Below are positions 1 through 64,000 of a stretch of DNA of 64,000 nt, one piece after another. Below the pieces are notes generated by a model that made no database searches, was not told the DNA's origin, and saw only the letters and a program-made list of their open reading frames with translations. The position numbers and the translations under genes were made by a program. Each line of letters starts with the position of its first letter. Position 1 is the stretch's first letter. The stretch is from Candidatus Muproteobacteria bacterium. Lineage in GTDB: Bacteria; Pseudomonadota; Gammaproteobacteria; Acidiferrobacterales; Sulfurifustaceae. The DNA lies in contig DAIDLH010000008.1 of assembly GCA_027449605.1 (NCBI GenBank), positions 62,001 to 126,000 on the forward strand, given 5' to 3'.

Positions 1-1
1 G

Positions 2-73
2 GAACTCGAACGCTACCGCGAACTCAAAAAAGGTCAGGCATCCAAGCTGCCCGCGGCCGCGAAAAAACCCTGA
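2..73 (+). CDS. C-terminal end of an unidentified protein (partial)
   Basis: An open frame enters from the left edge and ends at TGA 71-73, giving 23 residues rich in Lys and Glu. It stops just before the convergent moaE gene. Nothing in this tail identifies a family, and the frame itself is supported only by being open and by its charged, protein-like composition. Confidence 0.35.
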   Translation, partial: ELERYRELKKGQASKLPAAAKKP

Positions 74-130
74 AACACCCGCACTGAAATAATCTCCGGT
101 TTACAAAACCCGCGCTCCGGCAAACCGCGC

Positions 131-571
131 TCACTCCGCTTTCGGTTCCGGCGCCACCCAGCGCCGCCCCTGTGGCGTCTGTTCCTGTTTCCAGAACGGC
201 GCGCGGGTTTTCAATTCGTCGATGACGTAGCGGCAGGCGGCGAACGCCGCCTCGCGGCGCTCCGCCCACACCGCCACACACACGATCGGATCGTTGGGGC
301 TCAATTCGCCGTAACGGTGGATCACCAGCAGGTCCGCGATCGGCCAGCGCGATGATGCCTCGGCGGCGACGCGCTCCAGATGTTTCTGCGTCATCGGCGC
401 GTAATGTTCGAGCGTCATGGCCCGCACCGCGCGGTCCTGGTTGAAATCCCGCAGCGTGCCGACGAACACCGTCGTGGCGCCGAACTTTCCGGCCAGAGCC
501 GATTGCGCTTCCTGATGATGCACGATCTCGCGCCACGGATCGAAAGCCTCAGCCAGCAAACGCACGGTCAT
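131..571 (-). CDS. moaE: Molybdopterin synthase catalytic subunit MoaE
   Basis: The 146-residue protein is full length for MoaE, the large subunit of molybdopterin synthase. That enzyme converts cyclic pyranopterin monophosphate to molybdopterin using sulfur carried on the MoaD C-terminus, in the cytoplasm. Family motifs are visible: FVGTLRDFN near residue 36, LEHYAPMT in the middle, VIHRYGEL, and LKTRAPFWK near residue 120, which carries the two active-site lysines known from E. coli MoaE. The start codon overlaps the end of moaD (ATGA type), so the two are translationally coupled. A molybdopterin or tungstopterin enzyme is therefore expected elsewhere in the genome. Confidence 0.93.
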   Translation of the reverse strand: MTVRLLAEAFDPWREIVHHQEAQSALAGKFGATTVFVGTLRDFNQDRAVRAMTLEHYAPMTQKHLERVAAEASSRWPIADLLVIHRYGELSPNDPIVCVAVWAERREAAFAACRYVIDELKTRAPFWKQEQTPQGRRWVAPEPKAE

Positions 572-804
572 GGCGCGCCTCCGGTCACGGGCGGGAAGAA
601 CGCCACCTCGTCCCCGTCGCGCACCGGCTGATCGGGCCGGGCATACTCCATATTGATCGCCGCCAGCAGGTTATCGGGCATGGCAACGCGCGTGCTTTGC
701 CGCCAGACATCGGCAACATTACTGATGCCCGCGCAGTCGATGGCCTCCCGCTCCTTCCCCACCCGCTCGCGTACACTGGCAAAAAACCTGACCGTAATGC
801 TCAT
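568..804 (-). CDS. moaD: Molybdopterin synthase sulfur carrier MoaD with a Gly-Gly-Ala-Pro end
   Basis: This 78-residue ubiquitin-fold protein should be activated by MoeB and carry sulfur as a C-terminal thiocarboxylate to MoaE. The N-terminus (MSITVRFFASVRERVG) and the ending VAFFPPVTGG are typical of MoaD. Unusually, the reading frame continues two codons past the Gly-Gly pair, ending GGAP, with the TGA overlapping the moaE ATG. Ordinary MoaD ends exactly at Gly-Gly because the last glycine is adenylated. Either the tail is trimmed, the 3' end carries an indel, or another carrier is used. The overlap with moaE fixes the frame. Confidence 0.88.
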   Translation of the reverse strand: MSITVRFFASVRERVGKEREAIDCAGISNVADVWRQSTRVAMPDNLLAAINMEYARPDQPVRDGDEVAFFPPVTGGAP

Positions 805-1159
805 GAATTAAATCCCCTGCATTTAATAAGGTGGACGTCAGGACGTTCTGCGATAGAATAACCGCCCTCCCGAGGGTTCGCAGCAAGCTGCCGCAGGGCC
901 CATGCCTTGCCGCGGGTAAATCGTTTTTTCCAAGGGTCGGTATCACCCTCCGCAAATAAGTGAAACTTATGAGCGGCACCAGTAATTCTAATTAGTTTTG
1001 GGGTCGGTGACGCTATACAGTTCCGCGGCTCAGGCGTGGCGACACCATAAAAATTTCAAGCATTTCCTGGCGCCAAGGGGAAGAGGTTTCCAGTACGTCC
1101 GGACGAGCAAAACACAGCGACTTTTATTACCTCTAGACGAACGGAGTAGAACAACATTT
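805..1159. other. Divergent intergenic region between moaD and sat
   Basis: This 355-bp stretch must hold the promoters of moaD (leftward) and sat (rightward). It has small hairpins (GCAGC-AA-GCTGC at about 881-892 and an imperfect GC-rich palindrome at about 893-917 followed by a T-run near 926). I could not fit these to a defined terminator or to a molybdenum-cofactor riboswitch. A GGAG ribosome-binding site lies just upstream of the sat ATG. The frame of sat is open back to 998, but that extension has no protein-like character. Confidence 0.5.
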
Positions 1160-2377
1160 ATGTCTAAACTGGTCAATCCACATGGTGGCGGCGAACTGAA
1201 ACCGCTGCTTCTGAAAGACGCGGCGCTCACCGACGAAAAAAAGCGCGCGCAATCCTTACCGAAAGTAAAAATCACCTCACGCGAAACCGGCGATGTCATC
1301 ATGATGGGCATCGGCGGCTTCACCCCGCTCACCGGCTTCATGACCAAGGCCGACTGGCAGGGCGTGTGCGACGGCATGAAAATGGCCAGCGGCCTGTTCT
1401 GGCCGATCCCGATCACCCTGTCCACCGACAAGGTCACCGCACAAGGTATTAAGGAAGGCCAGGACGTGGCGCTCGTGGACGGCGCGTCCGGCGAGATCAT
1501 GGCCACCATGAAGGTGACCGAGAAGTACGCGATCGACAAGGCGCACGAGTGCATGATGGTCTACAAGACCACCGACCTCGCGCACCCGGGCGTGAAGATG
1601 GTCATGGACCAGGGCGAAGTGAACCTCGCCGGTCCGGTGAAGGTGCTGTCCACCGGCAACTTCAAGCAGGAATACGGCGACCAGTTCATGACGCCGGCTG
1701 AAACCCGCGCCACGTTCGAGAAGCTGGGCTGGTCCAAGGTGGCCGCCTTCCAGACCCGCAACCCGATGCACCGCAGCCATGAATACCTGGCCAAGATCGC
1801 CATCGAGACCATGGACGGCGTGCTGATCCACTCGCTGCTCGGCGCGCTGAAGCCGGGCGACATCCCGGCCGAAGTCCGCTCCGAAGCCATCAGCGTGCTG
1901 GTCGAGAACTACTTCGCGCCGAACACCGTCATCCAGGCCGGTTACCCGCTCGACATGCGCTATGCCGGTCCGCGCGAGGCGCTGTTGCACGCGCTGTTCC
2001 GCCAGAACTACGGTTGCTCGCACCTGATCGTGGGCCGCGACCATGCCGGCGTGGGCGACTACTACGGCCCGTTCGACGCGCAGAAGATCTTCGACGAAAT
2101 CCCGAAGGACGCGCTCGAAACCAAGAACATGAACATCGACTGGACCTTCTGGTGCAACAAGTGCGGCGGCATGGCCTCGCAGCGCACCTGCCCGCACACC
2201 AAGGACGACCGCATCCTGCTGTCCGGCACCAAGGTCCGCGCCATGCTCTCGGAAGGCCAGGACCTGCCGGTCGAGTTCAGCCGCCCGGAAGTGGCCGCCG
2301 TGCTGAAAAAGTACTACGCCGGCCTCACCGCCGAACAGAACGTCAAGGTGGAGCTGAAGGGCCATTCGGCCCAGTAG
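1160..2377 (+). CDS. sat: ATP sulfurylase (sulfate adenylyltransferase), sulfur-oxidation type
   Basis: The 405-residue enzyme interconverts APS plus pyrophosphate and ATP plus sulfate. Beside aprBA in a sulfur oxidiser it is expected to run toward ATP, the last step of sulfite oxidation. Visible motifs are the nucleotide-binding [11 protein letters not shown] near residue 197 and [12 protein letters not shown] near 292. A cysteine/histidine zinc site (C332, C335, C344, H346) is of the kind seen in homo-oligomeric Sat. I chose ATG 1160 because it has GGAG upstream and the N-terminus [10 protein letters not shown] matches the family; the in-frame extension from 998 does not. About 220 bp separate it from aprM, so co-transcription is possible but unproven. 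Confidence 0.95.
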
Positions 2378-2598
2378 TTTAATTTTTAAAGAGTTAGGAG
2401 AGGAACGCCATTCGGTTGACATGGCCATATGTTCGCCGCCAGGCTGATGGTTTTTCAGCCGTGCTTCATGCGGATGCACACTGTCCGAATGATCATCGCC
2501 ATCGTTGTGGGAACGCTGGTCGACAGGCGATAAGGGCGGCACAAAAATTTAATCTTTAAGACACTAAAATTTAAGCAGACAATCATGAGGATATTCTA

Positions 2599-3450
2599 AT
2601 GTTTTTGAGCAATCCCTTTGCCGAGCTTTCAGCACAAATACCCGTTGCCGTCATGCAAGGGTATATCGTTTTGATGGTCGCGTTTGTGGTCATCGGAACC
2701 ATACTCGACATGATGCACAAGAAGAGCGCGAAGTACTTTTTCCTGAATGCGGAAAAAGCCAAGAAGAACGCCAAGCGTGAAGTCGGTGCGGGTGAAAAAA
2801 TCGCCATTGCCACCAAGGTGTTGGTGGTCGAAGTGGCGACCTCTGGCGAATTCAAAAATGTAAAACGCCGGCTTTCCCACCTGCTGACCATGTGGGGCAC
2901 CGTTGTTTTTGTTGCCACGACTGCGATCCTGATTTTCAAATACCCAACCCCCGCCACTCCCGCACCCGCCATCCTGCCGCAACTCTGGCATATTGGCGCA
3001 CTCATGCTCGCCGTCGGTGGATACTGGTTCTGGTTCTCTATCCGGGTGGATGTCTCGGCAGAAGGTCTTCCCTGGTACCGCGTGGAACGCGCCGATCTGT
3101 TTATTCTGTCCCTGCTCGCGACCTCTACCTTTGCTTTAATCTGGTCCTACACCCAATTTAACGGCATCGCCGGCTGGTCAACCCTGTTCCTGATTCTGTT
3201 CGCCGCCTCTGGCGTCGTGCTGTTCGGTGGCGTGTACTGGTCGAAGTTCGCGCACATGTTCTTCAAGCCTGCCGCCGCTTTCCAGAAGCGCGTGACCGTT
3301 GCCGATGGCTCGCGGGAAAGTCTGCCGCCTGATTACGATCTGTCGAGCCCTGAAGTGCACAAACTGTTTCCGGATGTCCCGATGTACATGGGCAAGAATC
3401 CGCCTAACATGGGCAAGGGCATCCGCCGCGAACCCGCGAAGCACTATTAA
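2599..3450 (+). CDS. aprM: AprM, membrane anchor of APS reductase
   Basis: The 283-residue integral membrane protein has about five hydrophobic segments (near residues 17-37, 98-116, 134-153, 170-190 and 200-225) and a soluble tail ending in a Lys/Arg-rich, Met/Asn/Gly-containing stretch. Proteins of this type occur immediately before aprBA in sulfur oxidisers that lack QmoABC. There they are thought to pass electrons from APS reductase to the quinone pool. Here the gene is followed after 51 bp by aprB and then aprA, which supports the call. A GAGGA ribosome-binding site precedes ATG 2599. The assignment rests on context and topology rather than on a catalytic motif. Confidence 0.85.
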   Translation: MFLSNPFAELSAQIPVAVMQGYIVLMVAFVVIGTILDMMHKKSAKYFFLNAEKAKKNAKREVGAGEKIAIATKVLVVEVATSGEFKNVKRRLSHLLTMWGTVVFVATTAILIFKYPTPATPAPAILPQLWHIGALMLAVGGYWFWFSIRVDVSAEGLPWYRVERADLFILSLLATSTFALIWSYTQFNGIAGWSTLFLILFAASGVVLFGGVYWSKFAHMFFKPAAAFQKRVTVADGSRESLPPDYDLSSPEVHKLFPDVPMYMGKNPPNMGKGIRREPAKHY

Positions 3451-3501
3451 GTTAGCTATTACCAAAGCATTTAACTATTACCTAAGTAAAGAGAGAACAT
3501 C

Positions 3502-3984
3502 ATGCCAACATTCGTATATATGACTCGTTGCGATGGTTGCGGACAGTGCGTGGATATCTGTCCCTCAGACATCATGCATATCGACAAATCACTTCGTCGC
3601 GCCTACAACATCGAGCCCAACATGTGTTGGGAATGTTATTCGTGCGTGAAGGCCTGCCCGCACCACGCCATTGACGTGCGCGGTTATGCCGACTTTGCGC
3701 CACTGGGTCACTCGGTGCGCGTGCACCGTGATGAAGAAAAAGGTGTCATTGCCTGGCACATCAAGTTCCGCAATGGCAAAAAAGACCTGGAGCTGTTGGC
3801 GCCCATTACGACCAAGCCTTGGGGTACCGCGATTCCAAAACTGGCTGAAGTCGCTGCGCCAAGTAAGGACATGGTTAACAGCCAACTGTTGTTTAACGAG
3901 CCAAAGTATGTACGCATGGACAATGGCGGTTTAAATACCCTCCAGTCCAATGGCTTGTCACTTAAAGAAGGGGTGTACTACTAA
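3502..3984 (+). CDS. aprB: Adenylylsulfate reductase beta subunit (iron-sulfur)
   Basis: The 160-residue protein carries two [4Fe-4S] clusters that link the flavin of AprA to the electron acceptor. Both ferredoxin motifs are visible in the first 55 residues, CDGCGQCVDICP and CWECYSCVKACP, followed by the characteristic AprB C-terminal extension that embraces AprA. Length agrees with the family. Its stop codon shares a base with the aprA start, so the pair is translationally coupled. Confidence 0.96.
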   Translation: MPTFVYMTRCDGCGQCVDICPSDIMHIDKSLRRAYNIEPNMCWECYSCVKACPHHAIDVRGYADFAPLGHSVRVHRDEEKGVIAWHIKFRNGKKDLELLAPITTKPWGTAIPKLAEVAAPSKDMVNSQLLFNEPKYVRMDNGGLNTLQSNGLSLKEGVYY

Positions 3985-5891
3985 TGGGCTACAAGACTAT
4001 TGTTGAAGACAATATCGATATCCTCGTTGCCGGTGCGGGCCTTGGCGGTACCGGCGCGGCGTTCGAAGCCAGATACTGGGGCAAGAACAAGAAGATCGTT
4101 ATTGCCGAAAAAGCCAACATCGACCGTTCCGGTGCGGTAGCCCAAGGTCTGTACGCGATCAACTGCTACATGGGTACCCGTTTCGGCGAGAACAAGCCGG
4201 AAGATCACGTGCGCTATGCGCGTATCGACCTGATGGGCATGGTGCGTGAAGACCTGGCATTCGACATGGCGCGCCACGTGGACTCAGCGGTTCACCAGTT
4301 CGAGGAATGGGGTCTGCCGATCATGCGTAACGAGAAGACCGGCGCGTATTTGCGTGAAGGTCGCTGGCAGATCATGATTCACGGTGAATCGTACAAGCCC
4401 ATCGTTGCTGAAGCCGCCAAGAAGTCGGCCGACAAGGTATACAACCGCGTCTGCCTGACTCACCTGCTGATGGACGAAGCCAAGGAAAACCGCGTAGCGG
4501 GCGCCGTTGGGTTCAACGTTCGTACCGGTAACTACCACGTATTCAAGGCCAAGACCGTTATCTGCGGTGCCGGTGGCGCCTCGAACATCTTCAAGCCACG
4601 TTCCGTCGGTGAAGGTGCAGGCCGTGTATGGTACGCACCGTGGTCATCGGGTTCTGCTTACGGTCTGATGATCGGCGCAGGCGCGAAAATGACACAAATG
4701 GAAAACCGTATCGTACTGGCCCGTTTCAAAGACGGTTACGGCCCGGTTGGCGCGTACTTCCTGCACCTGAAGACCTACACCCAGAACGCCTATGGTGAAG
4801 AGTACGAATCAAAGTGGTTCCCTGAACTGCAAAAGATGGTAGGCAAGGAATATCTGGATCCGGAGGCGTCTCACCGCACACATCGTCCGATTCCGACCTG
4901 TCTGCGTAATCACGCCATTATCTGCGAGGTGAACGCTGGTCGTGGTCCGATTCACATGGTCACGATGGAAGCCTTCCAGGATCCGCATCTGGAAGAGATC
5001 GGCTGGCACAACTTCCTCGGCATGACCGTTGGCCAGGCGGTACTTTGGGCCTCGACGGACGTGGACCCGAAGTACGAAAACCCCGAACTGACGACGTCTG
5101 AGCCTTATGTCATGGGTTCACACGCTACCGGTTGCGGTGCATGGGTCTCCGGACCGGAAGACGTCTCTCCGCCGGAATACTTCTGGGGCTACAACCGCAT
5201 GACGACCGTTGAAGGTCTGTTCGGTTGCGGTGACGCGGCTGGTGGTACACCACACGCGTTCTCGTCCGGCTCCTTCACCGAAGGTCGTCTGGCCGCCAAG
5301 GCTGCCTGCAAGTACATCGACGATGGAAAAGCGGAAGGCATTCGCGTGTCTGACGAGCAGATCCAGCGTCGTAAGAAAGAGATCTACAAGCCGCTGGAAA
5401 CCTATCAGGTTTATAGCAACGAAGTCGTTGCCGGTTCGGTGAATCCGAACTTCATCAACCCGAGACAGGGCCTGGATCGCCTGCAAAAGCTGATGGATGA
5501 GTATTGCGGTGGTTTTGGCGTCAACTACATGACCAACGACAAGCTGCTGAACATCGGCCTGAAGAAGATGGCGATTCTGGGCGAAGATCTGGAAAATGTG
5601 GCTGCTTCCGATATCCATGAACTGTTGCGTGCATGGGAACTGAAGCATCGCTTCCTGACTTCTGAAGCCGTGTTCCAGCATACCTTGTTCCGCAAGGAGA
5701 CTCGTTGGCCGGGTTACTACTACCGTGGTGACGCCATGAAACTGGATGATACGAACTGGCACGTACTGACAGTATCTCGTCGTGACCCAAAGACGGGTGA
5801 GTACACCATGGAGAAAGCCCCGCTGTATCACCTGGTCGGTGACATCGAGGACAAAGACCTGGCCAAACTGAAGGCGGAAGGGCATCACTAA
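3984..5891 (+). CDS. aprA: Adenylylsulfate reductase alpha subunit (FAD)
   Basis: The 635-residue flavoprotein catalyses, in this setting, oxidation of sulfite plus AMP to APS. The N-terminus shows the FAD dinucleotide-binding motif GAGLGGTGAAFEA near residue 15. The block around residue 380-430 (FWGYNRMTTVEGLFGCGDAA, then SFTEGRLA) is typical of the fumarate-reductase/AprA superfamily. Length is normal. It follows aprB directly and is followed by two hairpins that should end most transcription, although three co-oriented genes come next. Confidence 0.97.
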   Translation: MGYKTIVEDNIDILVAGAGLGGTGAAFEARYWGKNKKIVIAEKANIDRSGAVAQGLYAINCYMGTRFGENKPEDHVRYARIDLMGMVREDLAFDMARHVDSAVHQFEEWGLPIMRNEKTGAYLREGRWQIMIHGESYKPIVAEAAKKSADKVYNRVCLTHLLMDEAKENRVAGAVGFNVRTGNYHVFKAKTVICGAGGASNIFKPRSVGEGAGRVWYAPWSSGSAYGLMIGAGAKMTQMENRIVLARFKDGYGPVGAYFLHLKTYTQNAYGEEYESKWFPELQKMVGKEYLDPEASHRTHRPIPTCLRNHAIICEVNAGRGPIHMVTMEAFQDPHLEEIGWHNFLGMTVGQAVLWASTDVDPKYENPELTTSEPYVMGSHATGCGAWVSGPEDVSPPEYFWGYNRMTTVEGLFGCGDAAGGTPHAFSSGSFTEGRLAAKAACKYIDDGKAEGIRVSDEQIQRRKKEIYKPLETYQVYSNEVVAGSVNPNFINPRQGLDRLQKLMDEYCGGFGVNYMTNDKLLNIGLKKMAILGEDLENVAASDIHELLRAWELKHRFLTSEAVFQHTLFRKETRWPGYYYRGDAMKLDDTNWHVLTVSRRDPKTGEYTMEKAPLYHLVGDIEDKDLAKLKAEGHH

Positions 5892-5897
5892 GCAATG

Positions 5898-5919
5898 ATT
5901 GGCTTTTTTTAAAGCCAAT
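5898..5919 (+). terminator. Hairpin after aprA
   Basis: ATTGGCTTT at 5898-5906 pairs with AAAGCCAAT at 5911-5919, seven bases after the aprA stop. There is no T-run after the stem, so it may protect the mRNA end or act together with the next hairpin. Confidence 0.6.
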
Positions 5920-5931
5920 TCTATTTGCGGG

Positions 5932-5970
5932 AAAAAAGGACTGACATGTAATGTGTTGGTCCTTTTTTTT
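5932..5970 (+). terminator. Rho-independent terminator after aprA
   Basis: An A-rich arm AAAAAAGGAC (5932-5941) pairs with GTCCTTTTTT (from 5959), ending in a run of eight T. It forms a strong terminator and would work in both directions. Confidence 0.8.
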
Positions 5971-6005
5971 CTACCCAATGAGAGCTATGTAAGTCAGTTC
6001 GTGTG

Positions 6006-6356
6006 ATGAACATTCTTGAAAAAACCGATGAGGAGATATTGGCGATCGCCAATCCGATGTGGGCTGACCTCATCAAATACTCGAATGAAGGAAACTACGG
6101 TGCTTTTACCCGAAATTTTTCGTCTTCGTTTATTAAGGGGGCCAACGAAGTCGAATTGGGTAAGCAGTTTGCGAGAAGTGATTTAGCCAAAAACCTGTCA
6201 GAAGACTATAAATATCTTGGCACGATCCGCCGTGGCGAATACATCACTGTTTTGTACAAAGTCACTAACAAGAAAAATAACACCGAATGGCTCGGCAGAC
6301 TGGTGCTGGGTTATGAGAAAGAAAAGATAAGAATTTTTGGCGCCACGTTGTTTTAA
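6006..6356 (+). CDS. Conserved hypothetical protein downstream of aprBA
   Basis: A soluble protein of 116 residues without signal peptide or membrane segment. The content (acidic N-terminus, a SNEGNYGAF stretch near residue 24, then alternating beta-like segments with RRGEYITVLYKV and WLGRLVLGYE) resembles small alpha+beta ligand-binding folds of the NTF2/SnoaL or DUF3887 kind. I do not recognise it with certainty. It leads a tight three-gene run with the FKBP-like and TPR genes (15-bp gap, then a 4-bp overlap), which suggests a shared role possibly linked to APS reductase maturation. ATG 6006 was preferred over GTG 6003; the ribosome-binding site is weak for both. Confidence 0.7.
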   Translation: MNILEKTDEEILAIANPMWADLIKYSNEGNYGAFTRNFSSSFIKGANEVELGKQFARSDLAKNLSEDYKYLGTIRRGEYITVLYKVTNKKNNTEWLGRLVLGYEKEKIRIFGATLF

Positions 6357-6371
6357 GCAAGGTTGCTCGAT

Positions 6372-6881
6372 ATGTCAGACGTGATTGAAGACAATAAATT
6401 CGTTGAATTGAATTACCGGGTCATCGATAACAAGACCGGTGACGTGCTGGTGACTGTCGAGTATCCATTGGGTTATGTGCATGGCGTCAATGATGTGATG
6501 TCCGATGACGTGACCAAGGAGCTGTATGGCAAGAAAGTCGGCGACGTCATCGAAGTGCCCGTTGACACGAAACTATTATACGGCGAGCGAGATGAATCGC
6601 TGGTATTCACCGATCGAATCGAAAATGTCCCGGAGGAATACCGGGAGATTGGCATGACCATCACCATGGAAAATGAAAAAGGCGAGATGAAGAGTTTTAT
6701 TGTGACCCGGTTCGATGACAAGACCTTGACTGTCGATGGCAATAACCCGCTTTGCGGCCGAGAAATCACTTTCGTGCTGGAAGTGTTGTCAATACGTGAC
6801 GCGACCGATGAAGAAATCGAGCATGGTGGCGCAGTCGACGCCAATCCGGATTTGAATGAAATACTTGCGCGCGCGCAGTGA
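6372..6881 (+). CDS. FKBP-type peptidyl-prolyl isomerase, SlyD-like
   Basis: The 169-residue cytoplasmic protein has the SlyD-type FKBP layout: an N-terminal beta strand (KFVELNYRVID), the ligand-pocket region GYVHGVNDVM, a VGDVIEVPVD strand and an inserted flap domain in the middle. The C-terminus closes the FKBP fold (NNPLCGREITFVLEVL). Unlike E. coli SlyD it lacks a His/Cys-rich metal-binding tail. ATG 6372 with AAGG nine bases upstream is preferred to the in-frame TTG at 6363. It overlaps the following TPR gene by 4 bp. A chaperone role for the sulfur enzymes encoded upstream is an inference from position only. Confidence 0.82.
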   Translation: MSDVIEDNKFVELNYRVIDNKTGDVLVTVEYPLGYVHGVNDVMSDDVTKELYGKKVGDVIEVPVDTKLLYGERDESLVFTDRIENVPEEYREIGMTITMENEKGEMKSFIVTRFDDKTLTVDGNNPLCGREITFVLEVLSIRDATDEEIEHGGAVDANPDLNEILARAQ

Positions 6882-7897
6882 AATACTCAACCAATTACAT
6901 TTTGTACCCGGTCAACAGGGCCCTCGAACGCGCCATCGCGGATTCGCTGCGTTTGTTGAGCGATGAAGCGGCGGCAGCGGCCATGCCGGATACACAGGTA
7001 ACGGTCGCGGATAAATTTCTTTACACACGCGGAAATTATGAGTTGCATCGTTTCAATACGAATATACTGGAATCTGCGCAAGCCGCGTTTGAATCGGCGT
7101 TAACAACAGAAAGCGATAGCCTGGTTCGTGCAACTCTCCTGAATAACCTGGGCAATGTGCTGGCCGCGCTCGCGCAAATTCGCAGGGATAACGATCTTTA
7201 TGGCCAGTCTATTGCGTCATTCGAGAAGGCACTGGAACTTGTCAGCCAGGATACATCGCCATCTGCATGGGCCGAGACACAAGCCAATTTAGGAACTGCA
7301 TTGCAGGCGTTGGGCCGACAGGAGGCGAACGCAAAATTACTGAATACGGCGGTCGATGCCTACACGGCGGCGTTACTGGTGTATTCAAGAAAAGAAACCC
7401 CGGAAGAATGGTTATTGGTCATGCATCAACTGGGCGCCGCGTTGCATTCGTACGGGCTCCTGCTCAAGGGCAACCGTACGTTGCACAAGGCTGTGGTTGC
7501 CTATAAAAATGCGCTGGCACTGCTTGATGCGGATAATTATGCATTCGAGTTAACCGCTACACATAATAACCGTGGCGCCGTTTTACACCACCTCGGCGAG
7601 TCGGAAGAAAACCCCGATCGCCTCAAAGAGGCGATTCATTCATATGAAAAGGCCTTAACGGTCAGCATGGAGCAGCAATTACCTTTTCACCTGGCGGTCA
7701 TCATTCGCGTGAACAAGGCGACGGCACAAAATGTTCTGGCGGGGTTAACCAAGGATGCCGTGCTGGCACAGGATGTTGCCGATGAATTTGAATTGATCCT
7801 GGAATGCTTCCCGCATGCATTACAGCCACTTTGTGTAAAGCATTGTGAGGCGCAACTGAATCAGGCACGCAAGCTGGCGGGGTCTTTGGCTGCATAG
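6878..7897 (+). CDS. TPR-repeat protein
   Basis: The 339-residue protein is built mostly of tetratricopeptide helices. Repeats with the Asn-Asn-Leu-Gly / Ala-Leu spacing recur at about residues 85-120, 125-160, 170-205 and 225-255 (for example RATLLNNLGNVLAAL and IASFEKALEL). It has no signal peptide. It is translationally coupled (ATGA) to the FKBP-like gene, so the two products may work together as a chaperone or scaffold. The ligand is unknown. Confidence 0.82.
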   Translation: MKYSTNYILYPVNRALERAIADSLRLLSDEAAAAAMPDTQVTVADKFLYTRGNYELHRFNTNILESAQAAFESALTTESDSLVRATLLNNLGNVLAALAQIRRDNDLYGQSIASFEKALELVSQDTSPSAWAETQANLGTALQALGRQEANAKLLNTAVDAYTAALLVYSRKETPEEWLLVMHQLGAALHSYGLLLKGNRTLHKAVVAYKNALALLDADNYAFELTATHNNRGAVLHHLGESEENPDRLKEAIHSYEKALTVSMEQQLPFHLAVIIRVNKATAQNVLAGLTKDAVLAQDVADEFELILECFPHALQPLCVKHCEAQLNQARKLAGSLAA

Positions 7898-7901
7898 AAA
7901 A

Positions 7902-8330
7902 TCAAACGCGTGCTGAGAGCTTGTAGTCGATCTTGATAAAGGCGCCGATCTCGGCACAAAATTTGACGATACGGGCACCAAAACCGACATCGGGTGTTGT
8001 TTCATCCTTATCGATTGACAAGGTTAGCTCTACGCCGATTCGTGGCGACAGGTTATGGCTTTTACAGATCTCGATAATTTTGTCCTTGGCAGGTTCGACC
8101 TTTTTAAGAATTTCATTATCGATGAGTTTGTAAATATCTATCTCCTGGGTATCCGAAGTGATGGTACGTGTGGATAATTCCCATGAGCTGATGACTGGTT
8201 TATCAAGACTGCCGCGTGTGCCGGCATCGTTCACGGATGTTGGTTCCAGGCCGAGGATGCGGGTAATATCATTTGGGTCGAAGTGATAACCAGAGAGCCC
8301 GAAGTATGCTCGCCCTTTGTTGGCCGCCAA
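7902..8330 (-). CDS. DUF4279-family protein
   Basis: The 142-residue protein resembles the DUF4279 family: an N-terminal FGLSGYHFDPNDITRILGLEPT block, a central SSWELST block and a C-terminal beta strand carrying the Gly-Ala-Arg-Ile-Val segment. The function of this family is not established. The start is taken as TTG 8330, which has GAGG about eight bases upstream; no better start is seen. It is convergent with the TPR gene, the two stops lying 4 bp apart. Confidence 0.72.
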   Translation of the reverse strand: MAANKGRAYFGLSGYHFDPNDITRILGLEPTSVNDAGTRGSLDKPVISSWELSTRTITSDTQEIDIYKLIDNEILKKVEPAKDKIIEICKSHNLSPRIGVELTLSIDKDETTPDVGFGARIVKFCAEIGAFIKIDYKLSARV

Positions 8331-8554
8331 AATTGCTACCTCGTTAATAAATTGCTGAATGGATGCCGGATTATAACCTACAGGCAGGTACGCAGCGGCG
8401 CCAGTTGCATAAACAATAGGAATACTAGAATAAAATAATGTTGTGGAACAACCCGATCAAGTTGATGCTGCCAAATCGCTATTGGTGGTAAAATCCATGG
8501 GCATTTTTAGCAGCCACCATTTGTGGCGAGTTTAATCAAGGGTGTTGAAGTTTA

Positions 8555-8965
8555 GTGTCTGAAGCAAAACCGGAAAAAAAGCGCGACCCCAACAACCCCT
8601 GCCTGTTTTGCAAAGATCCACGTGGTGTATCTCTGGAACGTGAACTTGCTTACAGTGCCAGTGACACCTATGCGGTGAGCCCGGGGCATACCCTGGTCAT
8701 CCCGAAACGGCATGTTGCCAGCTTTTTCGACCTGACTCAGGATGAGGTGGCGGCCTGTATGGACCTGATACACGAGGAGAAAAAACGCATCGACGCGGAA
8801 TTTAACCCGGATGGCTACAATATCGGGGTTAACGTAGGCCCGGCTGCGGGGCAGAGTATTTTACATGTCCATATTCACATCATTCCCCGCTACAAGGGGG
8901 ATGTCGAGAACCCCCAGGGGGGCGTGCGGCATGTGATTCCCAGGAATGCACATTACACGCGATAA
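8555..8965 (+). CDS. HIT-family nucleotide-binding protein
   Basis: The 136-residue histidine-triad protein should hydrolyse nucleoside phosphoramidates or dinucleotides. The triad HVHIHI is visible near residue 108, preceded by GPAAGQSILHVH. An N-terminal CLFCKD pair and a later conserved histidine resemble zinc ligands of HIT proteins. The start is GTG 8555. The 224-bp region upstream is AT-rich and can hold its promoter. A small gene follows at 9056. Confidence 0.88.
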   Translation: MSEAKPEKKRDPNNPCLFCKDPRGVSLERELAYSASDTYAVSPGHTLVIPKRHVASFFDLTQDEVAACMDLIHEEKKRIDAEFNPDGYNIGVNVGPAAGQSILHVHIHIIPRYKGDVENPQGGVRHVIPRNAHYTR

Positions 8966-9055
8966 ATAGCATCATTTCGTCAGTTTTTTGTGGGAGGGGC
9001 TGACAGTCCTGTTGAAATTCCTCCCCGTCGCATTAACCATTGAGGAGCACTGATT

Positions 9056-9223
9056 ATGAGTGACAAGCCAGTATTTACCAGACCTAAGGTTCCTGCAGGC
9101 AAAACAGAGTATGTGACGACTACCCAGATGGAAATCACACCGGGAAAATTCTTTGTTGGCTATGCGACCACCTGGAAATCTTTCCAGAAAGAAGTACCTT
9201 ACAAAACTCCCAAGAAGCCCTGA
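9056..9223 (+). CDS. Small uncharacterised protein (55 residues)
   Basis: An ORF of 55 codons begins MSDKPVFTRPKVPAGKTEY and ends KTPKKP. It has a good ribosome-binding site (GAGGAG, eight bases before ATG 9056) and a following GC-rich hairpin at 9232-9259. The product is basic and soluble, with the aromatic-rich centre FFVGYATTWKSF. I do not recognise a family. It may be transcribed with the HIT gene 90 bp upstream. Confidence 0.65.
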   Translation: MSDKPVFTRPKVPAGKTEYVTTTQMEITPGKFFVGYATTWKSFQKEVPYKTPKKP

Positions 9224-9231
9224 GACAATCA

Positions 9232-9259
9232 GCCGCGCGACCCTGCCATGTCGCGCGGC
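9232..9259 (+). terminator. GC-rich hairpin after the small gene
   Basis: GCCGCGCGAC (9232-9241) and GTCGCGCGGC (9250-9259) form a perfect 10-bp stem with an 8-base loop, eight bases after the stop codon. No T-run follows, so this may be an mRNA 3'-end structure. Confidence 0.5.
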
Positions 9260-9403
9260 GACTCAATGCAGAATTAGTTTGTAATATGCACGCTTTATAG
9301 AGCGTGCTTTTTTTTGAAATCCGGAAAATTGTATACGGCGAAGCTGGCGGAAGGATACGGAGAAGGAAATCGACTCGCCAGAGTAATTCCTTTCCTTTGA
9401 TGC

Positions 9404-9432
9404 AAAAAAAGACCCCGCCTCTCGGCGGGGTC
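9404..9432 (-). terminator. Terminator of the cold-shock gene
   Basis: On the minus strand a GACCCCGCC stem (9424-9432 with 9411-9419, loop of four) is followed by seven T residues (9404-9410). It lies 35 bp after the cold-shock stop codon. Confidence 0.88.
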
Positions 9433-9466
9433 TTCGTTTCAAACTCTGCTTGCGCAGTGCTTGACG

Positions 9467-9670
9467 TTAGGCCGGCTGAACGTTCGCTGCCGACGGACCC
9501 TTCGGGCCCTGCTGCAGCTCGAACTTCACCTGCTGACCCTCGGTCAGGGACTTGAAGCCGCTGCCTTGGATCGCGGAATGATGCACGAAGACATCCTTGC
9601 TGCCGTCGGACGGGGTGATGAAACCGAAGCCCTTGGCGTCGTTGAACCACTTGACTGTACCTGTATTCAC
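9467..9670 (-). CDS. Cold-shock domain protein (CspA family)
   Basis: The 67-residue OB-fold nucleic-acid chaperone shows both RNA-binding motifs, KGFGFI near residue 13 and DVFVHHSAI near residue 26, and ends SAANVQPA. The frame is open further upstream, but GTG 9670 with AGAGG before it gives the normal Csp N-terminus ([10 protein letters not shown]). A long leader region upstream (to about 9800, where TATAGT is seen on this strand) fits the long 5' UTRs known for cold-shock genes. Confidence 0.93.
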
Positions 9671-10169
9671 GAAATTACCTCTGTTATTTAGTTGAAATGC
9701 GATGTTTTGCAGTTCATTCCTGAAAGCGATCGCGGGAGTAACTGCCGGAGAAACTGGAAGGACCACCGAAGAGTCTGCAAGAACTGTACTGCAAGCGCGC
9801 ACTATACACGAGTTGACCCCAATAGCTACTACTATATCGCAGGGCCGCGTGTGGCTCTGTCCCCGCCCGGGATCACCCTTCTTTACCGTCAATCTCGCGT
9901 GTCTGGCCGTGGGCTTTGCCGGAATTGTCGGCCATGCACTGTGGAACTCGTCATGACGGAGCGATAAATCAATAAGGTCAAACCCCGAGAAACTCACAGG
10001 ATTAAACTCGATAACCTGTTCCGATGAATCATGCTGCCAACCGCCGATCAGAATTGATCGGCCGCCAATCGGGACGAGTGGAAATCTTTGTCGAGAATTT
10101 GTTACTAATAGACCGCTTCATAAATTCTGGAAGCAGTTTCAATAATCCATTTCGACAAAGGAGGTCATC
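9671..10169. other. Intergenic region: cold-shock leader and EF-hand gene promoter
   Basis: About 500 bp without a convincing gene. The left 130 bp probably form the untranslated leader of the cold-shock mRNA (a -10-like TATAGT lies on the minus strand at 9801-9806). The right part precedes the EF-hand gene and ends with a strong GGAGG site at about 10160. Short frames in it have no protein-like character. Confidence 0.5.
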
Positions 10170-10430
10170 ATGATGAAGAAACACTTACTTACTGCGTTGG
10201 CACTGATGGCGGTCGCGGGCTTCGCCTGGGCCGGGTCCGGCAAGGTTTCGTTCCAGGACCTGGACGCGAACCGCGATGGCGTGATCAGCCCTGACGAGGC
10301 GAAGAAAGCGCCCGAGATCGCCAAGAAGTTCAGTCAGGCCGACACCAACCGGGACGGCAAACTCGATGCAGCGGAGTTCGCCGCACTGGAAACCATGCCG
10401 ATGGAATCCGCACCCAAGGAAACGCGGTAA
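10170..10430 (+). CDS. Secreted EF-hand calcium-binding protein
   Basis: The 86-residue precursor has a Lys-initiated signal peptide (MMKKHLLTALALMAVAGFAWA, cut after about residue 21). Two EF-hand loops follow: DLDANRDGVISPDE and ADTNRDGKLDAAEF. Both keep the Asp/Asn and terminal Glu calcium ligands. It is likely periplasmic. A GGAGGT site precedes the double ATG at 10170/10173, and a terminator follows. Small EF-hand proteins of this layout are common in proteobacteria with no assigned target. Confidence 0.85.
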   Translation: MMKKHLLTALALMAVAGFAWAGSGKVSFQDLDANRDGVISPDEAKKAPEIAKKFSQADTNRDGKLDAAEFAALETMPMESAPKETR

Positions 10431-10464
10431 CAGCGGCGCTCGTCCCCCATGCGGGGGAACTGAC

Positions 10465-10498
10465 CCCATTCCCCGCCCATGCGGGGAATGGGTTCTTT
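10465..10498 (+). terminator. Rho-independent terminator after the EF-hand gene
   Basis: CCCATTCCCCGC (10465-10476) pairs with GCGGGGAATGGG (10481-10492), followed by TTCTTT. A smaller CCCCC/GGGGG hairpin sits just before it. Confidence 0.8.
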
Positions 10499-10647
10499 CC
10501 GCCCCGCAACTCCAAAAGCGGCATTTGTGACACTTCGGGGCAACGCCGAGCCCCACGTGCTTGACCTTTGTACGAGCTTCCGCTATTTCTTATATTGTTG
10601 AGGGTTCCGCAACACAACACGCCAAAAGCCGCTAACCGGCGTGGACC

Positions 10648-11226
10648 ATGTGGGGAAGCATGTCCTTATCCGCGATACATCATTGCTGGCTGGCCGTCGG
10701 ACTGACGCTCGTCTCGACTTCCGCTTTGGGCGACGAGTCGGATGTCACGGTCCCCATGCATGGCAAGGGAAGAGCTACTTATTATGTGCAAGCCCAGGTC
10801 GCCGATCTCGACATCAACGACTTCATGGTCGACACCGGCTCGGGTTATCTGACCATCAACGAACAAACGCTGAACGCCCTGCAGGAACGAAAGCAGGCGC
10901 GGTACGTGAAAGAGCTGCGGGCGATTCTGGCCAACGGTTCCGAACTCGTCATTCCGATCTACGCCATCAACCAGCTGCGCATCGGCGGCTGCACCCTGCT
11001 CAACGTCGAGGCGGCCGTGTTCCCGGGGCGCACGCGCCAGATCCTCGGCCTCTCCGCCCTCAACAAGGCCGCCCCGTTCACCTTCTCCGTCGATCCGCCG
11101 GAGCTGGTGCTGAGCAACTGCGCCAGGAACGTGGAGGCGTCTTCGAAGCAACCGGCCCTGGCCGAGGCCACCGTCCCCGCCGAAACCGCGGCAATCAGCG
11201 TCACCACGAACCCGCCTCACCCGTAA
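10648..11226 (+). CDS. Retropepsin-like aspartic protease, exported
   Basis: The 192-residue protein starts with a hydrophobic export signal (about residues 8-27, ending STSALG). It contains the single-domain aspartic-protease motif FMVDTGSGYLTI near residue 72, with the catalytic Asp-Thr-Gly, and a second hydrophobic flap-side motif AVFPGRTRQILGLSAL near residue 130. Such clan AA proteins act as dimers in the periplasm. The target is unknown. ATG 10660 is an alternative start. It converges on the PilZ gene with a 4-bp gap. Confidence 0.8.
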   Translation: MWGSMSLSAIHHCWLAVGLTLVSTSALGDESDVTVPMHGKGRATYYVQAQVADLDINDFMVDTGSGYLTINEQTLNALQERKQARYVKELRAILANGSELVIPIYAINQLRIGGCTLLNVEAAVFPGRTRQILGLSALNKAAPFTFSVDPPELVLSNCARNVEASSKQPALAEATVPAETAAISVTTNPPHP

Positions 11227-11230
11227 CGGC

Positions 11231-11608
11231 TTACCTGAAATCGAAATCGAGGAATTGCAGGCCCATGCCTTCCTCGGTCACGCGCACTACCCGGGCCGAA
11301 ACCGTGGACAGTTTCTCGCCCCATAAATGGCCGGGTACGCGCAGCGACACGATCCGTCCCACCGGCGGGCATTTGTCCTTGTCGAGCAGGATGAACGCGC
11401 CGTGCGTGCTGAGGTTCCTGGTGACCAGGGCCACCTTGCCGAGATGGGGTGGGTCGAGAATCTCAACGGAAAGCGATGTTTCCTGACGTTCGCCGATGCG
11501 CTTTTCCAAGCGGCCCCTTTTTTTCTTGTGACGGTTATTGCTCCGCGTGTCATCTATTTCTAGCACGGGGCCGGGGAATTGCCAGAAAAACCCGGCGCTC
11601 GCGGCCAT
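11231..11608 (-). CDS. PilZ-domain protein
   Basis: The protein (up to 125 residues) has the beta-barrel pattern of PilZ domains: a basic EKRIGERQ segment, then VTRNLSTHGAFILLD (the Asn/Asp-x-Ser-x-x-Gly motif) and a closing GMGLQFLDFDFR. PilZ domains bind cyclic di-GMP, but the arginine motif here is not canonical, so binding is uncertain. The start is unsure because no clear ribosome-binding site is seen before the first Met. Other c-di-GMP genes lie in this window at 13981 and 34629. Confidence 0.75.
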   Translation of the reverse strand: MAASAGFFWQFPGPVLEIDDTRSNNRHKKKRGRLEKRIGERQETSLSVEILDPPHLGKVALVTRNLSTHGAFILLDKDKCPPVGRIVSLRVPGHLWGEKLSTVSARVVRVTEEGMGLQFLDFDFR

Positions 11609-11710
11609 TCCGGTCCCGGCCTAGGCATCGGCGGCGCACGACCCGCCGCGCAACCATTGGCTCCATAGCCGGTCATAAATTGCGAGATCTGACTCCGCCA
11701 AAGGACATCC

Positions 11711-12325
11711 ATGCGCATGACATTTTCAAAATTCGCATTACTCGCCGGGCTGATGCTGGGCGTCGCATGGGCCGCCACTGCCGCCGGGCCGGCGGCGCAG
11801 GGTAAAACCGCCACGGCGGTTTTCGCCGGCGGCTGCTTCTGGTGCATGGTGCACCCGTTCGATGAACTGCCGGGCGTGGTGTCGGTCACCTCGGGTTACA
11901 CCGGCGGACAGAAAGTGAATCCGACTTACCAGGAGGTGTCGGCCGGCGACACCGGCCACGTCGAGGCGGTGCAGATCGTCTACGATCCGAAGAAGATCCG
12001 CTACGAAAAACTGCTGGACGTGTTCTGGGTCAACGTCGACCCGCTGGACAGCGGAGGCCAGTTCTGCGACCGCGGCAATACGTACACCTCCGCCATTTTT
12101 TACCGGAACGACGAACAGAAAAAACTGGCGGAATCATCGAAAGCCGCGATCGAGAAGAAACTCGGGAAAACGGTCGTGACCACGATCCGCCCGGCCGCAA
12201 CGTTCTACCCCGCCGAGGATTATCACCAGGATTATTACAAGAAGAATCCGCTGCGCTACAAGTACTATCGTTACAGCTGCGGGCGCGACCAGCGTCTCGA
12301 CGCGCTCTGGGGCAGAAAAAACTGA
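11711..12325 (+). CDS. msrA: Peptide methionine sulfoxide reductase MsrA, exported
   Basis: The 204-residue precursor reduces methionine-S-sulfoxide in proteins. The catalytic motif GCFWC (Cys42) and the conserved segments SGYTGG, GHVEAVQIVYDP and AEDYHQDY are all present. An N-terminal hydrophobic signal (about residues 8-25) points to a periplasmic location, which differs from the cytoplasmic E. coli enzyme. No MsrB domain follows. Confidence 0.93.
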   Translation: MRMTFSKFALLAGLMLGVAWAATAAGPAAQGKTATAVFAGGCFWCMVHPFDELPGVVSVTSGYTGGQKVNPTYQEVSAGDTGHVEAVQIVYDPKKIRYEKLLDVFWVNVDPLDSGGQFCDRGNTYTSAIFYRNDEQKKLAESSKAAIEKKLGKTVVTTIRPAATFYPAEDYHQDYYKKNPLRYKYYRYSCGRDQRLDALWGRKN

Positions 12326-12439
12326 ACCCTGAATAATCCGGGAACGCCAGGATTACGGAATGTGCCGCGCATCTCTGGAAACCGTTCGTCCGTTGTCCTA
12401 CCTTCTTGTATGGATCATCTAAATATTAAGGAGTCTGCC

Positions 12440-12802
12440 GTGAAAGGAATCGGATATGTCATCCTTCTCGTGAGCCTTGTCGCCGCCACCGGCTGCGCCG
12501 GGCGCCGCGCCGACGTCGTGATCGATCCCGCCGGAGTAGACATGGTCCGGTATCGGCAGGATGTGGCGGAGTGCCAGGAAATCTCGAAGCAAGTACGCGG
12601 CAAAGCGGTCGGCGGCGCGGTTGGCGGAGCCGTCGTCGGCGGCGCGGTTGGCGGAATCGTGGGCAATTCCGACACGGCCGGCAAAGGCGCGGGCGTCGGG
12701 GCGGTGACGGGCGTGGCGCGCGGCGCCGCCGCTACCCGACAAGAGAGACAACTGGTGATTAAAAACTGCCTGCGCAATCGGGGCTACAAAGTTCTCAATT
12801 GA
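12440..12802 (+). CDS. Glycine-zipper lipoprotein
   Basis: The 120-residue precursor has a lipoprotein signal with lipobox near ATGC (Cys about residue 19). It also has a glycine-zipper membrane segment (repeated GGAVGGAVVGG, about residues 57-85) and ends NCLRNRGYKVLN. This is the layout of outer-membrane 'glycine zipper 2TM' lipoproteins. GTG 12440 is preceded by AAGGAG. The role is unknown. Confidence 0.83.
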   Translation: MKGIGYVILLVSLVAATGCAGRRADVVIDPAGVDMVRYRQDVAECQEISKQVRGKAVGGAVGGAVVGGAVGGIVGNSDTAGKGAGVGAVTGVARGAAATRQERQLVIKNCLRNRGYKVLN

Positions 12803-12813
12803 GGCATGGTCGC

Positions 12814-13812
12814 ATGAAGGCCATCGTCATGACCGCGCCCGGCGGGCCGGAGGTGCTGAAGCTTCAGGACCTGCCCGATCCGGTGCTGACGAAAGACAGC
12901 GATATCCTGGTGCGCGTGAAGGCCGCCGGCGTGAACCCGGTGGACACGAAAATGCGCGCCAAGCCCGGCGCCTACCCGGCGCCGCTGCCGCCGGTGCCGG
13001 GTTGCGACGGCGCCGGCGTGGTCGAGGCGGTCGGCGAGGCGGTGACGACGTTCAAGCCTGGCGACGAGGTGTATTACTGCCAGGCGCCGCATCACGACCG
13101 GCTCGGCAGTTACGCGCCGCGCGCGCTCGTGGATCACCGGCTGGTCGCGAAAAAACCGAAACGGCTGAGTTTCGCCGAAGCCGCGGCGGCGCCGCTGGTG
13201 CTGATCACCGCGTGGGAGGCGCTGCACGACCGCACCGGGATCCAGCCCTGGCACAAGCTGCTGGTGCACGCCGGCGCCAGCGGCGTCGGGCACGTCGCGA
13301 TCCAGCTGGCGCGCATCGCCGGCGCCGAAGTCTGCACCACCGTCGGCTCGGCGGAGAAAGCCGAGTTCGCCCGCTCGTTCGGCGCGAATCTCGTCATTCA
13401 TTACAAGGAAAAGAATTTCGTGCAGGCGGTCCTCGACTGGACCGGCGGCAAGGGCGTGGACATCGCCTTCGACACCGTCGGCGGCAAGACGCTCGCCGAA
13501 ACTTTTTCCGCGGTGCGTCATTACGGCGACGTCGTCACGCTGCTGGCGCCGGGACCGGAAATCGACTGGAGCGTGCCGCGCGTGCGCAACCAGCGCGTGA
13601 ACTTCGAGCTGATGCTGACGCCGGTGTTCTTCGGCCAGACCGAGGCGATGGCGCATCAGGGAAAAATCCTCGATCAGTGCCGCGAGCTGTTCCAGGCCGG
13701 CGAGCTGCGCGTGCACGTCGACGCGACCCTGCCGCTGGCGCAGGCGGCCGAGGCCCACGCCCTGCTCGAATCCGGAAAAAACAAGGGCAAGATCGTCCTG
13801 ACCATCGACTAG
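12814..13812 (+). CDS. Zinc-independent quinone oxidoreductase (MDR family)
   Basis: The 332-residue protein is an NADPH:quinone reductase-type medium-chain dehydrogenase. It shows the N-terminal GroES-like part (VKAAGVNPVDTKMRA), the nucleotide-binding motif HAGASGVGHVAIQLAR near residue 152 and the C-terminal AEAHALLESGKNKGKIVL. The cysteines of zinc-binding alcohol dehydrogenases are missing, as expected for this group. ATG 12814 has GAGG nine bases upstream and was preferred to an upstream TTG. The natural substrate cannot be told from sequence. Confidence 0.88.
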   Translation: MKAIVMTAPGGPEVLKLQDLPDPVLTKDSDILVRVKAAGVNPVDTKMRAKPGAYPAPLPPVPGCDGAGVVEAVGEAVTTFKPGDEVYYCQAPHHDRLGSYAPRALVDHRLVAKKPKRLSFAEAAAAPLVLITAWEALHDRTGIQPWHKLLVHAGASGVGHVAIQLARIAGAEVCTTVGSAEKAEFARSFGANLVIHYKEKNFVQAVLDWTGGKGVDIAFDTVGGKTLAETFSAVRHYGDVVTLLAPGPEIDWSVPRVRNQRVNFELMLTPVFFGQTEAMAHQGKILDQCRELFQAGELRVHVDATLPLAQAAEAHALLESGKNKGKIVLTID

Positions 13813-13831
13813 AACCTGTCTCAAGATATAT

Positions 13832-13930
13832 GTAGGGTGGGCATCGCCCACCGTCGGACAGCCGGAAAAGCCGTGTTGGTGGGCAATGCCCACCCTACGA
13901 ACCAAAGACGTAGGGCGCGTCCCACGCGCC
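13832..13930. repeat. Cluster of palindromic GTAGGG(T/C)GGGC-type repeats
   Basis: Two units, each itself a palindrome (13832-13852 and 13878-13898), lie in opposite orientation and share GGTGGGC/GCCCACC. A related unit starting GTAGGGCGCG (13910-13930) follows. Another member is at 20581-20607. These are REP-like intergenic elements between convergent genes. Confidence 0.75.
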
Positions 13931-13980
13931 ATCTTGTCAATCGGTATGCAGGGCGCACCCTGCATTATATTGATCGCGCT

Positions 13981-16260
13981 TCAGCCGGTCTGGCGTGCTA
14001 TCAGCTCGACGAACTCGCGCGTGGCCAGCGGCCGGCTGAACAGGTCCCCCTGATAGACATCGCAGCCCTGTTCGCGCAGCAGTTCCAGTTGTTCCGGCGT
14101 CTGCACGCCCTCGGCGACCACCTTGAGCTTCAGGCTCTGACCGAGCGCGATCACGGCGCGGGTGATGGCGGCGTCGTCTTCGTCGCGCGGCAGCCCGCGC
14201 ACGAACGACTGGTCGATCTTGAGCTTGTCGAGCGGAAAGCGCTTGAGGTAACTCAGCGACGAGAACCCGGTCCCGAAATCGTCCACCGCGAGCTTCACGC
14301 CAAGGCGCTTGAGTTCCTCGAGCATCGCCACCGTGCGCGCGACGTCCTGCATCGCCACGGATTCGGTGATTTCCAGCTCCAGCCGCGCCGGCGTCAATCC
14401 CGTCAGTTTCAGTATTTCAGCCACGCGCCGGGGCAGATCCGGCAGCGTGAACTGGCGCGCCGTGATGTTGACCGCGACCGTCAGGGCGCGCAGCTCCGGC
14501 GTGTTCGCGGCCGCGGCCTGGGTGCAGGCGGTGCGCAGCGCCCAATCGCCGAGCGAAACGATGAGTCCCGATTCCTCGGCCAGCGGCACGAACCGCGCCG
14601 GCGGCAGCAGCCCGTGCTCCGGGTGCTCCCAGCGCAGCAGCGCCTCCGCGCCGATCACCCGGCCGCTCGCGATCTCCACCTGCGGCTGGTAATGCAGCCG
14701 CAGCTCGCCGTGCTCCTCCGCGTGGCGCAGTTCGTTTTCCAGCGCCAGCCACTCTGCGGCGCGTTCGTTCATGTCGCGCGTGTAGCATTCGAGGTTCGCG
14801 CCGCCGTGGAGTTTCACGCGCTGCATCGCGGTCTCGGCGTTGCGCAGGATCGTGGTGGCGTCCTGGCCGTCGAGCGGATAGACGCTGATGCCGACGCTGA
14901 GCGTGAGATGATATTCGCGGCCCAGGGCGTAAAACGGCTCGCGCATGCCCTCGAGGATTTTCTCGGCCAGCCACACCGGGGTCTGGCTGGTGGCGAAACC
15001 GGGCACGAGGATCGCGAACAGGTCGCCTTCCATGCGGTACAACATCGCGTCGCGCGCCCGTTCGCGCAACTGTCCGAGCAATTCCTTGAGCCGCACCGCC
15101 ACGCTTTGCAGCAGCAGATCGCCGATGTCATGGCCGACGCTCTCGATCACGACGCGGAACCGGTCCATGCCCAGCAGCAGAAACGCCGCGCGCATTCCGG
15201 CGCGGTCGCCGGCGTAGACCCGGCGCTCGAACTCCTCCTCGAACATCATCCGGTTCGGCAGGTTGGTCAGCGCGTCATGGTAGGCCTGATAGACGAGACG
15301 CTCCCGCGCGCGCTTGCGTTCGGTGACGTCCGAGACATAGGCGTGAAAACTGTCGAGGTCCGGCAGCCAGTGGATGACGCATTCGAGCGAGCGCCCGTTT
15401 TCGACCGTGTATTCCCACAACTCATGCGCCACCGGCGCGGCGCGCAGCGCGGCGAGACGCCGGTCGAGATCCGGCGGGAACAGGGCGCGCGCGTCGCCGG
15501 GAGCGGCGATTTTTCCCAGCAGTTCGGCGGCGCTGGGGTTGGCGTACAGCACCGCGCCGGACGACGACAGCCGCAGCACCGGATACGGATTGCGCTCGGC
15601 GAACAGGGCCAGCCGGCGCCGCTCGGCCTGGGCGTTGATATAGACGTTGACGTAATAGCCGACCAGCAGCGAAACGATGAAAATCGCGCCGGCGAGCAGC
15701 AACAGGCGGTTCTGCATCGTGCGCGCCGTCGCGGCGGCGCGCGCGGCGCCGGCCTGCACGCGCAGCGTGGCGGCGTCGGCCAGTTTGTCCAGCTCGCGGT
15801 TGATGCCCGCCACGACGGCGTCGGCCCGCGCGAGCAGCTTCACGGCGCGCGCGTCATCCGGCGGCGTGCGGCTCAGCGCGCGGTCGAGTTCGCGACCGAG
15901 GCCGACGAGGCGTTCATAGTCGCCGCGCAAGGACTGAATCCGATCGGGCGCGCCGAGCGCGTCGGTTACGTCGGCGAATCCGCGCCTGCACGCGGTTTCG
16001 ATGCGCGCGTAATCGTCCAGGAACCGGCGGCGATCGCGTTTGACGAAGTAGCGGTAAAGCAACGATTCCTGTTCCAGCAGATCGAGCTTGAGCTGCGACA
16101 CGGCGCGCAGCTGCGGCACGTCGGTCCCGGCGAGCATGCGCGACGTCTCGGCGACCTGCTCGCCGGCGAGATAGACCATCAGCGCCAGCACGGCGCCGAG
16201 CGCCAACACCAGCAGGTAGGCGCCGAAGATGCGGCTTTTGACACCCGGCATGAGGTCCAT
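13981..16260 (-). CDS. Membrane GGDEF/EAL protein, probably a c-di-GMP phosphodiesterase
   Basis: The 759-residue protein has two membrane segments (about residues 9-30 and 185-205) flanking a periplasmic helical sensor, then a PAS-like domain (about 220-320), a GGDEF domain and an EAL domain. The GGDEF signature is degenerate (RMEGDLFAIL instead of GGDEF), so cyclase activity is unlikely. The EAL domain looks complete: GAEALLRWEH, VNITARQF, ELEITES, VDDFGTG, LKIDQSF and VAEGVQT. It should degrade cyclic di-GMP at the inner membrane. It is convergent with the oxidoreductase gene, with repeats between. Confidence 0.92.
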   Translation of the reverse strand: MDLMPGVKSRIFGAYLLVLALGAVLALMVYLAGEQVAETSRMLAGTDVPQLRAVSQLKLDLLEQESLLYRYFVKRDRRRFLDDYARIETACRRGFADVTDALGAPDRIQSLRGDYERLVGLGRELDRALSRTPPDDARAVKLLARADAVVAGINRELDKLADAATLRVQAGAARAAATARTMQNRLLLLAGAIFIVSLLVGYYVNVYINAQAERRRLALFAERNPYPVLRLSSSGAVLYANPSAAELLGKIAAPGDARALFPPDLDRRLAALRAAPVAHELWEYTVENGRSLECVIHWLPDLDSFHAYVSDVTERKRARERLVYQAYHDALTNLPNRMMFEEEFERRVYAGDRAGMRAAFLLLGMDRFRVVIESVGHDIGDLLLQSVAVRLKELLGQLRERARDAMLYRMEGDLFAILVPGFATSQTPVWLAEKILEGMREPFYALGREYHLTLSVGISVYPLDGQDATTILRNAETAMQRVKLHGGANLECYTRDMNERAAEWLALENELRHAEEHGELRLHYQPQVEIASGRVIGAEALLRWEHPEHGLLPPARFVPLAEESGLIVSLGDWALRTACTQAAAANTPELRALTVAVNITARQFTLPDLPRRVAEILKLTGLTPARLELEITESVAMQDVARTVAMLEELKRLGVKLAVDDFGTGFSSLSYLKRFPLDKLKIDQSFVRGLPRDEDDAAITRAVIALGQSLKLKVVAEGVQTPEQLELLREQGCDVYQGDLFSRPLATREFVELIARQTG

Positions 16261-16277
16261 GCGCGGGATAGCTTAAC

Positions 16278-17357
16278 TCAGGCGGCGGAACGTCGCGCGG
16301 GCAGGGCGGATTTCAGCTTGTCGCGCGCGTTGCGCAGCAGTTTTTCCGTGGTCTCCCAGCCGATGCAGGGATCGGTCACGGACACGCCGTACTTGAGCTG
16401 CTTGAGGTCCGCCGGGATCGGCTGGCTGCCGCCGTGCAGATGGCTCTCCAGCATCAGCGCCACGATCGAGCGGTTGCCTTCGAGAATCTGGTTGACGCAG
16501 TTCTCCGCCACCAGCGGCTGCACCGCCGGGTCCTTGTTGGAATTGGCGTGCGAGCAGTCCACGGCGATGTTGACCAGCAGTTTGGCGGCGGCCAGTTCTT
16601 TCTCGGCCAGGGCGATCGAGACCGAATCGTAGTTCGGACGGCCATTGCCGCCGCGCAGCACGATGTGCCCGTAGCGGTTGCCGCGGGTGCGGAACACAGC
16701 GCACTGGCCTTCCTGGTTGATGCCGAGGAAATGATGCGGCCGCGCCGCCGAGTGCAGCGCGTTGATCGCCACCGTGAGACTGCCGTCGGTGCCGTTCTTG
16801 AAACCGAGCGGCGTCGACAGCCCGCTCGCCATTTCGCGGTGCGTCTGCGATTCGGTGGTGCGTGCGCCGATCGCGGTCCAGGTGATCAGGTCGGAAAGAT
16901 ATTGCGGCGTGATCGGATCGAGCGCCTCGGTCGCGGCCGGCAGGCCCATCTCGGCGAGATGCAGCAGCAGCTCGCGCGCCATGTACAGGCCCTTCTCGAT
17001 GTGGAACGAGTCATCCATGAACGGATCGTTGATCAGTCCCTTCCAGCCGACGGTGGTGCGCGGCTTCTCGAAATAGACGCGCATCACGAGATACAGCGTA
17101 TCGCTCAGTTCCTGCGCCAGTTTTTTCAGGCGCTCGGCGTATTCCTTCGCGGCCTTGATGTCGTGAATCGAGCACGGGCCGATCACCACGAACAGCCGCT
17201 GATCCTGGCGATCGAGAATGCGCCGCACCGTTTCGCGCCCGCGCAGCACGGTGCGCTGCGCCGCCTCGGTGAGCGGCAGCGCCGACTTCACCTGCTGCGG
17301 GGTCGGCAGCAGGTCCTGCGACAGGACGTTGAGATTGTTGACCGGGTCGCCAGCCAT
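16278..17357 (-). CDS. 3-deoxy-7-phosphoheptulonate synthase (DAHP synthase, class I)
   Basis: The 359-residue enzyme condenses phosphoenolpyruvate and erythrose 4-phosphate, the first step of aromatic amino-acid synthesis. Conserved blocks are FVVIGPCSIHD near residue 56, KPRTTVGWKGL near 98, GRPNYD and DCSHANSNKD near 270. Length fits AroF/AroG/AroH. Which amino acid inhibits it cannot be read with confidence. It lies 17 bp upstream of the EAL gene on the same strand, so they may be co-transcribed by chance. Confidence 0.94.
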   Translation of the reverse strand: MAGDPVNNLNVLSQDLLPTPQQVKSALPLTEAAQRTVLRGRETVRRILDRQDQRLFVVIGPCSIHDIKAAKEYAERLKKLAQELSDTLYLVMRVYFEKPRTTVGWKGLINDPFMDDSFHIEKGLYMARELLLHLAEMGLPAATEALDPITPQYLSDLITWTAIGARTTESQTHREMASGLSTPLGFKNGTDGSLTVAINALHSAARPHHFLGINQEGQCAVFRTRGNRYGHIVLRGGNGRPNYDSVSIALAEKELAAAKLLVNIAVDCSHANSNKDPAVQPLVAENCVNQILEGNRSIVALMLESHLHGGSQPIPADLKQLKYGVSVTDPCIGWETTEKLLRNARDKLKSALPARRSAA

Positions 17358-17487
17358 GTTTTTTTACCGCAAAATCCGGATGAAACCGTGAGTTTATCGA
17401 ACCGCGCGGCGCTTGTCCGCCCCGTCTTTCCCGGGCCGGCCGGGTGCTTCGGTATGATAGGCCCTCGCGGACCGGCCCGGCCACCCC

Positions 17488-18111
17488 ATGCCCGACACAG
17501 GATTATTGATCAAATCGACGCTCATCGGCATCGCGGTCGCGGCGCCGGTGGGGCCGATGAGCCTGCTGTGCATGCAGCGCACGCTGCGGGGCGGGCACGT
17601 GCCGGGGCTGGCCTTCGGCGCCGGCATCGCCGCCGCCGATTTCACCTACGCCGTGCTCGGGGCGTTCGGGCTGACGGCGCTGTCCTCGTTGCTGCTCGCC
17701 GGCGGCGACTGGCTGCGAATCGGCGGCGCGCTGGTGCTGCTCTATTTCGCGGTGCGCATCCTGCGCGCCCCGCCGCAGAACGCCGCGAACGAAAAAACCG
17801 ACGCTTCGCCGTGGCGTGGTTTCGGCGCCGCCTACGCGCTGACGCTCGCCAATCCGCCGACGATCCTGTTCTTCGCGGGAATATTCGCCTCGCTCGCGCC
17901 GCTGTCCACGTTCGCGCGCGCAACGCAATTCGCGCTCGGGGTGTTCGCGGGTTCGATGCTGTGGTGGCTGGCCCTGACCGGCCTGCTCGCCGTCACCCGC
18001 GCCCGGCTCGCGCCGCCGGCGATGACATGGATCAACCGCCTCGCCGGCCTGTCGCTGATCGGCTTCGCGCTTTATGCACTGAGCGGTGTTACGCTGCGCG
18101 CCCCACTTTGA
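17488..18111 (+). CDS. LysE-family exporter
   Basis: A membrane protein of 207 residues with about six hydrophobic segments. The LysE/RhtB signature GIAVAAPVGPMSLLCMQRTLRGG (in part) lies at residues 14-36, and a second conserved NPPTILFFAGIF lies near 121. It probably exports an amino acid or related small molecule; the substrate is unknown. It is divergent from the DAHP synthase gene, the two sharing a 130-bp promoter region. Confidence 0.88.
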   Translation: MPDTGLLIKSTLIGIAVAAPVGPMSLLCMQRTLRGGHVPGLAFGAGIAAADFTYAVLGAFGLTALSSLLLAGGDWLRIGGALVLLYFAVRILRAPPQNAANEKTDASPWRGFGAAYALTLANPPTILFFAGIFASLAPLSTFARATQFALGVFAGSMLWWLALTGLLAVTRARLAPPAMTWINRLAGLSLIGFALYALSGVTLRAPL

Positions 18112-18268
18112 TCACCTCGTGCCAAGTTTCACCTTTTTCAGCTAGTTCACGTCCGAGAGGAAATAATTGAGCTTGGTCCCTTTGATTCGCAAATCGGTTA
18201 GGCCCCCTTACTGGACGGTGGATAGGGTTTCGCGCGTTATTGAATTTCCAGCTCTCTGAGTTACAAAA

Positions 18269-19741
18269 CTACTGTTCAGAATTTCTGTTAGTTCTCAGAA
18301 CATCATCTGCTTCGTTGAGTAATCGAATTATTTCTAAGTTTCTAGACTCTGAAAACCGAGCTTTCAGTCTCTTAAACTGTTCAACAGCGACATCGTGGTT
18401 TCCAGTTTCAAATTCTGCAATACATCTATTTCTCAATCCTTTGCATACGCCTTCAGCAATAGCGTTTCCGGAGTCGGGGCCGCAACTATCTTCAATTTGT
18501 GATTCGCTCCATTCATTTAAAAATGGTGGACAAACTTTTCCGAGAAATTCGAAAGTCTGATCGAGTTCTGTTATTACATTGTCGTATTCGCCATGATTCA
18601 TGGCGTGGGTCACAATATTATTCGAGCTTAATAAATAATATTTTAAAGGTTCGTTGCAAGACCGAAAATAATTAATCTCCTCATATTTTATATTTGCTTT
18701 TGAAATATCCTTAACAGTTCTCCAACTTTTCTCACTTTTTTCTCGCTCATTTATATCGGCATAGATCAATCCAATTTGGAATTTGGCCTTGACATATATT
18801 TCAAGGTAATTATCTGGCGAGATTATTTTTCCGACCCTATTTTCGATGATATCGCAAAGTTTCTCAAAGACATGTAATTTTTCTACTAATTCATCTGTAC
18901 CAAACGTAGAAGCTTTGGCCCAAAGAATAATGCAGAAATTTCGAGCAGAATTTTTGTCGATATGATTCTCTATTTCTTCTTCAAGCGTTTCTAAAATCGC
19001 TCTAGCCTCTTTCCGAGACCCGTTGGAGATCAACTGCCTTGCGGTTTCATATAGGTTGCCTAAACGCTTCAAGCGCCTAGCGGCTTCCTCAGTCTTTTGC
19101 TTTCTATATTGAGCATCAGTTTGAAGTCGAAACCCCACGGCTATCAGATCAAGTAGCTCCTCGCTGTGCAAAACCTCGTAGGCAATCTGCCGCAAATACT
19201 GGAAATGTTGATTAGTATGGGAGCGCACAATAGTAGTCCCATCAGATGCTCGATCTAACGACTTCCACGGACCTTCAATAAGCGTCATCAACCGTCCTGG
19301 GATCTTCTCAACAATATGTGCACCATCATCCTTATTGGTCGTATCAGTCACTATTCTCCTACGAGTGTATTCGTAGTTACCTGGATAAATAGCCACAATC
19401 TCCGATTCCCACCAATCATGAAAAGGGACCAAGCGCCGTTTACTTACGTCGTCGAGCGCAGCAACCCATCCCTTTCCACGAAATATGGTCAATCCGCCCT
19501 CAAAAAGGGCTGGCCTCGGCAAAGCGGAATCTTCACGCTTTATTGTTGATATCAGATTGATGCTTTCAGCATTGAGATGTTTTAGCGCAGATGTCGAACT
19601 ATTGGTGGAGTGGAGAATCACCCGAAGACGGACAGCTATTTCAATTGCTTTGTCCGGGTCCCCATCGTCAAATTCACGACATGCTTTCCAAAGCAGTTCA
19701 AGTTGGCGTTTTAGCTTATTTGGATAGTCCGGTGTAGCCAT
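18269..19741 (-). CDS. Unknown AT-rich gene, probably acquired
   Basis: About 490 residues starting at ATG 19741; the frame is open to a TTG at 19768. I do not recognise a characterised family. The N-terminal 120 residues (MATPDYPNKLKRQLELLW, then REFDDGDPDKAIEIAVRLRV and a Trp-rich FHDWW segment) look like a compact domain. The C-terminal two thirds are helical and repeat-like, resembling degenerate TPR helices. There is no signal peptide or membrane segment. Base composition (near 40 % GC) and codon use differ sharply from neighbours, which points to recent transfer. No mobility gene adjoins it. Confidence 0.72.
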   Translation of the reverse strand: MATPDYPNKLKRQLELLWKACREFDDGDPDKAIEIAVRLRVILHSTNSSTSALKHLNAESINLISTIKREDSALPRPALFEGGLTIFRGKGWVAALDDVSKRRLVPFHDWWESEIVAIYPGNYEYTRRRIVTDTTNKDDGAHIVEKIPGRLMTLIEGPWKSLDRASDGTTIVRSHTNQHFQYLRQIAYEVLHSEELLDLIAVGFRLQTDAQYRKQKTEEAARRLKRLGNLYETARQLISNGSRKEARAILETLEEEIENHIDKNSARNFCIILWAKASTFGTDELVEKLHVFEKLCDIIENRVGKIISPDNYLEIYVKAKFQIGLIYADINEREKSEKSWRTVKDISKANIKYEEINYFRSCNEPLKYYLLSSNNIVTHAMNHGEYDNVITELDQTFEFLGKVCPPFLNEWSESQIEDSCGPDSGNAIAEGVCKGLRNRCIAEFETGNHDVAVEQFKRLKARFSESRNLEIIRLLNEADDVLRTNRNSEQ

Positions 19742-19807
19742 GACTGCAAAGTTTTCTATTTTGCCCAAAAGTCAGCCGGATCAAAACTTAGACACTACTG
19801 ATGTCAC

Positions 19808-20182
19808 CTAGCCTACCTTCTCCACCTTAATCGCTGTCCCCGCTTTCACCGACTTGAGCTGTTTAACGTCTCCCAGCGCCTTGCCCCAGATGTTGGTCGG
19901 TGACGCGAGGCGGATTTCATTGCCGCGCGAGACCGGCGTGCGGCCGAAGCCGATCGCGATCGAGTCGCCCTCGGTCCAGAACGCCAACTCGCCGGCCTGC
20001 ACCACGTCGCGCGCGTCGGGTTCGCGTTTCAGGTGCACCGGCGTCGAAAAATAAACCTCGTCGCCCCAGGTGTTCGCCTTGGAGGTGAACGGCAGCGCGT
20101 TCCAGATGGCGTTCGCGGTCGGCGTGTCGAACAGCTCGGCTTCGAGCACCACGGAACCGATGGTCATTTTGATTTGGCGCAT
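19808..20182 (-). CDS. Cyclophilin-like fold protein
   Basis: The 124-residue protein matches the small 'Cyclophil_like' (DUF369) group. It opens [20 protein letters not shown], has the aromatic block [17 protein letters not shown], the segment [14 protein letters not shown], and ends with a basic strand. ATG 20182 has AAGGGGG nine bases upstream. Members lack proven isomerase activity and are often encoded near oxidoreductases. A cytoplasmic location is expected. Confidence 0.75.
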
Positions 20183-20227
20183 GAACAATGCCCCCTTTCG
20201 ATACTCTTTTGTAGTTCAGGAATATGG

Positions 20228-20524
20228 TTATGCGTTTTCGTCTTTTACTTCAAATTCAAAACCGCCGATGTACCTGAAAAGAAGATTGTAGATGGCGCTT
20301 CCGATAACCGTCATCAAATAACCAATCACCAAATACAAAATTGGAAACAGGATGAACATGAATTTCGGGAAGGTTACCGGGTTGCCGTGCTGGTCAACGT
20401 CCGGAGCGAAAAACATCGCGATGGCGAAAAAAGGCAGGACAAATACCAGCGACCCGACCGCCATGAGAATGCCGAAAACTTTTCCGTTCTGATGGAGAGA
20501 CATCCGACTGATTTGTTTTTTCAT
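20228..20524 (-). CDS. Small inner-membrane protein
   Basis: The 98-residue protein has two hydrophobic segments (about residues 17-40 and 55-80) and the ending YNLLFRYIGGFEFEV. This recalls DUF3566-like membrane proteins whose C-terminus carries a conserved aromatic-Gly-Gly-Phe/Ile-Glu pattern. Function is unknown. A GGAG site precedes ATG 20524. Confidence 0.68.
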   Translation of the reverse strand: MKKQISRMSLHQNGKVFGILMAVGSLVFVLPFFAIAMFFAPDVDQHGNPVTFPKFMFILFPILYLVIGYLMTVIGSAIYNLLFRYIGGFEFEVKDENA

Positions 20525-20580
20525 TTCCTGGCTCCTTTGGTGCGCTGAGACAGCGCTTGTTATTGATTCTCCTGTGGCTT

Positions 20581-20607
20581 TGTAAGGCGGGCAATGCCCG
20601 CCCTACA
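20581..20607. repeat. REP-like palindrome between the small membrane gene and the TauE/SafE gene
   Basis: TGTAAGGCGGGC and GCCCGCCCTACA face each other around CAAT. It is a further copy of the family at 13832-13930 and lies just after the TauE/SafE-like stop codon. Confidence 0.7.
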
Positions 20608-20610
20608 TTT

Positions 20611-21354
20611 TTATTGCATAGGCTGGTGCGCCGAATGGTCATGGCTGGCATGCCCGCCGCCATGGCCGGCGTGCCCGCCCGGTGCCGCCAGTGTATACAC
20701 GCCGAACAGCAGGATCAAAATCCCCGCCCCGCGGCGCACCCACGGCAGGCGCGTGACCTGGCCGAGCCAGCGCGCGGCCGCGCCCATGGCAAACAACATC
20801 GGCAAGGTGCCAAGACCGAACGCCAGCATCAATGTCGCGCCGCGCATCGCGTCGCCCGTGGCCAGCGACCAGGCGAGCGCCGAATACACCAGCCCGCACG
20901 GCAGCCAGCCCCACACCAGCCCGAGCGCGAGCGCCTTGAGCGGATGATTCACCGGCAGGAACCGGCGTCCGAGCGGCTCGATCCGCGTCCATAATTTTCC
21001 GCCGAGGCGTTCGAGCGCCGCGAGGCCCGGCCACCAGCCGGCGAGATACAGGCCGAGCGCGATCATGAATCCGCCGGTGATGATTTTCGCGGCGAGGCGC
21101 GCCTGTTCCGGCGGCGCGACGCGCAGGATCTGCGCGCTCAGCAATCCGACCACGGCGCCGGCGACGGCATAGCTGGCGATGCGCCCGAGGTTGTAGGCGG
21201 CGAGATAAGGGAACAGCCGGACGGGCGAGCGGCGGATGTCGTCATGCAGTCCGAGCGTGAGCGCGCCGACGATGCCGCCGCACATGCCGAGGCAGTGCGT
21301 CGAGCCGAGCAGGCCGACGAGGAAGGCGGAGACGAGGGTGATTTCCGTGGGCAT
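20611..21354 (-). CDS. TauE/SafE-like membrane protein of the cbb3 cluster
   Basis: The 247-residue protein has six to seven hydrophobic segments and the motif GSTHCLGMCGGIVG near residue 17, typical of the SafE/DsbD-like group found with cco genes and copper handling. The C-terminal tail is His-rich (GHAGHGGGHASHDHSAH), a likely metal-binding end. Genes of this kind regularly follow ccoGH and are thought to help copper or thiol supply for cbb3 oxidase assembly. That role is inferred here from position. Confidence 0.83.
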   Translation of the reverse strand: MPTEITLVSAFLVGLLGSTHCLGMCGGIVGALTLGLHDDIRRSPVRLFPYLAAYNLGRIASYAVAGAVVGLLSAQILRVAPPEQARLAAKIITGGFMIALGLYLAGWWPGLAALERLGGKLWTRIEPLGRRFLPVNHPLKALALGLVWGWLPCGLVYSALAWSLATGDAMRGATLMLAFGLGTLPMLFAMGAAARWLGQVTRLPWVRRGAGILILLFGVYTLAAPGGHAGHGGGHASHDHSAHQPMQ

Positions 21355-21355
21355 G

Positions 21356-21530
21356 AAAAATGAATAGACAGAATTAACAGGATTTTTTCACAAAACTCTT
21401 TTTTGATTTGTCGCGTTGCTTTTGATTTCCCCTCACCCTGTCCCTCTCCCGCAAGGGGAGAGGGGACCTTGCCAGCAACTTTTCAGTAATTTGTTAATCC
21501 TGTAAATCCTGTTGATCCTGTCTAATCTTT
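21356..21530. repeat. Intergenic repeats: CAGGATT-type arms around a CCCTCTCCC hairpin
   Basis: A left arm with AATTAACAGGATTTT (about 21370) faces a right arm of repeated AATCCTGT units (about 21490-21527). Between them lies CCCTCTCCC-GCAA-GGGGAGAGGG (21442-21464). Both families recur in this window, at 60215-60303 for the first and at 22066-22170 and 31775-31797 for the second. Confidence 0.75.
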
Positions 21531-21531
21531 C

Positions 21532-22050
21532 TTAAGGAAGGGTCGGGCGCATCACCAGCTGGCGCTCGCCGCGCGGCACGAACAGCGATCCGGTGAGGCG
21601 CCAGTCCTGCGCCGCGACTTGCACGTTCCAGTGTCCCGGCGCGAAATCGGGCAAGGGCATGCGATAGCTGCCGTCGGCTTGGCGCGGCAGCAGCACGGTT
21701 TTGTCGAGTCCGGCGCGCGTGGCGTGCATCAATTTGAGCGTGATGTTGTCGGGCCAGGCCATGGCCTGGGGCGCATTCAGCCGCACCCGCAGTTCATGCT
21801 GCGCGTCGTCGAAATCGAGCGTGCTCGTGAGGCCGTGCGCGGCGGCGGCCTTGTCGCGATCGAGCTGGCGGTTGATCTCCATGCCGCGCTTGTAGTAATC
21901 GTCCTCCACCAGGCCGTCGTCGCTGTGAATGGCGAGCGCCAGCGTCACGAAGCCGGCGACCACGGCGGTGAGCGGAAGGATCGCCACCAGCCACATGAAC
22001 GGCACGCGGTACCAGTGCTTGCTTTGATCCTTGTCGTTTTTTCCTTGCAT
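21532..22050 (-). CDS. ccoH: Cytochrome cbb3 assembly protein CcoH (FixH)
   Basis: The 172-residue protein has one N-terminal membrane anchor (about residues 15-40). The FixH block VEDDYYKRGMEINRQLDRD follows, then a periplasmic immunoglobulin-like domain ending GSLFVPRGERQLVM. It is needed for stable cbb3 oxidase assembly. ATG 22050 gives MQGKNDKDQSKHWYR; the upstream in-frame codons are not supported by a ribosome-binding site. It lies between ccoG and the TauE/SafE-like gene. Confidence 0.9.
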   Translation of the reverse strand: MQGKNDKDQSKHWYRVPFMWLVAILPLTAVVAGFVTLALAIHSDDGLVEDDYYKRGMEINRQLDRDKAAAAHGLTSTLDFDDAQHELRVRLNAPQAMAWPDNITLKLMHATRAGLDKTVLLPRQADGSYRMPLPDFAPGHWNVQVAAQDWRLTGSLFVPRGERQLVMRPTLP

Positions 22051-22065
22051 GAAAAATATCACCCT

Positions 22066-22170
22066 CTCCCCTACCCCTCTCCCATCAGGGAGAGGGGAAA
22101 TAAAGTTGGGTTTCGGCGCGACCCTCTCCCCTTGCCCTCTCCCGCTCTCGCGGGGGGAGGGGGAGTTGGC
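22066..22170. repeat. CCCTCTCCC/GGGAGAGGG palindromes between ccoG and ccoH
   Basis: Two units: CCCCTCTCCC-ATCA-GGGAGAGGGG (22074-22097) and a longer, less perfect one from about 22122. They fill the ccoG-ccoH gap and belong to the family also found inside ccoI. Confidence 0.75.
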
Positions 22171-22234
22171 GATACAGCGATATTAAAATGGCGCCTCAAC
22201 CCAACCCACATGAAAATCTTGCCCTCGCCCTGTC

Positions 22235-23815
22235 TTACTGCGTGGGTCCCAGGAAGCGCGCGGTTTGCTCCGCGGACAAACCTTCGACATCGCTCGCCTG
22301 CACGCGGAAATAGACCGGCGTGCTGCGCTGCGTGAGATGCTCGCGCTCCGCCAGCAGGCTCACCGGCGCCTCCACCACCTCGCCCGCCGCCACCGCGATG
22401 TCGGGGCGGTTCGAGTGCAGTTGCAGCCCGTCGATGCCGTGCGCCGAGAGCGTATACCGGTGCGCCTGGTTGTCCATGTTCATGATCTTGAGCGTGTAGG
22501 TGTTCTCGATTTTCTCGTCGAAAGTCTCGCGATACAGCGCGTTGCGGTCACGCAGCACGTCGAGCTTGAGCGGCACGCGCAACAATACGGCAATCACCAG
22601 CGCCGCGCCAATCGCGGCCAGCAGCCCGGTGTAGATGAGCACGCGCGGGCGCCACACCCGCCACGATTTGTGCTCCATGGCGTTTTCGCTGGTGTAGCGG
22701 ATCAGCCCCCTGGGATAGCCCATCTTGTCCATCACCGAATCGCACACGTCCACGCACGCGGCGCAGGCGATGCAGCCGATCTGCAGGCCGTTGCGGATGT
22801 CGATGCCGGTGGGGCAGACCTGCACGCACAGCGTGCAGTCGATGCAGTCGCCGAGGCCCTCGAGTTTCAGATCGGTGCCGCGCTTGCGCGCGCCGCGCGG
22901 CTCGCCGCGTTCCCTGTCGTAGGAGATGATGAGCGTGTTGCGGTCGAACATCGCGCCCTGGAAGCGCGCGTACGGGCACATGTACAGGCACACCTGTTCG
23001 CGCAGCCAGCCGGCGTTGCCGTAGGTCGCGCCGCTGTAGAACAGGATCCAGAACGTCTCCCACGGCCCGAGGTTGAAATGCGCGAACGACACCGCCAGTT
23101 CGCGGATCGGCGTCACGTAACCGACGAAGGTGAACCCGGTCCAGGCCGCGAACAGGATCCACACGAAATGCTTCGTGCCCTTTTTCACCAGCTTGTCGCG
23201 ATGATTCCACGGCAGTTGCGCCAGCTTCATCTGCTTCGGGCGGTCGCCCTCGATCTTGCGCTCGATCCACAGGAACACCTCGGTCCACACCGTCTGCGGG
23301 CAGGTGAAGCCGCACCACACGCGTCCGGCGATGGCGGTGAACAGGAACAGCGACAACGCGGAGATGACCAGGATCGCGGTGAGGAAGAAAAGATCCTGTG
23401 GCCAGAAGGTCCAGGCAAACAGGTTGAACTTGCGGTTCGGCAGGTCGATCAGGAACGCCTGCCGGTGCTCGCCCCAGTTGAACCACGGGAGAAAATAATA
23501 GAGGCCGAGGGTGAGACTCGCCATGACCACGCGCAGGTTGGCGAAGCTGCCGTGCACCTCGCGCGGAAAGACGCGTTCGCGCCTGGCGTACAGCGCCTCG
23601 GTGACCGCGTCCGCCTCGGCGATCGGGATGACGCGTTCGCGCGCGCCCAGGCGCTTGCGCGGCGGCGCCGGCGACGGCTCGCGCGCCTTTTTTTCCGCTA
23701 TCCGGCGTGCGATTTCCTCCTGCGATTCGGCCAGAGAAGGAACCCGCTGTTTTTCTTTTTTCTCGCCGTTATTTTCTGTCTCCTCCCGCTCCGGTTCATC
23801 GGTTTGCGGTTTCAC
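22235..23815 (-). CDS. ccoG: Cytochrome cbb3 accessory protein CcoG (RdxA/FixG)
   Basis: The 526-residue membrane iron-sulfur protein has an unusually long charged N-terminus (about 90 residues, rich in Glu, Lys and Arg). Membrane segments follow, with the motif CGFTCPQTVWTEVF near residue 168. Two [4Fe-4S] motifs are visible (CIDCTLCVQVCP and CIACAACVDVCD), and a C-terminal periplasmic immunoglobulin-like domain. CcoG is proposed to reduce copper during CuB insertion into CcoN. It follows ccoP within a few bases. Confidence 0.95.
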   Translation of the reverse strand: MKPQTDEPEREETENNGEKKEKQRVPSLAESQEEIARRIAEKKAREPSPAPPRKRLGARERVIPIAEADAVTEALYARRERVFPREVHGSFANLRVVMASLTLGLYYFLPWFNWGEHRQAFLIDLPNRKFNLFAWTFWPQDLFFLTAILVISALSLFLFTAIAGRVWCGFTCPQTVWTEVFLWIERKIEGDRPKQMKLAQLPWNHRDKLVKKGTKHFVWILFAAWTGFTFVGYVTPIRELAVSFAHFNLGPWETFWILFYSGATYGNAGWLREQVCLYMCPYARFQGAMFDRNTLIISYDRERGEPRGARKRGTDLKLEGLGDCIDCTLCVQVCPTGIDIRNGLQIGCIACAACVDVCDSVMDKMGYPRGLIRYTSENAMEHKSWRVWRPRVLIYTGLLAAIGAALVIAVLLRVPLKLDVLRDRNALYRETFDEKIENTYTLKIMNMDNQAHRYTLSAHGIDGLQLHSNRPDIAVAAGEVVEAPVSLLAEREHLTQRSTPVYFRVQASDVEGLSAEQTARFLGPTQ

Positions 23816-23817
23816 TT

Positions 23818-24747
23818 TCAGCGCTTCTCCCCGCGATCACCCGCGATGGGGTGCGACAGACTGTAAACGTAGGCGGCCAGCACGTGCACCTTGGCCTCGC
23901 CGAGGAATTCGGCGTGCGCCGGCATGCGCCCGCTGCGGCCCTTGTCGACGGTCTCCATGATGGTCTTCTTCGACCCGCCATAGAGCCAGACATTGTCGGT
24001 CAGGTTGGGCGCGCCCATCGCCGGGTTGCCCTTGCCGTCGGCGCCGTGACAGGCGACGCACAATTGCTGGAACTTCTCCTTGCCGGCCGCGGCCGCGGTG
24101 TCGTTCACGCTGCGGCCGGAAAGGCTCAGCACGTATTCGGCGACGTTCGCGACGCCGTCCGGCCCGAGCACCGCGCCCCACGCCGGCATCGCGCCGGTGC
24201 GGCCGTTCATGATCGACGCCTTGATGATCTGCGGATCGCCGCCGTACAGCCAGTCGTCGTCACGCAGACTCGGAAAACCCGGTCCGCCGCCGGCGTCGGA
24301 ACCGTGACACACGGTGCAGTAGTTCACGAACAGCCGTTCGCCGGTCTTGAGCGCTTCGGGGTTGGCGGCCAGCAGCTTGAGGTCTTCCTTGAGATATTTT
24401 TCGTACAGCGGATTGAACTGCTTGTCGGCCGCGGCGATTTCCTTTTCGTACTGGCCTTTCTCGGTCCAGCCGAGTATGCCGCCGAAGGTGCCGAGACCGG
24501 GATACAGCGCCAGATAACCGATGCCGAACACCAGCGTGATATAAAACATGTTCAGCCACCAGCGCGGCAGCGGGTTGTTCAGTTCCTGCAGGTCTTCGTC
24601 CCACACGTGCCCCATCGACTTGGGCTTTTCGCTGTCCTTGCGGCGCGGTTCGGTCATCCAGCGATTGAGTACGAACATCGCGATGATGCCCGCCACCACC
24701 GGGACGACGATGTACCAGCTCCAGAAGTTGCTCGTAAAGTCAGACAT
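23818..24747 (-). CDS. ccoP: cbb3 oxidase diheme subunit CcoP
   Basis: The 309-residue subunit has two N-terminal membrane segments (about residues 8-28 and 65-85) and two c-type heme sites, CTVCH near residue 145 and CVACH near 232. Each heme domain also shows a downstream Met ligand region (GAMPAWG and GRMPAH). It passes electrons from soluble cytochromes to CcoO. The start ATG overlaps the ccoQ stop by 8 bp. Confidence 0.96.
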   Translation of the reverse strand: MSDFTSNFWSWYIVVPVVAGIIAMFVLNRWMTEPRRKDSEKPKSMGHVWDEDLQELNNPLPRWWLNMFYITLVFGIGYLALYPGLGTFGGILGWTEKGQYEKEIAAADKQFNPLYEKYLKEDLKLLAANPEALKTGERLFVNYCTVCHGSDAGGGPGFPSLRDDDWLYGGDPQIIKASIMNGRTGAMPAWGAVLGPDGVANVAEYVLSLSGRSVNDTAAAAGKEKFQQLCVACHGADGKGNPAMGAPNLTDNVWLYGGSKKTIMETVDKGRSGRMPAHAEFLGEAKVHVLAAYVYSLSHPIAGDRGEKR

Positions 24748-24919
24748 GTTTCACCTCGCCGGAACCGTCCGCCGTCATCGATTCGTCGTCTTCCAGCGGC
24801 ATGCGCGCCGCCGCGTCAAATTCTTTTTTGCGCCGCGAACTCCAGGCCCAGATCACGATGCCGATGAACAGGACCACCAGCGCCACCGTCCACCATGCAT
24901 GAAAGGTCGCCAGATTCAT
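24740..24919 (-). CDS. ccoQ: cbb3 oxidase small subunit CcoQ
   Basis: A 59-residue protein with one membrane helix (WWTVALVVLFIGIVIWAW, residues 9-26) followed by the charged segment SSRRKKEFDAAARMPLEDD, the standard CcoQ/FixQ pattern. It stabilises the complex. Its ATG follows the ccoO stop directly and its TGA overlaps the start of ccoP, so it is tightly coupled within the operon. Confidence 0.92.
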   Translation of the reverse strand: MNLATFHAWWTVALVVLFIGIVIWAWSSRRKKEFDAAARMPLEDDESMTADGSGEVKHV

Positions 24920-24920
24920 G

Positions 24921-25541
24921 TTACCTCCGCACCTTGATGGCCGTGCCCATGCCCTGCAAGTAGGCGATCAGCGCGTCCATCTGGGTCTTGCCTTCGAGCT
25001 CGGCGGGCGCGTTCTTGATGTCCTCCTCGGAATAGGGCGTGCCCGGTCCGAACATGTTCATGACCCGCAGCTTCTTCTGGATCAGCGCGGGATCGAGTTT
25101 GTTCTTCGCCAGCCACGGATAGCCCGGCATGATCGACTCCGGCACCACGTCGCGCGGATTGATCAGGTGCGCCCGGTGCCAGTCGTCCGAATAGCGCCCG
25201 CCGACGCGCGCCAGGTCCGGCCCGGTGCGCTTGCTGCCCCACTGGAACGGATGGTCGTACACGAATTCGCCGGCCACCGAATAATGACCGTAGCGCTCGG
25301 TCTCGGCGCGGAACGGCCGGATCATCTGCGAGTGGCACAGGTAACAGCCCTCGCTGACGTAGATGTCGCGGCCTTCCAGTTGCAGCGCGCTGTACGGTTT
25401 CAGTCCTTCCACCGGCTTGGTGGTCGACTGCTGGAAGAACAGCGGCACGATCTCGACCAGCCCGCCCACGGCGATCACCAGCACCGTGAGGATGATCAGC
25501 AGGCCGACGTTGGTTTCGACTTTGTCATGTCCGGATGCCAT
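24921..25541 (-). CDS. ccoO: cbb3 oxidase monoheme subunit CcoO
   Basis: The 206-residue membrane-anchored cytochrome c has one N-terminal helix (about residues 13-35), the heme motif [11 protein letters not shown] near residue 66 and the Met-ligand region [10 protein letters not shown] near 137. Length and order (after ccoN, before ccoQ) are standard. Confidence 0.96.
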
Positions 25542-25553
25542 GCGCGTTCTCCC

Positions 25554-26975
25554 TCAGTGCGCCGCCGCCGGAGCGGGAATCGCCGCCACGACGGGTTTGC
25601 TGCCTTGGATGGTTTTCCACAGGTTATAGGCCATGAGCAGCATGCCGCTCAGGAAGAAGAGCCCGCCGAGGGTGCGCACGATGTAGAACGGATGCATCGC
25701 CGCGACCGATTCGACGAAACTGTAGGTCAGCGTGCCGTCGGTGTTGACCGCGCGCCACATCAGGCCCTGCATCACGCCGGCGATCCACATCGACGAGATG
25801 TACAAGACAATCCCGATGGTTGAAATCCAGAAATGCGTCTCGATGAGCTTGACGCTGTAGATCTGACGGCCGAACAGGCGCGGGATGAGGAAGTACATCG
25901 CGCCAATCGACACCATGCCGACCCAGCCGAGCGCGCCCGAGTGCACATGGCCGATGGTCCAGTCGGTGTAGTGCGACAGCGCGTTCACGGTCTTGATCGA
26001 CATCATCGGGCCCTCGAAGGTGCTCATGCCGTAGAACGACACCGACACGATCAGGAACTTGAGGATCGGGTCGGTGCGCAGTTTCTGCCACGCGCCGGAG
26101 AGCGTCATGATGCCGTTGATCATGCCGCCCCAGGACGGCGCCAGCAGGATCAGCGAGAACACCATGCCGAGCGACTGGGTCCAGTCGGGCAGCGCGGTGT
26201 AGTGCAGGTGATGCGGGCCGGCCCAGATGTAGGTGAAGGCCAGCGCCCAGAAGTGCACCACCGACAGGCGATACGAATACACCGGCCGCTCCGCCTGCTT
26301 GGGAATGAAGTAATACATGATGCCGAGGAAGCCGGCGGTGAGGAAAAAGCCGACCGCGTTGTGGCCGTACCACCACTGCACCATGGCGTCCTGCACCCCG
26401 GCGTAGACCGAGTACGACTTGGTCCACGACACCGGCACTTCGAGGTTGTTGAACACGTGCAGCACCGCGATGGTGAGGATGAACGCGCCGTAGAACCAGT
26501 TGGCGACGTAGATGTGGCTCACGCGGCGCTTGATCAGCGTGCCGAAGAACACGACCGCGTAGGCGACCCACACCAGCGTGATCAGGATGTCGATCGGCCA
26601 TTCCAGTTCGGCGTATTCCTTGGAGCTGGTGATGCCGAGCGGCAAACTCACGGCCGCCAGCACGATGATGAGCTGCCAGCCCCAGAAGGTGAACGCCGCC
26701 AGGCCGTCGCTGAACAGGCGCACGTGGCAGGTGCGCTGCACGACGTAATAAGAGGTGGCGAACAGGGCCGAACCGCCGAAGGCGAAAATCACCGCGTTGG
26801 TGTGCAGCGGGCGCAGGCGGCTGAAAGTCAGCCAGGGAATGTCGAAGTTGAGCACCGGCCACGCCATCTGCGCGGCGATCAGCACCCCGACCAGCATGCC
26901 GACGATACCCCAGATCACGGTCATGACGGCGAACTGCCGGACGACCGTATAGTTGTAGGTTTCCTGTTGGGCCAT
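25554..26975 (-). CDS. ccoN: cbb3 oxidase catalytic subunit CcoN
   Basis: The 473-residue heme-copper oxidase subunit has about twelve membrane segments. Conserved histidine sites for heme b, b3 and CuB are visible in [33 protein letters not shown] and [12 protein letters not shown]. It reduces oxygen with high affinity, so the cell is equipped for microoxic respiration. It heads the ccoNOQP-GH cluster. An FNR-type box lies about 150 bp upstream at 27127-27140. Confidence 0.97.
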
Positions 26976-27126
26976 ATGTCTCCCGTTATTCGAACCGGTA
27001 AAAAATCAGAATGGGCTTTGACGCCGGAGCCATGCCGCCTTCATGCACCCCGGCGCTTCCGGTACCAAAAAACAACCTCACTGCATGGAAGAAAGCCGCA
27101 ATATATAAGAAAAGAAACGGCTGTTG

Positions 27127-27140
27127 TTGACCTAGATCAA
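27127..27140. promoter_or_regulatory. FNR/Anr-type box upstream of ccoN
   Basis: TTGACCTAGATCAA matches the FNR consensus (TTGAT-N4-ATCAA) at nine of its ten specified bases. It is in the 180-bp gap before ccoN, as expected for oxygen control of cbb3 oxidase. The FNR-like protein encoded at 29218 is the obvious candidate to bind it. Confidence 0.8.
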
Positions 27141-27155
27141 GCTGGCACGGCGGGA

Positions 27156-27758
27156 TCAGCCGGTGGAAACCGGCCCCACGCCGATGTCCCAGAGAATGAC
27201 GGTCGCGGCGAGCACCGCCACCAGCGTCACCAGACCCACGGCGAGCACGGCGCTGGAGAATAGAAAACCGCGCTCCGCCGGAATCCCCATGATGATCGGC
27301 ACGCCGGTATAAAGCAGGTATACGGTGTAAGCGAGCACCGGCAGGCCGATCAGGAGATTGAGCCACAACACCGGATACAGCAGCATGATGCCGGAGAGGA
27401 AAAGCGGCGTCGCGGTATACGCCGCCAGCGCGATGCACTGCGGCAGCGTCTGTTTGGCGCCGTAGGTTTTTCCCATCCAGTGGATCAGCTTGCCGATGGT
27501 GAACACCGCCACGAGAACCGTGAGGTACGACAGGACCGCGATCCACAGCGCGCTGTCGGGCGTGAGCTTGTGCACCTCGCGCGCCGCCACCTGCCAACCG
27601 ACCTGCGTGGTGCCGACATAACCCGCCAGCGGCGGAATCGCGGCGAGCAACAACACGTGGGAACAATAACATCGGCCGATGGTGCAGCTCTCCTTGCGGA
27701 TCGCCTTCCATTCGTCTTCCGGATGGGACAACAATCCCCATACGTGGCTCAGGATCAT
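27156..27758 (-). CDS. Yip1-family membrane protein
   Basis: The 200-residue protein has about five hydrophobic segments (from residue 38 onward). The N-terminal signature VWGLLSHPEDEWKAIRKE is typical of bacterial YIP1-domain proteins. ATG 27758 is preceded by GGGGAG, so a longer in-frame start is not used. Function is unknown; such genes often sit near respiratory or transport clusters. Confidence 0.82.
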   Translation of the reverse strand: MILSHVWGLLSHPEDEWKAIRKESCTIGRCYCSHVLLLAAIPPLAGYVGTTQVGWQVAAREVHKLTPDSALWIAVLSYLTVLVAVFTIGKLIHWMGKTYGAKQTLPQCIALAAYTATPLFLSGIMLLYPVLWLNLLIGLPVLAYTVYLLYTGVPIIMGIPAERGFLFSSAVLAVGLVTLVAVLAATVILWDIGVGPVSTG

Positions 27759-28012
27759 GCCGGTTCTCCCCTCGATGTAATAGCGGATTGTCCGGCGCAG
27801 TTTCCTGCAAACCATCGCGGGCGTCAATGCCGGAAGCGCGTCGGTTCGACTCGATGACGGATGCAAAAGCGGCGCGCGTCGCCGGTTTTTGGTCGACGAA
27901 GACGTGCGGCCGTCGTCCCCAAAAACCGACTAATTCGCTCGGGTGCGCTTGGCGAGACACCGCTGGCATCCTCACGTCAAACATCCTGACGACCTCGATG
28001 GCGTTGCGCATG

Positions 28013-28135
28013 TCACTCCTTGCTGCGCCGCACGACATACGCCACGAGCGAGACGACGATTCCGATCGTCACCGCGATCGTCGCGAGCGAGAGGATGCCG
28101 ACCCAGTCGCTGAGTAACTGTCGAATCAAGGTCAT
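28013..28135 (-). CDS. Small DUF3149-like membrane protein (40 residues)
   Basis: An ORF of 40 codons, MTLIRQLLSDWVGILSLATI onward, with one membrane helix (about residues 12-35) and a basic end VVRRSKE. This is the size and pattern of DUF3149 proteins, which accompany cytochrome or respiratory genes. The next gene upstream on this strand (OmpW) ends 48 bp before it. Confidence 0.7.
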   Translation of the reverse strand: MTLIRQLLSDWVGILSLATIAVTIGIVVSLVAYVVRRSKE

Positions 28136-28183
28136 GCGCGCGCCTCCTGTCCCGTACCGGAAACCATCGCAGGGAAGTGTCGT

Positions 28184-28822
28184 CTAGAACCGCCGGCCTA
28201 CCCCCACGAAATACGCCCACGGGTCGATGGCCACGTCGAACTTGCCGAGCAACGACGAGTCCGCCTTGGTATCGATGTCCATGCGCCAAACGGAAGCATT
28301 GAAGAACCAGTCCTTGTCGATGTCCACGTCGACACCGGCCTCGGCCGCCAAGCCGAAGGAATCGTCCAGCTTGATCGACGTGCCGGCCAGCGCCCCGGTC
28401 GTCTTCTCGCTGAAGAACGCGGTGTAGTTCACGCCGACGCCCGCGTACGGACGCACGCCCGACTTCGGCGAAAAGTTGTAAAGCAGGATCAGCGTCGGCG
28501 GCAGTTCCTTGGTCTCGGCCACCTTGCCCAGAGTGTTGTGCGTGATGTCGTGACGGAACGGCAGCGCGCCCAGCAACTCCACGCCCACGTTGTCCGTCGT
28601 CATGTACGTGAAGTTGACCGCCAGGTTGGTGCTGCTGTCCGCCTCGACCTTGCCGCCGACGACCGGAACGGTGCCGCTTTCGCCGGTGGGGGCGACGTGG
28701 CCGAGGCCGCCGCGGATCAGCCAGTCGCCCTTCTGTACCGCGTGCGCCGGCACGGCGCCGGCCGCCAGGCCGAGCGCGATCAATGCTCCAAGAATGTGTC
28801 GTTTGCGAGATATGGTGTGCAT
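28184..28822 (-). CDS. ompW: OmpW-family outer membrane protein
   Basis: The 212-residue precursor has a signal peptide (about residues 1-28, ending AHA). The OmpW beta-barrel pattern follows: KGDWLIRGGLGHVAP, then TYMTTDNVGVELLGALPF, LLYNFSPKSGVRPYAGVGVNYT and the C-terminal VGVGRRF ending in Phe. OmpW forms an eight-stranded barrel with a hydrophobic channel. In E. coli its gene is controlled by FNR, and here an FNR-like site lies at 28940-28953. Confidence 0.92.
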   Translation of the reverse strand: MHTISRKRHILGALIALGLAAGAVPAHAVQKGDWLIRGGLGHVAPTGESGTVPVVGGKVEADSSTNLAVNFTYMTTDNVGVELLGALPFRHDITHNTLGKVAETKELPPTLILLYNFSPKSGVRPYAGVGVNYTAFFSEKTTGALAGTSIKLDDSFGLAAEAGVDVDIDKDWFFNASVWRMDIDTKADSSLLGKFDVAIDPWAYFVGVGRRF

Positions 28823-28939
28823 GCTACCCCCTCGTTAACCTTAAGATATGACTGAATCGAACCCTGAAACCCGGCTGCCGCGATTCGCGCATGCCCTGTT
28901 CCATGGATGGTATTTTCCGCGTCGTGCCCGGGCGAACAC

Positions 28940-28953
28940 TGACCCAGGTCAAT
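28940..28953. promoter_or_regulatory. FNR-like box upstream of ompW
   Basis: On the minus strand this reads TTGACCTGGGTCAG, eight of the ten specified bases of the FNR consensus. It is 118 bp before the ompW start. Its weak right half lowers confidence. Confidence 0.5.
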
Positions 28954-29014
28954 AAAGCGGCGGGTTTCCGGGAAGGCGGTGGAGATGTCAGGGGAACTCT
29001 GATCAAGTTGGCCG

Positions 29015-29184
29015 TTCGCCCTGAGCCTGTCGAAGGGCAACGGCCGATTGATCGGTTTATCCGGCAGCAAGTCCGTTCGTGCTTCGATATGCCCGTCCCG
29101 GACCGTTCGCACTTCGACAAGCTCAGTGCCAACGGTCGAAGCCTGTGGTGAGCTTGTCGAACCAGGCCCGGCACGAACGGACTT
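29015..29184. repeat. Nested inverted repeats with TTCGACAAGCTCAG-type units
   Basis: The 395-bp gap between ompW and the fnr-type gene holds no gene. It contains CCCTGAGCCTGTCGAAGGG (near 29019), CTTCGACAAGCTCAG (near 29111) and GTGAGCTTGTCGAAC (near 29152). All are enclosed by a perfect 14-bp inverted pair, AAGTCCGTTCGTGC (29069-29082) and GCACGAACGGACTT (29171-29184). Such units are widespread mobile palindromes in proteobacterial intergenic DNA. Confidence 0.75.
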
Positions 29185-29217
29185 GTTCAGAGGGGGATTA
29201 CTTCAGTGGCGATCGCT

Positions 29218-30444
29218 TCAGGCGCGTTTTCTGGCGAGACAGACGCCGATGTCCTTGTCGGCTTCCAGCACGTGCGTGTGCAGCCAGGTCTTCACGAAAT
29301 CCAGCGCCTGGCGTTCGGCGTCCGCGGCGCCGGCCTTGATCCGCGTGCGGTATTGTTTCACCTGTTTCACCAGCTGCGCGTGATCCGAGCAGTGCTGCGT
29401 CAGGTCCGGATAGTCGATCTGCTGCATCAGGCGCTCTTCCTCGGCGAAGTGATAGCCGGTGTACTCGAGCAGCTCGTCGAAAATCCGGCACAGCTCGGAG
29501 CGGCGGGTCCGCCGCCGCCACGCGCCGTAGAACCGGTTGCCGATGTCGAACAGTTGCCGGTGCTGCCGGTCGATGACTTCGATGCCGATGCCATAGTCCG
29601 GATCCCAGTCGAGCAATCCGGCCCGATCCCCGGCGACACGCGCGGCAAGCGGACTCGGGTACGCGGCGCCCTCGCTGGCGGGTTTGGGCGGCTCGTGTCC
29701 GGCCGCTGCGCCGGCGAGCGCCTTGAGTCGCGGCACGTCGACCAGCCGGACATGCCGCCGCTCGACCGCGAGCAATCCGTCCTCCTGGAAACGCGTGAAC
29801 AGCCGGCTCACGGTCTCGTCGGCGAGACCGAGGTAGTTGCCGATGTCGATACGCGACATGCTCAGGCGATATTCCCGCGCCGCGAATCCGCGCTCGTGGA
29901 AACGCGCGGACAGGCTGAGCAGGAACGCCGCCAGCCGCGCCGGGGCGCTGTTCTTGGTGATCTGCATGATGTGCTTGTCGCGCAGAATCTCCTTGCTCAT
30001 GATGCGCACCGTCTGGCGCATCAGGCTCGGTATCTGGGCGCCGAGGTTCTCGAGCTGGTCGAACGGGATCTCGCACACGCTCGAACGTTCCAGCGCCACC
30101 GCGCCGCAGCAGTGCGCGCCCGAGCTGATCGCCTCCATGCCGAACAACTCACCCGGCAGGTGCAGGCCGGTGACCTGCTCGCTGCCGCTCTCGGTGAAGA
30201 ACGAAGTCTTGAACGAACCGGACTTGACCGCGTAGACGGACGTGAAGCTGTCGCCGGAGCGGTACAGGTATTCGCCGCGCTTCACCGGGCGGCGGCGCTT
30301 GATGATGCGGTCGAGCAGCGCCAGGTCGGCGCCTTCGACGCCGATCGGCAGGCACAGTTGAAACAGCGCGCAGTCGCGGCACTCGACTTTGAGCGTCGGC
30401 GGGCGTATCGCGTTCATGGAATCGGCGATGGACATGGCGCACAT
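29218..30444 (-). CDS. FNR-type regulator fused to a C-terminal hemerythrin domain
   Basis: The 408-residue protein joins two oxygen-responsive modules. Residues 1-245 are a full FNR protein. It has cysteines C22, C25 and C31 plus C124 (in SSVCEIPF), placed as the [4Fe-4S] ligands of E. coli FNR, a cyclic-nucleotide-type barrel, and a helix-turn-helix IGNYLGLADETVSRLF keeping the Glu-Ser-Arg contacts for TTGAT. Residues about 283-400 are a hemerythrin domain with all seven di-iron ligands visible: His in DRQHRQLF, His and Glu in YHFAEEERLM, two His in THQ-type TQHCSDHAQL, and His and Asp in LHTHVLEADKD. It probably controls the cbb3 and ompW genes beside it. FNR-type boxes lie in its own upstream region. 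Confidence 0.93.
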   Translation of the reverse strand: MCAMSIADSMNAIRPPTLKVECRDCALFQLCLPIGVEGADLALLDRIIKRRRPVKRGEYLYRSGDSFTSVYAVKSGSFKTSFFTESGSEQVTGLHLPGELFGMEAISSGAHCCGAVALERSSVCEIPFDQLENLGAQIPSLMRQTVRIMSKEILRDKHIMQITKNSAPARLAAFLLSLSARFHERGFAAREYRLSMSRIDIGNYLGLADETVSRLFTRFQEDGLLAVERRHVRLVDVPRLKALAGAAAGHEPPKPASEGAAYPSPLAARVAGDRAGLLDWDPDYGIGIEVIDRQHRQLFDIGNRFYGAWRRRTRRSELCRIFDELLEYTGYHFAEEERLMQQIDYPDLTQHCSDHAQLVKQVKQYRTRIKAGAADAERQALDFVKTWLHTHVLEADKDIGVCLARKRA

Positions 30445-30545
30445 ATTGATGCTGACTCCCCGTTATCGTCTCGTCATTGTTTACATGGAATCCGGACGTG
30501 GCCGGCATTCCCGGGAGCATTGTGACGTTTTCAGCGGAACGAACG

Positions 30546-30559
30546 TTGACGTAAATCAA
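30546..30559. promoter_or_regulatory. FNR-type box in the fnr-ccoI divergent promoter
   Basis: TTGACGTAAATCAA matches the FNR consensus at nine of ten specified bases. It lies 102 bp before the FNR-type gene and 192 bp before ccoI, so it could serve autoregulation, ccoIS control, or both. Confidence 0.75.
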
Positions 30560-30574
30560 CCGCGCGCCAAGAAA

Positions 30575-30588
30575 CTGATCTGGATCAG
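30575..30588. promoter_or_regulatory. Second FNR-like box in the same promoter
   Basis: CTGATCTGGATCAG is a perfect palindrome keeping TGAT-N4-ATCA but not the outer T and A of the consensus. It is centred 29 bp from the first box, almost three helical turns. Confidence 0.5.
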
Positions 30589-30594
30589 GAAAAA

Positions 30595-30616
30595 CCCCGG
30601 CCGCCACCGGCCGGGG
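30595..30616. other. Strong GC hairpin in the fnr-ccoI intergenic region
   Basis: CCCCGGCC (30595-30602) and GGCCGGGG (30609-30616) form a stable stem beside an A-run on the left. Read leftward it would be stem plus T-run, a possible terminator or attenuator shielding the fnr-type gene. The remaining 130 bp up to ccoI show no gene. Confidence 0.45.
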
Positions 30617-30750
30617 CGGTGGCGGAAAACCCGCGGCGTTTGTAGCGGCTGGACAGGCTCGGCAACAGCGCCGCTGCGCGAGACGGGAATCGGTTAGAAT
30701 GCGGCTTTCATATCGGCCGTCGTTCCGGCCGCAGGCGCCCGAAACCATCC

Positions 30751-33321
30751 ATGTCCACGCCCGCCGCGATCGCCTCCCCCGAACCCGCCGCCGTCGGCGC
30801 CTGTTTTCATTGCGGCCTGCCGGTTCCCCCGGGCACGGATTTTTCCGTGGACATCGACGGCGCGCGCCGGCCGATGTGCTGCAAGGGCTGCGAAGCGGTG
30901 GCGCGCGCGATCGTCAGCGGCGGCCTCGGCGACTACTACCGCTACCGCACCGCGCAGGCGCCGACGGCGCGCGAAGTCGTGCCCGAGTTCCTGCGCCAGA
31001 CCGCGGTCTACGATCATCCCGAGGTGCAGAAAAGTTTCGTGCGCGTCGAAGACGAGCACGTGCGCGAGGCGGCGCTGATCCTCGAGGGCGTCACCTGCGC
31101 GGCCTGCGTGTGGCTCAACGAGCGGCATCTGGCGCGCCTGCCCGGCGTGCTCGCGGTGCACATCAACTACGCCACGCACCGCGCGCGCGTCAAATGGGAC
31201 GAGCGTCGCGTGCATCTGAGCGACATCCTCCAGGCGGTGAGCCGCATCGGCTATCTCGCGCATCCGTTCGACCCGAGACGCCATCAGCAGAAACTCGAGA
31301 ACGACCGGCGCGTGCTGCTGCGCCGGCTGGGCGTGGCCGGCGTCTTCGGAATGCAGGTGATGACGCTCTCGGTCGCGCTGTACGTCGGCGACTGGTCCGG
31401 CGTCGAGACGCAATACCGCCGTTTCTTTTACTGGGTCAGCCTGCTGCTGACGCTGCCGGTGCTGCTGTACTCGGCGCAACCGTTTTTCCGCTCCGCCTGG
31501 CGCGACCTGCGCCGGTTCCGCGCCGGCATGGACGTGCCGGTGTCGCTCGGCGTCGCCGCGGCGTTCGTGGCGAGCCTGTGGACCAGCATTACCGGCGTCG
31601 GCACGGTTTATTACGACTCGGTGTGCATGTTCGTGTTCTTCCTGCTCACCGGCCGCTACTTCGAGCTCGCCGCGCACAAGCGCGCCACCGAATCCTCGGA
31701 AGCGCTGGTGCTGGCGACGCCGGCGACAGCCACGCGCATCATCGAAGTCGCCAGTCCCTCCCCCTCATCCCCATCCCTTCTCCCTCAGGGAGAAGGGGGC
31801 GAGCCGAGAGAATCTACTTATATGACCGAGACCGTGGCGGTGGCGGAGCTGCGGCGCGGCGACCGGGTGTGCATTCGTCCCGGCGAACCGGTGCCGGCCG
31901 ACGGCACGGTGACGGAAGGGCGATCGAGCGTCGACGAGTCGCTGCTCACGGGCGAGTCCCTGCCGGTGACCAAAGCGCCGGGTCAAACGCTCGTCGGCGG
32001 TTCGATCAACATCGAAAGCCCGCTCGTCGCGCGCGTCGAGAAAACCGGTCCCGACACGATTCTGTCCTCGATCCTGCGGCTGCTCGATCGCGCCGCCGCG
32101 GAAAAGCCGCGGCTCGCGCAACTGGCCGACCGCGTCGCCGGCGGATTCGTCGCCGCGATATTGCTGCTCGCCGCCGCGGTGGCGCTCTACTGGTGGCGGC
32201 ACGACGCCGCGCTGTGGCTGCCGGCCACGATCGCGGTGCTGGTGGTCACCTGCCCCTGCGCGCTGTCGCTCGCGACGCCGACGGCGCTCACCGCCGCGAC
32301 CGGCCGTCTCACGCGCCTCGGCCTGCTGGTCACGCGCGGGCACGCGCTCGAAACGCTGGCGCGCGCCACTCACGTCGTGTTCGACAAGACCGGCACGCTC
32401 ACGCAGGGACGGCTGCGGCTGCGCACGATCCGCCGTTTTTCCGGCATGACCGAGACCGAATATCTGGCGCTCGCCGGCGCGCTGGAACGCCACTCCGAAC
32501 ATCCGATCGCGCGCGCGCTGGTCGCGGCCGCGCCGGCCTCCGCGCCCGCGGCCGTGGACGTGATCAACACGCCCGGCGCCGGCCTGCGCGGCGCCGTGGG
32601 CGGCGAACTTTTTTTCATCGGCACGCCGGCTTATGTCGAGGAACAGACCGGCCTGACCGCCGACGCCGGAACGCTCGACGAGCTGCGGCGTCACGGCGAA
32701 ACGCTGGTGCTGTTCGCGGGACGCGAAAAAATTCACGCCGCGTTCGCGCTGAGCGACGAGTTGCGGCCCGGCGCGGCGGAGCTGATCGCCGAACTCAAGC
32801 GCCGCGGCCTGACCGTGCGGCTGTTCACCGGCGATCACGAAGCCGCCGCGCGCCGCGTGGCCGCGTCGCTCGGCATCGACGACCCGGTCTGGGACCTGCG
32901 CCCGGCCGACAAGCTCGAACGGGTCCGGGCGCTGCAACAGCGCGGCGCGGTTGTGGTCATGGTCGGCGACGGCGTGAACGACGCGCCGGTGCTGGCGGCG
33001 GCGCAGGTGTCCGTCGCCATGGGCGGCGGCGCCGCGGTTGCGGCCAGCAGCGCCGACATGATCCTGTTGTCGCAGCAGCTGCCGCATCTCGCCGACGGGA
33101 TGAGCGTGGCGCGCCGCACGCTGCGGATCATCCGCGAGAACCTGGGCTGGGCGCTGGGCTACAACCTGCTCGCGGTGCCGGCCGCGGCCGCCGGCTACGT
33201 CACGCCGTGGATGGCGGCGCTCGGCATGTCGACCAGCTCGCTGCTGGTGGTGGCGAACGCGCTGCGCCTCACGCGAGTGCGGAATTCGGAATGGGGAATG
33301 CGGAATACAAACTCGATTTGA
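30751..33321 (+). CDS. ccoI: Copper-translocating P1B-ATPase CcoI (FixI type)
   Basis: The 856-residue copper pump supplies copper for cbb3 assembly. Domains in order: a Cys-rich N-terminus (ACFHCGLPVP and MCCKGCEAV) typical of CcoI, a heavy-metal domain with CAAC near residue 116, membrane helices, the actuator loop with TGES, the ion-binding CPC motif (VVTCPCALSLATP), the phosphorylation site DKTGT and GDGVNDAP. The coding sequence contains an inserted palindromic repeat at about 31753-31815. It adds roughly 20 residues rich in Ser, Pro and Gly at about 334-357 without a frameshift. The last dozen residues are encoded by another repeat, so the C-terminus is extended. ccoS follows. Confidence 0.95.
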   Translation: MSTPAAIASPEPAAVGACFHCGLPVPPGTDFSVDIDGARRPMCCKGCEAVARAIVSGGLGDYYRYRTAQAPTAREVVPEFLRQTAVYDHPEVQKSFVRVEDEHVREAALILEGVTCAACVWLNERHLARLPGVLAVHINYATHRARVKWDERRVHLSDILQAVSRIGYLAHPFDPRRHQQKLENDRRVLLRRLGVAGVFGMQVMTLSVALYVGDWSGVETQYRRFFYWVSLLLTLPVLLYSAQPFFRSAWRDLRRFRAGMDVPVSLGVAAAFVASLWTSITGVGTVYYDSVCMFVFFLLTGRYFELAAHKRATESSEALVLATPATATRIIEVASPSPSSPSLLPQGEGGEPRESTYMTETVAVAELRRGDRVCIRPGEPVPADGTVTEGRSSVDESLLTGESLPVTKAPGQTLVGGSINIESPLVARVEKTGPDTILSSILRLLDRAAAEKPRLAQLADRVAGGFVAAILLLAAAVALYWWRHDAALWLPATIAVLVVTCPCALSLATPTALTAATGRLTRLGLLVTRGHALETLARATHVVFDKTGTLTQGRLRLRTIRRFSGMTETEYLALAGALERHSEHPIARALVAAAPASAPAAVDVINTPGAGLRGAVGGELFFIGTPAYVEEQTGLTADAGTLDELRRHGETLVLFAGREKIHAAFALSDELRPGAAELIAELKRRGLTVRLFTGDHEAAARRVAASLGIDDPVWDLRPADKLERVRALQQRGAVVVMVGDGVNDAPVLAAAQVSVAMGGGAAVAASSADMILLSQQLPHLADGMSVARRTLRIIRENLGWALGYNLLAVPAAAAGYVTPWMAALGMSTSSLLVVANALRLTRVRNSEWGMRNTNSI
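31775..31797. repeat. CCCTTCTCCC palindrome inside ccoI
   Basis: A perfect 10-bp inverted repeat, CCCTTCTCCC-TCA-GGGAGAAGGG, preceded by CCCTC/ATCCC units. It is the same family as the intergenic elements at 21442-21464 and 22074-22097, here read through in frame as part of the ccoI coding sequence. Confidence 0.85.
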
Positions 33322-33360
33322 CACCTTATATTCCGCACTCCGAACTCCGCATTCCGCATT
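33280..33360. repeat. Inverted repeat of GGAAT(G/T)CGGAAT units at the ccoI 3' end
   Basis: A left arm (33280-33308) of GCGGAAT/GGGGAAT units faces a right arm (33329-33360) of ATTCCGC/ACTCCG units. The left arm encodes the last residues of CcoI (VRNSEWGMRNTNSI) and the right arm ends 16 bp before ccoS. It could fold as a long hairpin between the two genes. Confidence 0.8.
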
Positions 33361-33376
33361 ACGGTAAGATGCCGCC

Positions 33377-33577
33377 ATGGAAATTCTCTATCTTCTGGTG
33401 CCCCTCGCGGTGATCCTCGCCGGGGTGATCGTCTGGGCTTTTTTATGGTCGATCCGCTCCGGGCAGTTCGACGACCTGGAAGGTCCGGCGCACCGGATCC
33501 TGATGGAGGACGACGAGCCGGCGAACGCGCCGGAGCCCGCCGAGCCCGGCGCGAAAAAACCGCCGGCCGGGAACTGA
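33377..33577 (+). CDS. ccoS: cbb3 oxidase maturation protein CcoS
   Basis: A 66-residue protein with one N-terminal helix (about residues 3-25). The CcoS signature FLWSIRSGQFDDLEGPAHRILMEDD follows, then a Pro/Ala/Glu-rich tail. CcoS is needed for cofactor insertion into cbb3 oxidase. Position directly after ccoI supports the call. Confidence 0.94.
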   Translation: MEILYLLVPLAVILAGVIVWAFLWSIRSGQFDDLEGPAHRILMEDDEPANAPEPAEPGAKKPPAGN

Positions 33578-33746
33578 CGGCGGGTGGATTCGGTAGAGGT
33601 TTCCGGCGCGCTGGAATACACTTAAGTCGCCCTGTAGCCTGAGAAGGCCATGAGCGCAGACAAATACAATCGAAAAAACGCGCCCCTTGCGGTCCGGTCC
33701 GCATCGCCCGGCTATTCCCCCGCGGTATCACCATCGAGGAGAGACC

Positions 33747-34460
33747 ATGCGCAAAATCATGCTGCTTAACGCCAAGGGCGGCTGCGGGAAGAGCACGCTC
33801 GCGACCAATCTCGCCAGCTATTACGCCGCGCAGGGAAAATCGGTGGTGATCGCGGACTTCGACCGGCAGGGATCGAGCATGGAATGGCTCGAAGCGCGCC
33901 CGCAGGACCGGCCGCCGATCCGCGGCATCGCCGCGTGGCGCGATCCGCTGCGCGTGCCGCGCTCGACCGACTACGTAATCATGGACGTGCCGGCCGGCGC
34001 GCACGGCGCGGAACTGACGGCGCTGGTGCGCCGCGCGCAGACGGTGATCGTCCCGGTACTGCCGTCACCGACCGACATCCGCGCCGCGGCGCATTTCATA
34101 CACGAGGCGTTGCTGGTCGGGAAAATCGTGCGCGACGAGACGCGGCTGGCGGTGGTCGCCAACCGCGTGCGCGAAAACTCCTCGCTTCAGAACACCATGG
34201 AGAGCGTGCTGAACAGCATGAACATCTCGTATTCCACGCTCAACACCCAGATCTACCACAACCTGCAGCGCTTCCTGTCGCGACTGCGGATTCCCTTCGT
34301 CGCCACGCTGCGCGAGAGCCAGAACTACCTGGTGTCGGACGCGCGCGGACTGGGCATCTTCGACCTCAACCGCTCGCAGGTCACGCGCGACATCGAGCAA
34401 TGGGAGCCGTTGCTCAAGTGGCTCGAGAGCAAGCGCAGCATTCCCGAACCGGTGAATTGA
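33747..34460 (+). CDS. ParA/MinD-type ATPase
   Basis: A P-loop ATPase of 237 residues with deviant Walker A KGGCGKST at residues 10-17, an ADFDRQGSS segment and the YVIMDVPAG Walker B-like strand. ATG 33747 has GAGGAG upstream. No parB or plasmid gene is near, so this is an orphan ParA of the kind that positions protein complexes. It is followed by a diguanylate cyclase gene 168 bp on, a weak hint of polar localisation. Its cargo is unknown. Confidence 0.88.
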   Translation: MRKIMLLNAKGGCGKSTLATNLASYYAAQGKSVVIADFDRQGSSMEWLEARPQDRPPIRGIAAWRDPLRVPRSTDYVIMDVPAGAHGAELTALVRRAQTVIVPVLPSPTDIRAAAHFIHEALLVGKIVRDETRLAVVANRVRENSSLQNTMESVLNSMNISYSTLNTQIYHNLQRFLSRLRIPFVATLRESQNYLVSDARGLGIFDLNRSQVTRDIEQWEPLLKWLESKRSIPEPVN

Positions 34461-34628
34461 CGACGGCCGCGCCCGCGATTCACGCGCGGTCGCGCCGGCG
34501 CTCCTGACCGATTCACACCGGGTTGTTGAGGTTGGTGGTGAAATCCTCGCCCGGACGGCCAGCGGATTTCCCGTGCCGGTCCGCAACGAACCGGTTCCGG
34601 GGCTATACAGCGAAACGGCGGAGATGGC

Positions 34629-35951
34629 ATGATGCGCGGCAAGCATTGCGGCGCCGGCGGGGGATCTTATCGGGTGAATCCGTTTTTCTTCACAAATCTG
34701 TCGCTGCGAACCCGTCTTCTGATCGCCATGGGCATGGTGTTCATTCCGCTCCTGGCGGTCGCTCTCGGTTCCGGCGTTTTCCTGCAATACGCCGCCGGGC
34801 AGTTCAAGCGGCTGACGGAACAACCCGTCTATAAACTCCAGACCACCTCGCGCCTGCAAAACCAGATCCGCAGCACCCATGCGCTGCTGGAAAATTACGC
34901 CGCTGAACCGCAGGCCGCATTGCGCAACCGGTTCATTGCGGAAGCGCGGGTCGTGGAAAATATTTTCGTCGAAATCCTGGCGAAACCTTTCCTCGCTCCG
35001 CGCGAATACAGCCTGCTCGCCGGCGCCCGTCAGGAATGGAAAGACAGCCTGCTGTTGGCCGAGCAGACGCTGGTTCCGAATCCGCCCCGGTCGGCGCTGT
35101 CCCGGTTCGACCAGCGCGTGCGTCATGTGCTGTCGACGCTGGATCAGATCTACGGCGCCAGTTACGACGAGATCGGCGCGCAACGCGCGCAGATCGACAA
35201 GGCGGAAAACCGTTTCCTGCTGATCATCGTCGCCGCCGTCGGCGTGGGCCTGATCGGCGCCGTGGCGGGAGTGCTGTGGCTGGCGCGCTCGGTGCTGGTG
35301 CCGTTGCGCGAATTCGAAAAGGGTCTGTCGCATTTCGCGAATGACAACCTCAGCTACCGTCTGGACTTGCACAACGACAACGAACTCGGACGCCTGGCGC
35401 GCGACTTCAACAACATGGCCGAGCGCCTGATGGAGCACAAGGTCCGCCTGGAAGAGCTGTCGAGCCGCGACGGGCTGACCGGTCTTTACAACCGCCGCGA
35501 ATTCGAGGACCGGCTGCGCGAGGAGGTGCAGCGCGCCCGGCGCTACGGCAAGCCGCTGTCGGTCATGCTGCTCGACATCGATCACTTCAAGAACATCAAC
35601 GATCGCTACGGGCATCAGGCCGGCGACGAGGCGCTGATCGCGGTCGCGGACCTGATCCGCCTGAGCGCGCGGCCCATGGACGCGGTGTGTCGCTACGGCG
35701 GCGAGGAGCTGGCCGTGATCCTGCCCGAGACGGACGAAGCCGGCGCCGGCATCGTCGCCGAGCGCATCCGCGCCGCGATCGCGGATTCGCTCACCACCAC
35801 CTCCGAGGGAAACGAAATCCAGATGACGGTGAGCATCGGTTACGCCGCCTTCCCCCAGGACGGCGATACCGGCCCCGGGCTCGTCAAAGCCGCGGACCAG
35901 GCGCTCTACGCCGCCAAGCAGGGCGGGCGCAATCTGGTGCGCAGCCACTGA
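34629..35951 (+). CDS. Membrane diguanylate cyclase (HAMP-GGDEF)
   Basis: The 440-residue protein has two membrane helices (about residues 29-52 and 197-217) enclosing a helical periplasmic sensor. A HAMP domain follows (about 218-272) and a C-terminal GGDEF domain. The active-site motif is CRYGGEELAVILP (GGEEL) with the upstream Asp-x-Asp site DIDHFKNINDRYGH, so it should make cyclic di-GMP. No RxxD inhibitory site is evident before the signature. The ligand is unknown. It opposes the EAL protein at 13981 in activity. Confidence 0.93.
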   Translation: MMRGKHCGAGGGSYRVNPFFFTNLSLRTRLLIAMGMVFIPLLAVALGSGVFLQYAAGQFKRLTEQPVYKLQTTSRLQNQIRSTHALLENYAAEPQAALRNRFIAEARVVENIFVEILAKPFLAPREYSLLAGARQEWKDSLLLAEQTLVPNPPRSALSRFDQRVRHVLSTLDQIYGASYDEIGAQRAQIDKAENRFLLIIVAAVGVGLIGAVAGVLWLARSVLVPLREFEKGLSHFANDNLSYRLDLHNDNELGRLARDFNNMAERLMEHKVRLEELSSRDGLTGLYNRREFEDRLREEVQRARRYGKPLSVMLLDIDHFKNINDRYGHQAGDEALIAVADLIRLSARPMDAVCRYGGEELAVILPETDEAGAGIVAERIRAAIADSLTTTSEGNEIQMTVSIGYAAFPQDGDTGPGLVKAADQALYAAKQGGRNLVRSH

Positions 35952-35971
35952 TACACTCCGATCTCAAAAAC

Positions 35972-35997
35972 AAAAAAACCCGCGCAGGCGGGCTTTT
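35972..35997. terminator. Bidirectional terminator between the cyclase and kinase genes
   Basis: An A-run and CCCGC (35979-35983) pair across a 4-base loop with GCGGGC and TTTT (35988-35997). It can end the cyclase transcript and the convergent kinase transcript. Confidence 0.75.
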
Positions 35998-36048
35998 CAG
36001 GAAATTATTTTACTTTCAGCGGTTGATGCCGGGTTTGCCTGGGGGGTG

Positions 36049-37512
36049 TTACTGGCGTTCCCGATTGCCGCGCAGCTTGAGCAGTTGCTGTTCACCCGCG
36101 GCTATCTCTTCGCTGGAAAGCTCGCGTTTCAGGCGAACGACGGCGTCCACCGCCGGTTCGCTGCCGGAAGCCGCCGCCACGCTGTACCAGACATAGGCGC
36201 CAATCGTGTTGCGCGCGACGCTGCGGCCGTTCTCGTACATTCGCGCCAGCGTATACTGCGCCTTGGAATCGCCGCCGAGCGCGGCGCGGCGAGTCCAGTA
36301 AAACGCCCGGCGTTCGTCGCGCGCCCGTTCCGGTCCGTCGAAATACAAACGTCCAATACGCTCCTGTGCCTTGGCATCGCCCTGCTTCGCCGCCTGGAAC
36401 AACTTGACCAGTTCCTCCGGAACCTGGCGTTGATCCTCAAAATCGGCCGACGTCGATTCGGCTTGTGGCGACGCGACATCATGCGCCGATGACCCTGCCT
36501 GCTTCACGGTCTTATGCACCACCACGGCCGTCAACACGACCGCGGCAAAAACGGCCGCGAACTTGCGCCAGCGCGGCGCGGCCGGTGGCGCCGACACGCC
36601 CGGCGGCGCCAGCGCGCGCGACAGCTCGGCGGCGCCGGCGAAGCGTCGCGAGGGATCCTTTTCCAGGCAACGCATCACCACCGCCTCGAGCAGCGGCGGC
36701 GTCGTCGCGAGCAGCTTGCGCGGCGGCACCGGACGCTCCTTGATCTGGCGGAGCGCGACTTCCACGGGCGTGGCGCCGGAAAACGCGCGCTGACCGGTGA
36801 GACATTCATACAGGATGAGCCCGAGCGCATAGAGGTCGGTGCGCTGGTCGACGGTTTTGCCCTGCGACTGTTCCGGCGCCATGTAGCCGGGCGTGCCGAT
36901 GACGGTCTGCGTGGTCGTGGTGTTGCTGCCGAGGGCGCGGGCGATGCCGAAGTCCATCAGCTTCACCAGTCCATCGCGCGCGAGAATGACGTTTTCCGGC
37001 TTCAGGTCGCGGTGCACCACGCCCTGCGCGTGCGCCTCGCCGAGACCGGCGGCGATCTGGCGCGCCAGATCGGTGACGCGTTCCGGCGACAGTTTGACCG
37101 CGCGCTTCAGATAAGCCCGCAGGCTCTCGCCGTCCACGTACTCCATCGTGATGTACGCGAGATCGTCGACGCGGTTGAAATCGTAGATGCGGCAGACGTT
37201 CTTGTGCGTGATGCGGCGCGCGAGGCGGATCTCGTCCTTGAACCGCTCCATCATCGCCGGGTCGCGGGCGATTTCGGGACGCAGCAGCTTGAGCGCCAGG
37301 ATTTCGCCGGTCTCCCGGTCGCGCACCCGGTACACCAGACCCATGCCGCCCTCGCCGAGGTTGTCGAGCACCTCGTAGCGGGCGGCGAGCAGCGCGGCCA
37401 CGTCCGGCGCCGGGCCGATAGCGGCCGCTGGCGGCGAAGCCAGAACCTGGGTTTTGAGATCGCGAGAATCCATTTCGGAAAATTCCACGGGCGCGGGGGC
37501 GCCGGCGCACAT
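36049..37512 (-). CDS. Eukaryotic-type Ser/Thr protein kinase with C-terminal Sel1 repeats
   Basis: The 487-residue protein has a cytoplasmic kinase domain (about residues 46-300) with the glycine loop LGEGGMGLVYRV, catalytic HRDLKPENVIL, DFG (MDFGIA) and APEQ, all intact. A single membrane helix (about 313-335) leads to an extracytoplasmic part with two to three Sel1-type repeats (for example KQGDAKAQERIGRLYFDG and LGGDSKAQYTLARMYENG). Sel1 repeats usually bind proteins or wall fragments, so a sensor kinase is plausible. The start may be ATG 37473 (MDSRDLKTQ). Targets are unknown. Confidence 0.92.
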   Translation of the reverse strand: MCAGAPAPVEFSEMDSRDLKTQVLASPPAAAIGPAPDVAALLAARYEVLDNLGEGGMGLVYRVRDRETGEILALKLLRPEIARDPAMMERFKDEIRLARRITHKNVCRIYDFNRVDDLAYITMEYVDGESLRAYLKRAVKLSPERVTDLARQIAAGLGEAHAQGVVHRDLKPENVILARDGLVKLMDFGIARALGSNTTTTQTVIGTPGYMAPEQSQGKTVDQRTDLYALGLILYECLTGQRAFSGATPVEVALRQIKERPVPPRKLLATTPPLLEAVVMRCLEKDPSRRFAGAAELSRALAPPGVSAPPAAPRWRKFAAVFAAVVLTAVVVHKTVKQAGSSAHDVASPQAESTSADFEDQRQVPEELVKLFQAAKQGDAKAQERIGRLYFDGPERARDERRAFYWTRRAALGGDSKAQYTLARMYENGRSVARNTIGAYVWYSVAAASGSEPAVDAVVRLKRELSSEEIAAGEQQLLKLRGNRERQ

Positions 37513-37603
37513 TTCGAAAGTATAGGCAAAACGCGATGGTTTGCCGGTTCAGACCGAAGCCGCGGGCCCGACGGACATGAGGGAAGTCATTGTCAGGCAA
37601 CAA

Positions 37604-37625
37604 AAAGCCCGCTGGCGCGGGCTTT
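37604..37625 (-). terminator. Terminator following the hdrB 3'-end fragment
   Basis: AAAGCCCGC-TGGC-GCGGGCTTT (37604-37625) next to an A-run at 37602. It has the same stem as the terminator of the intact hdrB gene at 40829-40850 but different flanking bases. Confidence 0.8.
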
Positions 37626-37654
37626 CGGGTTACAGCCGGGAACGGGGCCGCGGC

Positions 37655-37693
37655 CTATTTCTTCGCCGCGATCTCCTCGAGCTTGGTGGCGCG
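37655..37693 (-). pseudogene. Thirteen-codon 3' remnant of an hdrB gene
   Basis: Read on the minus strand these 39 bases encode RATKLEEIAAKK and a stop, identical in protein to the last 12 residues of HdrB at 40881-41774. The DNA differs at several positions, so it is a diverged second copy, not a recent exact duplicate. Upstream of it (higher coordinates) hdrB similarity ends abruptly at 37693. Confidence 0.8.
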
Positions 37694-37743
37694 ACAGCTC
37701 GCCAGTGCAACTCTTCCGGAACGATCCGGGTCTAGAGAGGATT

Positions 37744-37784
37744 AATTCATGTTGGAAAGAATTGCTCTCTGACCCGGTTATTTC
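37744..37784. repeat. TCTCTCTGACCCGGTT-type repeat, copy 1
   Basis: AAAGAATTGCTCTCTGACCC (from 37757) matches the copy at 39449-39490 at nearly every base over about 30 positions, with TTCAT a short distance before each. Each copy lies just after the stop codon of one of the two accessory genes on the minus strand. Confidence 0.8.
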
Positions 37785-37788
37785 GAGA

Positions 37789-39375
37789 TCACTGGGTGTT
37801 ATCCCAGAAATGTTTTAGGTTCGCGGTGCGACAAGAGTTGGTAGTGCGACCGTGCTCTCGATCAAGCTCCCGCAGTCTGATTGGGTCGAGTAACGCGTTT
37901 GAGAGGTCACCGCCATGCGAACGAGGCCCATTCCCCATATTCCGGTTTAGTTCTGTCCACATTGCGACTTCCTTGCGTCCGATTTTCTTGCCGGCCTCGG
38001 TGATTCCCATGCCGCTTGGTAAATGGATCGCGTCCTTTTGCCAGACTCCCAGCAACACTTGTCCAGGAGTGATAACCTGGCCCTCTCCGCCCATGAACTT
38101 GCCTGATTCCGCGATGACTACTCGCGCGCCTTTTCCCATCACGTAGATTGCTGGCCCATGGGCATTCGCCGTCACCCCCGCCAGTTCGCCTGCGGTCCAA
38201 GAGCCTTTGGAATTTTTTCCCGGCTTGAGCATGGTGTGATCATGGCAGCTTAACAACTCGTACATGACATTCTCCTCGCAGGTATTCGTTGCCACCAGCA
38301 TCTTCCGGTCTCGTACACGATCATCTCCATAATTTACCGCATAACTACTCTCACCAGGCCCGTAGTGATCTCCCACATTGCGCCCTTGTGCCGTCGGGTC
38401 GCTAACCCACTCAAATTTCATGCAGTTAAAAAGCGATGGTGCGCCAACGCCATCAAGTGGAATTATGTCTTTAATGCTAAACTCACCGGCCGTCACCCCC
38501 GCCCCGCTCGCCGGCTGCGAGAACGATTGAATCGCCAGTTGCCGTCGCTCGGCGCCGGTCCGGCCGCCCGCGGCGGCGGTCACGGCGCCGCCGAGCATGG
38601 CAAGGCCTTCCCGATTCCGCTGCGCGTTACGCTCCACCATCGCCTTGTATGCCGCCTCGTCCTCGGCCTTCTTTTTTGCGGCCGCGGCTGCCTGGATTGC
38701 GCTCAGCTTTTCGTTGGACCGGGTCTTCGCTTGTTCGTATGCGGGGTCGTCGTCGTAGCGCCTGCCCTCGACGTACCGGTTTACGACCTCGCCGTCCTTC
38801 ACGTACTTGCCGTAAACTATGCCCTTGCCGGTCTGTGGATCGACTGACGAGATTCCCTCATAGACCCCGGCGGCACCTGTAAACAGGGCGTCATCGAGGT
38901 AACTGCCATCGGGGTAATAGAGTTTTCCCGTGTGGTAGCGCCAGTCGTTGTAGGTGAGGTTCTTGCCGTTGTACTGCACGTCGTTGGCCATCGACCCTTC
39001 AAACAAGAGCCGGCCGCTGGCGGTGTAGACCCGCCCCTGTTCGAGTTTTGCGTTCCGGAAAGTTCCCACGTACTTCCACCCGTTGGCGCTTGTGTACGTT
39101 CCATCTCCATAGATACTCCCCCCGATCATCCAGCCGACGTACTTTGCCTGCTCGCCATTCTTAAGCTTCACGATGTGCGTGCCCTTGCCTTCGGCGCGGC
39201 CGTCTCTGCAGGGGCCCGTCCAGCTCATGCTTTCCACGTTGTTCTGCACCCACTCCTTTTGCCATTGCGTGATACCGCAGCCCTCGGTCGTGGTGTAGGT
39301 GTTATCCGGCAAGAACGCGCAACCATCGAGCAAGGATACAACAATGCCAACAAAAACAAGTCTGGTCATCTTCAT
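37789..39375 (-). CDS. MORN-repeat lipoprotein of unknown function
   Basis: The 528-residue precursor has a lipoprotein signal (MKMTRLVFVGIVVSLLDGC, Cys19). MORN-type repeats follow (about residues 50-180: GKGTHIVKLKNGEQAKYVGW, then IYGDGTYTSANGWKYVGTF and FEGSMANDVQYNGKNL). After a linker rich in Ala/Lys (about 240-280) comes a C-terminal domain of about 240 residues that I do not recognise. It contains CEENVMYELLSCHD and the AGVTANAHGPAIYVM segment. ATG 39375 has GGGAG upstream. It forms a pair with the next gene in an accessory insert and is somewhat AT-richer than the chromosome. Confidence 0.8.
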   Translation of the reverse strand: MKMTRLVFVGIVVSLLDGCAFLPDNTYTTTEGCGITQWQKEWVQNNVESMSWTGPCRDGRAEGKGTHIVKLKNGEQAKYVGWMIGGSIYGDGTYTSANGWKYVGTFRNAKLEQGRVYTASGRLLFEGSMANDVQYNGKNLTYNDWRYHTGKLYYPDGSYLDDALFTGAAGVYEGISSVDPQTGKGIVYGKYVKDGEVVNRYVEGRRYDDDPAYEQAKTRSNEKLSAIQAAAAAKKKAEDEAAYKAMVERNAQRNREGLAMLGGAVTAAAGGRTGAERRQLAIQSFSQPASGAGVTAGEFSIKDIIPLDGVGAPSLFNCMKFEWVSDPTAQGRNVGDHYGPGESSYAVNYGDDRVRDRKMLVATNTCEENVMYELLSCHDHTMLKPGKNSKGSWTAGELAGVTANAHGPAIYVMGKGARVVIAESGKFMGGEGQVITPGQVLLGVWQKDAIHLPSGMGITEAGKKIGRKEVAMWTELNRNMGNGPRSHGGDLSNALLDPIRLRELDREHGRTTNSCRTANLKHFWDNTQ

Positions 39376-39448
39376 CGTTTTAACTCCCATTTATAATTGC
39401 TTATTTGCTTAGATGCACTCTCACTGGAAACCCAAGTCGGAGGGGAAT

Positions 39449-39490
39449 AGTTCATAACATTGAAAAGAATTTCTCTCTGACCCGGTTTTC
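39449..39490. repeat. TCTCTCTGACCCGGTT-type repeat, copy 2
   Basis: AAAAGAATTTCTCTCTGACC (from 39464) is the partner of the copy at 37744-37784. On the minus strand these read GGGTCAGAGAG-AATT, resembling GGGTCAGAG-type REP elements associated with REP transposases. No transposase gene is present here. Confidence 0.75.
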
Positions 39491-39542
39491 CCACCCACTT
39501 GCGGGAAGTCGGCTGATGGGCAACCTCTTTCGTTCAATGACG

Positions 39543-40652
39543 TTATTTAATAAGCCCCAGGGCTTTAGCTCCTTCAATGAGTTTACGGACATTCCGCTGT
39601 TCCCTGGTCTCCTCATTCTGCGGCTGGCTCGTTAGTCCCTGCGATTGTGGCGGCGGCGCAACCTGCGCCTGGGGGGAAGCGATCGGCATTTGTTTTCTGG
39701 ACTCCGCGCACTGCTGCTCAACGGCGGCCAGCCACGCTTTCCGTTGGGCCCCAGGTTGTTGTGGCATTAGTCGCGCTTGTTCCTCGGCATACGCGCAAGG
39801 ATTCGCTTTCATCCGATCGCTCTGCGCTTGCATTTCTTTCATTCTCGCCGCTTGTTCGGCAGCATTTCGCTCCTCGGCTTCCTGCCTCCGTCGAGCCTCC
39901 GCAGCCGCCGCCGCTTCCGTGGCAACACGCTGTTCCTCATCAAGCCGCATCTTGGCCTCAATTTGCCTGCACTCTCTAAGTTCGCGCTCGGTAGTGCGCA
40001 CGATCCCCAGGCAGGAAACGTTAACGCGCGCAGATGTATCCTCGTTTGGATCGCGCGGGCGTGGCATTTGCGGTCTGCGAGGAGAAAAACAATCGGCATG
40101 TGCTCCCATCTGACAATCAATCATTGGATTGTTTCTGGATTCCCGTACCCTGCGTTCGTATTCCTCATCTTGCCTTTTCTTTTCCGCCTCTTTTTGCCGC
40201 TTCAATCTTTCAAGCTCTTGTTGTCTGCGAGGCTCCGCAGCGGTGCTTTCTTGTTGACGCCGCTGGCGTTCTGCTTCGGCCCTTCTTTGTTGCTCTGCCT
40301 GCCGCTGCTCCTCAATAGCCGTCTGGTCCACGAATGTGTAGCTCGTACGCACGTTGTAAGGCTTTGCGCAATCAACTGGCACGTTGTAAAGCCATGGATA
40401 GGTGACGCTGGTCCGCGGAACGATCGTCATGGCAGGCGTATTACCTGACAGGTAAGAGCCGTCCTGGCCTTCGTAAATGTAGTTGACCGTGATCGTCAGG
40501 AGATGATTGGTGTTGTTGGAAATAATCACCCCTTTGCATCCGTTGGCAGAGGGAATCAATTGCAGGCTGACCTCTGCAAAGGCAAAGACATTTGAAGTTG
40601 CCAGAAAAAACAGGATCGTGGTTGAAATGATTTTAAGAAACATATGCTGCAT
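39543..40652 (-). CDS. Exported coiled-coil protein of unknown function
   Basis: The 369-residue precursor has a signal peptide (about residues 1-26, ending NVFAFA). A compact beta domain (about 27-110, with SANGCKGVIISNNTNHLL) follows, then long Arg/Glu/Gln/Ala-rich helices (about 115-175 and 210-290) likely to form coiled coil. The end is Gln/Pro-rich. Several cysteines in the linker (IDCQMGAHADCFSP) suggest disulfides in the periplasm. It lies upstream of the MORN lipoprotein gene on the same strand. The pair may form an envelope complex; no family is recognised. Confidence 0.78.
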   Translation of the reverse strand: MQHMFLKIISTTILFFLATSNVFAFAEVSLQLIPSANGCKGVIISNNTNHLLTITVNYIYEGQDGSYLSGNTPAMTIVPRTSVTYPWLYNVPVDCAKPYNVRTSYTFVDQTAIEEQRQAEQQRRAEAERQRRQQESTAAEPRRQQELERLKRQKEAEKKRQDEEYERRVRESRNNPMIDCQMGAHADCFSPRRPQMPRPRDPNEDTSARVNVSCLGIVRTTERELRECRQIEAKMRLDEEQRVATEAAAAAEARRRQEAEERNAAEQAARMKEMQAQSDRMKANPCAYAEEQARLMPQQPGAQRKAWLAAVEQQCAESRKQMPIASPQAQVAPPPQSQGLTSQPQNEETREQRNVRKLIEGAKALGLIK

Positions 40653-40828
40653 GATTTATTCTCATAGTTATTTTTTTGGGCTCATGACGAACCCCATTGA
40701 AGCTGGTAAACGAATGATTATTCTGGGTACTCCCGGCGCCGATCCCACTGGTGTCCGGGATATTTTAAGCCAAATCCAAAGTGCTCGCCTGTCATTTTCC
40801 CGATCAGCCTTCGGCGGCGTGAAATAAA

Positions 40829-40850
40829 AAAGCCCGCCGGCGCGGGCTTT
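40829..40850 (-). terminator. Terminator of hdrB
   Basis: AAAGCCCGC-CGGC-GCGGGCTTT (40829-40850) with an A-run on its left, that is a T-run when read in the hdrB direction. It is 31 bp after the hdrB stop. Confidence 0.88.
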
Positions 40851-40880
40851 GTAATTCAATCTTCAAGCAGGTCCAAGCCG

Positions 40881-41774
40881 TTATTTTTTAGCGGCGATCT
40901 CCTCGAGCTTCGTGGCGCGCACGATGTTGCCGTCGAGGCCGGCTTCCTTGGCGCTGGCGCCGTAGGCCACGGCCATGAGCTGCGAGTAGTAGGTCACCGG
41001 GATGTTGAACTTGGTGCCGTACTTCTTGTTGATCTGGCCCTGGTACACCTCGACGTTCATCTGGCACACCGGTCACGGCGTGACGATCATGTCGGCGCCG
41101 TGGTCGTAGGCGGATTCGATGATCTTCTTGATCTGCGCCTGGCTCTTCTCCGGCTCGGAGAACGCCAGCGCGCCGCCGCAGCAGGTGACCTTTTCCTCGT
41201 ACTTCTCGAGCGGCGTGCCGCCCACGGTCTCGACCAGCTTGTCGAGATACTTCGGGCTTTCGAACGATTCGCCGTCGACGCCGAACGGGCGGTTGGTCTG
41301 GCAGCCGACGTAGCCGGCGATATTGATGCCGTCGAGCGGCTTCTTGACCGGCTTGCCGAGTTGCTCGTAGCCGAGATCCTCGATCAGCACCTCGACCATG
41401 TGGCGGATCTTCTGCTTGCCTTCGTACTTGAGGCCCGCGTCCTTGAGGATCACGTTGATGTCCGCGAAGATGGTTTCGGAGTGGTTGATGCGCTCCTGCG
41501 ATTCCTTGGCGCCCAGCCAGTAGGTGGCGACGATGTCCTGGTTGCCGAAGTTATTCTCGGACAGGGCGATGTTGCGCGCGTTCATCACGTGGCGCGGCAG
41601 CTCGCCGCCCTCGGCGTAACCGATGGAAGCGCCGCAGCAGTTCCAGTCCGGGATCTCGTTCAGCTTGATGTCCAGCGTCTTGCACATGGACTCGACCGAG
41701 ACCATGTAGTTCGAGGCCGACGCCTTGCGCTCGGACGAACAGCCGGGATAAAACGAATATTCTTTACGTGCCAT
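40881..41774 (-). CDS. HdrB-type (CCG-domain) protein with an in-frame UGA, possibly selenocysteine
   Basis: Read through one UGA (41073-41075) the frame gives 297 residues of an HdrB-like heterodisulfide-reductase subunit, starting MARKEYSFYPGCSS (GGGAGAG upstream) and ending RATKLEEIAAKK. Two CCG domains are visible. The first has YPGC and NCCGAS but lacks the final Cys-x-x-Cys (YWLG instead). The second has YVGC, TCCGGA and then TP-UGA-PVC, so the UGA replaces exactly the first Cys of Cys-x-x-Cys, a ligand of the non-cubane [4Fe-4S] cluster in HdrB. The 62 codons after UGA keep family-like sequence. If UGA is a real stop, the protein lacks its last 63 residues and this is a pseudogene. No hdrA or hdrC adjoins it; a role in sulfur oxidation is inferred. 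Confidence 0.8.
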
Positions 41775-41957
41775 AACTCTCTCCCGCCGCTCAGGCGGCA
41801 AAACCCTTGCGCTGGGAATACACGCACGAAACAGGCGTACCGCAAATGCATTTGCGGCATGCGCAAGCTTAGCGTCAATATGTTTTTATACGTGCAAGTT
41901 ATTTGGCATACTGGGGCGGTCAACGACTCAAAGGACATCCGGACTACCTTAATGACA

Positions 41958-42012
41958 GGACGAACAAAGTAGGGCTACAAATCTTATGGCAAGACGAACG
42001 CAGTAGGGCTAC
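41958..42012 (+). repeat. Two tandem copies of a GACGAAC-AGTAGGGC(T)AC motif before cbbQ
   Basis: GGACGAACAAAGTAGGGCTA (41958) and AGACGAACGCAGTAGGGCTA (41992) are 34 bp apart, the second ending four bases before the cbbQ ATG. A third copy in reverse orientation lies in the amgK-lptD promoter region at 55359-55380. Confidence 0.75.
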
Positions 42013-42016
42013 CGTT

Positions 42017-42850
42017 ATGTCAGCATCGAAAAATCCCGCTTCGGCGCGCGCCGCCGAATCCGGGGAATACCTCATAAAACACGAGCCTTACTACGAGCCG
42101 GTCGGCGAGGAAGTGGCCGTGTTCGAGGCGGCGTTCCGGCAGCAGTTGCCGGTGCTGCTGAAGGGGCCCACCGGCTGCGGCAAGACGCGCTTCATGCAGC
42201 ACATGGCCTGGCGCCTGAAGCGACCGCTCATCACCGTCTCCTGCCACGACGACCTCACCGCCACCGACCTCGTCGGGCGCTATCTCATCACCGCCAACGA
42301 AACCGTCTGGGTCGACGGCCCGATGGCGCGCGCGGTGCGCACCAATGCGATCCTCTATCTCGACGAGATCGTCGAGGCGCGCAAGGACACCACCGTGGTG
42401 ATCCATCCGCTCGCCGACGACCGGCGCGTGCTGCCGATCGAAAAAACCGGCGAGCTGCTCACCGCCGGTCCCGAATTCTGCCTCGCCATCTCCTACAACC
42501 CCGGCTACCAGAGCGTGCTCAAGGATCTGAAACAGAGCACGCGCCAGCGTTTCGTCGCGGTCGAATTCAACTACCCCTCGGCGGCGCTGGAGAAAAAAAT
42601 CGTCCGGCGCGAAACCGGCGTGGACGAAGCCATGGCCGAGCGGCTGGTGAAATTCGCCGCCATGACCCGCAACCTGAAGGGCAGCGGCCTCGACGAGGGC
42701 GCCAGCACGCGCCTGCTGGTGCACGCCGGCAAGCTGATGAGCGCGGGCATCGACCCGCGCACCGCCTGCCGCACTGCCATTGCCGAGGCGCTGACCGACG
42801 ATCCGGAGATGATCGCCGCGGTGAACGAGCTTTCAGCTTCATTGTTTTAA
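42017..42850 (+). CDS. cbbQ: CbbQ/NorQ-type AAA+ ATPase (MoxR family)
   Basis: The 277-residue ATPase has Walker [11 protein letters not shown] near residue 50, Walker [13 protein letters not shown] near 112, and the C-terminal helical lid. With CbbO it forms a hexameric activase that removes inhibitory sugar phosphates from RuBisCO. The similar NirQ/NorQ proteins act on denitrification enzymes. ATG 42017 is chosen; the frame is open upstream but carries repeats. No RuBisCO or nor genes lie in the window, so the partner enzyme is not shown here. Confidence 0.9.
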
Positions 42851-42859
42851 GAGATCCCA

Positions 42860-42951
42860 CCGCAAAGTCGCAAAGGACGCAAAGAAAAACTTTGAGAATT
42901 AAATTGAAAATCCGATTCTCCTTTGCGTTCTTTGCGTCTTTGCGGTGAATT
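42860..42951. repeat. Inverted repeat CGCAAAG...CTTTGCG between cbbQ and cbbO
   Basis: CACCGCAAAGTCGCAAAGGA (42860 on) faces TTCTTTGCGTCTTTGCGGTG (ending 42948). It almost fills the cbbQ-cbbO gap and could fold as a long hairpin in the mRNA. A decayed piece of the same element lies before pdxA near 59190. Confidence 0.85.
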
Positions 42952-42954
42952 TCA

Positions 42955-45093
42955 ATGTCCAATAAGTCCCTGACCGCCGCCGAACTCGAGGTAAAACTCG
43001 ACGAGTCGCTCGACCCGGTGTTGTCCTCGCGCCGCACGGCGGCGGCGCTTGCCAAGGCGTTGGCCGACATCGAACGCGCGCAACAGGATTTCGTCCTCCA
43101 CTGGGTGGACATCATTATCAAGACCAACGCCGAAATGGCCTACCAGTTCGCCGCGCGCGCACCGGAGGCTTTCCGGCTGATGCCCGTACCGGCCATCGAA
43201 GAATGGGTCATCCACGCGATGGACGTGTACGACAAGCAGGGTCTTTATCCTGGTTGCGCGGCGCTTGGTCAGCTGCGGGCCTTCGCCGTAGAAACCGCCG
43301 AGGCTGCACACGGCATCGCGCTGGAGGAAATCCGGCATGTTCTGGAGCTGTTCGTGCAGGGTCTGGCCGGACGGCCGCTCAAGGTCGAGGAAGCCGCGGA
43401 AACCTGCACCGACACGGCCACGCTGTTCCTGCCCGCGCGGCTCCACAAGTTTGCCGAACGGCATGACAACTTTCGTCTCTACAAGGCCATGGCGGCCCAC
43501 CTCTGGGCACAAACCTGGTATGGCACCTGGCGCCTTGCGCCGGGAACATCGCCGCTGACTGAAACGCTTTCAACGTATCGCGATCCGGAAAAGGCCTTGC
43601 GTCTTTTTCATGCGCTCGAAACCCTGCGTCTGAACGCCTGCATCGCGCGCGAGCTGCCGGGGCTGTATCGCGACATGCAGGAGGTACAGCGGTTGAGCGG
43701 CGAGATGCATTACCCCGCTGCATGGAAACAGGCGATACAACGCCTGACAAGCCTGGAAGCCGGCGTGTCCGACAGCCTGGCGCTGCTGCCGACGTTACAC
43801 GAGGGAGAAATTCCGGCGCCATTCTGTTTCCAGGGCATTCTAAGGCCGGATCGCGCGCAGCAAGCCATGCAGGAACGGCTGACGCGCGAGAAAGAACTGT
43901 TCCGCGAGGCGCTCGGGCAACTGGGCGGAGAAACGGCACAGGCAAAACCGGAGACGGAAACCGGAACCACACCGAACCCACGGCAATATGCCATCGAGCA
44001 GTTGCTCGATCCAGACCATCCAGGGCAATTTATTTTCCGGCTCTTGCTGGATGGCCAGCCGGTTCAGCCGCTGGCGGACATGCGTACGTTGATGGATTCG
44101 ATCATCCAGGACCTCGGACAAATCCCGGAGGACTATCTGGTGGCGGCGGGCGCGGGCGGCTATCGCCAACCAGCGGACGAGAAACGGCCGGAAGACGTAT
44201 GGAAAGGAACTTATCACGAGGAAGGCGCGTTTCTGTACAACGAATGGGATCACCGGCGCAATCATTACCGCAAACACTGGTGCGTGCTGCGCGAGCTCGA
44301 CGTGCACCCGGACAGCGACCCGTTCGTGGCGCGCACGCTGCGCAAATATCACGGCGTGTTGCCGCAACTGCGCAAGACCTTCGAGGCGCTGCGCGGCGAG
44401 AACAAGCTGCTCAAGAAACAGATCAACGGCGATGACGTCGATTTCGACGCGCTCGTGGAAGCGCGCGCCGACATGCAAAGCGGCATGGAGCTGTCGGAGC
44501 GGCTGTTCACCAAGCTGCACAAGTTCGAGCGCGACATCGCGGTCATGTTCATGGTCGACATGAGCGGCTCGACCAAGGGCTGGATCAACGACGCCGAGCG
44601 CGAATCGCTGGTGCTGCTGTGCGAGGCGCTGGAAATCCTCGGCGATCGTTACGCGATCTACGGCTTCTCCGGCATGACGCGCAAGCGCTGCGAGCTGTAC
44701 CGCATCAAGCGTTTTGATGAGCCTTACAACGAAGTTGTACGCCAACGCATCGCCGGCATTACGCCGCAGGATTACACGCGCATGGGCGCGACCATCCGGC
44801 ATCTCACCAAACTGCTGAACGACGTCGAGGCGCGCACCAAATTGTTGATCACGCTCTCCGACGGCAAGCCCGACGACTACGACGGCTACCGCGGCGAATA
44901 CGGCATCGAGGACACGCGCATGAGCCTGATCGAAGCCAAGCGCGCCGGCATCCATCCGTTCTGCATCACCATCGACGAAGCGGCGCGCGACTACCTGCCG
45001 CATATGTACGGCGCGGTGAACTGGACGCTGGTGGACGAGGTACGCAAGCTGCCGCTGAAAGTCTCGGATATTTACCGGCGGCTGACCCTCTGA
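42955..45093 (+). CDS. cbbO: CbbO/NorD-type protein with VWA domain
   Basis: The 712-residue protein is the CbbQ partner. The N-terminal 500 residues are helical. The C-terminal von Willebrand A domain has the MIDAS motif DMSGST near residue 540, then TRMGATIRH and LITLSDGKPDDYDGYRGEYG. In the QO activase CbbO binds the substrate enzyme while CbbQ supplies ATP turnover. Length and pairing are standard for CbbO; NorD is the alternative name if the target is nitric oxide reductase. Confidence 0.9.
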   Translation: MSNKSLTAAELEVKLDESLDPVLSSRRTAAALAKALADIERAQQDFVLHWVDIIIKTNAEMAYQFAARAPEAFRLMPVPAIEEWVIHAMDVYDKQGLYPGCAALGQLRAFAVETAEAAHGIALEEIRHVLELFVQGLAGRPLKVEEAAETCTDTATLFLPARLHKFAERHDNFRLYKAMAAHLWAQTWYGTWRLAPGTSPLTETLSTYRDPEKALRLFHALETLRLNACIARELPGLYRDMQEVQRLSGEMHYPAAWKQAIQRLTSLEAGVSDSLALLPTLHEGEIPAPFCFQGILRPDRAQQAMQERLTREKELFREALGQLGGETAQAKPETETGTTPNPRQYAIEQLLDPDHPGQFIFRLLLDGQPVQPLADMRTLMDSIIQDLGQIPEDYLVAAGAGGYRQPADEKRPEDVWKGTYHEEGAFLYNEWDHRRNHYRKHWCVLRELDVHPDSDPFVARTLRKYHGVLPQLRKTFEALRGENKLLKKQINGDDVDFDALVEARADMQSGMELSERLFTKLHKFERDIAVMFMVDMSGSTKGWINDAERESLVLLCEALEILGDRYAIYGFSGMTRKRCELYRIKRFDEPYNEVVRQRIAGITPQDYTRMGATIRHLTKLLNDVEARTKLLITLSDGKPDDYDGYRGEYGIEDTRMSLIEAKRAGIHPFCITIDEAARDYLPHMYGAVNWTLVDEVRKLPLKVSDIYRRLTL

Positions 45094-45214
45094 CATCCCC
45101 GGCCTTTTGGAACAGCCCACCTGATGATAGGATGGTTTCAATCCGCTCGCGCCACGCCCGCCACAATGAAATAAAAGGATTGATACTCCGTCTCGCTCAC
45201 CGGGCGTTTCCGAC

Positions 45215-45946
45215 ATGCTTAAACTGGACAAAAAGACCGTCCTTCTGCTGCTCCTGCTGGGCGTAATCGTCGCCGGCATCGGCTACGCCATCTATGCCTC
45301 CGGCCTGTTCGATCTGTTCGTCAACCGGCGCCACCTCGTCAACGTCATCAAGGATCACCGCGCCTACTCGGCGCTGATTTTCATCGGCCTCCAGGCGGTG
45401 CAGGTCGTGGCCGCGCCAGTGCCCGGCGAGGTCACCGGTTTCGTCGGCGGCATGTTCTTCGGTCCGATGTGGGGCGTGATCTACTCCACCATCGGACTCA
45501 CCATCGGCTCGTGGGTCGCGTTCATGCTGGCGCGGCTGCTCGGCCGGCCGCTGGTGGAACGCATGGTCAGCCTGGAAACCATCCAGCGCTACGACTACGT
45601 GATGAAGCACAAGGGGCTGTGGCTGGCGTTCCTGATGTTCCTGGTCCCCGGTTTCCCCAAGGATTTTCTGTGCTACCTCCTCGGCCTCGGTCACATGCGC
45701 CAGCGCGATTTTCTCCTGGTCTCGGCTTCCGGCCGCCTGCTCGGCACGATACTGCTGACCATGGGCGGGACGTATTTTCGCGACGAGCGCTACGGCGCGC
45801 TGTTCACCGTCGTCGGACTCAGCCTCGCGGCGATCCTGCTGGTGATGATCTATCGCGACCGCATCGAACAACTGTTCCGGCGCATGGGCGGCGCGCTGCG
45901 AAAGGACGCCAAAGACAAATCGCCTCCGTCCGACCGGAACGGATGA
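45215..45946 (+). CDS. VTT (SNARE-associated/TVP38) family membrane protein
   Basis: The 243-residue protein has about five hydrophobic segments. The VTT signature lies in the middle (PVPGEVTGFVGGMFFGPMWG near residue 68, and FLVPGFPKDFLCYLLGL near 144). Relatives of this DedA-like superfamily act in lipid or solute handling at the inner membrane. The C-terminus is charged and cytoplasmic. The specific role is unknown. Confidence 0.85.
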   Translation: MLKLDKKTVLLLLLLGVIVAGIGYAIYASGLFDLFVNRRHLVNVIKDHRAYSALIFIGLQAVQVVAAPVPGEVTGFVGGMFFGPMWGVIYSTIGLTIGSWVAFMLARLLGRPLVERMVSLETIQRYDYVMKHKGLWLAFLMFLVPGFPKDFLCYLLGLGHMRQRDFLLVSASGRLLGTILLTMGGTYFRDERYGALFTVVGLSLAAILLVMIYRDRIEQLFRRMGGALRKDAKDKSPPSDRNG

Positions 45947-46055
45947 ACCGGTACCGATATCCGGATACCCGGTAACTTGCCAACCGGCCTGACGCGCCGG
46001 ACAATCCCGCACCATTGACTGTCATTCAACCCAACACGGATCAACAGGATCGTTC

Positions 46056-46988
46056 ATGTCAGCACTGATTTGCGGTTCGTTCGCCTACGACACCATCATG
46101 GTCTTCCCGGACCAGTTCAAGAACCACATCCTGCCCGACAAGGTGCACATCCTGAACGTCTCGTTCCAGGTGCCGAAAATGCGCCGCGAGTTCGGCGGCT
46201 GCGCCGGCAACATCGCCTACAGTCTCAAGCTCCTCGGCGGCGATCCGCTGCCCATGGGCACGGTCGGCAAGGACTTCGGTTTCTATGCCGAATGGATGGA
46301 CCAGCACGGCATCGACCGGCGCCATATCAAGGTGTGCGACGACACCTACACCGCGCAGGCCTTCATCACCACCGACATGGACGACAACCAGATCACCGCG
46401 TTTCATCCCGGGGCCATGAACCGCTCGCACGAAACCCGCGTCAGCGACGCCAGCGGCGTCAAACTCGGCATCGTCGCGCCCGACGGGCGCGAGGGCATGA
46501 TCCAGCATGCCCGGCAATTCGCCGAGGCCGGCACCCCCTTCATCTTCGACCCGGGCCAGGGCATGCCGCTGTTCGACGGCGACGATCTGCTGGCGTTCCT
46601 CGAACAGGCCACCTGGGTCACGCTCAACGACTACGAAGCCGAACTCATGCAGGAGCGCACCGAGAAATCGCTGCGCGAACTCGCCGGCTACGTGAAGGGA
46701 CTGATCGTCACGCTCGGCGCGCGCGGCTCCGCGGTTTACACCGACGGGCGCGTCATCGAAATCCCGGTGGTGCCGGCCGCGGCGGTCAACGATCCGACCG
46801 GCTGCGGCGACGCCTATCGCGCCGGCCTGCTCTACGGCCTTTCACGCGGCATGGACTGGGAGACCACCTGCCGCATCGCCTCGCTCATCGGCGCGATCAA
46901 AATCGCGCACCACGGCACCCAGAATCACCGCTTCACGCCCGAGGAATTCGCGGTCCGCTTCCGCGACCGCTTCGGATATAGTTGGTAG
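46056..46988 (+). CDS. PfkB-family carbohydrate or nucleoside kinase
   Basis: The 310-residue ribokinase-fold enzyme has the N-terminal GGCAGNIAYSLKLLGG (residues 48-63). The C-terminal signature NDPTGCGDAYRAGLLYG (about residue 247) contains the catalytic Asp. The family includes adenosine kinase-like and sugar kinases; sequence alone does not fix the substrate. It lies 54 bp before the start of the next gene, a second kinase fusion, on the same strand. Confidence 0.88.
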   Translation: MSALICGSFAYDTIMVFPDQFKNHILPDKVHILNVSFQVPKMRREFGGCAGNIAYSLKLLGGDPLPMGTVGKDFGFYAEWMDQHGIDRRHIKVCDDTYTAQAFITTDMDDNQITAFHPGAMNRSHETRVSDASGVKLGIVAPDGREGMIQHARQFAEAGTPFIFDPGQGMPLFDGDDLLAFLEQATWVTLNDYEAELMQERTEKSLRELAGYVKGLIVTLGARGSAVYTDGRVIEIPVVPAAAVNDPTGCGDAYRAGLLYGLSRGMDWETTCRIASLIGAIKIAHHGTQNHRFTPEEFAVRFRDRFGYSW

Positions 46989-47042
46989 TTGCCGGGCGGG
47001 TCCGGCGGCCGTCTGCTCCCGCCCGTGGAGGGAGGCGATGCC

Positions 47043-48617
47043 GTGGACCACAGACTTCCGCCGCTGATTCAGGCGCTGCACGACCCCGCCTGCTACGACC
47101 ACGCGGTGCAGGACATCCGCGCGGTCGAAACGCATATCTCCTGGGTCGTCCTCACCGGACCTTACGCCTACAAGATAAAGAAACCGGTCAACCTCGGATT
47201 TCTCGATTTCAGCACGCTCGACAAGCGCCGCTTCTATTGCGAGGAGGAACTGCGCCTGAACCGGCGGCTGGCGGAATCGCTTTACCTCGGGGTGACTTCC
47301 ATCACCGGCGCGCCGGCGTCGCCGCGTCTCGGCGGCGCCGGCCCGGCCATCGAATATGCCGTCAAGATGGTCCAGTTTCCCGAAGCAGCGCGGCTCGACC
47401 GGATGCTGGCGCAAGGCGAGCTGCGGCCCGAACACATCGATCTGCTGGCGCAGGAACTGGCCGAATTTCACGGCCGGATCGCCGTCGCCGGAAACGGCAT
47501 GCCCTACGGCGATCCGGAGCACGTTTACGAACCGGTGCGGGAGAATTTCGAACAGATCCGATGCCGGATCGAGACGGCGGATAAGACCCTGCTGCAACGC
47601 CTCCGGGTTTGGAGCGAACGAAGCTTCGCGGAACTCCACCCGATATTCGAAGCCCGCAAGCGCGGCGGCTTCATCCGCGAATGCCATGGCGACGCGCACC
47701 TCGCCAACATGGTCTGGCGCGGGGAACGCGTGATGCTTTTCGACTGTCTCGAATTCAACGCCAACCTGCGCTGGATCGACGTCATGAGCGAGGTCGCGTT
47801 TCTGGTCATGGACCTCGACGATCGCGGACGGCCCGACCTGGCCCGCCGCGCGCTCAACGCCTATCTAGAACATACCGGCGACTACGAAGGCCTCGCCGTG
47901 TTTCGTTTCTATCAAGTCTACCGCGCGCTGGTGCGCGCCAAGGTGGCTTGCATTCGCTTATACCAAAGCGGACTGAGCGAAGACGAAAAACGAAAAGTGC
48001 GCGACGAATATCTCGGCTATGCGAATCTCGCCGAACGTTACACCCGCGACATCCCGGCGTCGCTCATCATCACCCACGGTCTTTCCGGCAGCGGCAAGAC
48101 ACTGGTGTCGCAACAATTGCTGGAAGCGTTCGACGCGATTCGCGTGCGCAGCGACGTCGAACGCAAGCGCCTGCACGGTTTCGGCGCGCACGCGCGCAGC
48201 GGCTCGGGCATCGACAGCGGGATATACACGTCACAGGCCAGTGAGCGCACTTACGCGCGCCTCGCGGAACTGGCCGCGATCGTTTTGCGCGCGGGCCGCA
48301 CGGTCATCGTCGACGCTGCTTTTCTCAAGCGTGAACAGCGTGACCGGTTACAGGCCGTGGCGGAAGAAACTCACGTTCCATTCGCGATTCTCGATCTCCA
48401 GGCGGCGGAAAATATTCTGCGCGAACGTCTGTCGCTCCGTGCCCGGCAGCAACGAGAGGCTTCCGAAGCCGGTCTTGCCGTGCTCGATCATCAACTGGCG
48501 ACCCGTGAACCGCTGGCGGCGGATGAATTGCGCGTCTCCCTGACCGTCGATAACACCGCCGCGCCCGACATCGCGGCGCTGGTGCGGAAATGGCGCGCCC
48601 TCACGACCCGCCCCTGA
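47043..48617 (+). CDS. Fusion of aminoglycoside-phosphotransferase-like and AAA (Zeta-type) kinase domains
   Basis: The 524-residue protein has an APH-like N-terminal half, with YKIKKPVNLGFLDFSTLDKR near residue 41, the Brenner-type motif ECHGDAHLANMVW near 210 and LFDCLEFN. The C-terminal P-loop kinase half has GLSGSGKTLVSQQLLEAFD near residue 344 and VIVDAAFLKREQRD. This two-domain protein is common in proteobacteria, and its substrate is not known. GTG 47043 with GGAGG upstream was preferred to TTG 46989. It ends 290 bp before nrdJ. Confidence 0.85.
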   Translation: MDHRLPPLIQALHDPACYDHAVQDIRAVETHISWVVLTGPYAYKIKKPVNLGFLDFSTLDKRRFYCEEELRLNRRLAESLYLGVTSITGAPASPRLGGAGPAIEYAVKMVQFPEAARLDRMLAQGELRPEHIDLLAQELAEFHGRIAVAGNGMPYGDPEHVYEPVRENFEQIRCRIETADKTLLQRLRVWSERSFAELHPIFEARKRGGFIRECHGDAHLANMVWRGERVMLFDCLEFNANLRWIDVMSEVAFLVMDLDDRGRPDLARRALNAYLEHTGDYEGLAVFRFYQVYRALVRAKVACIRLYQSGLSEDEKRKVRDEYLGYANLAERYTRDIPASLIITHGLSGSGKTLVSQQLLEAFDAIRVRSDVERKRLHGFGAHARSGSGIDSGIYTSQASERTYARLAELAAIVLRAGRTVIVDAAFLKREQRDRLQAVAEETHVPFAILDLQAAENILRERLSLRARQQREASEAGLAVLDHQLATREPLAADELRVSLTVDNTAAPDIAALVRKWRALTTRP

Positions 48618-48773
48618 GCGGGCCGCCCGCGTCTGCCGCGAGTCAACCGTTGGATATCTTCCGAGGTTGACATCAGGCGTCACACCTTCCCGCCTGCCGG
48701 AGGGGGGCGCGAAACATATATAAGGTAGAACCGTTCGTTGTTCCCGGAGTCTTGTCATAAAAAAATTGCAAGC

Positions 48774-48802
48774 TTGACATCGGCCACCTTATGAGACTAA
48801 AA
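48774..48802 (+). promoter_or_regulatory. Probable nrdJ promoter
   Basis: TTGACA (48774-48779) is a perfect -35 hexamer. At 17 bp spacing the -10 position holds a weak CTAAAA (48797-48802) that abuts the first NrdR box. The 150 bp before it, back to the kinase stop, show no gene and no obvious cobalamin riboswitch. Confidence 0.6.
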
Positions 48803-48850
48803 CTACAACATATTGTGGTTGGCCAAGGTTGTAGGCCCTATACCTAGTTT
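48803..48850. promoter_or_regulatory. Tandem NrdR boxes upstream of nrdJ
   Basis: Two sites fit the NrdR consensus (core C-W-A-T-A-T-A-T-W-G): CTACAACATATTGTGG (48803-48818) and GCCCTATACCTAGTTT (48835-48850). Their starts are 32 bp apart, three helical turns, as known for NrdR operators. They lie just after the -35/-10, where the ATP/dATP-sensing repressor NrdR would block transcription. Confidence 0.72.
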
Positions 48851-48908
48851 TAACTATATAAATTGCACGACAAGTGCTCCACAGGCGGACTCCGGAGGAC
48901 AGGAATCA

Positions 48909-51900
48909 ATGAAAGTCGTCCAATTACAAACAGAAAACCCGGTTGTCACTGAAAGGACGGAAATTCCCGTACAACCCGCTTCGCTCGACATCTGGGACAA
49001 GAAATACCGCCTCAAAAGCAAGACCGGGGAGGTCATCGACGCGGATATCGCCGGCACCTATGCCCGCGTGGCCCGGGCGCTGGCCGACGTCGAGGAAACC
49101 CCGGAAAAACGCGAGCAATGGTTCGAAAGGTTCTTCTGGGCCCTGCAAAACGGGGCGATTCCGGCTGGGCGCATCACATCCAACGCCGGCGCCCTCGAAC
49201 ATAAACCCGCCACCAGCACCATCAACTGCACGGTTTCCCGGGCGGTTCCCGACTCCATGGACGGCATCCTGTCCTCGGTGCACGAGGCCGGCCTGACCCT
49301 GAAAGCCGGCTGCGGCATCGGTTACGAGTTCTCTACCCTCCGCCCCAAAGGGGCGTTTGTGAGCGGGGCCGGGGCTTATACCTCCGGCCCCCTCTCTTTT
49401 ATGGATATTTTCGATGCCATGTGCTTCACCGTCTCGTCCGCCGGCGGCCGGCGCGGGGCGCAGATGGGCACGTTCGACATCGCCCATCCGGACATCATGG
49501 ACTTCATCAAGGCCAAGCGCGAGGACGGGCGGCTGCGCCAGTTCAACCTGTCATGCCTGATCACCGACGAATTCATGCAGGCGGTGAAAAAGAACGGCTC
49601 CTGGGATCTGGTGTTCCCGGTCAGCCGCCACGAGTACGAAGACCCCGAGGCGCGCATCGTCTGGCGCTACTGGCCGGTGACCGAAGGCTACATCACCAAC
49701 AACCTCGGCCAGGTAGCGTGCAAGGTGTACAAGACCCTGCCGGCGCGCCGGTTGTGGGACCTGATCATGGCCTCGACCTACGACTATGCCGAGCCCGGGT
49801 TCATCCTGATCGACAAGATCAACGAGATGAACAACAACTGGTTCTGCGAGAACATCCGCGCCACCAACCCGTGTGTCACGGCCGATACCTGGGCACAAAC
49901 TGCTGCTGGCCCGCGCCAAGTGCGCGATCTCATCAACACGCCTTTCCTGGCACGGGTGGACGGCATGGATCACGTGAGCGGTCCTGAAGGTTTCTTCAAG
50001 ACGGCTACCAAGCCCGTGGTACGCCTGATGACGACCGAAGGCTACAACCTGCGCCTGACCGCCGACCATCGCGTGCGCCGTGTCACACGTTTCACGCGTT
50101 ATGCCACTGATACCCAATGGTGCGCAGCCGGCGAGCTGCGCCCCGGCGATCGCGTGCTGCTGAACGATCACCGCGCGAACAGCCAATGGGTCGGGCCGTA
50201 CAGCCGTGAGGAAGGCTACCTGACCGGTCTGCTGGTAGGCGACGGTGTCCTCAAATCCGACAAGGCGGTGTTGTCGGTATGGAAACCCGCTGCTATTGCC
50301 AATGGTCCGCAAGCTATCCTGACATCAGGTCCGGATGCGGTCATGGCCGAAACATTGCGCGCCGCCAAAACACTCCCCCATCGTAGCGATTTTATCGGCT
50401 GGATGCCGGTGCCCGGCCGTGGCGAGTACCGTCTGGCTCTTGGGGCACTTAAACGTCTGGCCGGGGAACTGGGTATGCGCCCCGGCGAGAAGCGCATCAC
50501 GCCAGCCCTGGAGCAAGCTTCAAGCGAGTTCTACCGTGGCTTTCTGCGTGGACTGTTCGATACCGATGGTTCCGTGCAGGGTGACCAGACTAAAGGCGTC
50601 AGCGTACGGCTGGCCCAATCCGACTTGGCAATGCTTGAAGCCGTGCAACGCATGTTGCTGAGGCTTGGCATCGCCTCGCGCCTCTATACGGACCGTCGCG
50701 AAGCCGGTACCAGCCTCCTGCCTGACGGGAAGGGTGGTTACCGGACCTATCCAACCAAAGCCCAACACGAACTGGCGATCAGCGGTGAAAATCTGCTCCG
50801 CTTTGCGGAGCTCATCGGGTTCGCCGACAGCGACAAGGCAACGCGCCTCGAACAGCTGCTTGCCCGCTATCAGCGCCGTTTCAACCGCGAACGTTTCGTC
50901 GCTCGCGTGGAGAGCATCACCGCGGACGGCGTGGAAGACGTTTACGACGTACAGATACCGGGCGTCAACACCTTTGATGCCAACGGCTTGCACGCGCACA
51001 ATTGTGGTGAACAGCCTTTACCGCAATACGGCTCGTGCCTGCTCGGCTCGGTGAACCTGACCAAGTTCGTGGAGGAACCGTTCACCGACAACGCGCGCTT
51101 CAACTGGAAGCTGTATCGCGAAGTGGTGGCGGTGTTCACCCGCATGCTCGACAACGTGGTCGAGATCAACGGCCTGCCGCTCGAACAGCAGCGCCATGAG
51201 ATCCACCACAAGCGCCGTCATGGCATGGGTTTCCTGGGCCTCGGTTCCACGCTCACCATGCTGCGCATGAAATACGGCTCGCCCGAGTCGCTCGAATTCA
51301 CCGGGCGCGTGGCGCGCGAGATGGCCGAGGTCGGCTGGGAAGCGGGCATCGCGTTGGCGGAGGAAAAGGGCCCGGCGCCGATCATGGAGGACGAATTCTC
51401 CGTCACCGAGGAGATGCTGGCGCGCCGCCCGGAGATGCGCCGCGACGGCTACCAGGTCGGCGACCAGGTTAAGGGCAAGGTGCTGCTCGCCCGCTACAGC
51501 CGTTACATGCAGCAGTTCGACAAGGGGCTGACCGACCGCATCGCCGAGAAAGGCGCGCGCTTCACGCACCACACTTCGATCGCCCCCACCGGCACCATCT
51601 CGCTGTCGCTCGCCAATAACGCGAGCAACGGCATCGAGCCCTCGTTCGCGCACCAGTACAGCCGCAACGTGCTGCGCGAGGGCAAGAAGAGCAAGGAAAA
51701 GGTGGAGGTCTTCTCCTTCGAGTTGCTGGCCTATCGCACCCTGATCAACCCCAAGGCGGCGCCGGACACGGACGACCCGCAGGCGAAGCTGCCGGATTAT
51801 TTCATCACCGCCGATCACATCAACCCGCGCGAGCACGTGGACGTGCAGGCGGCGGCGCAGAAATGGGTGGACTCCTCGATCTCCAAGACAGCGAACGTCC

Positions 51901-52175
51901 CCACGGACTATCCCTACGAGGACTTCAAGGACATCTACATGTACGCCTTCGATCAGGGACTCAAGGGCTGCACCACCTTCCGCTTCAACCCCGAAGCGTT
52001 CCAGGGCGTGCTGGTCAAGGAAAAGGACCTCGAGAACACCTTGTACCGCTTCCAGTTGGCCAACGGCGAGACGGTCGAGGTCAAGGGCAACGAGGAAATC
52101 GAATACGACGGCGAAGTCCATAACGCCGCCAACCTGTACGACGCCCTCAAGGAAGGCTACTACGGGCGGTTCTGA
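48909..52175 (+). CDS. nrdJ: Class II (B12-dependent) ribonucleotide reductase, catalytic part NrdJa, intein-containing
   Basis: The precursor has 1088 residues; removing the 377-residue intein leaves 711. It reduces ribonucleotides using an adenosylcobalamin-derived thiyl radical, with or without oxygen. Visible are the first redox cysteine in STINCTVS near residue 100, the loop region KAGCGIGYEFSTLR and, after the intein, the radical-site motif that splices to NPCGEQPLPQYGSC. The finger-loop region TGTISLSLANNASNGIEP also follows. ATG 48909 is preceded by GGAGG; the longer frame from 48813 runs over the operator. The C-terminal zinc-ribbon part is on the separate gene at 52214, as in Pseudomonas NrdJab. 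Confidence 0.95.
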   Translation: MKVVQLQTENPVVTERTEIPVQPASLDIWDKKYRLKSKTGEVIDADIAGTYARVARALADVEETPEKREQWFERFFWALQNGAIPAGRITSNAGALEHKPATSTINCTVSRAVPDSMDGILSSVHEAGLTLKAGCGIGYEFSTLRPKGAFVSGAGAYTSGPLSFMDIFDAMCFTVSSAGGRRGAQMGTFDIAHPDIMDFIKAKREDGRLRQFNLSCLITDEFMQAVKKNGSWDLVFPVSRHEYEDPEARIVWRYWPVTEGYITNNLGQVACKVYKTLPARRLWDLIMASTYDYAEPGFILIDKINEMNNNWFCENIRATNPCVTADTWAQTAAGPRQVRDLINTPFLARVDGMDHVSGPEGFFKTATKPVVRLMTTEGYNLRLTADHRVRRVTRFTRYATDTQWCAAGELRPGDRVLLNDHRANSQWVGPYSREEGYLTGLLVGDGVLKSDKAVLSVWKPAAIANGPQAILTSGPDAVMAETLRAAKTLPHRSDFIGWMPVPGRGEYRLALGALKRLAGELGMRPGEKRITPALEQASSEFYRGFLRGLFDTDGSVQGDQTKGVSVRLAQSDLAMLEAVQRMLLRLGIASRLYTDRREAGTSLLPDGKGGYRTYPTKAQHELAISGENLLRFAELIGFADSDKATRLEQLLARYQRRFNRERFVARVESITADGVEDVYDVQIPGVNTFDANGLHAHNCGEQPLPQYGSCLLGSVNLTKFVEEPFTDNARFNWKLYREVVAVFTRMLDNVVEINGLPLEQQRHEIHHKRRHGMGFLGLGSTLTMLRMKYGSPESLEFTGRVAREMAEVGWEAGIALAEEKGPAPIMEDEFSVTEEMLARRPEMRRDGYQVGDQVKGKVLLARYSRYMQQFDKGLTDRIAEKGARFTHHTSIAPTGTISLSLANNASNGIEPSFAHQYSRNVLREGKKSKEKVEVFSFELLAYRTLINPKAAPDTDDPQAKLPDYFITADHINPREHVDVQAAAQKWVDSSISKTANVPTDYPYEDFKDIYMYAFDQGLKGCTTFRFNPEAFQGVLVKEKDLENTLYRFQLANGETVEVKGNEEIEYDGEVHNAANLYDALKEGYYGRF
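49872..51002 (+). other. Intein with LAGLIDADG homing endonuclease inside NrdJ
   Basis: This in-frame insert of 377 codons begins with Cys (CVTADTWAQTAAGPR) and ends HAHN before a Cys, the standard splice junctions. Block B is RLTADHRVRR. The endonuclease has two LAGLIDADG-type motifs, GYLTGLLVGDG (residue about 118 of the intein) and FLRGLFDTDGS (about 223). Block F is VYDVQIPGVNTF. It interrupts the catalytic NPC motif of the reductase: the +1 Cys is the radical cysteine. All splicing residues appear intact. Confidence 0.95.
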
Positions 52176-52213
52176 GAACAGACGGTAAAACGGTAGAGAA
52201 AAGGAGTGCTGTC

Positions 52214-52888
52214 ATGACAATCAAGATCAACGAAAAAATCACCGGCTACGAAGTCGTCAAGGAGGAGCCGAAGCGCCCCGCCGAGAGCAACGTCGTGCAC
52301 ATGCACGAGAAGCTCGAGCGGCCCGAGATGCTGGTCGGCTCCACCTACAAGATCAAGACCCCGCTCACGGAGCACGCCCTGTACGTCACGATCAACGACA
52401 TCGTGCTCAATCCGGACACCTCCCACGAGAAGCGTCGCCCCTTCGAGATATTCATCAATTCCAAGGACATGGCCCACTTCCAGTGGGTGGTGGCGCTGAC
52501 CCGGGTCATCTCGGCGGTGTTCCGCAAGGGGGGTGACGTCACCTTCCTGGTCGAGGAGCTGCACTCGGTGTTCGATCCGCGCGGCGGCTACTTCAAGAAG
52601 GGCAAGTACACGCCCTCGCTGGTGGCCGAGCTCGGCGACGTCATCGAGCGTCACCTGAAATCGATCGGCCTGATTCAGACCGAGGAGCCGGACGCCGGCC
52701 GTCAGCAGTTGATCGCCGAGAAGCGCGCCGAACTGAAAAAGCGCGCCAACGCGACGGAAATCGCGAGCCAGGAGTCGTGCGACTTCCCGTCCGACGCGCA
52801 GTTGTGCGTCAAGTGTTCCACCAAGGCGGTCATCAAGATGGATGGATGCATGACCTGTCTCAATTGCGGCGACTCGAAGTGCGGATGA
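52214..52888 (+). CDS. NrdJb, C-terminal TSCPD/zinc-ribbon part of class II ribonucleotide reductase
   Basis: The 224-residue protein contains the TSCPD-type domain seen at the C-terminus of single-chain NrdJ enzymes (MLVGSTYKIKTPLTEHALYVTIND and the FEIFINSKDM block). It ends in a cysteine-rich segment CVKCSTKAVIKMDGCMTCLN followed by CGDSKCG. These cysteines could bind zinc and re-reduce the active-site disulfide. An AAGGAG site precedes its ATG, 38 bp after nrdJ. Splitting into Ja and Jb is known in Pseudomonas. Confidence 0.9.
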   Translation: MTIKINEKITGYEVVKEEPKRPAESNVVHMHEKLERPEMLVGSTYKIKTPLTEHALYVTINDIVLNPDTSHEKRRPFEIFINSKDMAHFQWVVALTRVISAVFRKGGDVTFLVEELHSVFDPRGGYFKKGKYTPSLVAELGDVIERHLKSIGLIQTEEPDAGRQQLIAEKRAELKKRANATEIASQESCDFPSDAQLCVKCSTKAVIKMDGCMTCLNCGDSKCG

Positions 52889-53348
52889 CGCGTCGGCGGC
52901 GCGCGGAAAATTTCCAAAAAAGTGTTTGCAATTTTTTTTTCATTGTCATAATGTCTTGACTGGTCAGGACGATGTGCTACATCTGAAGTGAAAGTTGAAA
53001 ACGGATGTCACTGCCCGGATGACTGGATGTCGCGAGAGAAGACGAACATCATCGCGACGCCGGGCGGAACCAGGATCAACCAAGAGTTAATGGATCGATT
53101 GCGAAGCTCGACAACCGGTGTCAATAGTAGCTCTCCCCTGCAGCGGCGTCCGGCTGCCGGGTTCTGTTCTTCCCGCTCTTCTCGCCTGTCTTTTTCCGCT
53201 GCTGACTTCCAGCAGCCAACCCGTTCCGGAATCCATGGAAAGACGGTCAATGGCCGTCTTTTCTCCGTGGCAACGCGCAGTAGTGTCGGGGGGTTTTGGC
53301 CCCTGACTTCCCTGCAAGTCCCTTAACCACAAACCAAAGGAGCTCATC
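52889..53348. other. 460-bp region with a promoter-like site and a hairpin, possible small RNA
   Basis: No protein gene is convincing here. A TTGACT (about 52955) and TACATC 16 bp later resemble a promoter; AT-rich DNA with a T8 run precedes it. The hairpin at 53241-53262 could end a transcript of about 260 nt. After it comes the leader of the 15-codon ORF, with AAGGAG. Confidence 0.4.
53241..53262 (+). terminator. Hairpin with T-run
   Basis: AGACGG (53241-53246) pairs with CCGTCT (53254-53259) across a 7-base loop, followed by TTT. The stem is short, so termination may be partial. Confidence 0.6.
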
Positions 53349-53396
53349 ATGGCAGCCAAGAAAAAGGCCAAGAAAAAAGCACCGAAGAAGAAATAA
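53349..53396 (+). CDS. Fifteen-residue lysine-rich micro-ORF
   Basis: MAAKKKAKKKAPKKK and a stop, with AAGGAG eight bases before the ATG and a T-rich terminator hairpin 100 bp later. The composition resembles the basic tails of histone H1-like bacterial proteins, but this ORF is far shorter. It could be a real micropeptide, a leader peptide, or the remnant of a longer Lys/Ala-repeat gene. Only the ribosome-binding site and the bracketing hairpins support expression. Confidence 0.4.
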   Translation: MAAKKKAKKKAPKKK

Positions 53397-53496
53397 CGCG
53401 ACGGGCGAGGGGAATTTCGCCGGCTGTGCGGTCCGCGCCAAGCGCGAGGATCTGTCGCAGCCTGGGATGACCCTGTCCGCCTTCGCAGGAGATAAG

Positions 53497-53547
53497 CCGG
53501 TAGCACCCGTTCGGTCGTTGAGGCTGGCGAGGTGTTACCGGTTTTTT
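53497..53547 (+). terminator. Terminator after the micro-ORF
   Basis: CCGGTAGCACC (53497-53507) pairs with GGTGTTACCGG (53531-53541), followed by six T. The 23-base loop may hold a second small stem. It is convergent with murU. Confidence 0.75.
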
Positions 53548-53611
53548 ATTGTGTCCGGACGAACGAAGTTATCGATGCGAGCCCAGCCCTGCCGGCCGCG
53601 ACGGAGTGTAA

Positions 53612-55272
<1,661 letters not shown>

Positions 55273-55358
55273 GCGCGGCCTGGTGAATGACGCCCCGGCG
55301 GGCGGAAAAGCTTGATGGGGAATACATAGTGTGCAATTTTATGTCCTGCATCGAAAAT

Positions 55359-55380
55359 GTCGCCCTACTTTCGTTCGTCT
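55359..55380 (-). repeat. GACGAAC-AGTAGGGC motif in the amgK-lptD promoter
   Basis: On the minus strand AGACGAACGAAAGTAGGGCG matches the tandem copies before cbbQ (41958-42012), including the TATGGC just before it. It lies 33 bp before the lptD ATG. Confidence 0.7.
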
Positions 55381-55412
55381 GGCCATAATAAAACAATGAC
55401 ACTCCGCTTCCC

Positions 55413-57662
55413 ATGCTTTCGCCGCGCCGCGCCCACGCCGCCATCCTTGGCCTGACGATCGCCGTGGCGGCGGGATGGAATCCAGCGGCGTGGGCGGTGG
55501 AGGACGGCGCATGTCCGGAGCGGCCTCCGCTGCGCTCGCACGCCCGGCCGACCCCACCCGCCGCGGAAAACCAGCCGACCGACATCCGCGCCCGCGAATT
55601 ACGCACGCTATCGGGCGGCGTCAGCGAGTTCAGCGGCAACGTGGAAATGCAGCAGGGCGATCAGCGCCTGACCGCCGAGCAGTTGCGTTACGACAAAGCC
55701 ACCGGCCAGGCGGATGCGACCGGCGACGTCATGCTCCGGGACGCCTCCGGCGCCAGCTTCCAGACGCAGGCGACGCATCTCGATCTCGGGTCGCGGCGCG
55801 GTTACGCCGGGCCCAGCTATTTCCGCCTCGAGAACGGCGCCGCGCGCGGTGACGCCGAACGCGTCGACTTCGAAGGCCCGGATCGCACGCGCCTGACGCG
55901 CGTGCGCTACACCACCTGCGCGCCGGGGCAGGACGACTGGTTCCTGAAGATCCGCGATCTCCGGCTCGACACCGCGACGGATATCGGCACGGCCTATCAC
56001 ACCACGCTCGATTTCCAGGACGTGCCGCTGTTCTACCTGCCGTATCTGGATTTTCCGATTTCCGACCGGCGCAAGTCGGGGTTCCTGATCCCGCGACTGG
56101 GCAACGCAAGAAACCGCGGGTTGGAAGTGGCCGCGCCCTATTATTTCAATCTGGCCCCGGACTACGACGACACGCTCACGCCCCGGCTGATGACCGAGCA
56201 CGGGCTGCAACTGCAAAACCAGTTTCGCTACCTGACCCGCCGCTCGGAAGGGAAGCTGGAGCTCGAACTGCTGCCGCACGACCGGAAGGAAAACGGCGAC
56301 GATCGCGCCGCCGGCCTGTACCAGCACCGGCATGTTTTCAACACCCTGTGGACCGGCAACGTCGACTTGCGCGCCGTGTCCGACAAGAAATATTTCGACG
56401 ATTTCGGCGACAACCTGGGTCTTACCTCCCAGACGCACCTGCCGCAGAACGCCGGCGTGGACTACCTCGGACCGACGTGGAATTTCAGCGCCCGCGCCGC
56501 GGACTACCAGACCATCGACCGCACCATCGCTCCCGCCGATCGTCCCTATGCGCGCCTGCCGCAGATCAATCTGTCGACCGGCCTTCCGGCCAGTCCCAAT
56601 CGCGTGAATTACTATTTTGAAAGCGAGGCGGTGAATTTCGATCGCAGCGTCGGCGTCACCGGCGAACGCCTCAACCTCGGCCCGGCGTTGAGTCTGCCGC
56701 TGGAGAACAGCTACGGCTTCGTCACGCCCCGTCTCGGGGTGCGGCACATTGCGTATCGTCTCTCGTCCGCCCCGGACGCGACGCCGTCCGTGACGCGGGG
56801 CGTGTTCAGCCTCGACAGCGGATTGATCTTCGAGCGCGGTTCGCGCTGGGGCGAACGGCTGTTCACGCAAACGCTCGAACCGCGCCTGTACTACCTGTAC
56901 ATCCCGGCCAAGAACCAGGACGGCTTGCCCAATTTCGACACCGGCGTGCCGGACCTGAGCTTCGCCAACCTGTTCCGCGACAACCGCTTCGCCGGCGGCG
57001 ACCGCATCGGCGACGCCAACCAGGTCACCGCGGCGATCACCACGCGGTTCATCGACGAGCAAGACGGCGCCGAACGCGGCCGCGCCAGCCTCGGCAGGAT
57101 TTATTATCTCGCCGACCGTGAAGTCAATCTGCCGGCGGGTCCAGACGGCGCGGCCGCTTCCGACATCGTCGGCGAAGCCAGCGCCACGCTCCTCGGCAAC
57201 TGGCACGCCCGCTCCGCCGCGCAATGGAACCGGATCGACGATCGTCTCCAGAAGTACAACTATTACCTCCAGTACAACCCGGCCCGGAACCGCATCGTGA
57301 ATCTCGGCAAGCGTTTTTCCCGCGGCGAACTGGAGCAGACCGACGTCTCGACCGAATGGCCGATCGCGGGCCGCTGGACGTTCCGGGCGCGCTCGCTGTA
57401 TTCGCTGCGCGACCACCGCAACGTGGACAGCTACGCCGGCGTGGAATACAACGCCTGCTGCTGGGCGCTGCGCGTACTGGGCGGCCGGCGACTGACCGTC
57501 GATACCGCGCGCGACAATGCCGCCACCCAGAACACTTCAATCATGTTCGAGCTGGAGCTGACCGGACTGTCCAGGCTCGGCCGCGTCCCGGACAGTCCGC
57601 TCGGCCAAAGCATGTTTTCCTTCCCATCCCGACCTGCCGCGACGGAACCCGCCGCCCCCTAG
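55413..57662 (+). CDS. lptD: LPS-assembly protein LptD
   Basis: The 749-residue outer-membrane protein inserts lipopolysaccharide into the outer leaflet with LptE. A signal peptide (about residues 1-28) is followed by the OstA domain (residues about 52-160). The long beta barrel has the conserved block VPLFYLPYLDFPISDRRKSGFL near residue 205. Cysteines near the N-terminus (GACPERP, TTCAPGQ) and the adjacent pair YNACCWAL near residue 685 match the disulfide-forming cysteines of LptD. The order lptD-surA-pdxA-rsmA is typical of gammaproteobacteria. Confidence 0.95.
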   Translation: MLSPRRAHAAILGLTIAVAAGWNPAAWAVEDGACPERPPLRSHARPTPPAAENQPTDIRARELRTLSGGVSEFSGNVEMQQGDQRLTAEQLRYDKATGQADATGDVMLRDASGASFQTQATHLDLGSRRGYAGPSYFRLENGAARGDAERVDFEGPDRTRLTRVRYTTCAPGQDDWFLKIRDLRLDTATDIGTAYHTTLDFQDVPLFYLPYLDFPISDRRKSGFLIPRLGNARNRGLEVAAPYYFNLAPDYDDTLTPRLMTEHGLQLQNQFRYLTRRSEGKLELELLPHDRKENGDDRAAGLYQHRHVFNTLWTGNVDLRAVSDKKYFDDFGDNLGLTSQTHLPQNAGVDYLGPTWNFSARAADYQTIDRTIAPADRPYARLPQINLSTGLPASPNRVNYYFESEAVNFDRSVGVTGERLNLGPALSLPLENSYGFVTPRLGVRHIAYRLSSAPDATPSVTRGVFSLDSGLIFERGSRWGERLFTQTLEPRLYYLYIPAKNQDGLPNFDTGVPDLSFANLFRDNRFAGGDRIGDANQVTAAITTRFIDEQDGAERGRASLGRIYYLADREVNLPAGPDGAAASDIVGEASATLLGNWHARSAAQWNRIDDRLQKYNYYLQYNPARNRIVNLGKRFSRGELEQTDVSTEWPIAGRWTFRARSLYSLRDHRNVDSYAGVEYNACCWALRVLGGRRLTVDTARDNAATQNTSIMFELELTGLSRLGRVPDSPLGQSMFSFPSRPAATEPAAP

Positions 57663-57827
57663 CATCCGAGGCGAAAGATTTCGGAACTGACCGTCAGGAA
57701 ACGACTCAAAAGCGCAGGACCCTGGAGCAGCGGCGCAGCGCGCCCCGGCGTCCGGCGCCCGGTTTCGTGTTATCCTAGCGTCGCTGCGGCGCCGCGTCGG
57801 CTTATTCACCGAGAACCCGATTAACCC

Positions 57828-59165
57828 ATGCCTCATGTAGCCAAATCCGCCGCGCCCTGGAGCGCGTTTATCGCCCTGCTGCTGTCGCTGATGCTTGCGT
57901 CGCCGGCGCTCGCCGCGCCCGCGCGTCCGGCCGCCGCCGGCGACATCGACCGCATTCTGGTCGTCGTCAACGACGACGTCATCACCGAAACCGAACTGGC
58001 CGACCGGCTCGCGCAAACCAGGAAACAGCTCGCGGCTGAAAGGATCAAGGCGCCGCCGGATGACATCCTGCGCAAGCAATTGCTCGACCGGATGGTGCTG
58101 GAGCGCCTGCAATTGCAGCTCGCCGCGCAAACGGGCATCCGCGTCAGCGAAGCCGACGTGGACCAGGCGCTCGAGTCCATCGCCCGGCGCAACAAGCTGA
58201 GCGTCGAGGATTTCCGCAAGGCGCTGGCGCGCAGCGGCATCGACATCGCCGCGCACCGCGCCCAGACCCGCGATCAGATGATCATCCAGCAGTTGCTGGA
58301 ACGCGAGATCAACAACCGCGTCAACGTCACCGAAAGCGAGGTCGGTCATTTTCTGGAAAATCCGCAGAACCGCGCCGACATGGACGTGACCTACAACCTG
58401 TCGCACATTCTCATCGGCATTCCCGAATCGGCCTCGCCCGAGGCGATCCAGACGGCGAAAAAACGCGCCGGGGACATCCTGCGTCAATTGAAAGCGGGCG
58501 GCGATTTCGAGCAGATCGCGGTGAGCTATTCGCAGGGCGCGGACGCGCTCAAGGGTGGCGGCCTCGGCTGGAAAAAACCGGGCGAGCTGCCGGAACTGTT
58601 CCTCGGCGCGCTCAAGAACCTGTCGCCGGGCGACGTCAGCGAGATTCTGCGCAGCCCGAACGGTTTCCACATCCTGAAGCTGAACGACAAACGCGGCGCG
58701 GCGCAGGCCGAGGCCGTGACCCAGACACACGCGCGTCACATCCTGCTGCGGCCGAGCGAAATCCAGTCGCTCGAGGACGCGCGTCAGAAACTGCTGCACC
58801 TGCGCGAACGCGTCGAGAACGGCGAGGATTTCGCGGCGCTGGCGCGCGCGCATTCCGAGGACACCGGCTCGGCGGCCGACGGCGGCGACCTCGGCTGGGT
58901 CAACCCCGGCCAGATGGTGCCCGAGTTCGAAAAAGCCATGAACGCGCTCAAGCCCGACGAACTGAGCCAGCCGGTGCGCACCACGTTCGGCCTGCATCTC
59001 ATCCAGGTGCTCGGCCGGCGCAGCCACGACATCTCCCAGGAACGTCTCGAAGCCGCGGCGCGCCAGCAGATCCACGCGCGCAAGGCCGACGAGCGCTACG
59101 AGCAGTGGGTGCGGCAGCTGCGCGACGAGGCGTTCGTGGAATACATGACGGATGAAGCCAACTGA
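57828..59165 (+). CDS. surA: Periplasmic chaperone and peptidyl-prolyl isomerase SurA
   Basis: The 445-residue precursor has a signal peptide (about residues 1-29), the SurA N-terminal helical domain ([18 protein letters not shown]) and two parvulin domains: about 178-280 ([11 protein letters not shown], then [15 protein letters not shown]) and 288-390 ([11 protein letters not shown], then [16 protein letters not shown]). It escorts outer-membrane proteins, including LptD. Both parvulin domains look complete. Confidence 0.95.
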
Positions 59166-59232
59166 TTATCGCGAGCCGTATTTTTCGATTTCCTTGCGTC
59201 TTTGATGCACGTTGGCGGTGAAATCACCGTTT

Positions 59233-60210
59233 ATGTCCAAAATCTTCGTCATTGCAGTCACGCCCGGTGAACCGGCCGGTGTCGGTCCGGACATCGCCGT
59301 GCGCCTCGCCCAACAACCGCCCGCGGCGGTGCTGGTGCTGATCGCCGACCCGGCGGTGCTGGAACAGCGCGCGCGGCAACTGCGTCTGCCGTTCGCCGCG
59401 CGCGAATGGAACGGACGCCGCACGGCGGAGGCGGGAGTTTATCTGCTGCCGGTCAACACCGCGCACGCGGTCGAACCCGGTCGTCTGGATGTTGCCAACG
59501 CCGGCTACGTGCTCGATACGCTGAAGACCGCGGTCGCCGGCTGTCTCGACGGCGAGTTCGACGCGCTGGTCACCGGGCCGGTGCACAAGGGCGTCATCAA
59601 CGACGCGGGCATCGCTTTCACCGGCCACACCGAATTCCTCGCGGAACTGAGCCATGCGTCGCAGCCGGTGATGATGCTCGCCTGTCCGGGCCTGCGCGTG
59701 GCGCTCGCGACCATCCACCTGCCGCTCGCGGCGGTGCCGCGCGCGATCACGCGCGAGCGGCTGACGGCGGTGATCGAGGTGCTGCATCGCGATCTGCGCG
59801 ACCGGTTCGGCATCGCCAAGCCGCGCATCCTGGTCTGTGGATTGAATCCCCATGCCGGCGAATCCGGACATCTGGGACGCGAGGAAATCGAGGTGATCGA
59901 GCCGGTGATCAAAACCCTGTCGGCGCGAGGCATGCGCCTGCACGGCCCGGTGCCGGCCGACACCGCGTTCATTCCGGCGCAGCTCGCGGACGTGGACGCG
60001 GTACTCGCCATGTATCACGACCAGGGCTTGCCGGTGCTGAAGCACCGCGATTTCGCGCATGCCGTGAACATCACGCTGGGACTTCCGTTCGTGCGCACCT
60101 CGGTGGATCACGGCACCGCGCTGGAGCTGGCCGGCACCGGCCGCGCGGATATATCGAGTCTGGTCGCCGCAGTCGAAATGGCTCTTGCCCTGATAAACAA
60201 CAAGCGATAG
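59233..60210 (+). CDS. pdxA: 4-hydroxythreonine-4-phosphate dehydrogenase PdxA
   Basis: The 325-residue enzyme oxidises 4-phosphohydroxy-threonine in pyridoxal phosphate synthesis. It shows [12 protein letters not shown] near residue 10 and the metal-binding histidines in [21 protein letters not shown] and [15 protein letters not shown] 59233 is chosen because the upstream in-frame codons overlap a decayed intergenic repeat. Confidence 0.95.
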
Positions 60211-60214
60211 ACAG

Positions 60215-60303
60215 GATTAACAGGATTTCTCAGGATTCACAGGATTTATCCAGAATTTTTTTGATTTAATCCTGTTAATCCTGCTTAATCCTGTAAATCC
60301 TGT
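60215..60303. repeat. CAGGATT(A/T)AAC-type inverted repeat between pdxA and rsmA
   Basis: A left arm of GGATTAACAGGATT and GATTCACAGGATT units faces a right arm of AATCCTGTTAATCCTGCTTA units. The same family flanks 21356-21530. The element fills the gap and ends 15 bp before rsmA. Confidence 0.85.
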
Positions 60304-60318
60304 GAAATTTTCACTTGA

Positions 60319-61104
60319 ATGAGTCCCCCTCGACCAAAAAAGCGTTTCGGCCAGCATTTCCTGCGCGACCGCGGCGTGGTCGCGCGTATCGTCGCGGCCC
60401 TGGCGCCGCAGCCCGGCGACCGGGTGGTCGAGATCGGACCGGGCACCGGCGCGCTGACGCGCGAACTGCTCGCGCGTCTGCCGCATCTCGACGCCGTGGA
60501 GCTCGACCGCGACCTGATCGCGCGCCTCGAATCCGAGTTCCCGCGCGAGCGCTTCACGCTGCACCCGGGAGACGCGCTGAAATTCGACTTCTGCCGGCTC
60601 GCCGCCGGTGATGGCCGGTTGCGGCTGGTCGGCAACCTGCCGTACAACATCTCCACGCCGCTGCTGTTCCATCTGCTCGATCAGGCGCATTGCGTGCAGG
60701 ACATGCTGTTCATGCTGCAAAAGGAAGTGGTGCAGCGCCTGGCCGCTTCGCCCGGCGGCAAGGATTACGGGCGGCTGTCGGTCATGATCCAGTATCGCTG
60801 CGCCGTGGAGAAACTGTTCGACGTCGCGCCGGGCGCGTTCAACCCGCCGCCGAAGGTGGATTCCGCGGTCGTGCGACTCGTGCCGCACCAGGCGCCGCCG
60901 GTGGCGGTCGACGATCCCGAGCGGTTCGCGCTCTTGGTGCGCGCGGCCTTCGCCAGCCGGCGCAAAACCCTGCGCAACAATCTGAAGGGTTTACTGAGCG
61001 CGGAACAAATTGCCGCCGTCGGCATCGATCCCGGCCGGCGCGCGGAAACGCTTTCGCTTTCCGAATTTGCCGCGCTCAGCAACGTCACGACACCAGCCCG
61101 ATAA
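60319..61104 (+). CDS. rsmA: 16S rRNA dimethyladenosine methyltransferase RsmA (KsgA)
   Basis: The 261-residue enzyme dimethylates two adjacent adenines near the 16S 3' end during ribosome maturation. It has KKRFGQHFL at the start, the SAM site VEIGPGTGALT near residue 37 and the catalytic NLPYNIS near 103. The C-terminal ASRRKTLRNNL motif is also typical. Length is normal. Confidence 0.96.
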   Translation: MSPPRPKKRFGQHFLRDRGVVARIVAALAPQPGDRVVEIGPGTGALTRELLARLPHLDAVELDRDLIARLESEFPRERFTLHPGDALKFDFCRLAAGDGRLRLVGNLPYNISTPLLFHLLDQAHCVQDMLFMLQKEVVQRLAASPGGKDYGRLSVMIQYRCAVEKLFDVAPGAFNPPPKVDSAVVRLVPHQAPPVAVDDPERFALLVRAAFASRRKTLRNNLKGLLSAEQIAAVGIDPGRRAETLSLSEFAALSNVTTPAR

Positions 61105-61112
61105 ACCAGCTC

Positions 61113-61484
61113 ATGGAATTTTTCGCCGTCGTCGACAAACACAGCGATGCCGATATCTTGCGGGCGCGACTCGACATCGCCTCCCTGCCGTCATGGTGCG
61201 CTTCGATCGGCACGGTGCTGTCGCACGCCGGCGACCGCGGGGAGATTTACTGCGTGTGGGGACAGTTCATCGTGCACCGCGAACCGATCCGCGGCGGCGT
61301 GCGCTTCACCCTGCCGAAATGCCCCAATGCCCTCGCCTGGACGGTCACCACCGGACTTCCACCGGCACCGGAGAAAATCGTCGTGCACCTCACCATCAAC
61401 CGCACCGAACATGACGCCGACTTCATCGCCACGATCGAACAATTCGTGCAAGACTGGCGCCAGGGGCTGAACAAGCTGTTGTAA
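61113..61484 (+). CDS. Conserved hypothetical protein after rsmA
   Basis: A soluble protein of 123 residues starting MEFFAVVDKHSDADILRARL at ATG 61113, 8 bp after the rsmA stop, so it is probably co-transcribed. It has beta-rich segments (GEIYCVWGQFIVHRE, RGGVRFTLPKCPNALAWTVT and KIVVHLTINRTEHD) and a C-terminal helix. I do not recognise a family with known function. The frame is open upstream inside rsmA, but that part is a shadow of rsmA. Confidence 0.8.
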   Translation: MEFFAVVDKHSDADILRARLDIASLPSWCASIGTVLSHAGDRGEIYCVWGQFIVHREPIRGGVRFTLPKCPNALAWTVTTGLPPAPEKIVVHLTINRTEHDADFIATIEQFVQDWRQGLNKLL

Positions 61485-61531
61485 GTTCTGTATCATCCCG
61501 GAGCCTGGATCGGCTTGACGAGGGACGGAAC

Positions 61532-62185
61532 GTGGCACCGACGCTGACACGGCAGGAACGCCTACAGTCTTTCGGCGAGGAAATCGCCAACAGCGTGAGC
61601 CATGGCCTCGGCCTGCTGGCGGCCGTGACGGCCCTTCCGCCGCTCGTTATCGTTGCCGTCCGGCGCGGCGACGCGGCCAACGTGGTGGGGGCGAGCGTGT
61701 TCGCGACGACGCTGGTGTTACTGTACCTCGCCTCCACCTTGTTTCACGCCCTGCCCCCTAACCGCGCCAAACGGGTTTTCCGGATACTCGATCACGGAGC
61801 CATTTATCTTCTGATTGCCGGCAGCTACACGCCGTTCACGCTCGGCGTGCTGCGCGGCGCCTGGGGCTGGACGTTATTCGGTCTTCAGTGGGGGTTGGCC
61901 GTAATCGGCGTGATATCGAAAGCCGTCGGTGGCGTGCGCCATCCCGGGATATCAACGTCGATATATCTCGCGATGGGCTGGCTCATCCTGATCGCGGCCG
62001 GTCCGTTGATGGCCCATGTGCCCCCTTGGGGCCTTTTCTGGCTGGTGGCGGGCGGCCTCGCTTACACGGTCGGGGTGATTTTCTACGCGCTGGAACACAT
62101 CCGCTACTTTCACTTCATCTGGCATTTGCTCGTCATCGTGGGCAGTGTCTGTCACTTTATCGCGGTACTGCGATATTCAGCTTGA
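61532..62185 (+). CDS. TrhA/hemolysin III family membrane protein
   Basis: The 217-residue protein has seven hydrophobic segments. The family signature includes SVSHGLGLLAAV near residue 22, STLFHALPP near 68, LDHGAIYLLIAGSYTPF near 87 and the C-terminal IWHLLVIVGSVCHFIAVL. The conserved histidines and Asp of the PAQR superfamily metal site are visible. GTG 61532 has GAGGGA upstream. Despite the name, the housekeeping role is probably in membrane homeostasis. Confidence 0.88.
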   Translation: MAPTLTRQERLQSFGEEIANSVSHGLGLLAAVTALPPLVIVAVRRGDAANVVGASVFATTLVLLYLASTLFHALPPNRAKRVFRILDHGAIYLLIAGSYTPFTLGVLRGAWGWTLFGLQWGLAVIGVISKAVGGVRHPGISTSIYLAMGWLILIAAGPLMAHVPPWGLFWLVAGGLAYTVGVIFYALEHIRYFHFIWHLLVIVGSVCHFIAVLRYSA

Positions 62186-62442
62186 TCGCTTATGTCGTGT
62201 TTGTGTTTTTAAATCAGGCCGTGATAAAAAATTGTAACTATATGAAATAACATTGATAAAAATACTATACAGCACGGATATACAGTATTATGCCGCTTTA
62301 TAAAACGACATTTAGGCCGTCTACTTCTAGTTGGTCGGTCGCGCAGCGCCTCCATCGTGCCATGTGAAAGGACTCTGACTTCGATGAACGACAACGATAA
62401 CGTTGAAACGGTGCGAGGACAGGAGGCGCTACCCGCGCGACC
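62186..62442. other. AT-rich leader before the cassette region
   Basis: After trhA the DNA becomes AT-rich (about 62190-62330, with a partial palindrome ATACT...AGTAT near 62258). Then come GTTGGTCGGTCGCGC (62330-62344) and AGCGCCTCC, with inverted partners GGAGGCGCT (62422) and GCGCGACCAACCAAC (62435-62449). A short frame from ATG 62384 runs into the attC-like site and is probably not a gene. Confidence 0.45.
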
Positions 62443-62613
62443 AACCAACGCGGCGCGAGTTAGTCCCACGAGAGTCGGCCGGCGCTGCGCGCCGTCCAAC
62501 TCTCGTTGGAGCCGACACCGCGCTGCGCGCGGCTGCCGCCCGCTCGTGATTGTCGGTAAGCTGCGCTTACCTCCAATCACTCGGGGTGCGGCTCAACTCG
62601 CGCCGCGTTAGCC
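62443..62613. other. attC-like recombination site (long form)
   Basis: The ends are complementary: AACGCGGCGCGAGTT (62448-62462) pairs perfectly with AACTCGCGCCGCGTT (62595-62609), closing with GTTAGCC (62607-62613), which matches the GTTRRRY core of integron attC sites. The interior is a run of imperfect palindromes (GCTGCGCGC-type). Length of about 170 bp is at the long end for attC. The left core (AACCAAC) is degenerate. Confidence 0.68.
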
Positions 62614-62629
62614 GACACAGAAAACGGTC

Positions 62630-63160
62630 TTGAACTACAGAGCCGCCATTAAATCGGACGCCGAGCAGATTGCTCTCCTCCATGCCGATAGCTGGAGAAG
62701 GACCTACCGGGGTATGCTGCGAGATGACTTCCTCGATCGGGAAGTCGTGAAAAATCGCCTTGAAGTCTGGAACGATCGCTTGGGAATGGAACGAACCGAT
62801 CAATTTGTCCTCGTCGCTGAGGATCAAAAACAAATTCTCGGATTTATCTGCGTTTATGGCAATAAAGATCTGGAGTATGGTTCGCTGATCGACAATTTGC
62901 ACGTGGCGCACGCACACAAGCGTCAAGGTGTCGGCACCTTCCTGATGCGACAAGCCGGATCGTGGCTGAAATCCTACTATGGACGATTAGGCGTTTATCT
63001 GTGGGTAATGGAAGCAAACCAGCCCGCCAGGCGCTTTTACGAAAAATTGGGATCAACAAACGCAGGTATCATCGACAAACCGAACCCGGCGGGCGGCGGT
63101 TCAGCGCCAAATTGTCGATATATCTGGTCAAGCCCCAAGGCGCTTGCGAATGCCGGCTAA
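62630..63160 (+). CDS. GNAT-family N-acetyltransferase in a gene cassette
   Basis: The 176-residue protein has the GNAT fold: an N-terminal YRAAIKSDAEQIALLHADSWR, the acetyl-CoA-binding HVAHAHKRQGVGTFLMRQA near residue 92 and the C-terminal MEANQPARRFYEKLGS. The substrate is unknown; small-molecule or drug acetylation is possible for this group but not shown. The likely start is TTG 62630, 17 bp after the left attC-like site. The stop codon TAA is the start of the right attC-like site, as usual in integron cassettes. Base composition is lower in GC than that of the core genes. Confidence 0.85.
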   Translation: MNYRAAIKSDAEQIALLHADSWRRTYRGMLRDDFLDREVVKNRLEVWNDRLGMERTDQFVLVAEDQKQILGFICVYGNKDLEYGSLIDNLHVAHAHKRQGVGTFLMRQAGSWLKSYYGRLGVYLWVMEANQPARRFYEKLGSTNAGIIDKPNPAGGGSAPNCRYIWSSPKALANAG

Positions 63161-63235
63161 CAAACGCGTCGAGGCGGACTCACTACGTCGGCGCTTCGCG
63201 CCGCCTCCGCTCGCCGCTCACGCGCAGCGTTAACT
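63155..63235. other. attC-like recombination site (81 bp)
   Basis: It begins GGCTAACAAACGCGTCGAGG and ends CACGCGCAGCGTTAACT. The outer arms are complementary, the core triplets AAC and GTT are conserved, and the centre is a palindrome (GGCGCTTCGCGCC). This layout and the TAACAAACGC start are typical of chromosomal integron attC sites. It directly follows the GNAT stop codon. Confidence 0.8.
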
Positions 63236-63424
63236 CGTACGTTCCAACTCCACCATTCTGTTTTCTATCCATTCCTCCGCCTGCCGGATGATCTCCTCGG
63301 CCTTCCGGCCGCGCGGGTCTATCGGGGGCCAATGACCACGCGCACGGTGCCGGGTTTTTTTCAGGAAGCCGCGCCGCGGCCAGAACGAGCCGGCGTTGTG
63401 CGCCGCCGGGAACCCGGCACTTGC
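63230..63424 (-). pseudogene. 3' fragment of a plsC-type acyltransferase gene
   Basis: The minus-strand frame reads HNAGSFWPRRGFLKK, then a scrambled stretch, then PIDPRGRKAEEIIRQAEEW. These are the last motifs of 1-acylglycerol-3-phosphate acyltransferases. The scrambled part becomes PGTVRVVIGP if one base is removed from the A7 run (63355-63361) and one C is added to the C5 run near 63330. So two compensating indels are present. The 5' two thirds of the gene, including the catalytic HX4D, are absent. The right edge meets the toxin-antitoxin promoter, and the left edge overlaps the attC-like site. Confidence 0.7.
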
Positions 63425-63436
63425 CGGGGTATGGTT

Positions 63437-63453
63437 GGTCATATAAAATGACC
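63437..63453. promoter_or_regulatory. Operator-like palindrome before the antitoxin gene
   Basis: GGTCAT-ATAAA-ATGACC (63437-63453) is a perfect 6-bp inverted repeat over a TATAAA-like -10, followed by a partial ATGGTATAT repeat. Position 24 bp before the antitoxin start fits autoregulation by a Phd-type antitoxin. Confidence 0.65.
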
Positions 63454-63477
63454 ATATACCATTGAAAGCACATTATC

Positions 63478-63711
63478 ATGTCCAAGCACAAATTCAACAT
63501 CGCCGAGGCCAAGGCGCATTTCTCCACGCTGGTACAAAAAGCCATGCTCGGCGAAGAGGTCATCATCGCCAAGGACAATAAGCCCGTGCTCCAGCTTGTC
63601 CCGCTGAAAAAACCGGGACAGCCGCGCAAGCCGGGCTCCGGAAAGGGACAGATTCTGTACATCGCCCCCGACTTCGACGCGACGCCCGAGGGTTTTGAGG
63701 ATTACACCTGA
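63478..63711 (+). CDS. Phd/YefM-type antitoxin
   Basis: The 77-residue protein has the Phd fold start FNIAEAKAHFSTLVQKAMLGEEVIIAKDNKPVLQLVPL. An acidic flexible tail (DFDATPEGFEDYT) would cover the toxin. Its stop codon shares one base with the toxin ATG, the usual coupling. It binds its own promoter in characterised relatives. Confidence 0.9.
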   Translation: MSKHKFNIAEAKAHFSTLVQKAMLGEEVIIAKDNKPVLQLVPLKKPGQPRKPGSGKGQILYIAPDFDATPEGFEDYT

Positions 63712-64000
63712 TGCGTGTCTTGATCGACACGCATGTCTTCTTGTGGTGGGTAGAGGGCGATCGTGCGCTGTCGGCCAAGGCCCGCAAGACGCTCGCCAAT
63801 CCAGGCAATGAATGCCTCTTCAGCCTGGCCAGTGTCTGGGAACTGGCGATAAAGATCAGTCTCGGCAAGCTGCGACTGGCGCTGCCGGTGCCCCGCTACG
63901 TAACCGAGCACGTCGCGGCCAACAGTTTCCGGCTGCTCGACATCGGGCTGGCGCACCTCGGGCGCATCGAAACCCTGATCATGCACCACCGCGATCCCTT
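63711..64000 (+). CDS. PIN-domain toxin (VapC-like), cut by the window edge
   Basis: The visible 96 residues show a PIN ribonuclease: MRVLIDTHVFLWWVEGDRAL with the first catalytic Asp at residue 6, then FSLASVWELAIKISLGKLRL with the conserved Glu. The last acidic residues lie beyond the window. Partnering with a Phd-type antitoxin is common. It would cleave RNA when freed; the target is unknown. Confidence 0.88.
   Translation, partial: MRVLIDTHVFLWWVEGDRALSAKARKTLANPGNECLFSLASVWELAIKISLGKLRLALPVPRYVTEHVAANSFRLLDIGLAHLGRIETLIMHHRDP

Follow-up and report, generated by a model that had tools for sequence, protein, structure and literature searches.

In Herbaspirillum seropedicae, fnr1, ompW1 and the cbb3 oxidase operon fixNOP are neighbours, and the account of this system describes Fnr1 as the activator of both ompW1 and fixNOP; fnr1 itself is activated by Fnr3, with which Fnr1 interacts (PMC5934665). 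Hemerythrin domains are known from many protein contexts: a survey of 2016 lists 56 hemerythrin architectures (PMC4919030), and the characterised hemerythrin sensors covered by a review of 2022 are chemotaxis receptors, c-di-GMP enzymes and a P-type ATPase (PMC9388753). The union of a hemerythrin with a DNA-binding regulator is absent from the characterised classes of that review, which also reports that work on full-length DcrH was hampered by insolubility (PMC9388753). Here, we describe such a union, encoded beside the genes of a cbb3 oxidase in the window, by which we mean the whole stretch of 64,000 nucleotides that was analysed.

The fusion gene occupies positions 29218-30444 of the minus strand and translates into 408 amino acids with zero internal stops; the plus-strand frame over the same positions is not the gene. 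Pfam matches above the respective cut-offs were obtained for cNMP_binding (residues 52-134), HTH_Crp_2 (169-243) and Hemerythrin (287-398), and among the NCBIfam models the protein scored 262.5 bits with Fnr PRK11161, for which the cut-off is 228, and 122.1 bits with bact_hemeryth, for which it is 84. By these models it joins a hemerythrin to a signalling output domain, as in the DcrH class. The FNR part (residues 1-247, positions 29704-30444) carries Cys22, Cys25, Cys31 and Cys124, that is a CX2CX5C motif and a fourth cysteine in the sensory domain, all of which are kept in the three fusions identified in this study. This part further comprises a CRP-type sensory barrel, a dimerisation helix and a helix-turn-helix with the sequence DETVSR, again present in all three fusions. 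E-x-x-S-R is the recognition-helix motif of FNR. The C-terminal hemerythrin domain (residues 277-408, positions 29218-29616) provides His295, His332, Glu336, His351, His355, His391 and Asp396, and these seven ligand columns are invariant across 14 aligned hemerythrins, namely the three fusions and 11 sequences from the order. The pattern H-HxxxE-HxxxH-HxxxxD formed by these residues is described as the signature of the O2-type hemerythrins (PMC9388753). Thus, the complete FNR apparatus and the full set of seven di-iron ligands, both claimed in the initial annotation, were found.

Between the two parts lies a linker of about residues 248-276 (positions 29617-29703), for which the structural model has low confidence and which evolves fast, its length depending on the homologue; in genome G006 it differs from that of the window. 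The protein has no visible membrane segment and is predicted to be soluble. As judged from its sequence, a disordered stretch of some 30 residues links a complete FNR, predicted to be of the [4Fe-4S] type, to a bacteriohemerythrin that has the full di-iron ligand set, and the FNR part is predicted to be equipped for cluster binding, dimerisation and the reading of TTGAT/C half-sites.

An AlphaFold2 model of the full-length fusion (26 sequences; mean pLDDT 79.4) was confident for the FNR part and the four-helix bundle and fell below a pLDDT of 50 at residues 248-284. In a Foldseek search with this model, structures of A. fischeri FNR ranked first (TMt 0.90-0.93 for the first eleven), the modelled FNR part resembling holo-FNR (TMt about 0.9). 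The hemerythrin domain modelled alone (5 sequences) yielded a four-helix bundle with a pLDDT of 89.8. All eight of its PDB matches at E <=0.001 were DcrH-Hr or the M. capsulatus hemerythrin, and the top two (TM 0.86-0.88) were DcrH-Hr, the domain of an oxygen-sensing receptor. The structures of the M. capsulatus protein include mutants of Leu114, a residue that corresponds to Leu388 of the fusion in the alignment.

The FNR core shows a change in its hinge. Its dimerisation helix contains Ile153 and Asp156, which correspond to Ile151 and Asp154 of E. coli FNR, and the hinge after this helix is one residue short. In one MAFFT alignment the residue was missing in 3/3 fusions versus 1/85 other FNR rows (L090), and a HMMER alignment to A. 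fischeri FNR showed the absence of the same residue. The fusions also have a proline near the shortened hinge, as in KHIM-QITKNSAPARL. As the hinge is altered in the same lineage that acquired the fusion, these alignments suggest that the dimer switch was retuned there.

The fusion was found in three of the nine genomes of the window's genus (G000-G008), that is in the window, in G002 (90% identity) and in G006 (71%). This genus is probably Sulfuricaulis-like, and the fusion lies at the same place in each of the three genomes. No further FNR-hemerythrin fusion was detected in 57 genomes of the order (E up to 1e-60), in 369 genomes of the class (E up to 1e-80, with no more than 4 candidates evaluated in each), in 48 genomes of a second class (E up to 1e-45) or, among the matches listed, in a 398-genome sample of the phylum searched with the C-terminal 250 amino acids, where up to 6 candidates were evaluated in each genome. 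These samples overlap, and fusions weaker than the cut-offs were possibly missed. Six hits from the phylum with long or odd frames, read by eye, had a hemerythrin with a partner of the chemotaxis type, with a different one or with none that could be recognised, and FNR was present in none of them. Among genome contigs, fusions were present at 2/62 loci; 0/729 matching plasmid records covered 80% of the fusion query, and viral contigs contained three distant hemerythrins only. A literature search found no FNR-hemerythrin fusion, a mention being possible among the 56 architectures listed in the supplement of the 2016 survey (PMC4919030), and nothing that joins Sulfuricaulis and cbb3. The view of the initial annotation that a fusion to a DNA-binding FNR is unusual agrees with this distribution: the architecture is uncommon, with only three instances across all samples searched.

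Comparison of the coding sequences gave dN/dS values, for the window versus G002, of 0.14 in the FNR part, 0.25 in the hemerythrin domain and 1.4 in the linker (29 codons); versus G006 the values were 0.22, 0.32 and 0.62, respectively. Values below 0.33 in the FNR and hemerythrin parts indicate that both domains are kept. By this measure purifying selection acts on both of them, and the sequence of the linker is little constrained. A frame error with a hidden stop near residue 250 had been named as the observation that would speak against a true fusion; the frame is open here and in the two homologous fusions. The genome of the window is a draft of 132 contigs and those of its relatives are mostly drafts as well. 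A chimeric assembly and a frame error are ruled out by the recurrence in three genomes at the same place, the open frame and the purifying selection.

To place the fusions among FNR proteins, 101 FNR open frames were reduced to 88 rows by removing identical domains and those below 150 bits. In a quick tree of these rows the three fusions formed one clade (SH-aLRT 100), and a more thorough tree, built from 34 selected rows, supported this clade with 100/100. The latter tree grouped the fusions with four unfused proteins, those of G015, G011 and G045 and a paralogue from G002 (support 95/92), and placed the canonical FNR of the window genome (G000:C80) in a different, fully supported group. The unfused FNRs of G015, G011 and G045 adjoin OmpW as the fusion does; ccoI lies on their other side in G015 and G011, and none is visible in the stretch available for G045. 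As these three proteins stop within a few residues of the end of the FNR part, the hemerythrin was added at the very end of the protein. Its nearest free-standing relatives in the order, from G023 and G009, are 43-44% identical to the domain of the fusion.

The paralogue of G002 is an intact, unfused FNR gene (L137 1656-2384) located between ccoI and the fusion, in tandem with the latter, and its product has a hinge of normal length. At the corresponding side of the fusion gene the window holds a stretch of 58 bp (positions 30617-30674, minus strand), of which 55 are identical to coding DNA of this tandem copy; the alignment score was 101 to the G002 copy versus 23 to the window's own fusion gene, with a maximum of 25 in 300 shuffles. 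We read it as a relic kept after the unfused tandem copy was lost from the window. No such relic was found in G006.

The initial annotation had placed the fusion between the cbb3 structural genes and ccoIS. On one side lies ccoI, encoding a copper P-type ATPase, in divergent orientation (positions 30751-33321, plus strand); on the other side the order is ompW (28184-28822, minus strand), a gene for a Yip1-family protein and then ccoN (25554-26975, minus strand) with ccoO, ccoP and ccoG on the same strand. The Yip1-domain membrane protein (27156-27791, minus strand) adjoins ccoN in each of the eleven cco loci compared, whether these have the FNR-OmpW pair or lack it. In the DNA that separates ompW from the stop codon of the fusion gene (29020-29170), stretches resembling GAGC-TGTCGAA recur on both strands and have, by eye, the look of a dispersed repeat. 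Farther away, the window encodes a ParA/MinD-like ATPase (33741-34460) followed by a HAMP-GGDEF diguanylate cyclase (34629-35951, plus strand), a serine/threonine protein kinase with a Sel1-type repeat (36049-37512, minus strand), three sizeable open frames with no Pfam match at E 1e-5 (37789-39390, 39543-40652 and 42955-45093) and the large subunit of a ribonucleotide reductase split by an intein that contains a LAGLIDADG endonuclease domain (48813-52175, plus strand).

The three FNR boxes announced for this region at 27127, 30546 and 30575 all exist, and a further one was found at 28939. A perfect box, TTGACCTAGATCAA, precedes ccoN (27127-27140, minus strand) with a TATATT hexamer 28 nt past the box centre. 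Upstream of the fusion gene, the box TTGACGTAAATCAA (TTGATTTACGTCAA on the minus strand; 30546-30559) lies 108 bp before the start; CACAAT stands 28 nt beyond it, at a spacing that resembles class II, and G002 shows the same arrangement. A second, weaker FNR-like palindrome, CTGATCTGGATCAG (CTGATCCAGATCAG; 30575-30588, minus strand), lies in the same promoter region. The perfect box together with the second palindrome is present in the window and in G002 (2/3 fusions); no box with up to 2 mismatches was found before the fusion gene of G006. The ompW gene is preceded by a pattern match, the FNR-like box TTGACCTGGGTCAG (28939-28952, minus strand). When up to 2 mismatches are allowed, the whole window contains 26 matches to the box pattern where 14.8 are expected, so a weak match on its own carries little weight.

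A ccoN match was present in 24 genomes of the order, and the cco loci of 11 of these were compared: the three fusion loci, those of the three nearest unfused orthologues, four from further members of the genus and that of G010. FNR and OmpW are both present in six of them and both absent in five. A box before ompW, with up to 2 mismatches, was found in 6/6 loci, that of G015 being very near the start used, which is possibly wrong. A perfect TTGAY-N4-RTCAA precedes ccoN in every one of the 11 loci, including the five that lack a local FNR, whereas mononucleotide shuffling predicts 0.001 such boxes for the 11 regions together. A -10-like hexamer (at least 4 of 6 positions) stands at class-II spacing from the ccoN box in 9/11 loci, compared with 6% of background positions. 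As the box is perfect even where no local FNR is encoded, FNR control of ccoN is probable with and without a local FNR, and the idea that ccoN needs the local protein is weakened. The proposal that the fusion is the likely local master regulator was only partly borne out: FNR boxes do lie nearby, but the ccoN box is perfect in the five loci as well, the window genome encodes a second, canonical FNR, and the gene whose presence follows that of the local fnr across the related loci compared is ompW.

What might the hemerythrin contribute to such a regulator? The E. coli FNR study gives a rate of about 180 per M per s for the reaction with O2 (PMC4214427), and for DcrH-Hr of D. vulgaris the values given are a kon of 5.3e8 per M per s, a koff of 160 per s, a Kd of 0.3 uM and an autoxidation half-time of 22 min (PMC9388753). 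With these borrowed rates, arithmetic for 1 uM O2 gives a half-time of about 1 h for the FNR cluster versus settling of the hemerythrin within about 1.4 ms. If both sites behave like E. coli FNR and DcrH, the speeds at which they respond to O2 would differ by a factor of more than a million. The dual oxygen sensing suggested in the initial annotation is a reasonable reading of an intact FNR and an intact O2-type hemerythrin on one chain. Our favoured interpretation, which we hold at slightly below an even chance, is that a local cbb3-linked FNR of the Herbaspirillum Fnr1 kind was turned into a two-cofactor oxygen/redox regulator, with a fast, reversible di-iron input beside the slow cluster. 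As in other FNRs, the cluster would keep the protein dimeric and DNA-binding at low oxygen; it would be slow, and regained only by rebuilding. The hemerythrin would serve as a fast and reversible reader of O2, or of redox state, with sub-micromolar affinity, and its state would alter the activity of the cluster-loaded dimer. Coupling would most likely occur through state-dependent contacts of the two tethered hemerythrins, either mutual or with the FNR core; a flexible tether is better suited to such contacts than to the work of a rigid lever. The fusion would target its own gene, ompW and ccoNOP, and would probably stand below the canonical FNR of the genome, like Fnr3 above Fnr1 in Herbaspirillum. 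In the fuller version, a DNA-binding factor would sense oxygen through two unlike iron cofactors of one chain, a [4Fe-4S] switch that is slow and destructive and a di-iron site that is fast and reversible, and the tethered hemerythrins would gate a dimer with an altered hinge. Such a factor would respond to the oxygen level and also to its rate of change; this version seems rather doubtful. Against dual input stand the long, floppy linker, which favours simple tethering over rigid allostery, the ccoN box that is independent of the fusion protein and the occurrence of the fusion in three genomes only.

The same linker, in which no conserved contacts are visible, would suit a hemerythrin that merely travels with the regulator, pursuing its own job as O2 store or carrier and leaving regulation unaltered, so that the fusion couples amounts only. 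Free-standing hemerythrins in related genomes are in line with this; however, a regulator of low copy number is unlikely to make a useful O2 store, and the hinge change common to the fusions suggests an adjusted regulator. We regard such a passenger as unlikely. Alternatively, the tethered di-iron site might act as a shield, catching NO or peroxide before the cluster is damaged, with O2 sensed as by an ordinary FNR. At nanomolar concentration a cell contains so few NO molecules that capturing them one by one could make a difference, and FNR-type clusters are reported to react with NO (PMC4771820), but the ligand set is that of an O2-binding hemerythrin and the nearest folds are DcrH-Hr and the M. 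capsulatus protein, which makes a shield quite improbable. Another proposal is that the di-iron site supplies iron for cluster rebuilding on the same chain. FNR does lose and regain its cluster, and an iron-donating role has been put forward for the hemerythrin-like YtfE (PMC9052748); the RIC/YtfE model is nevertheless missing from the 14 NCBIfam hits of the fusion (E 0.001) and the domain has O2-type ligands, and we give iron donation little credence. An oxygen buffer that keeps O2 off the cluster, as the initial annotation had considered, is very improbable: Mhr, an Anr-regulated, O2-binding hemerythrin of Pseudomonas, is described as epistatic to the cbb3 oxidases (PMC12403760), which makes hemerythrin, FNR and cbb3 one physiology, but a one-to-one reversible binder that equilibrates in milliseconds cannot lower the steady-state O2 at a cluster reacting within about an hour. 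Consequently, if the hemerythrin acts on sensing, it must act by its state, as the two-cofactor reading assumes. As the fusion is predicted to be soluble, it offers a system for measuring how a hemerythrin influences an output that is well understood, and natural controls exist in the unfused orthologues at the same place and the unfused tandem paralogue of G002.

Compared with FNR of E. coli and A. fischeri, the fusion shares the four cluster cysteines, the CRP fold, the dimerisation helix with its Ile and Asp and the E-x-x-S-R recognition helix, and differs by the added linker and C-terminal hemerythrin and by the shortened hinge. With DcrH, an MCP of D. vulgaris and the closest solved fold, it has in common a C-terminal O2-type hemerythrin on a signalling protein; DcrH, however, is membrane-bound, has a chemotaxis output and is described without mention of an iron-sulfur cluster. 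The c-di-GMP hemerythrin proteins also employ hemerythrin as the oxygen or redox input of a signalling protein, whereas their output, as the review presents it, is c-di-GMP turnover without DNA binding (PMC9388753). In P. aeruginosa an FNR-type regulator, a hemerythrin and a cbb3 oxidase belong to one low-oxygen circuit according to the study of Anr and Mhr (PMC12403760), but as separate proteins rather than on one chain. H. seropedicae Fnr1, finally, is likened to the fusion by its description: in both cases a second FNR lies beside ompW and a cbb3 operon. Fnr1 activates this operon and works below a more general FNR, as the fusion probably would, and the fusion carries a hemerythrin where the description of Fnr1 mentions none. 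By this analogy, the circuit in the window is probably of the H. seropedicae Fnr1 kind, with a hemerythrin added to its local member.
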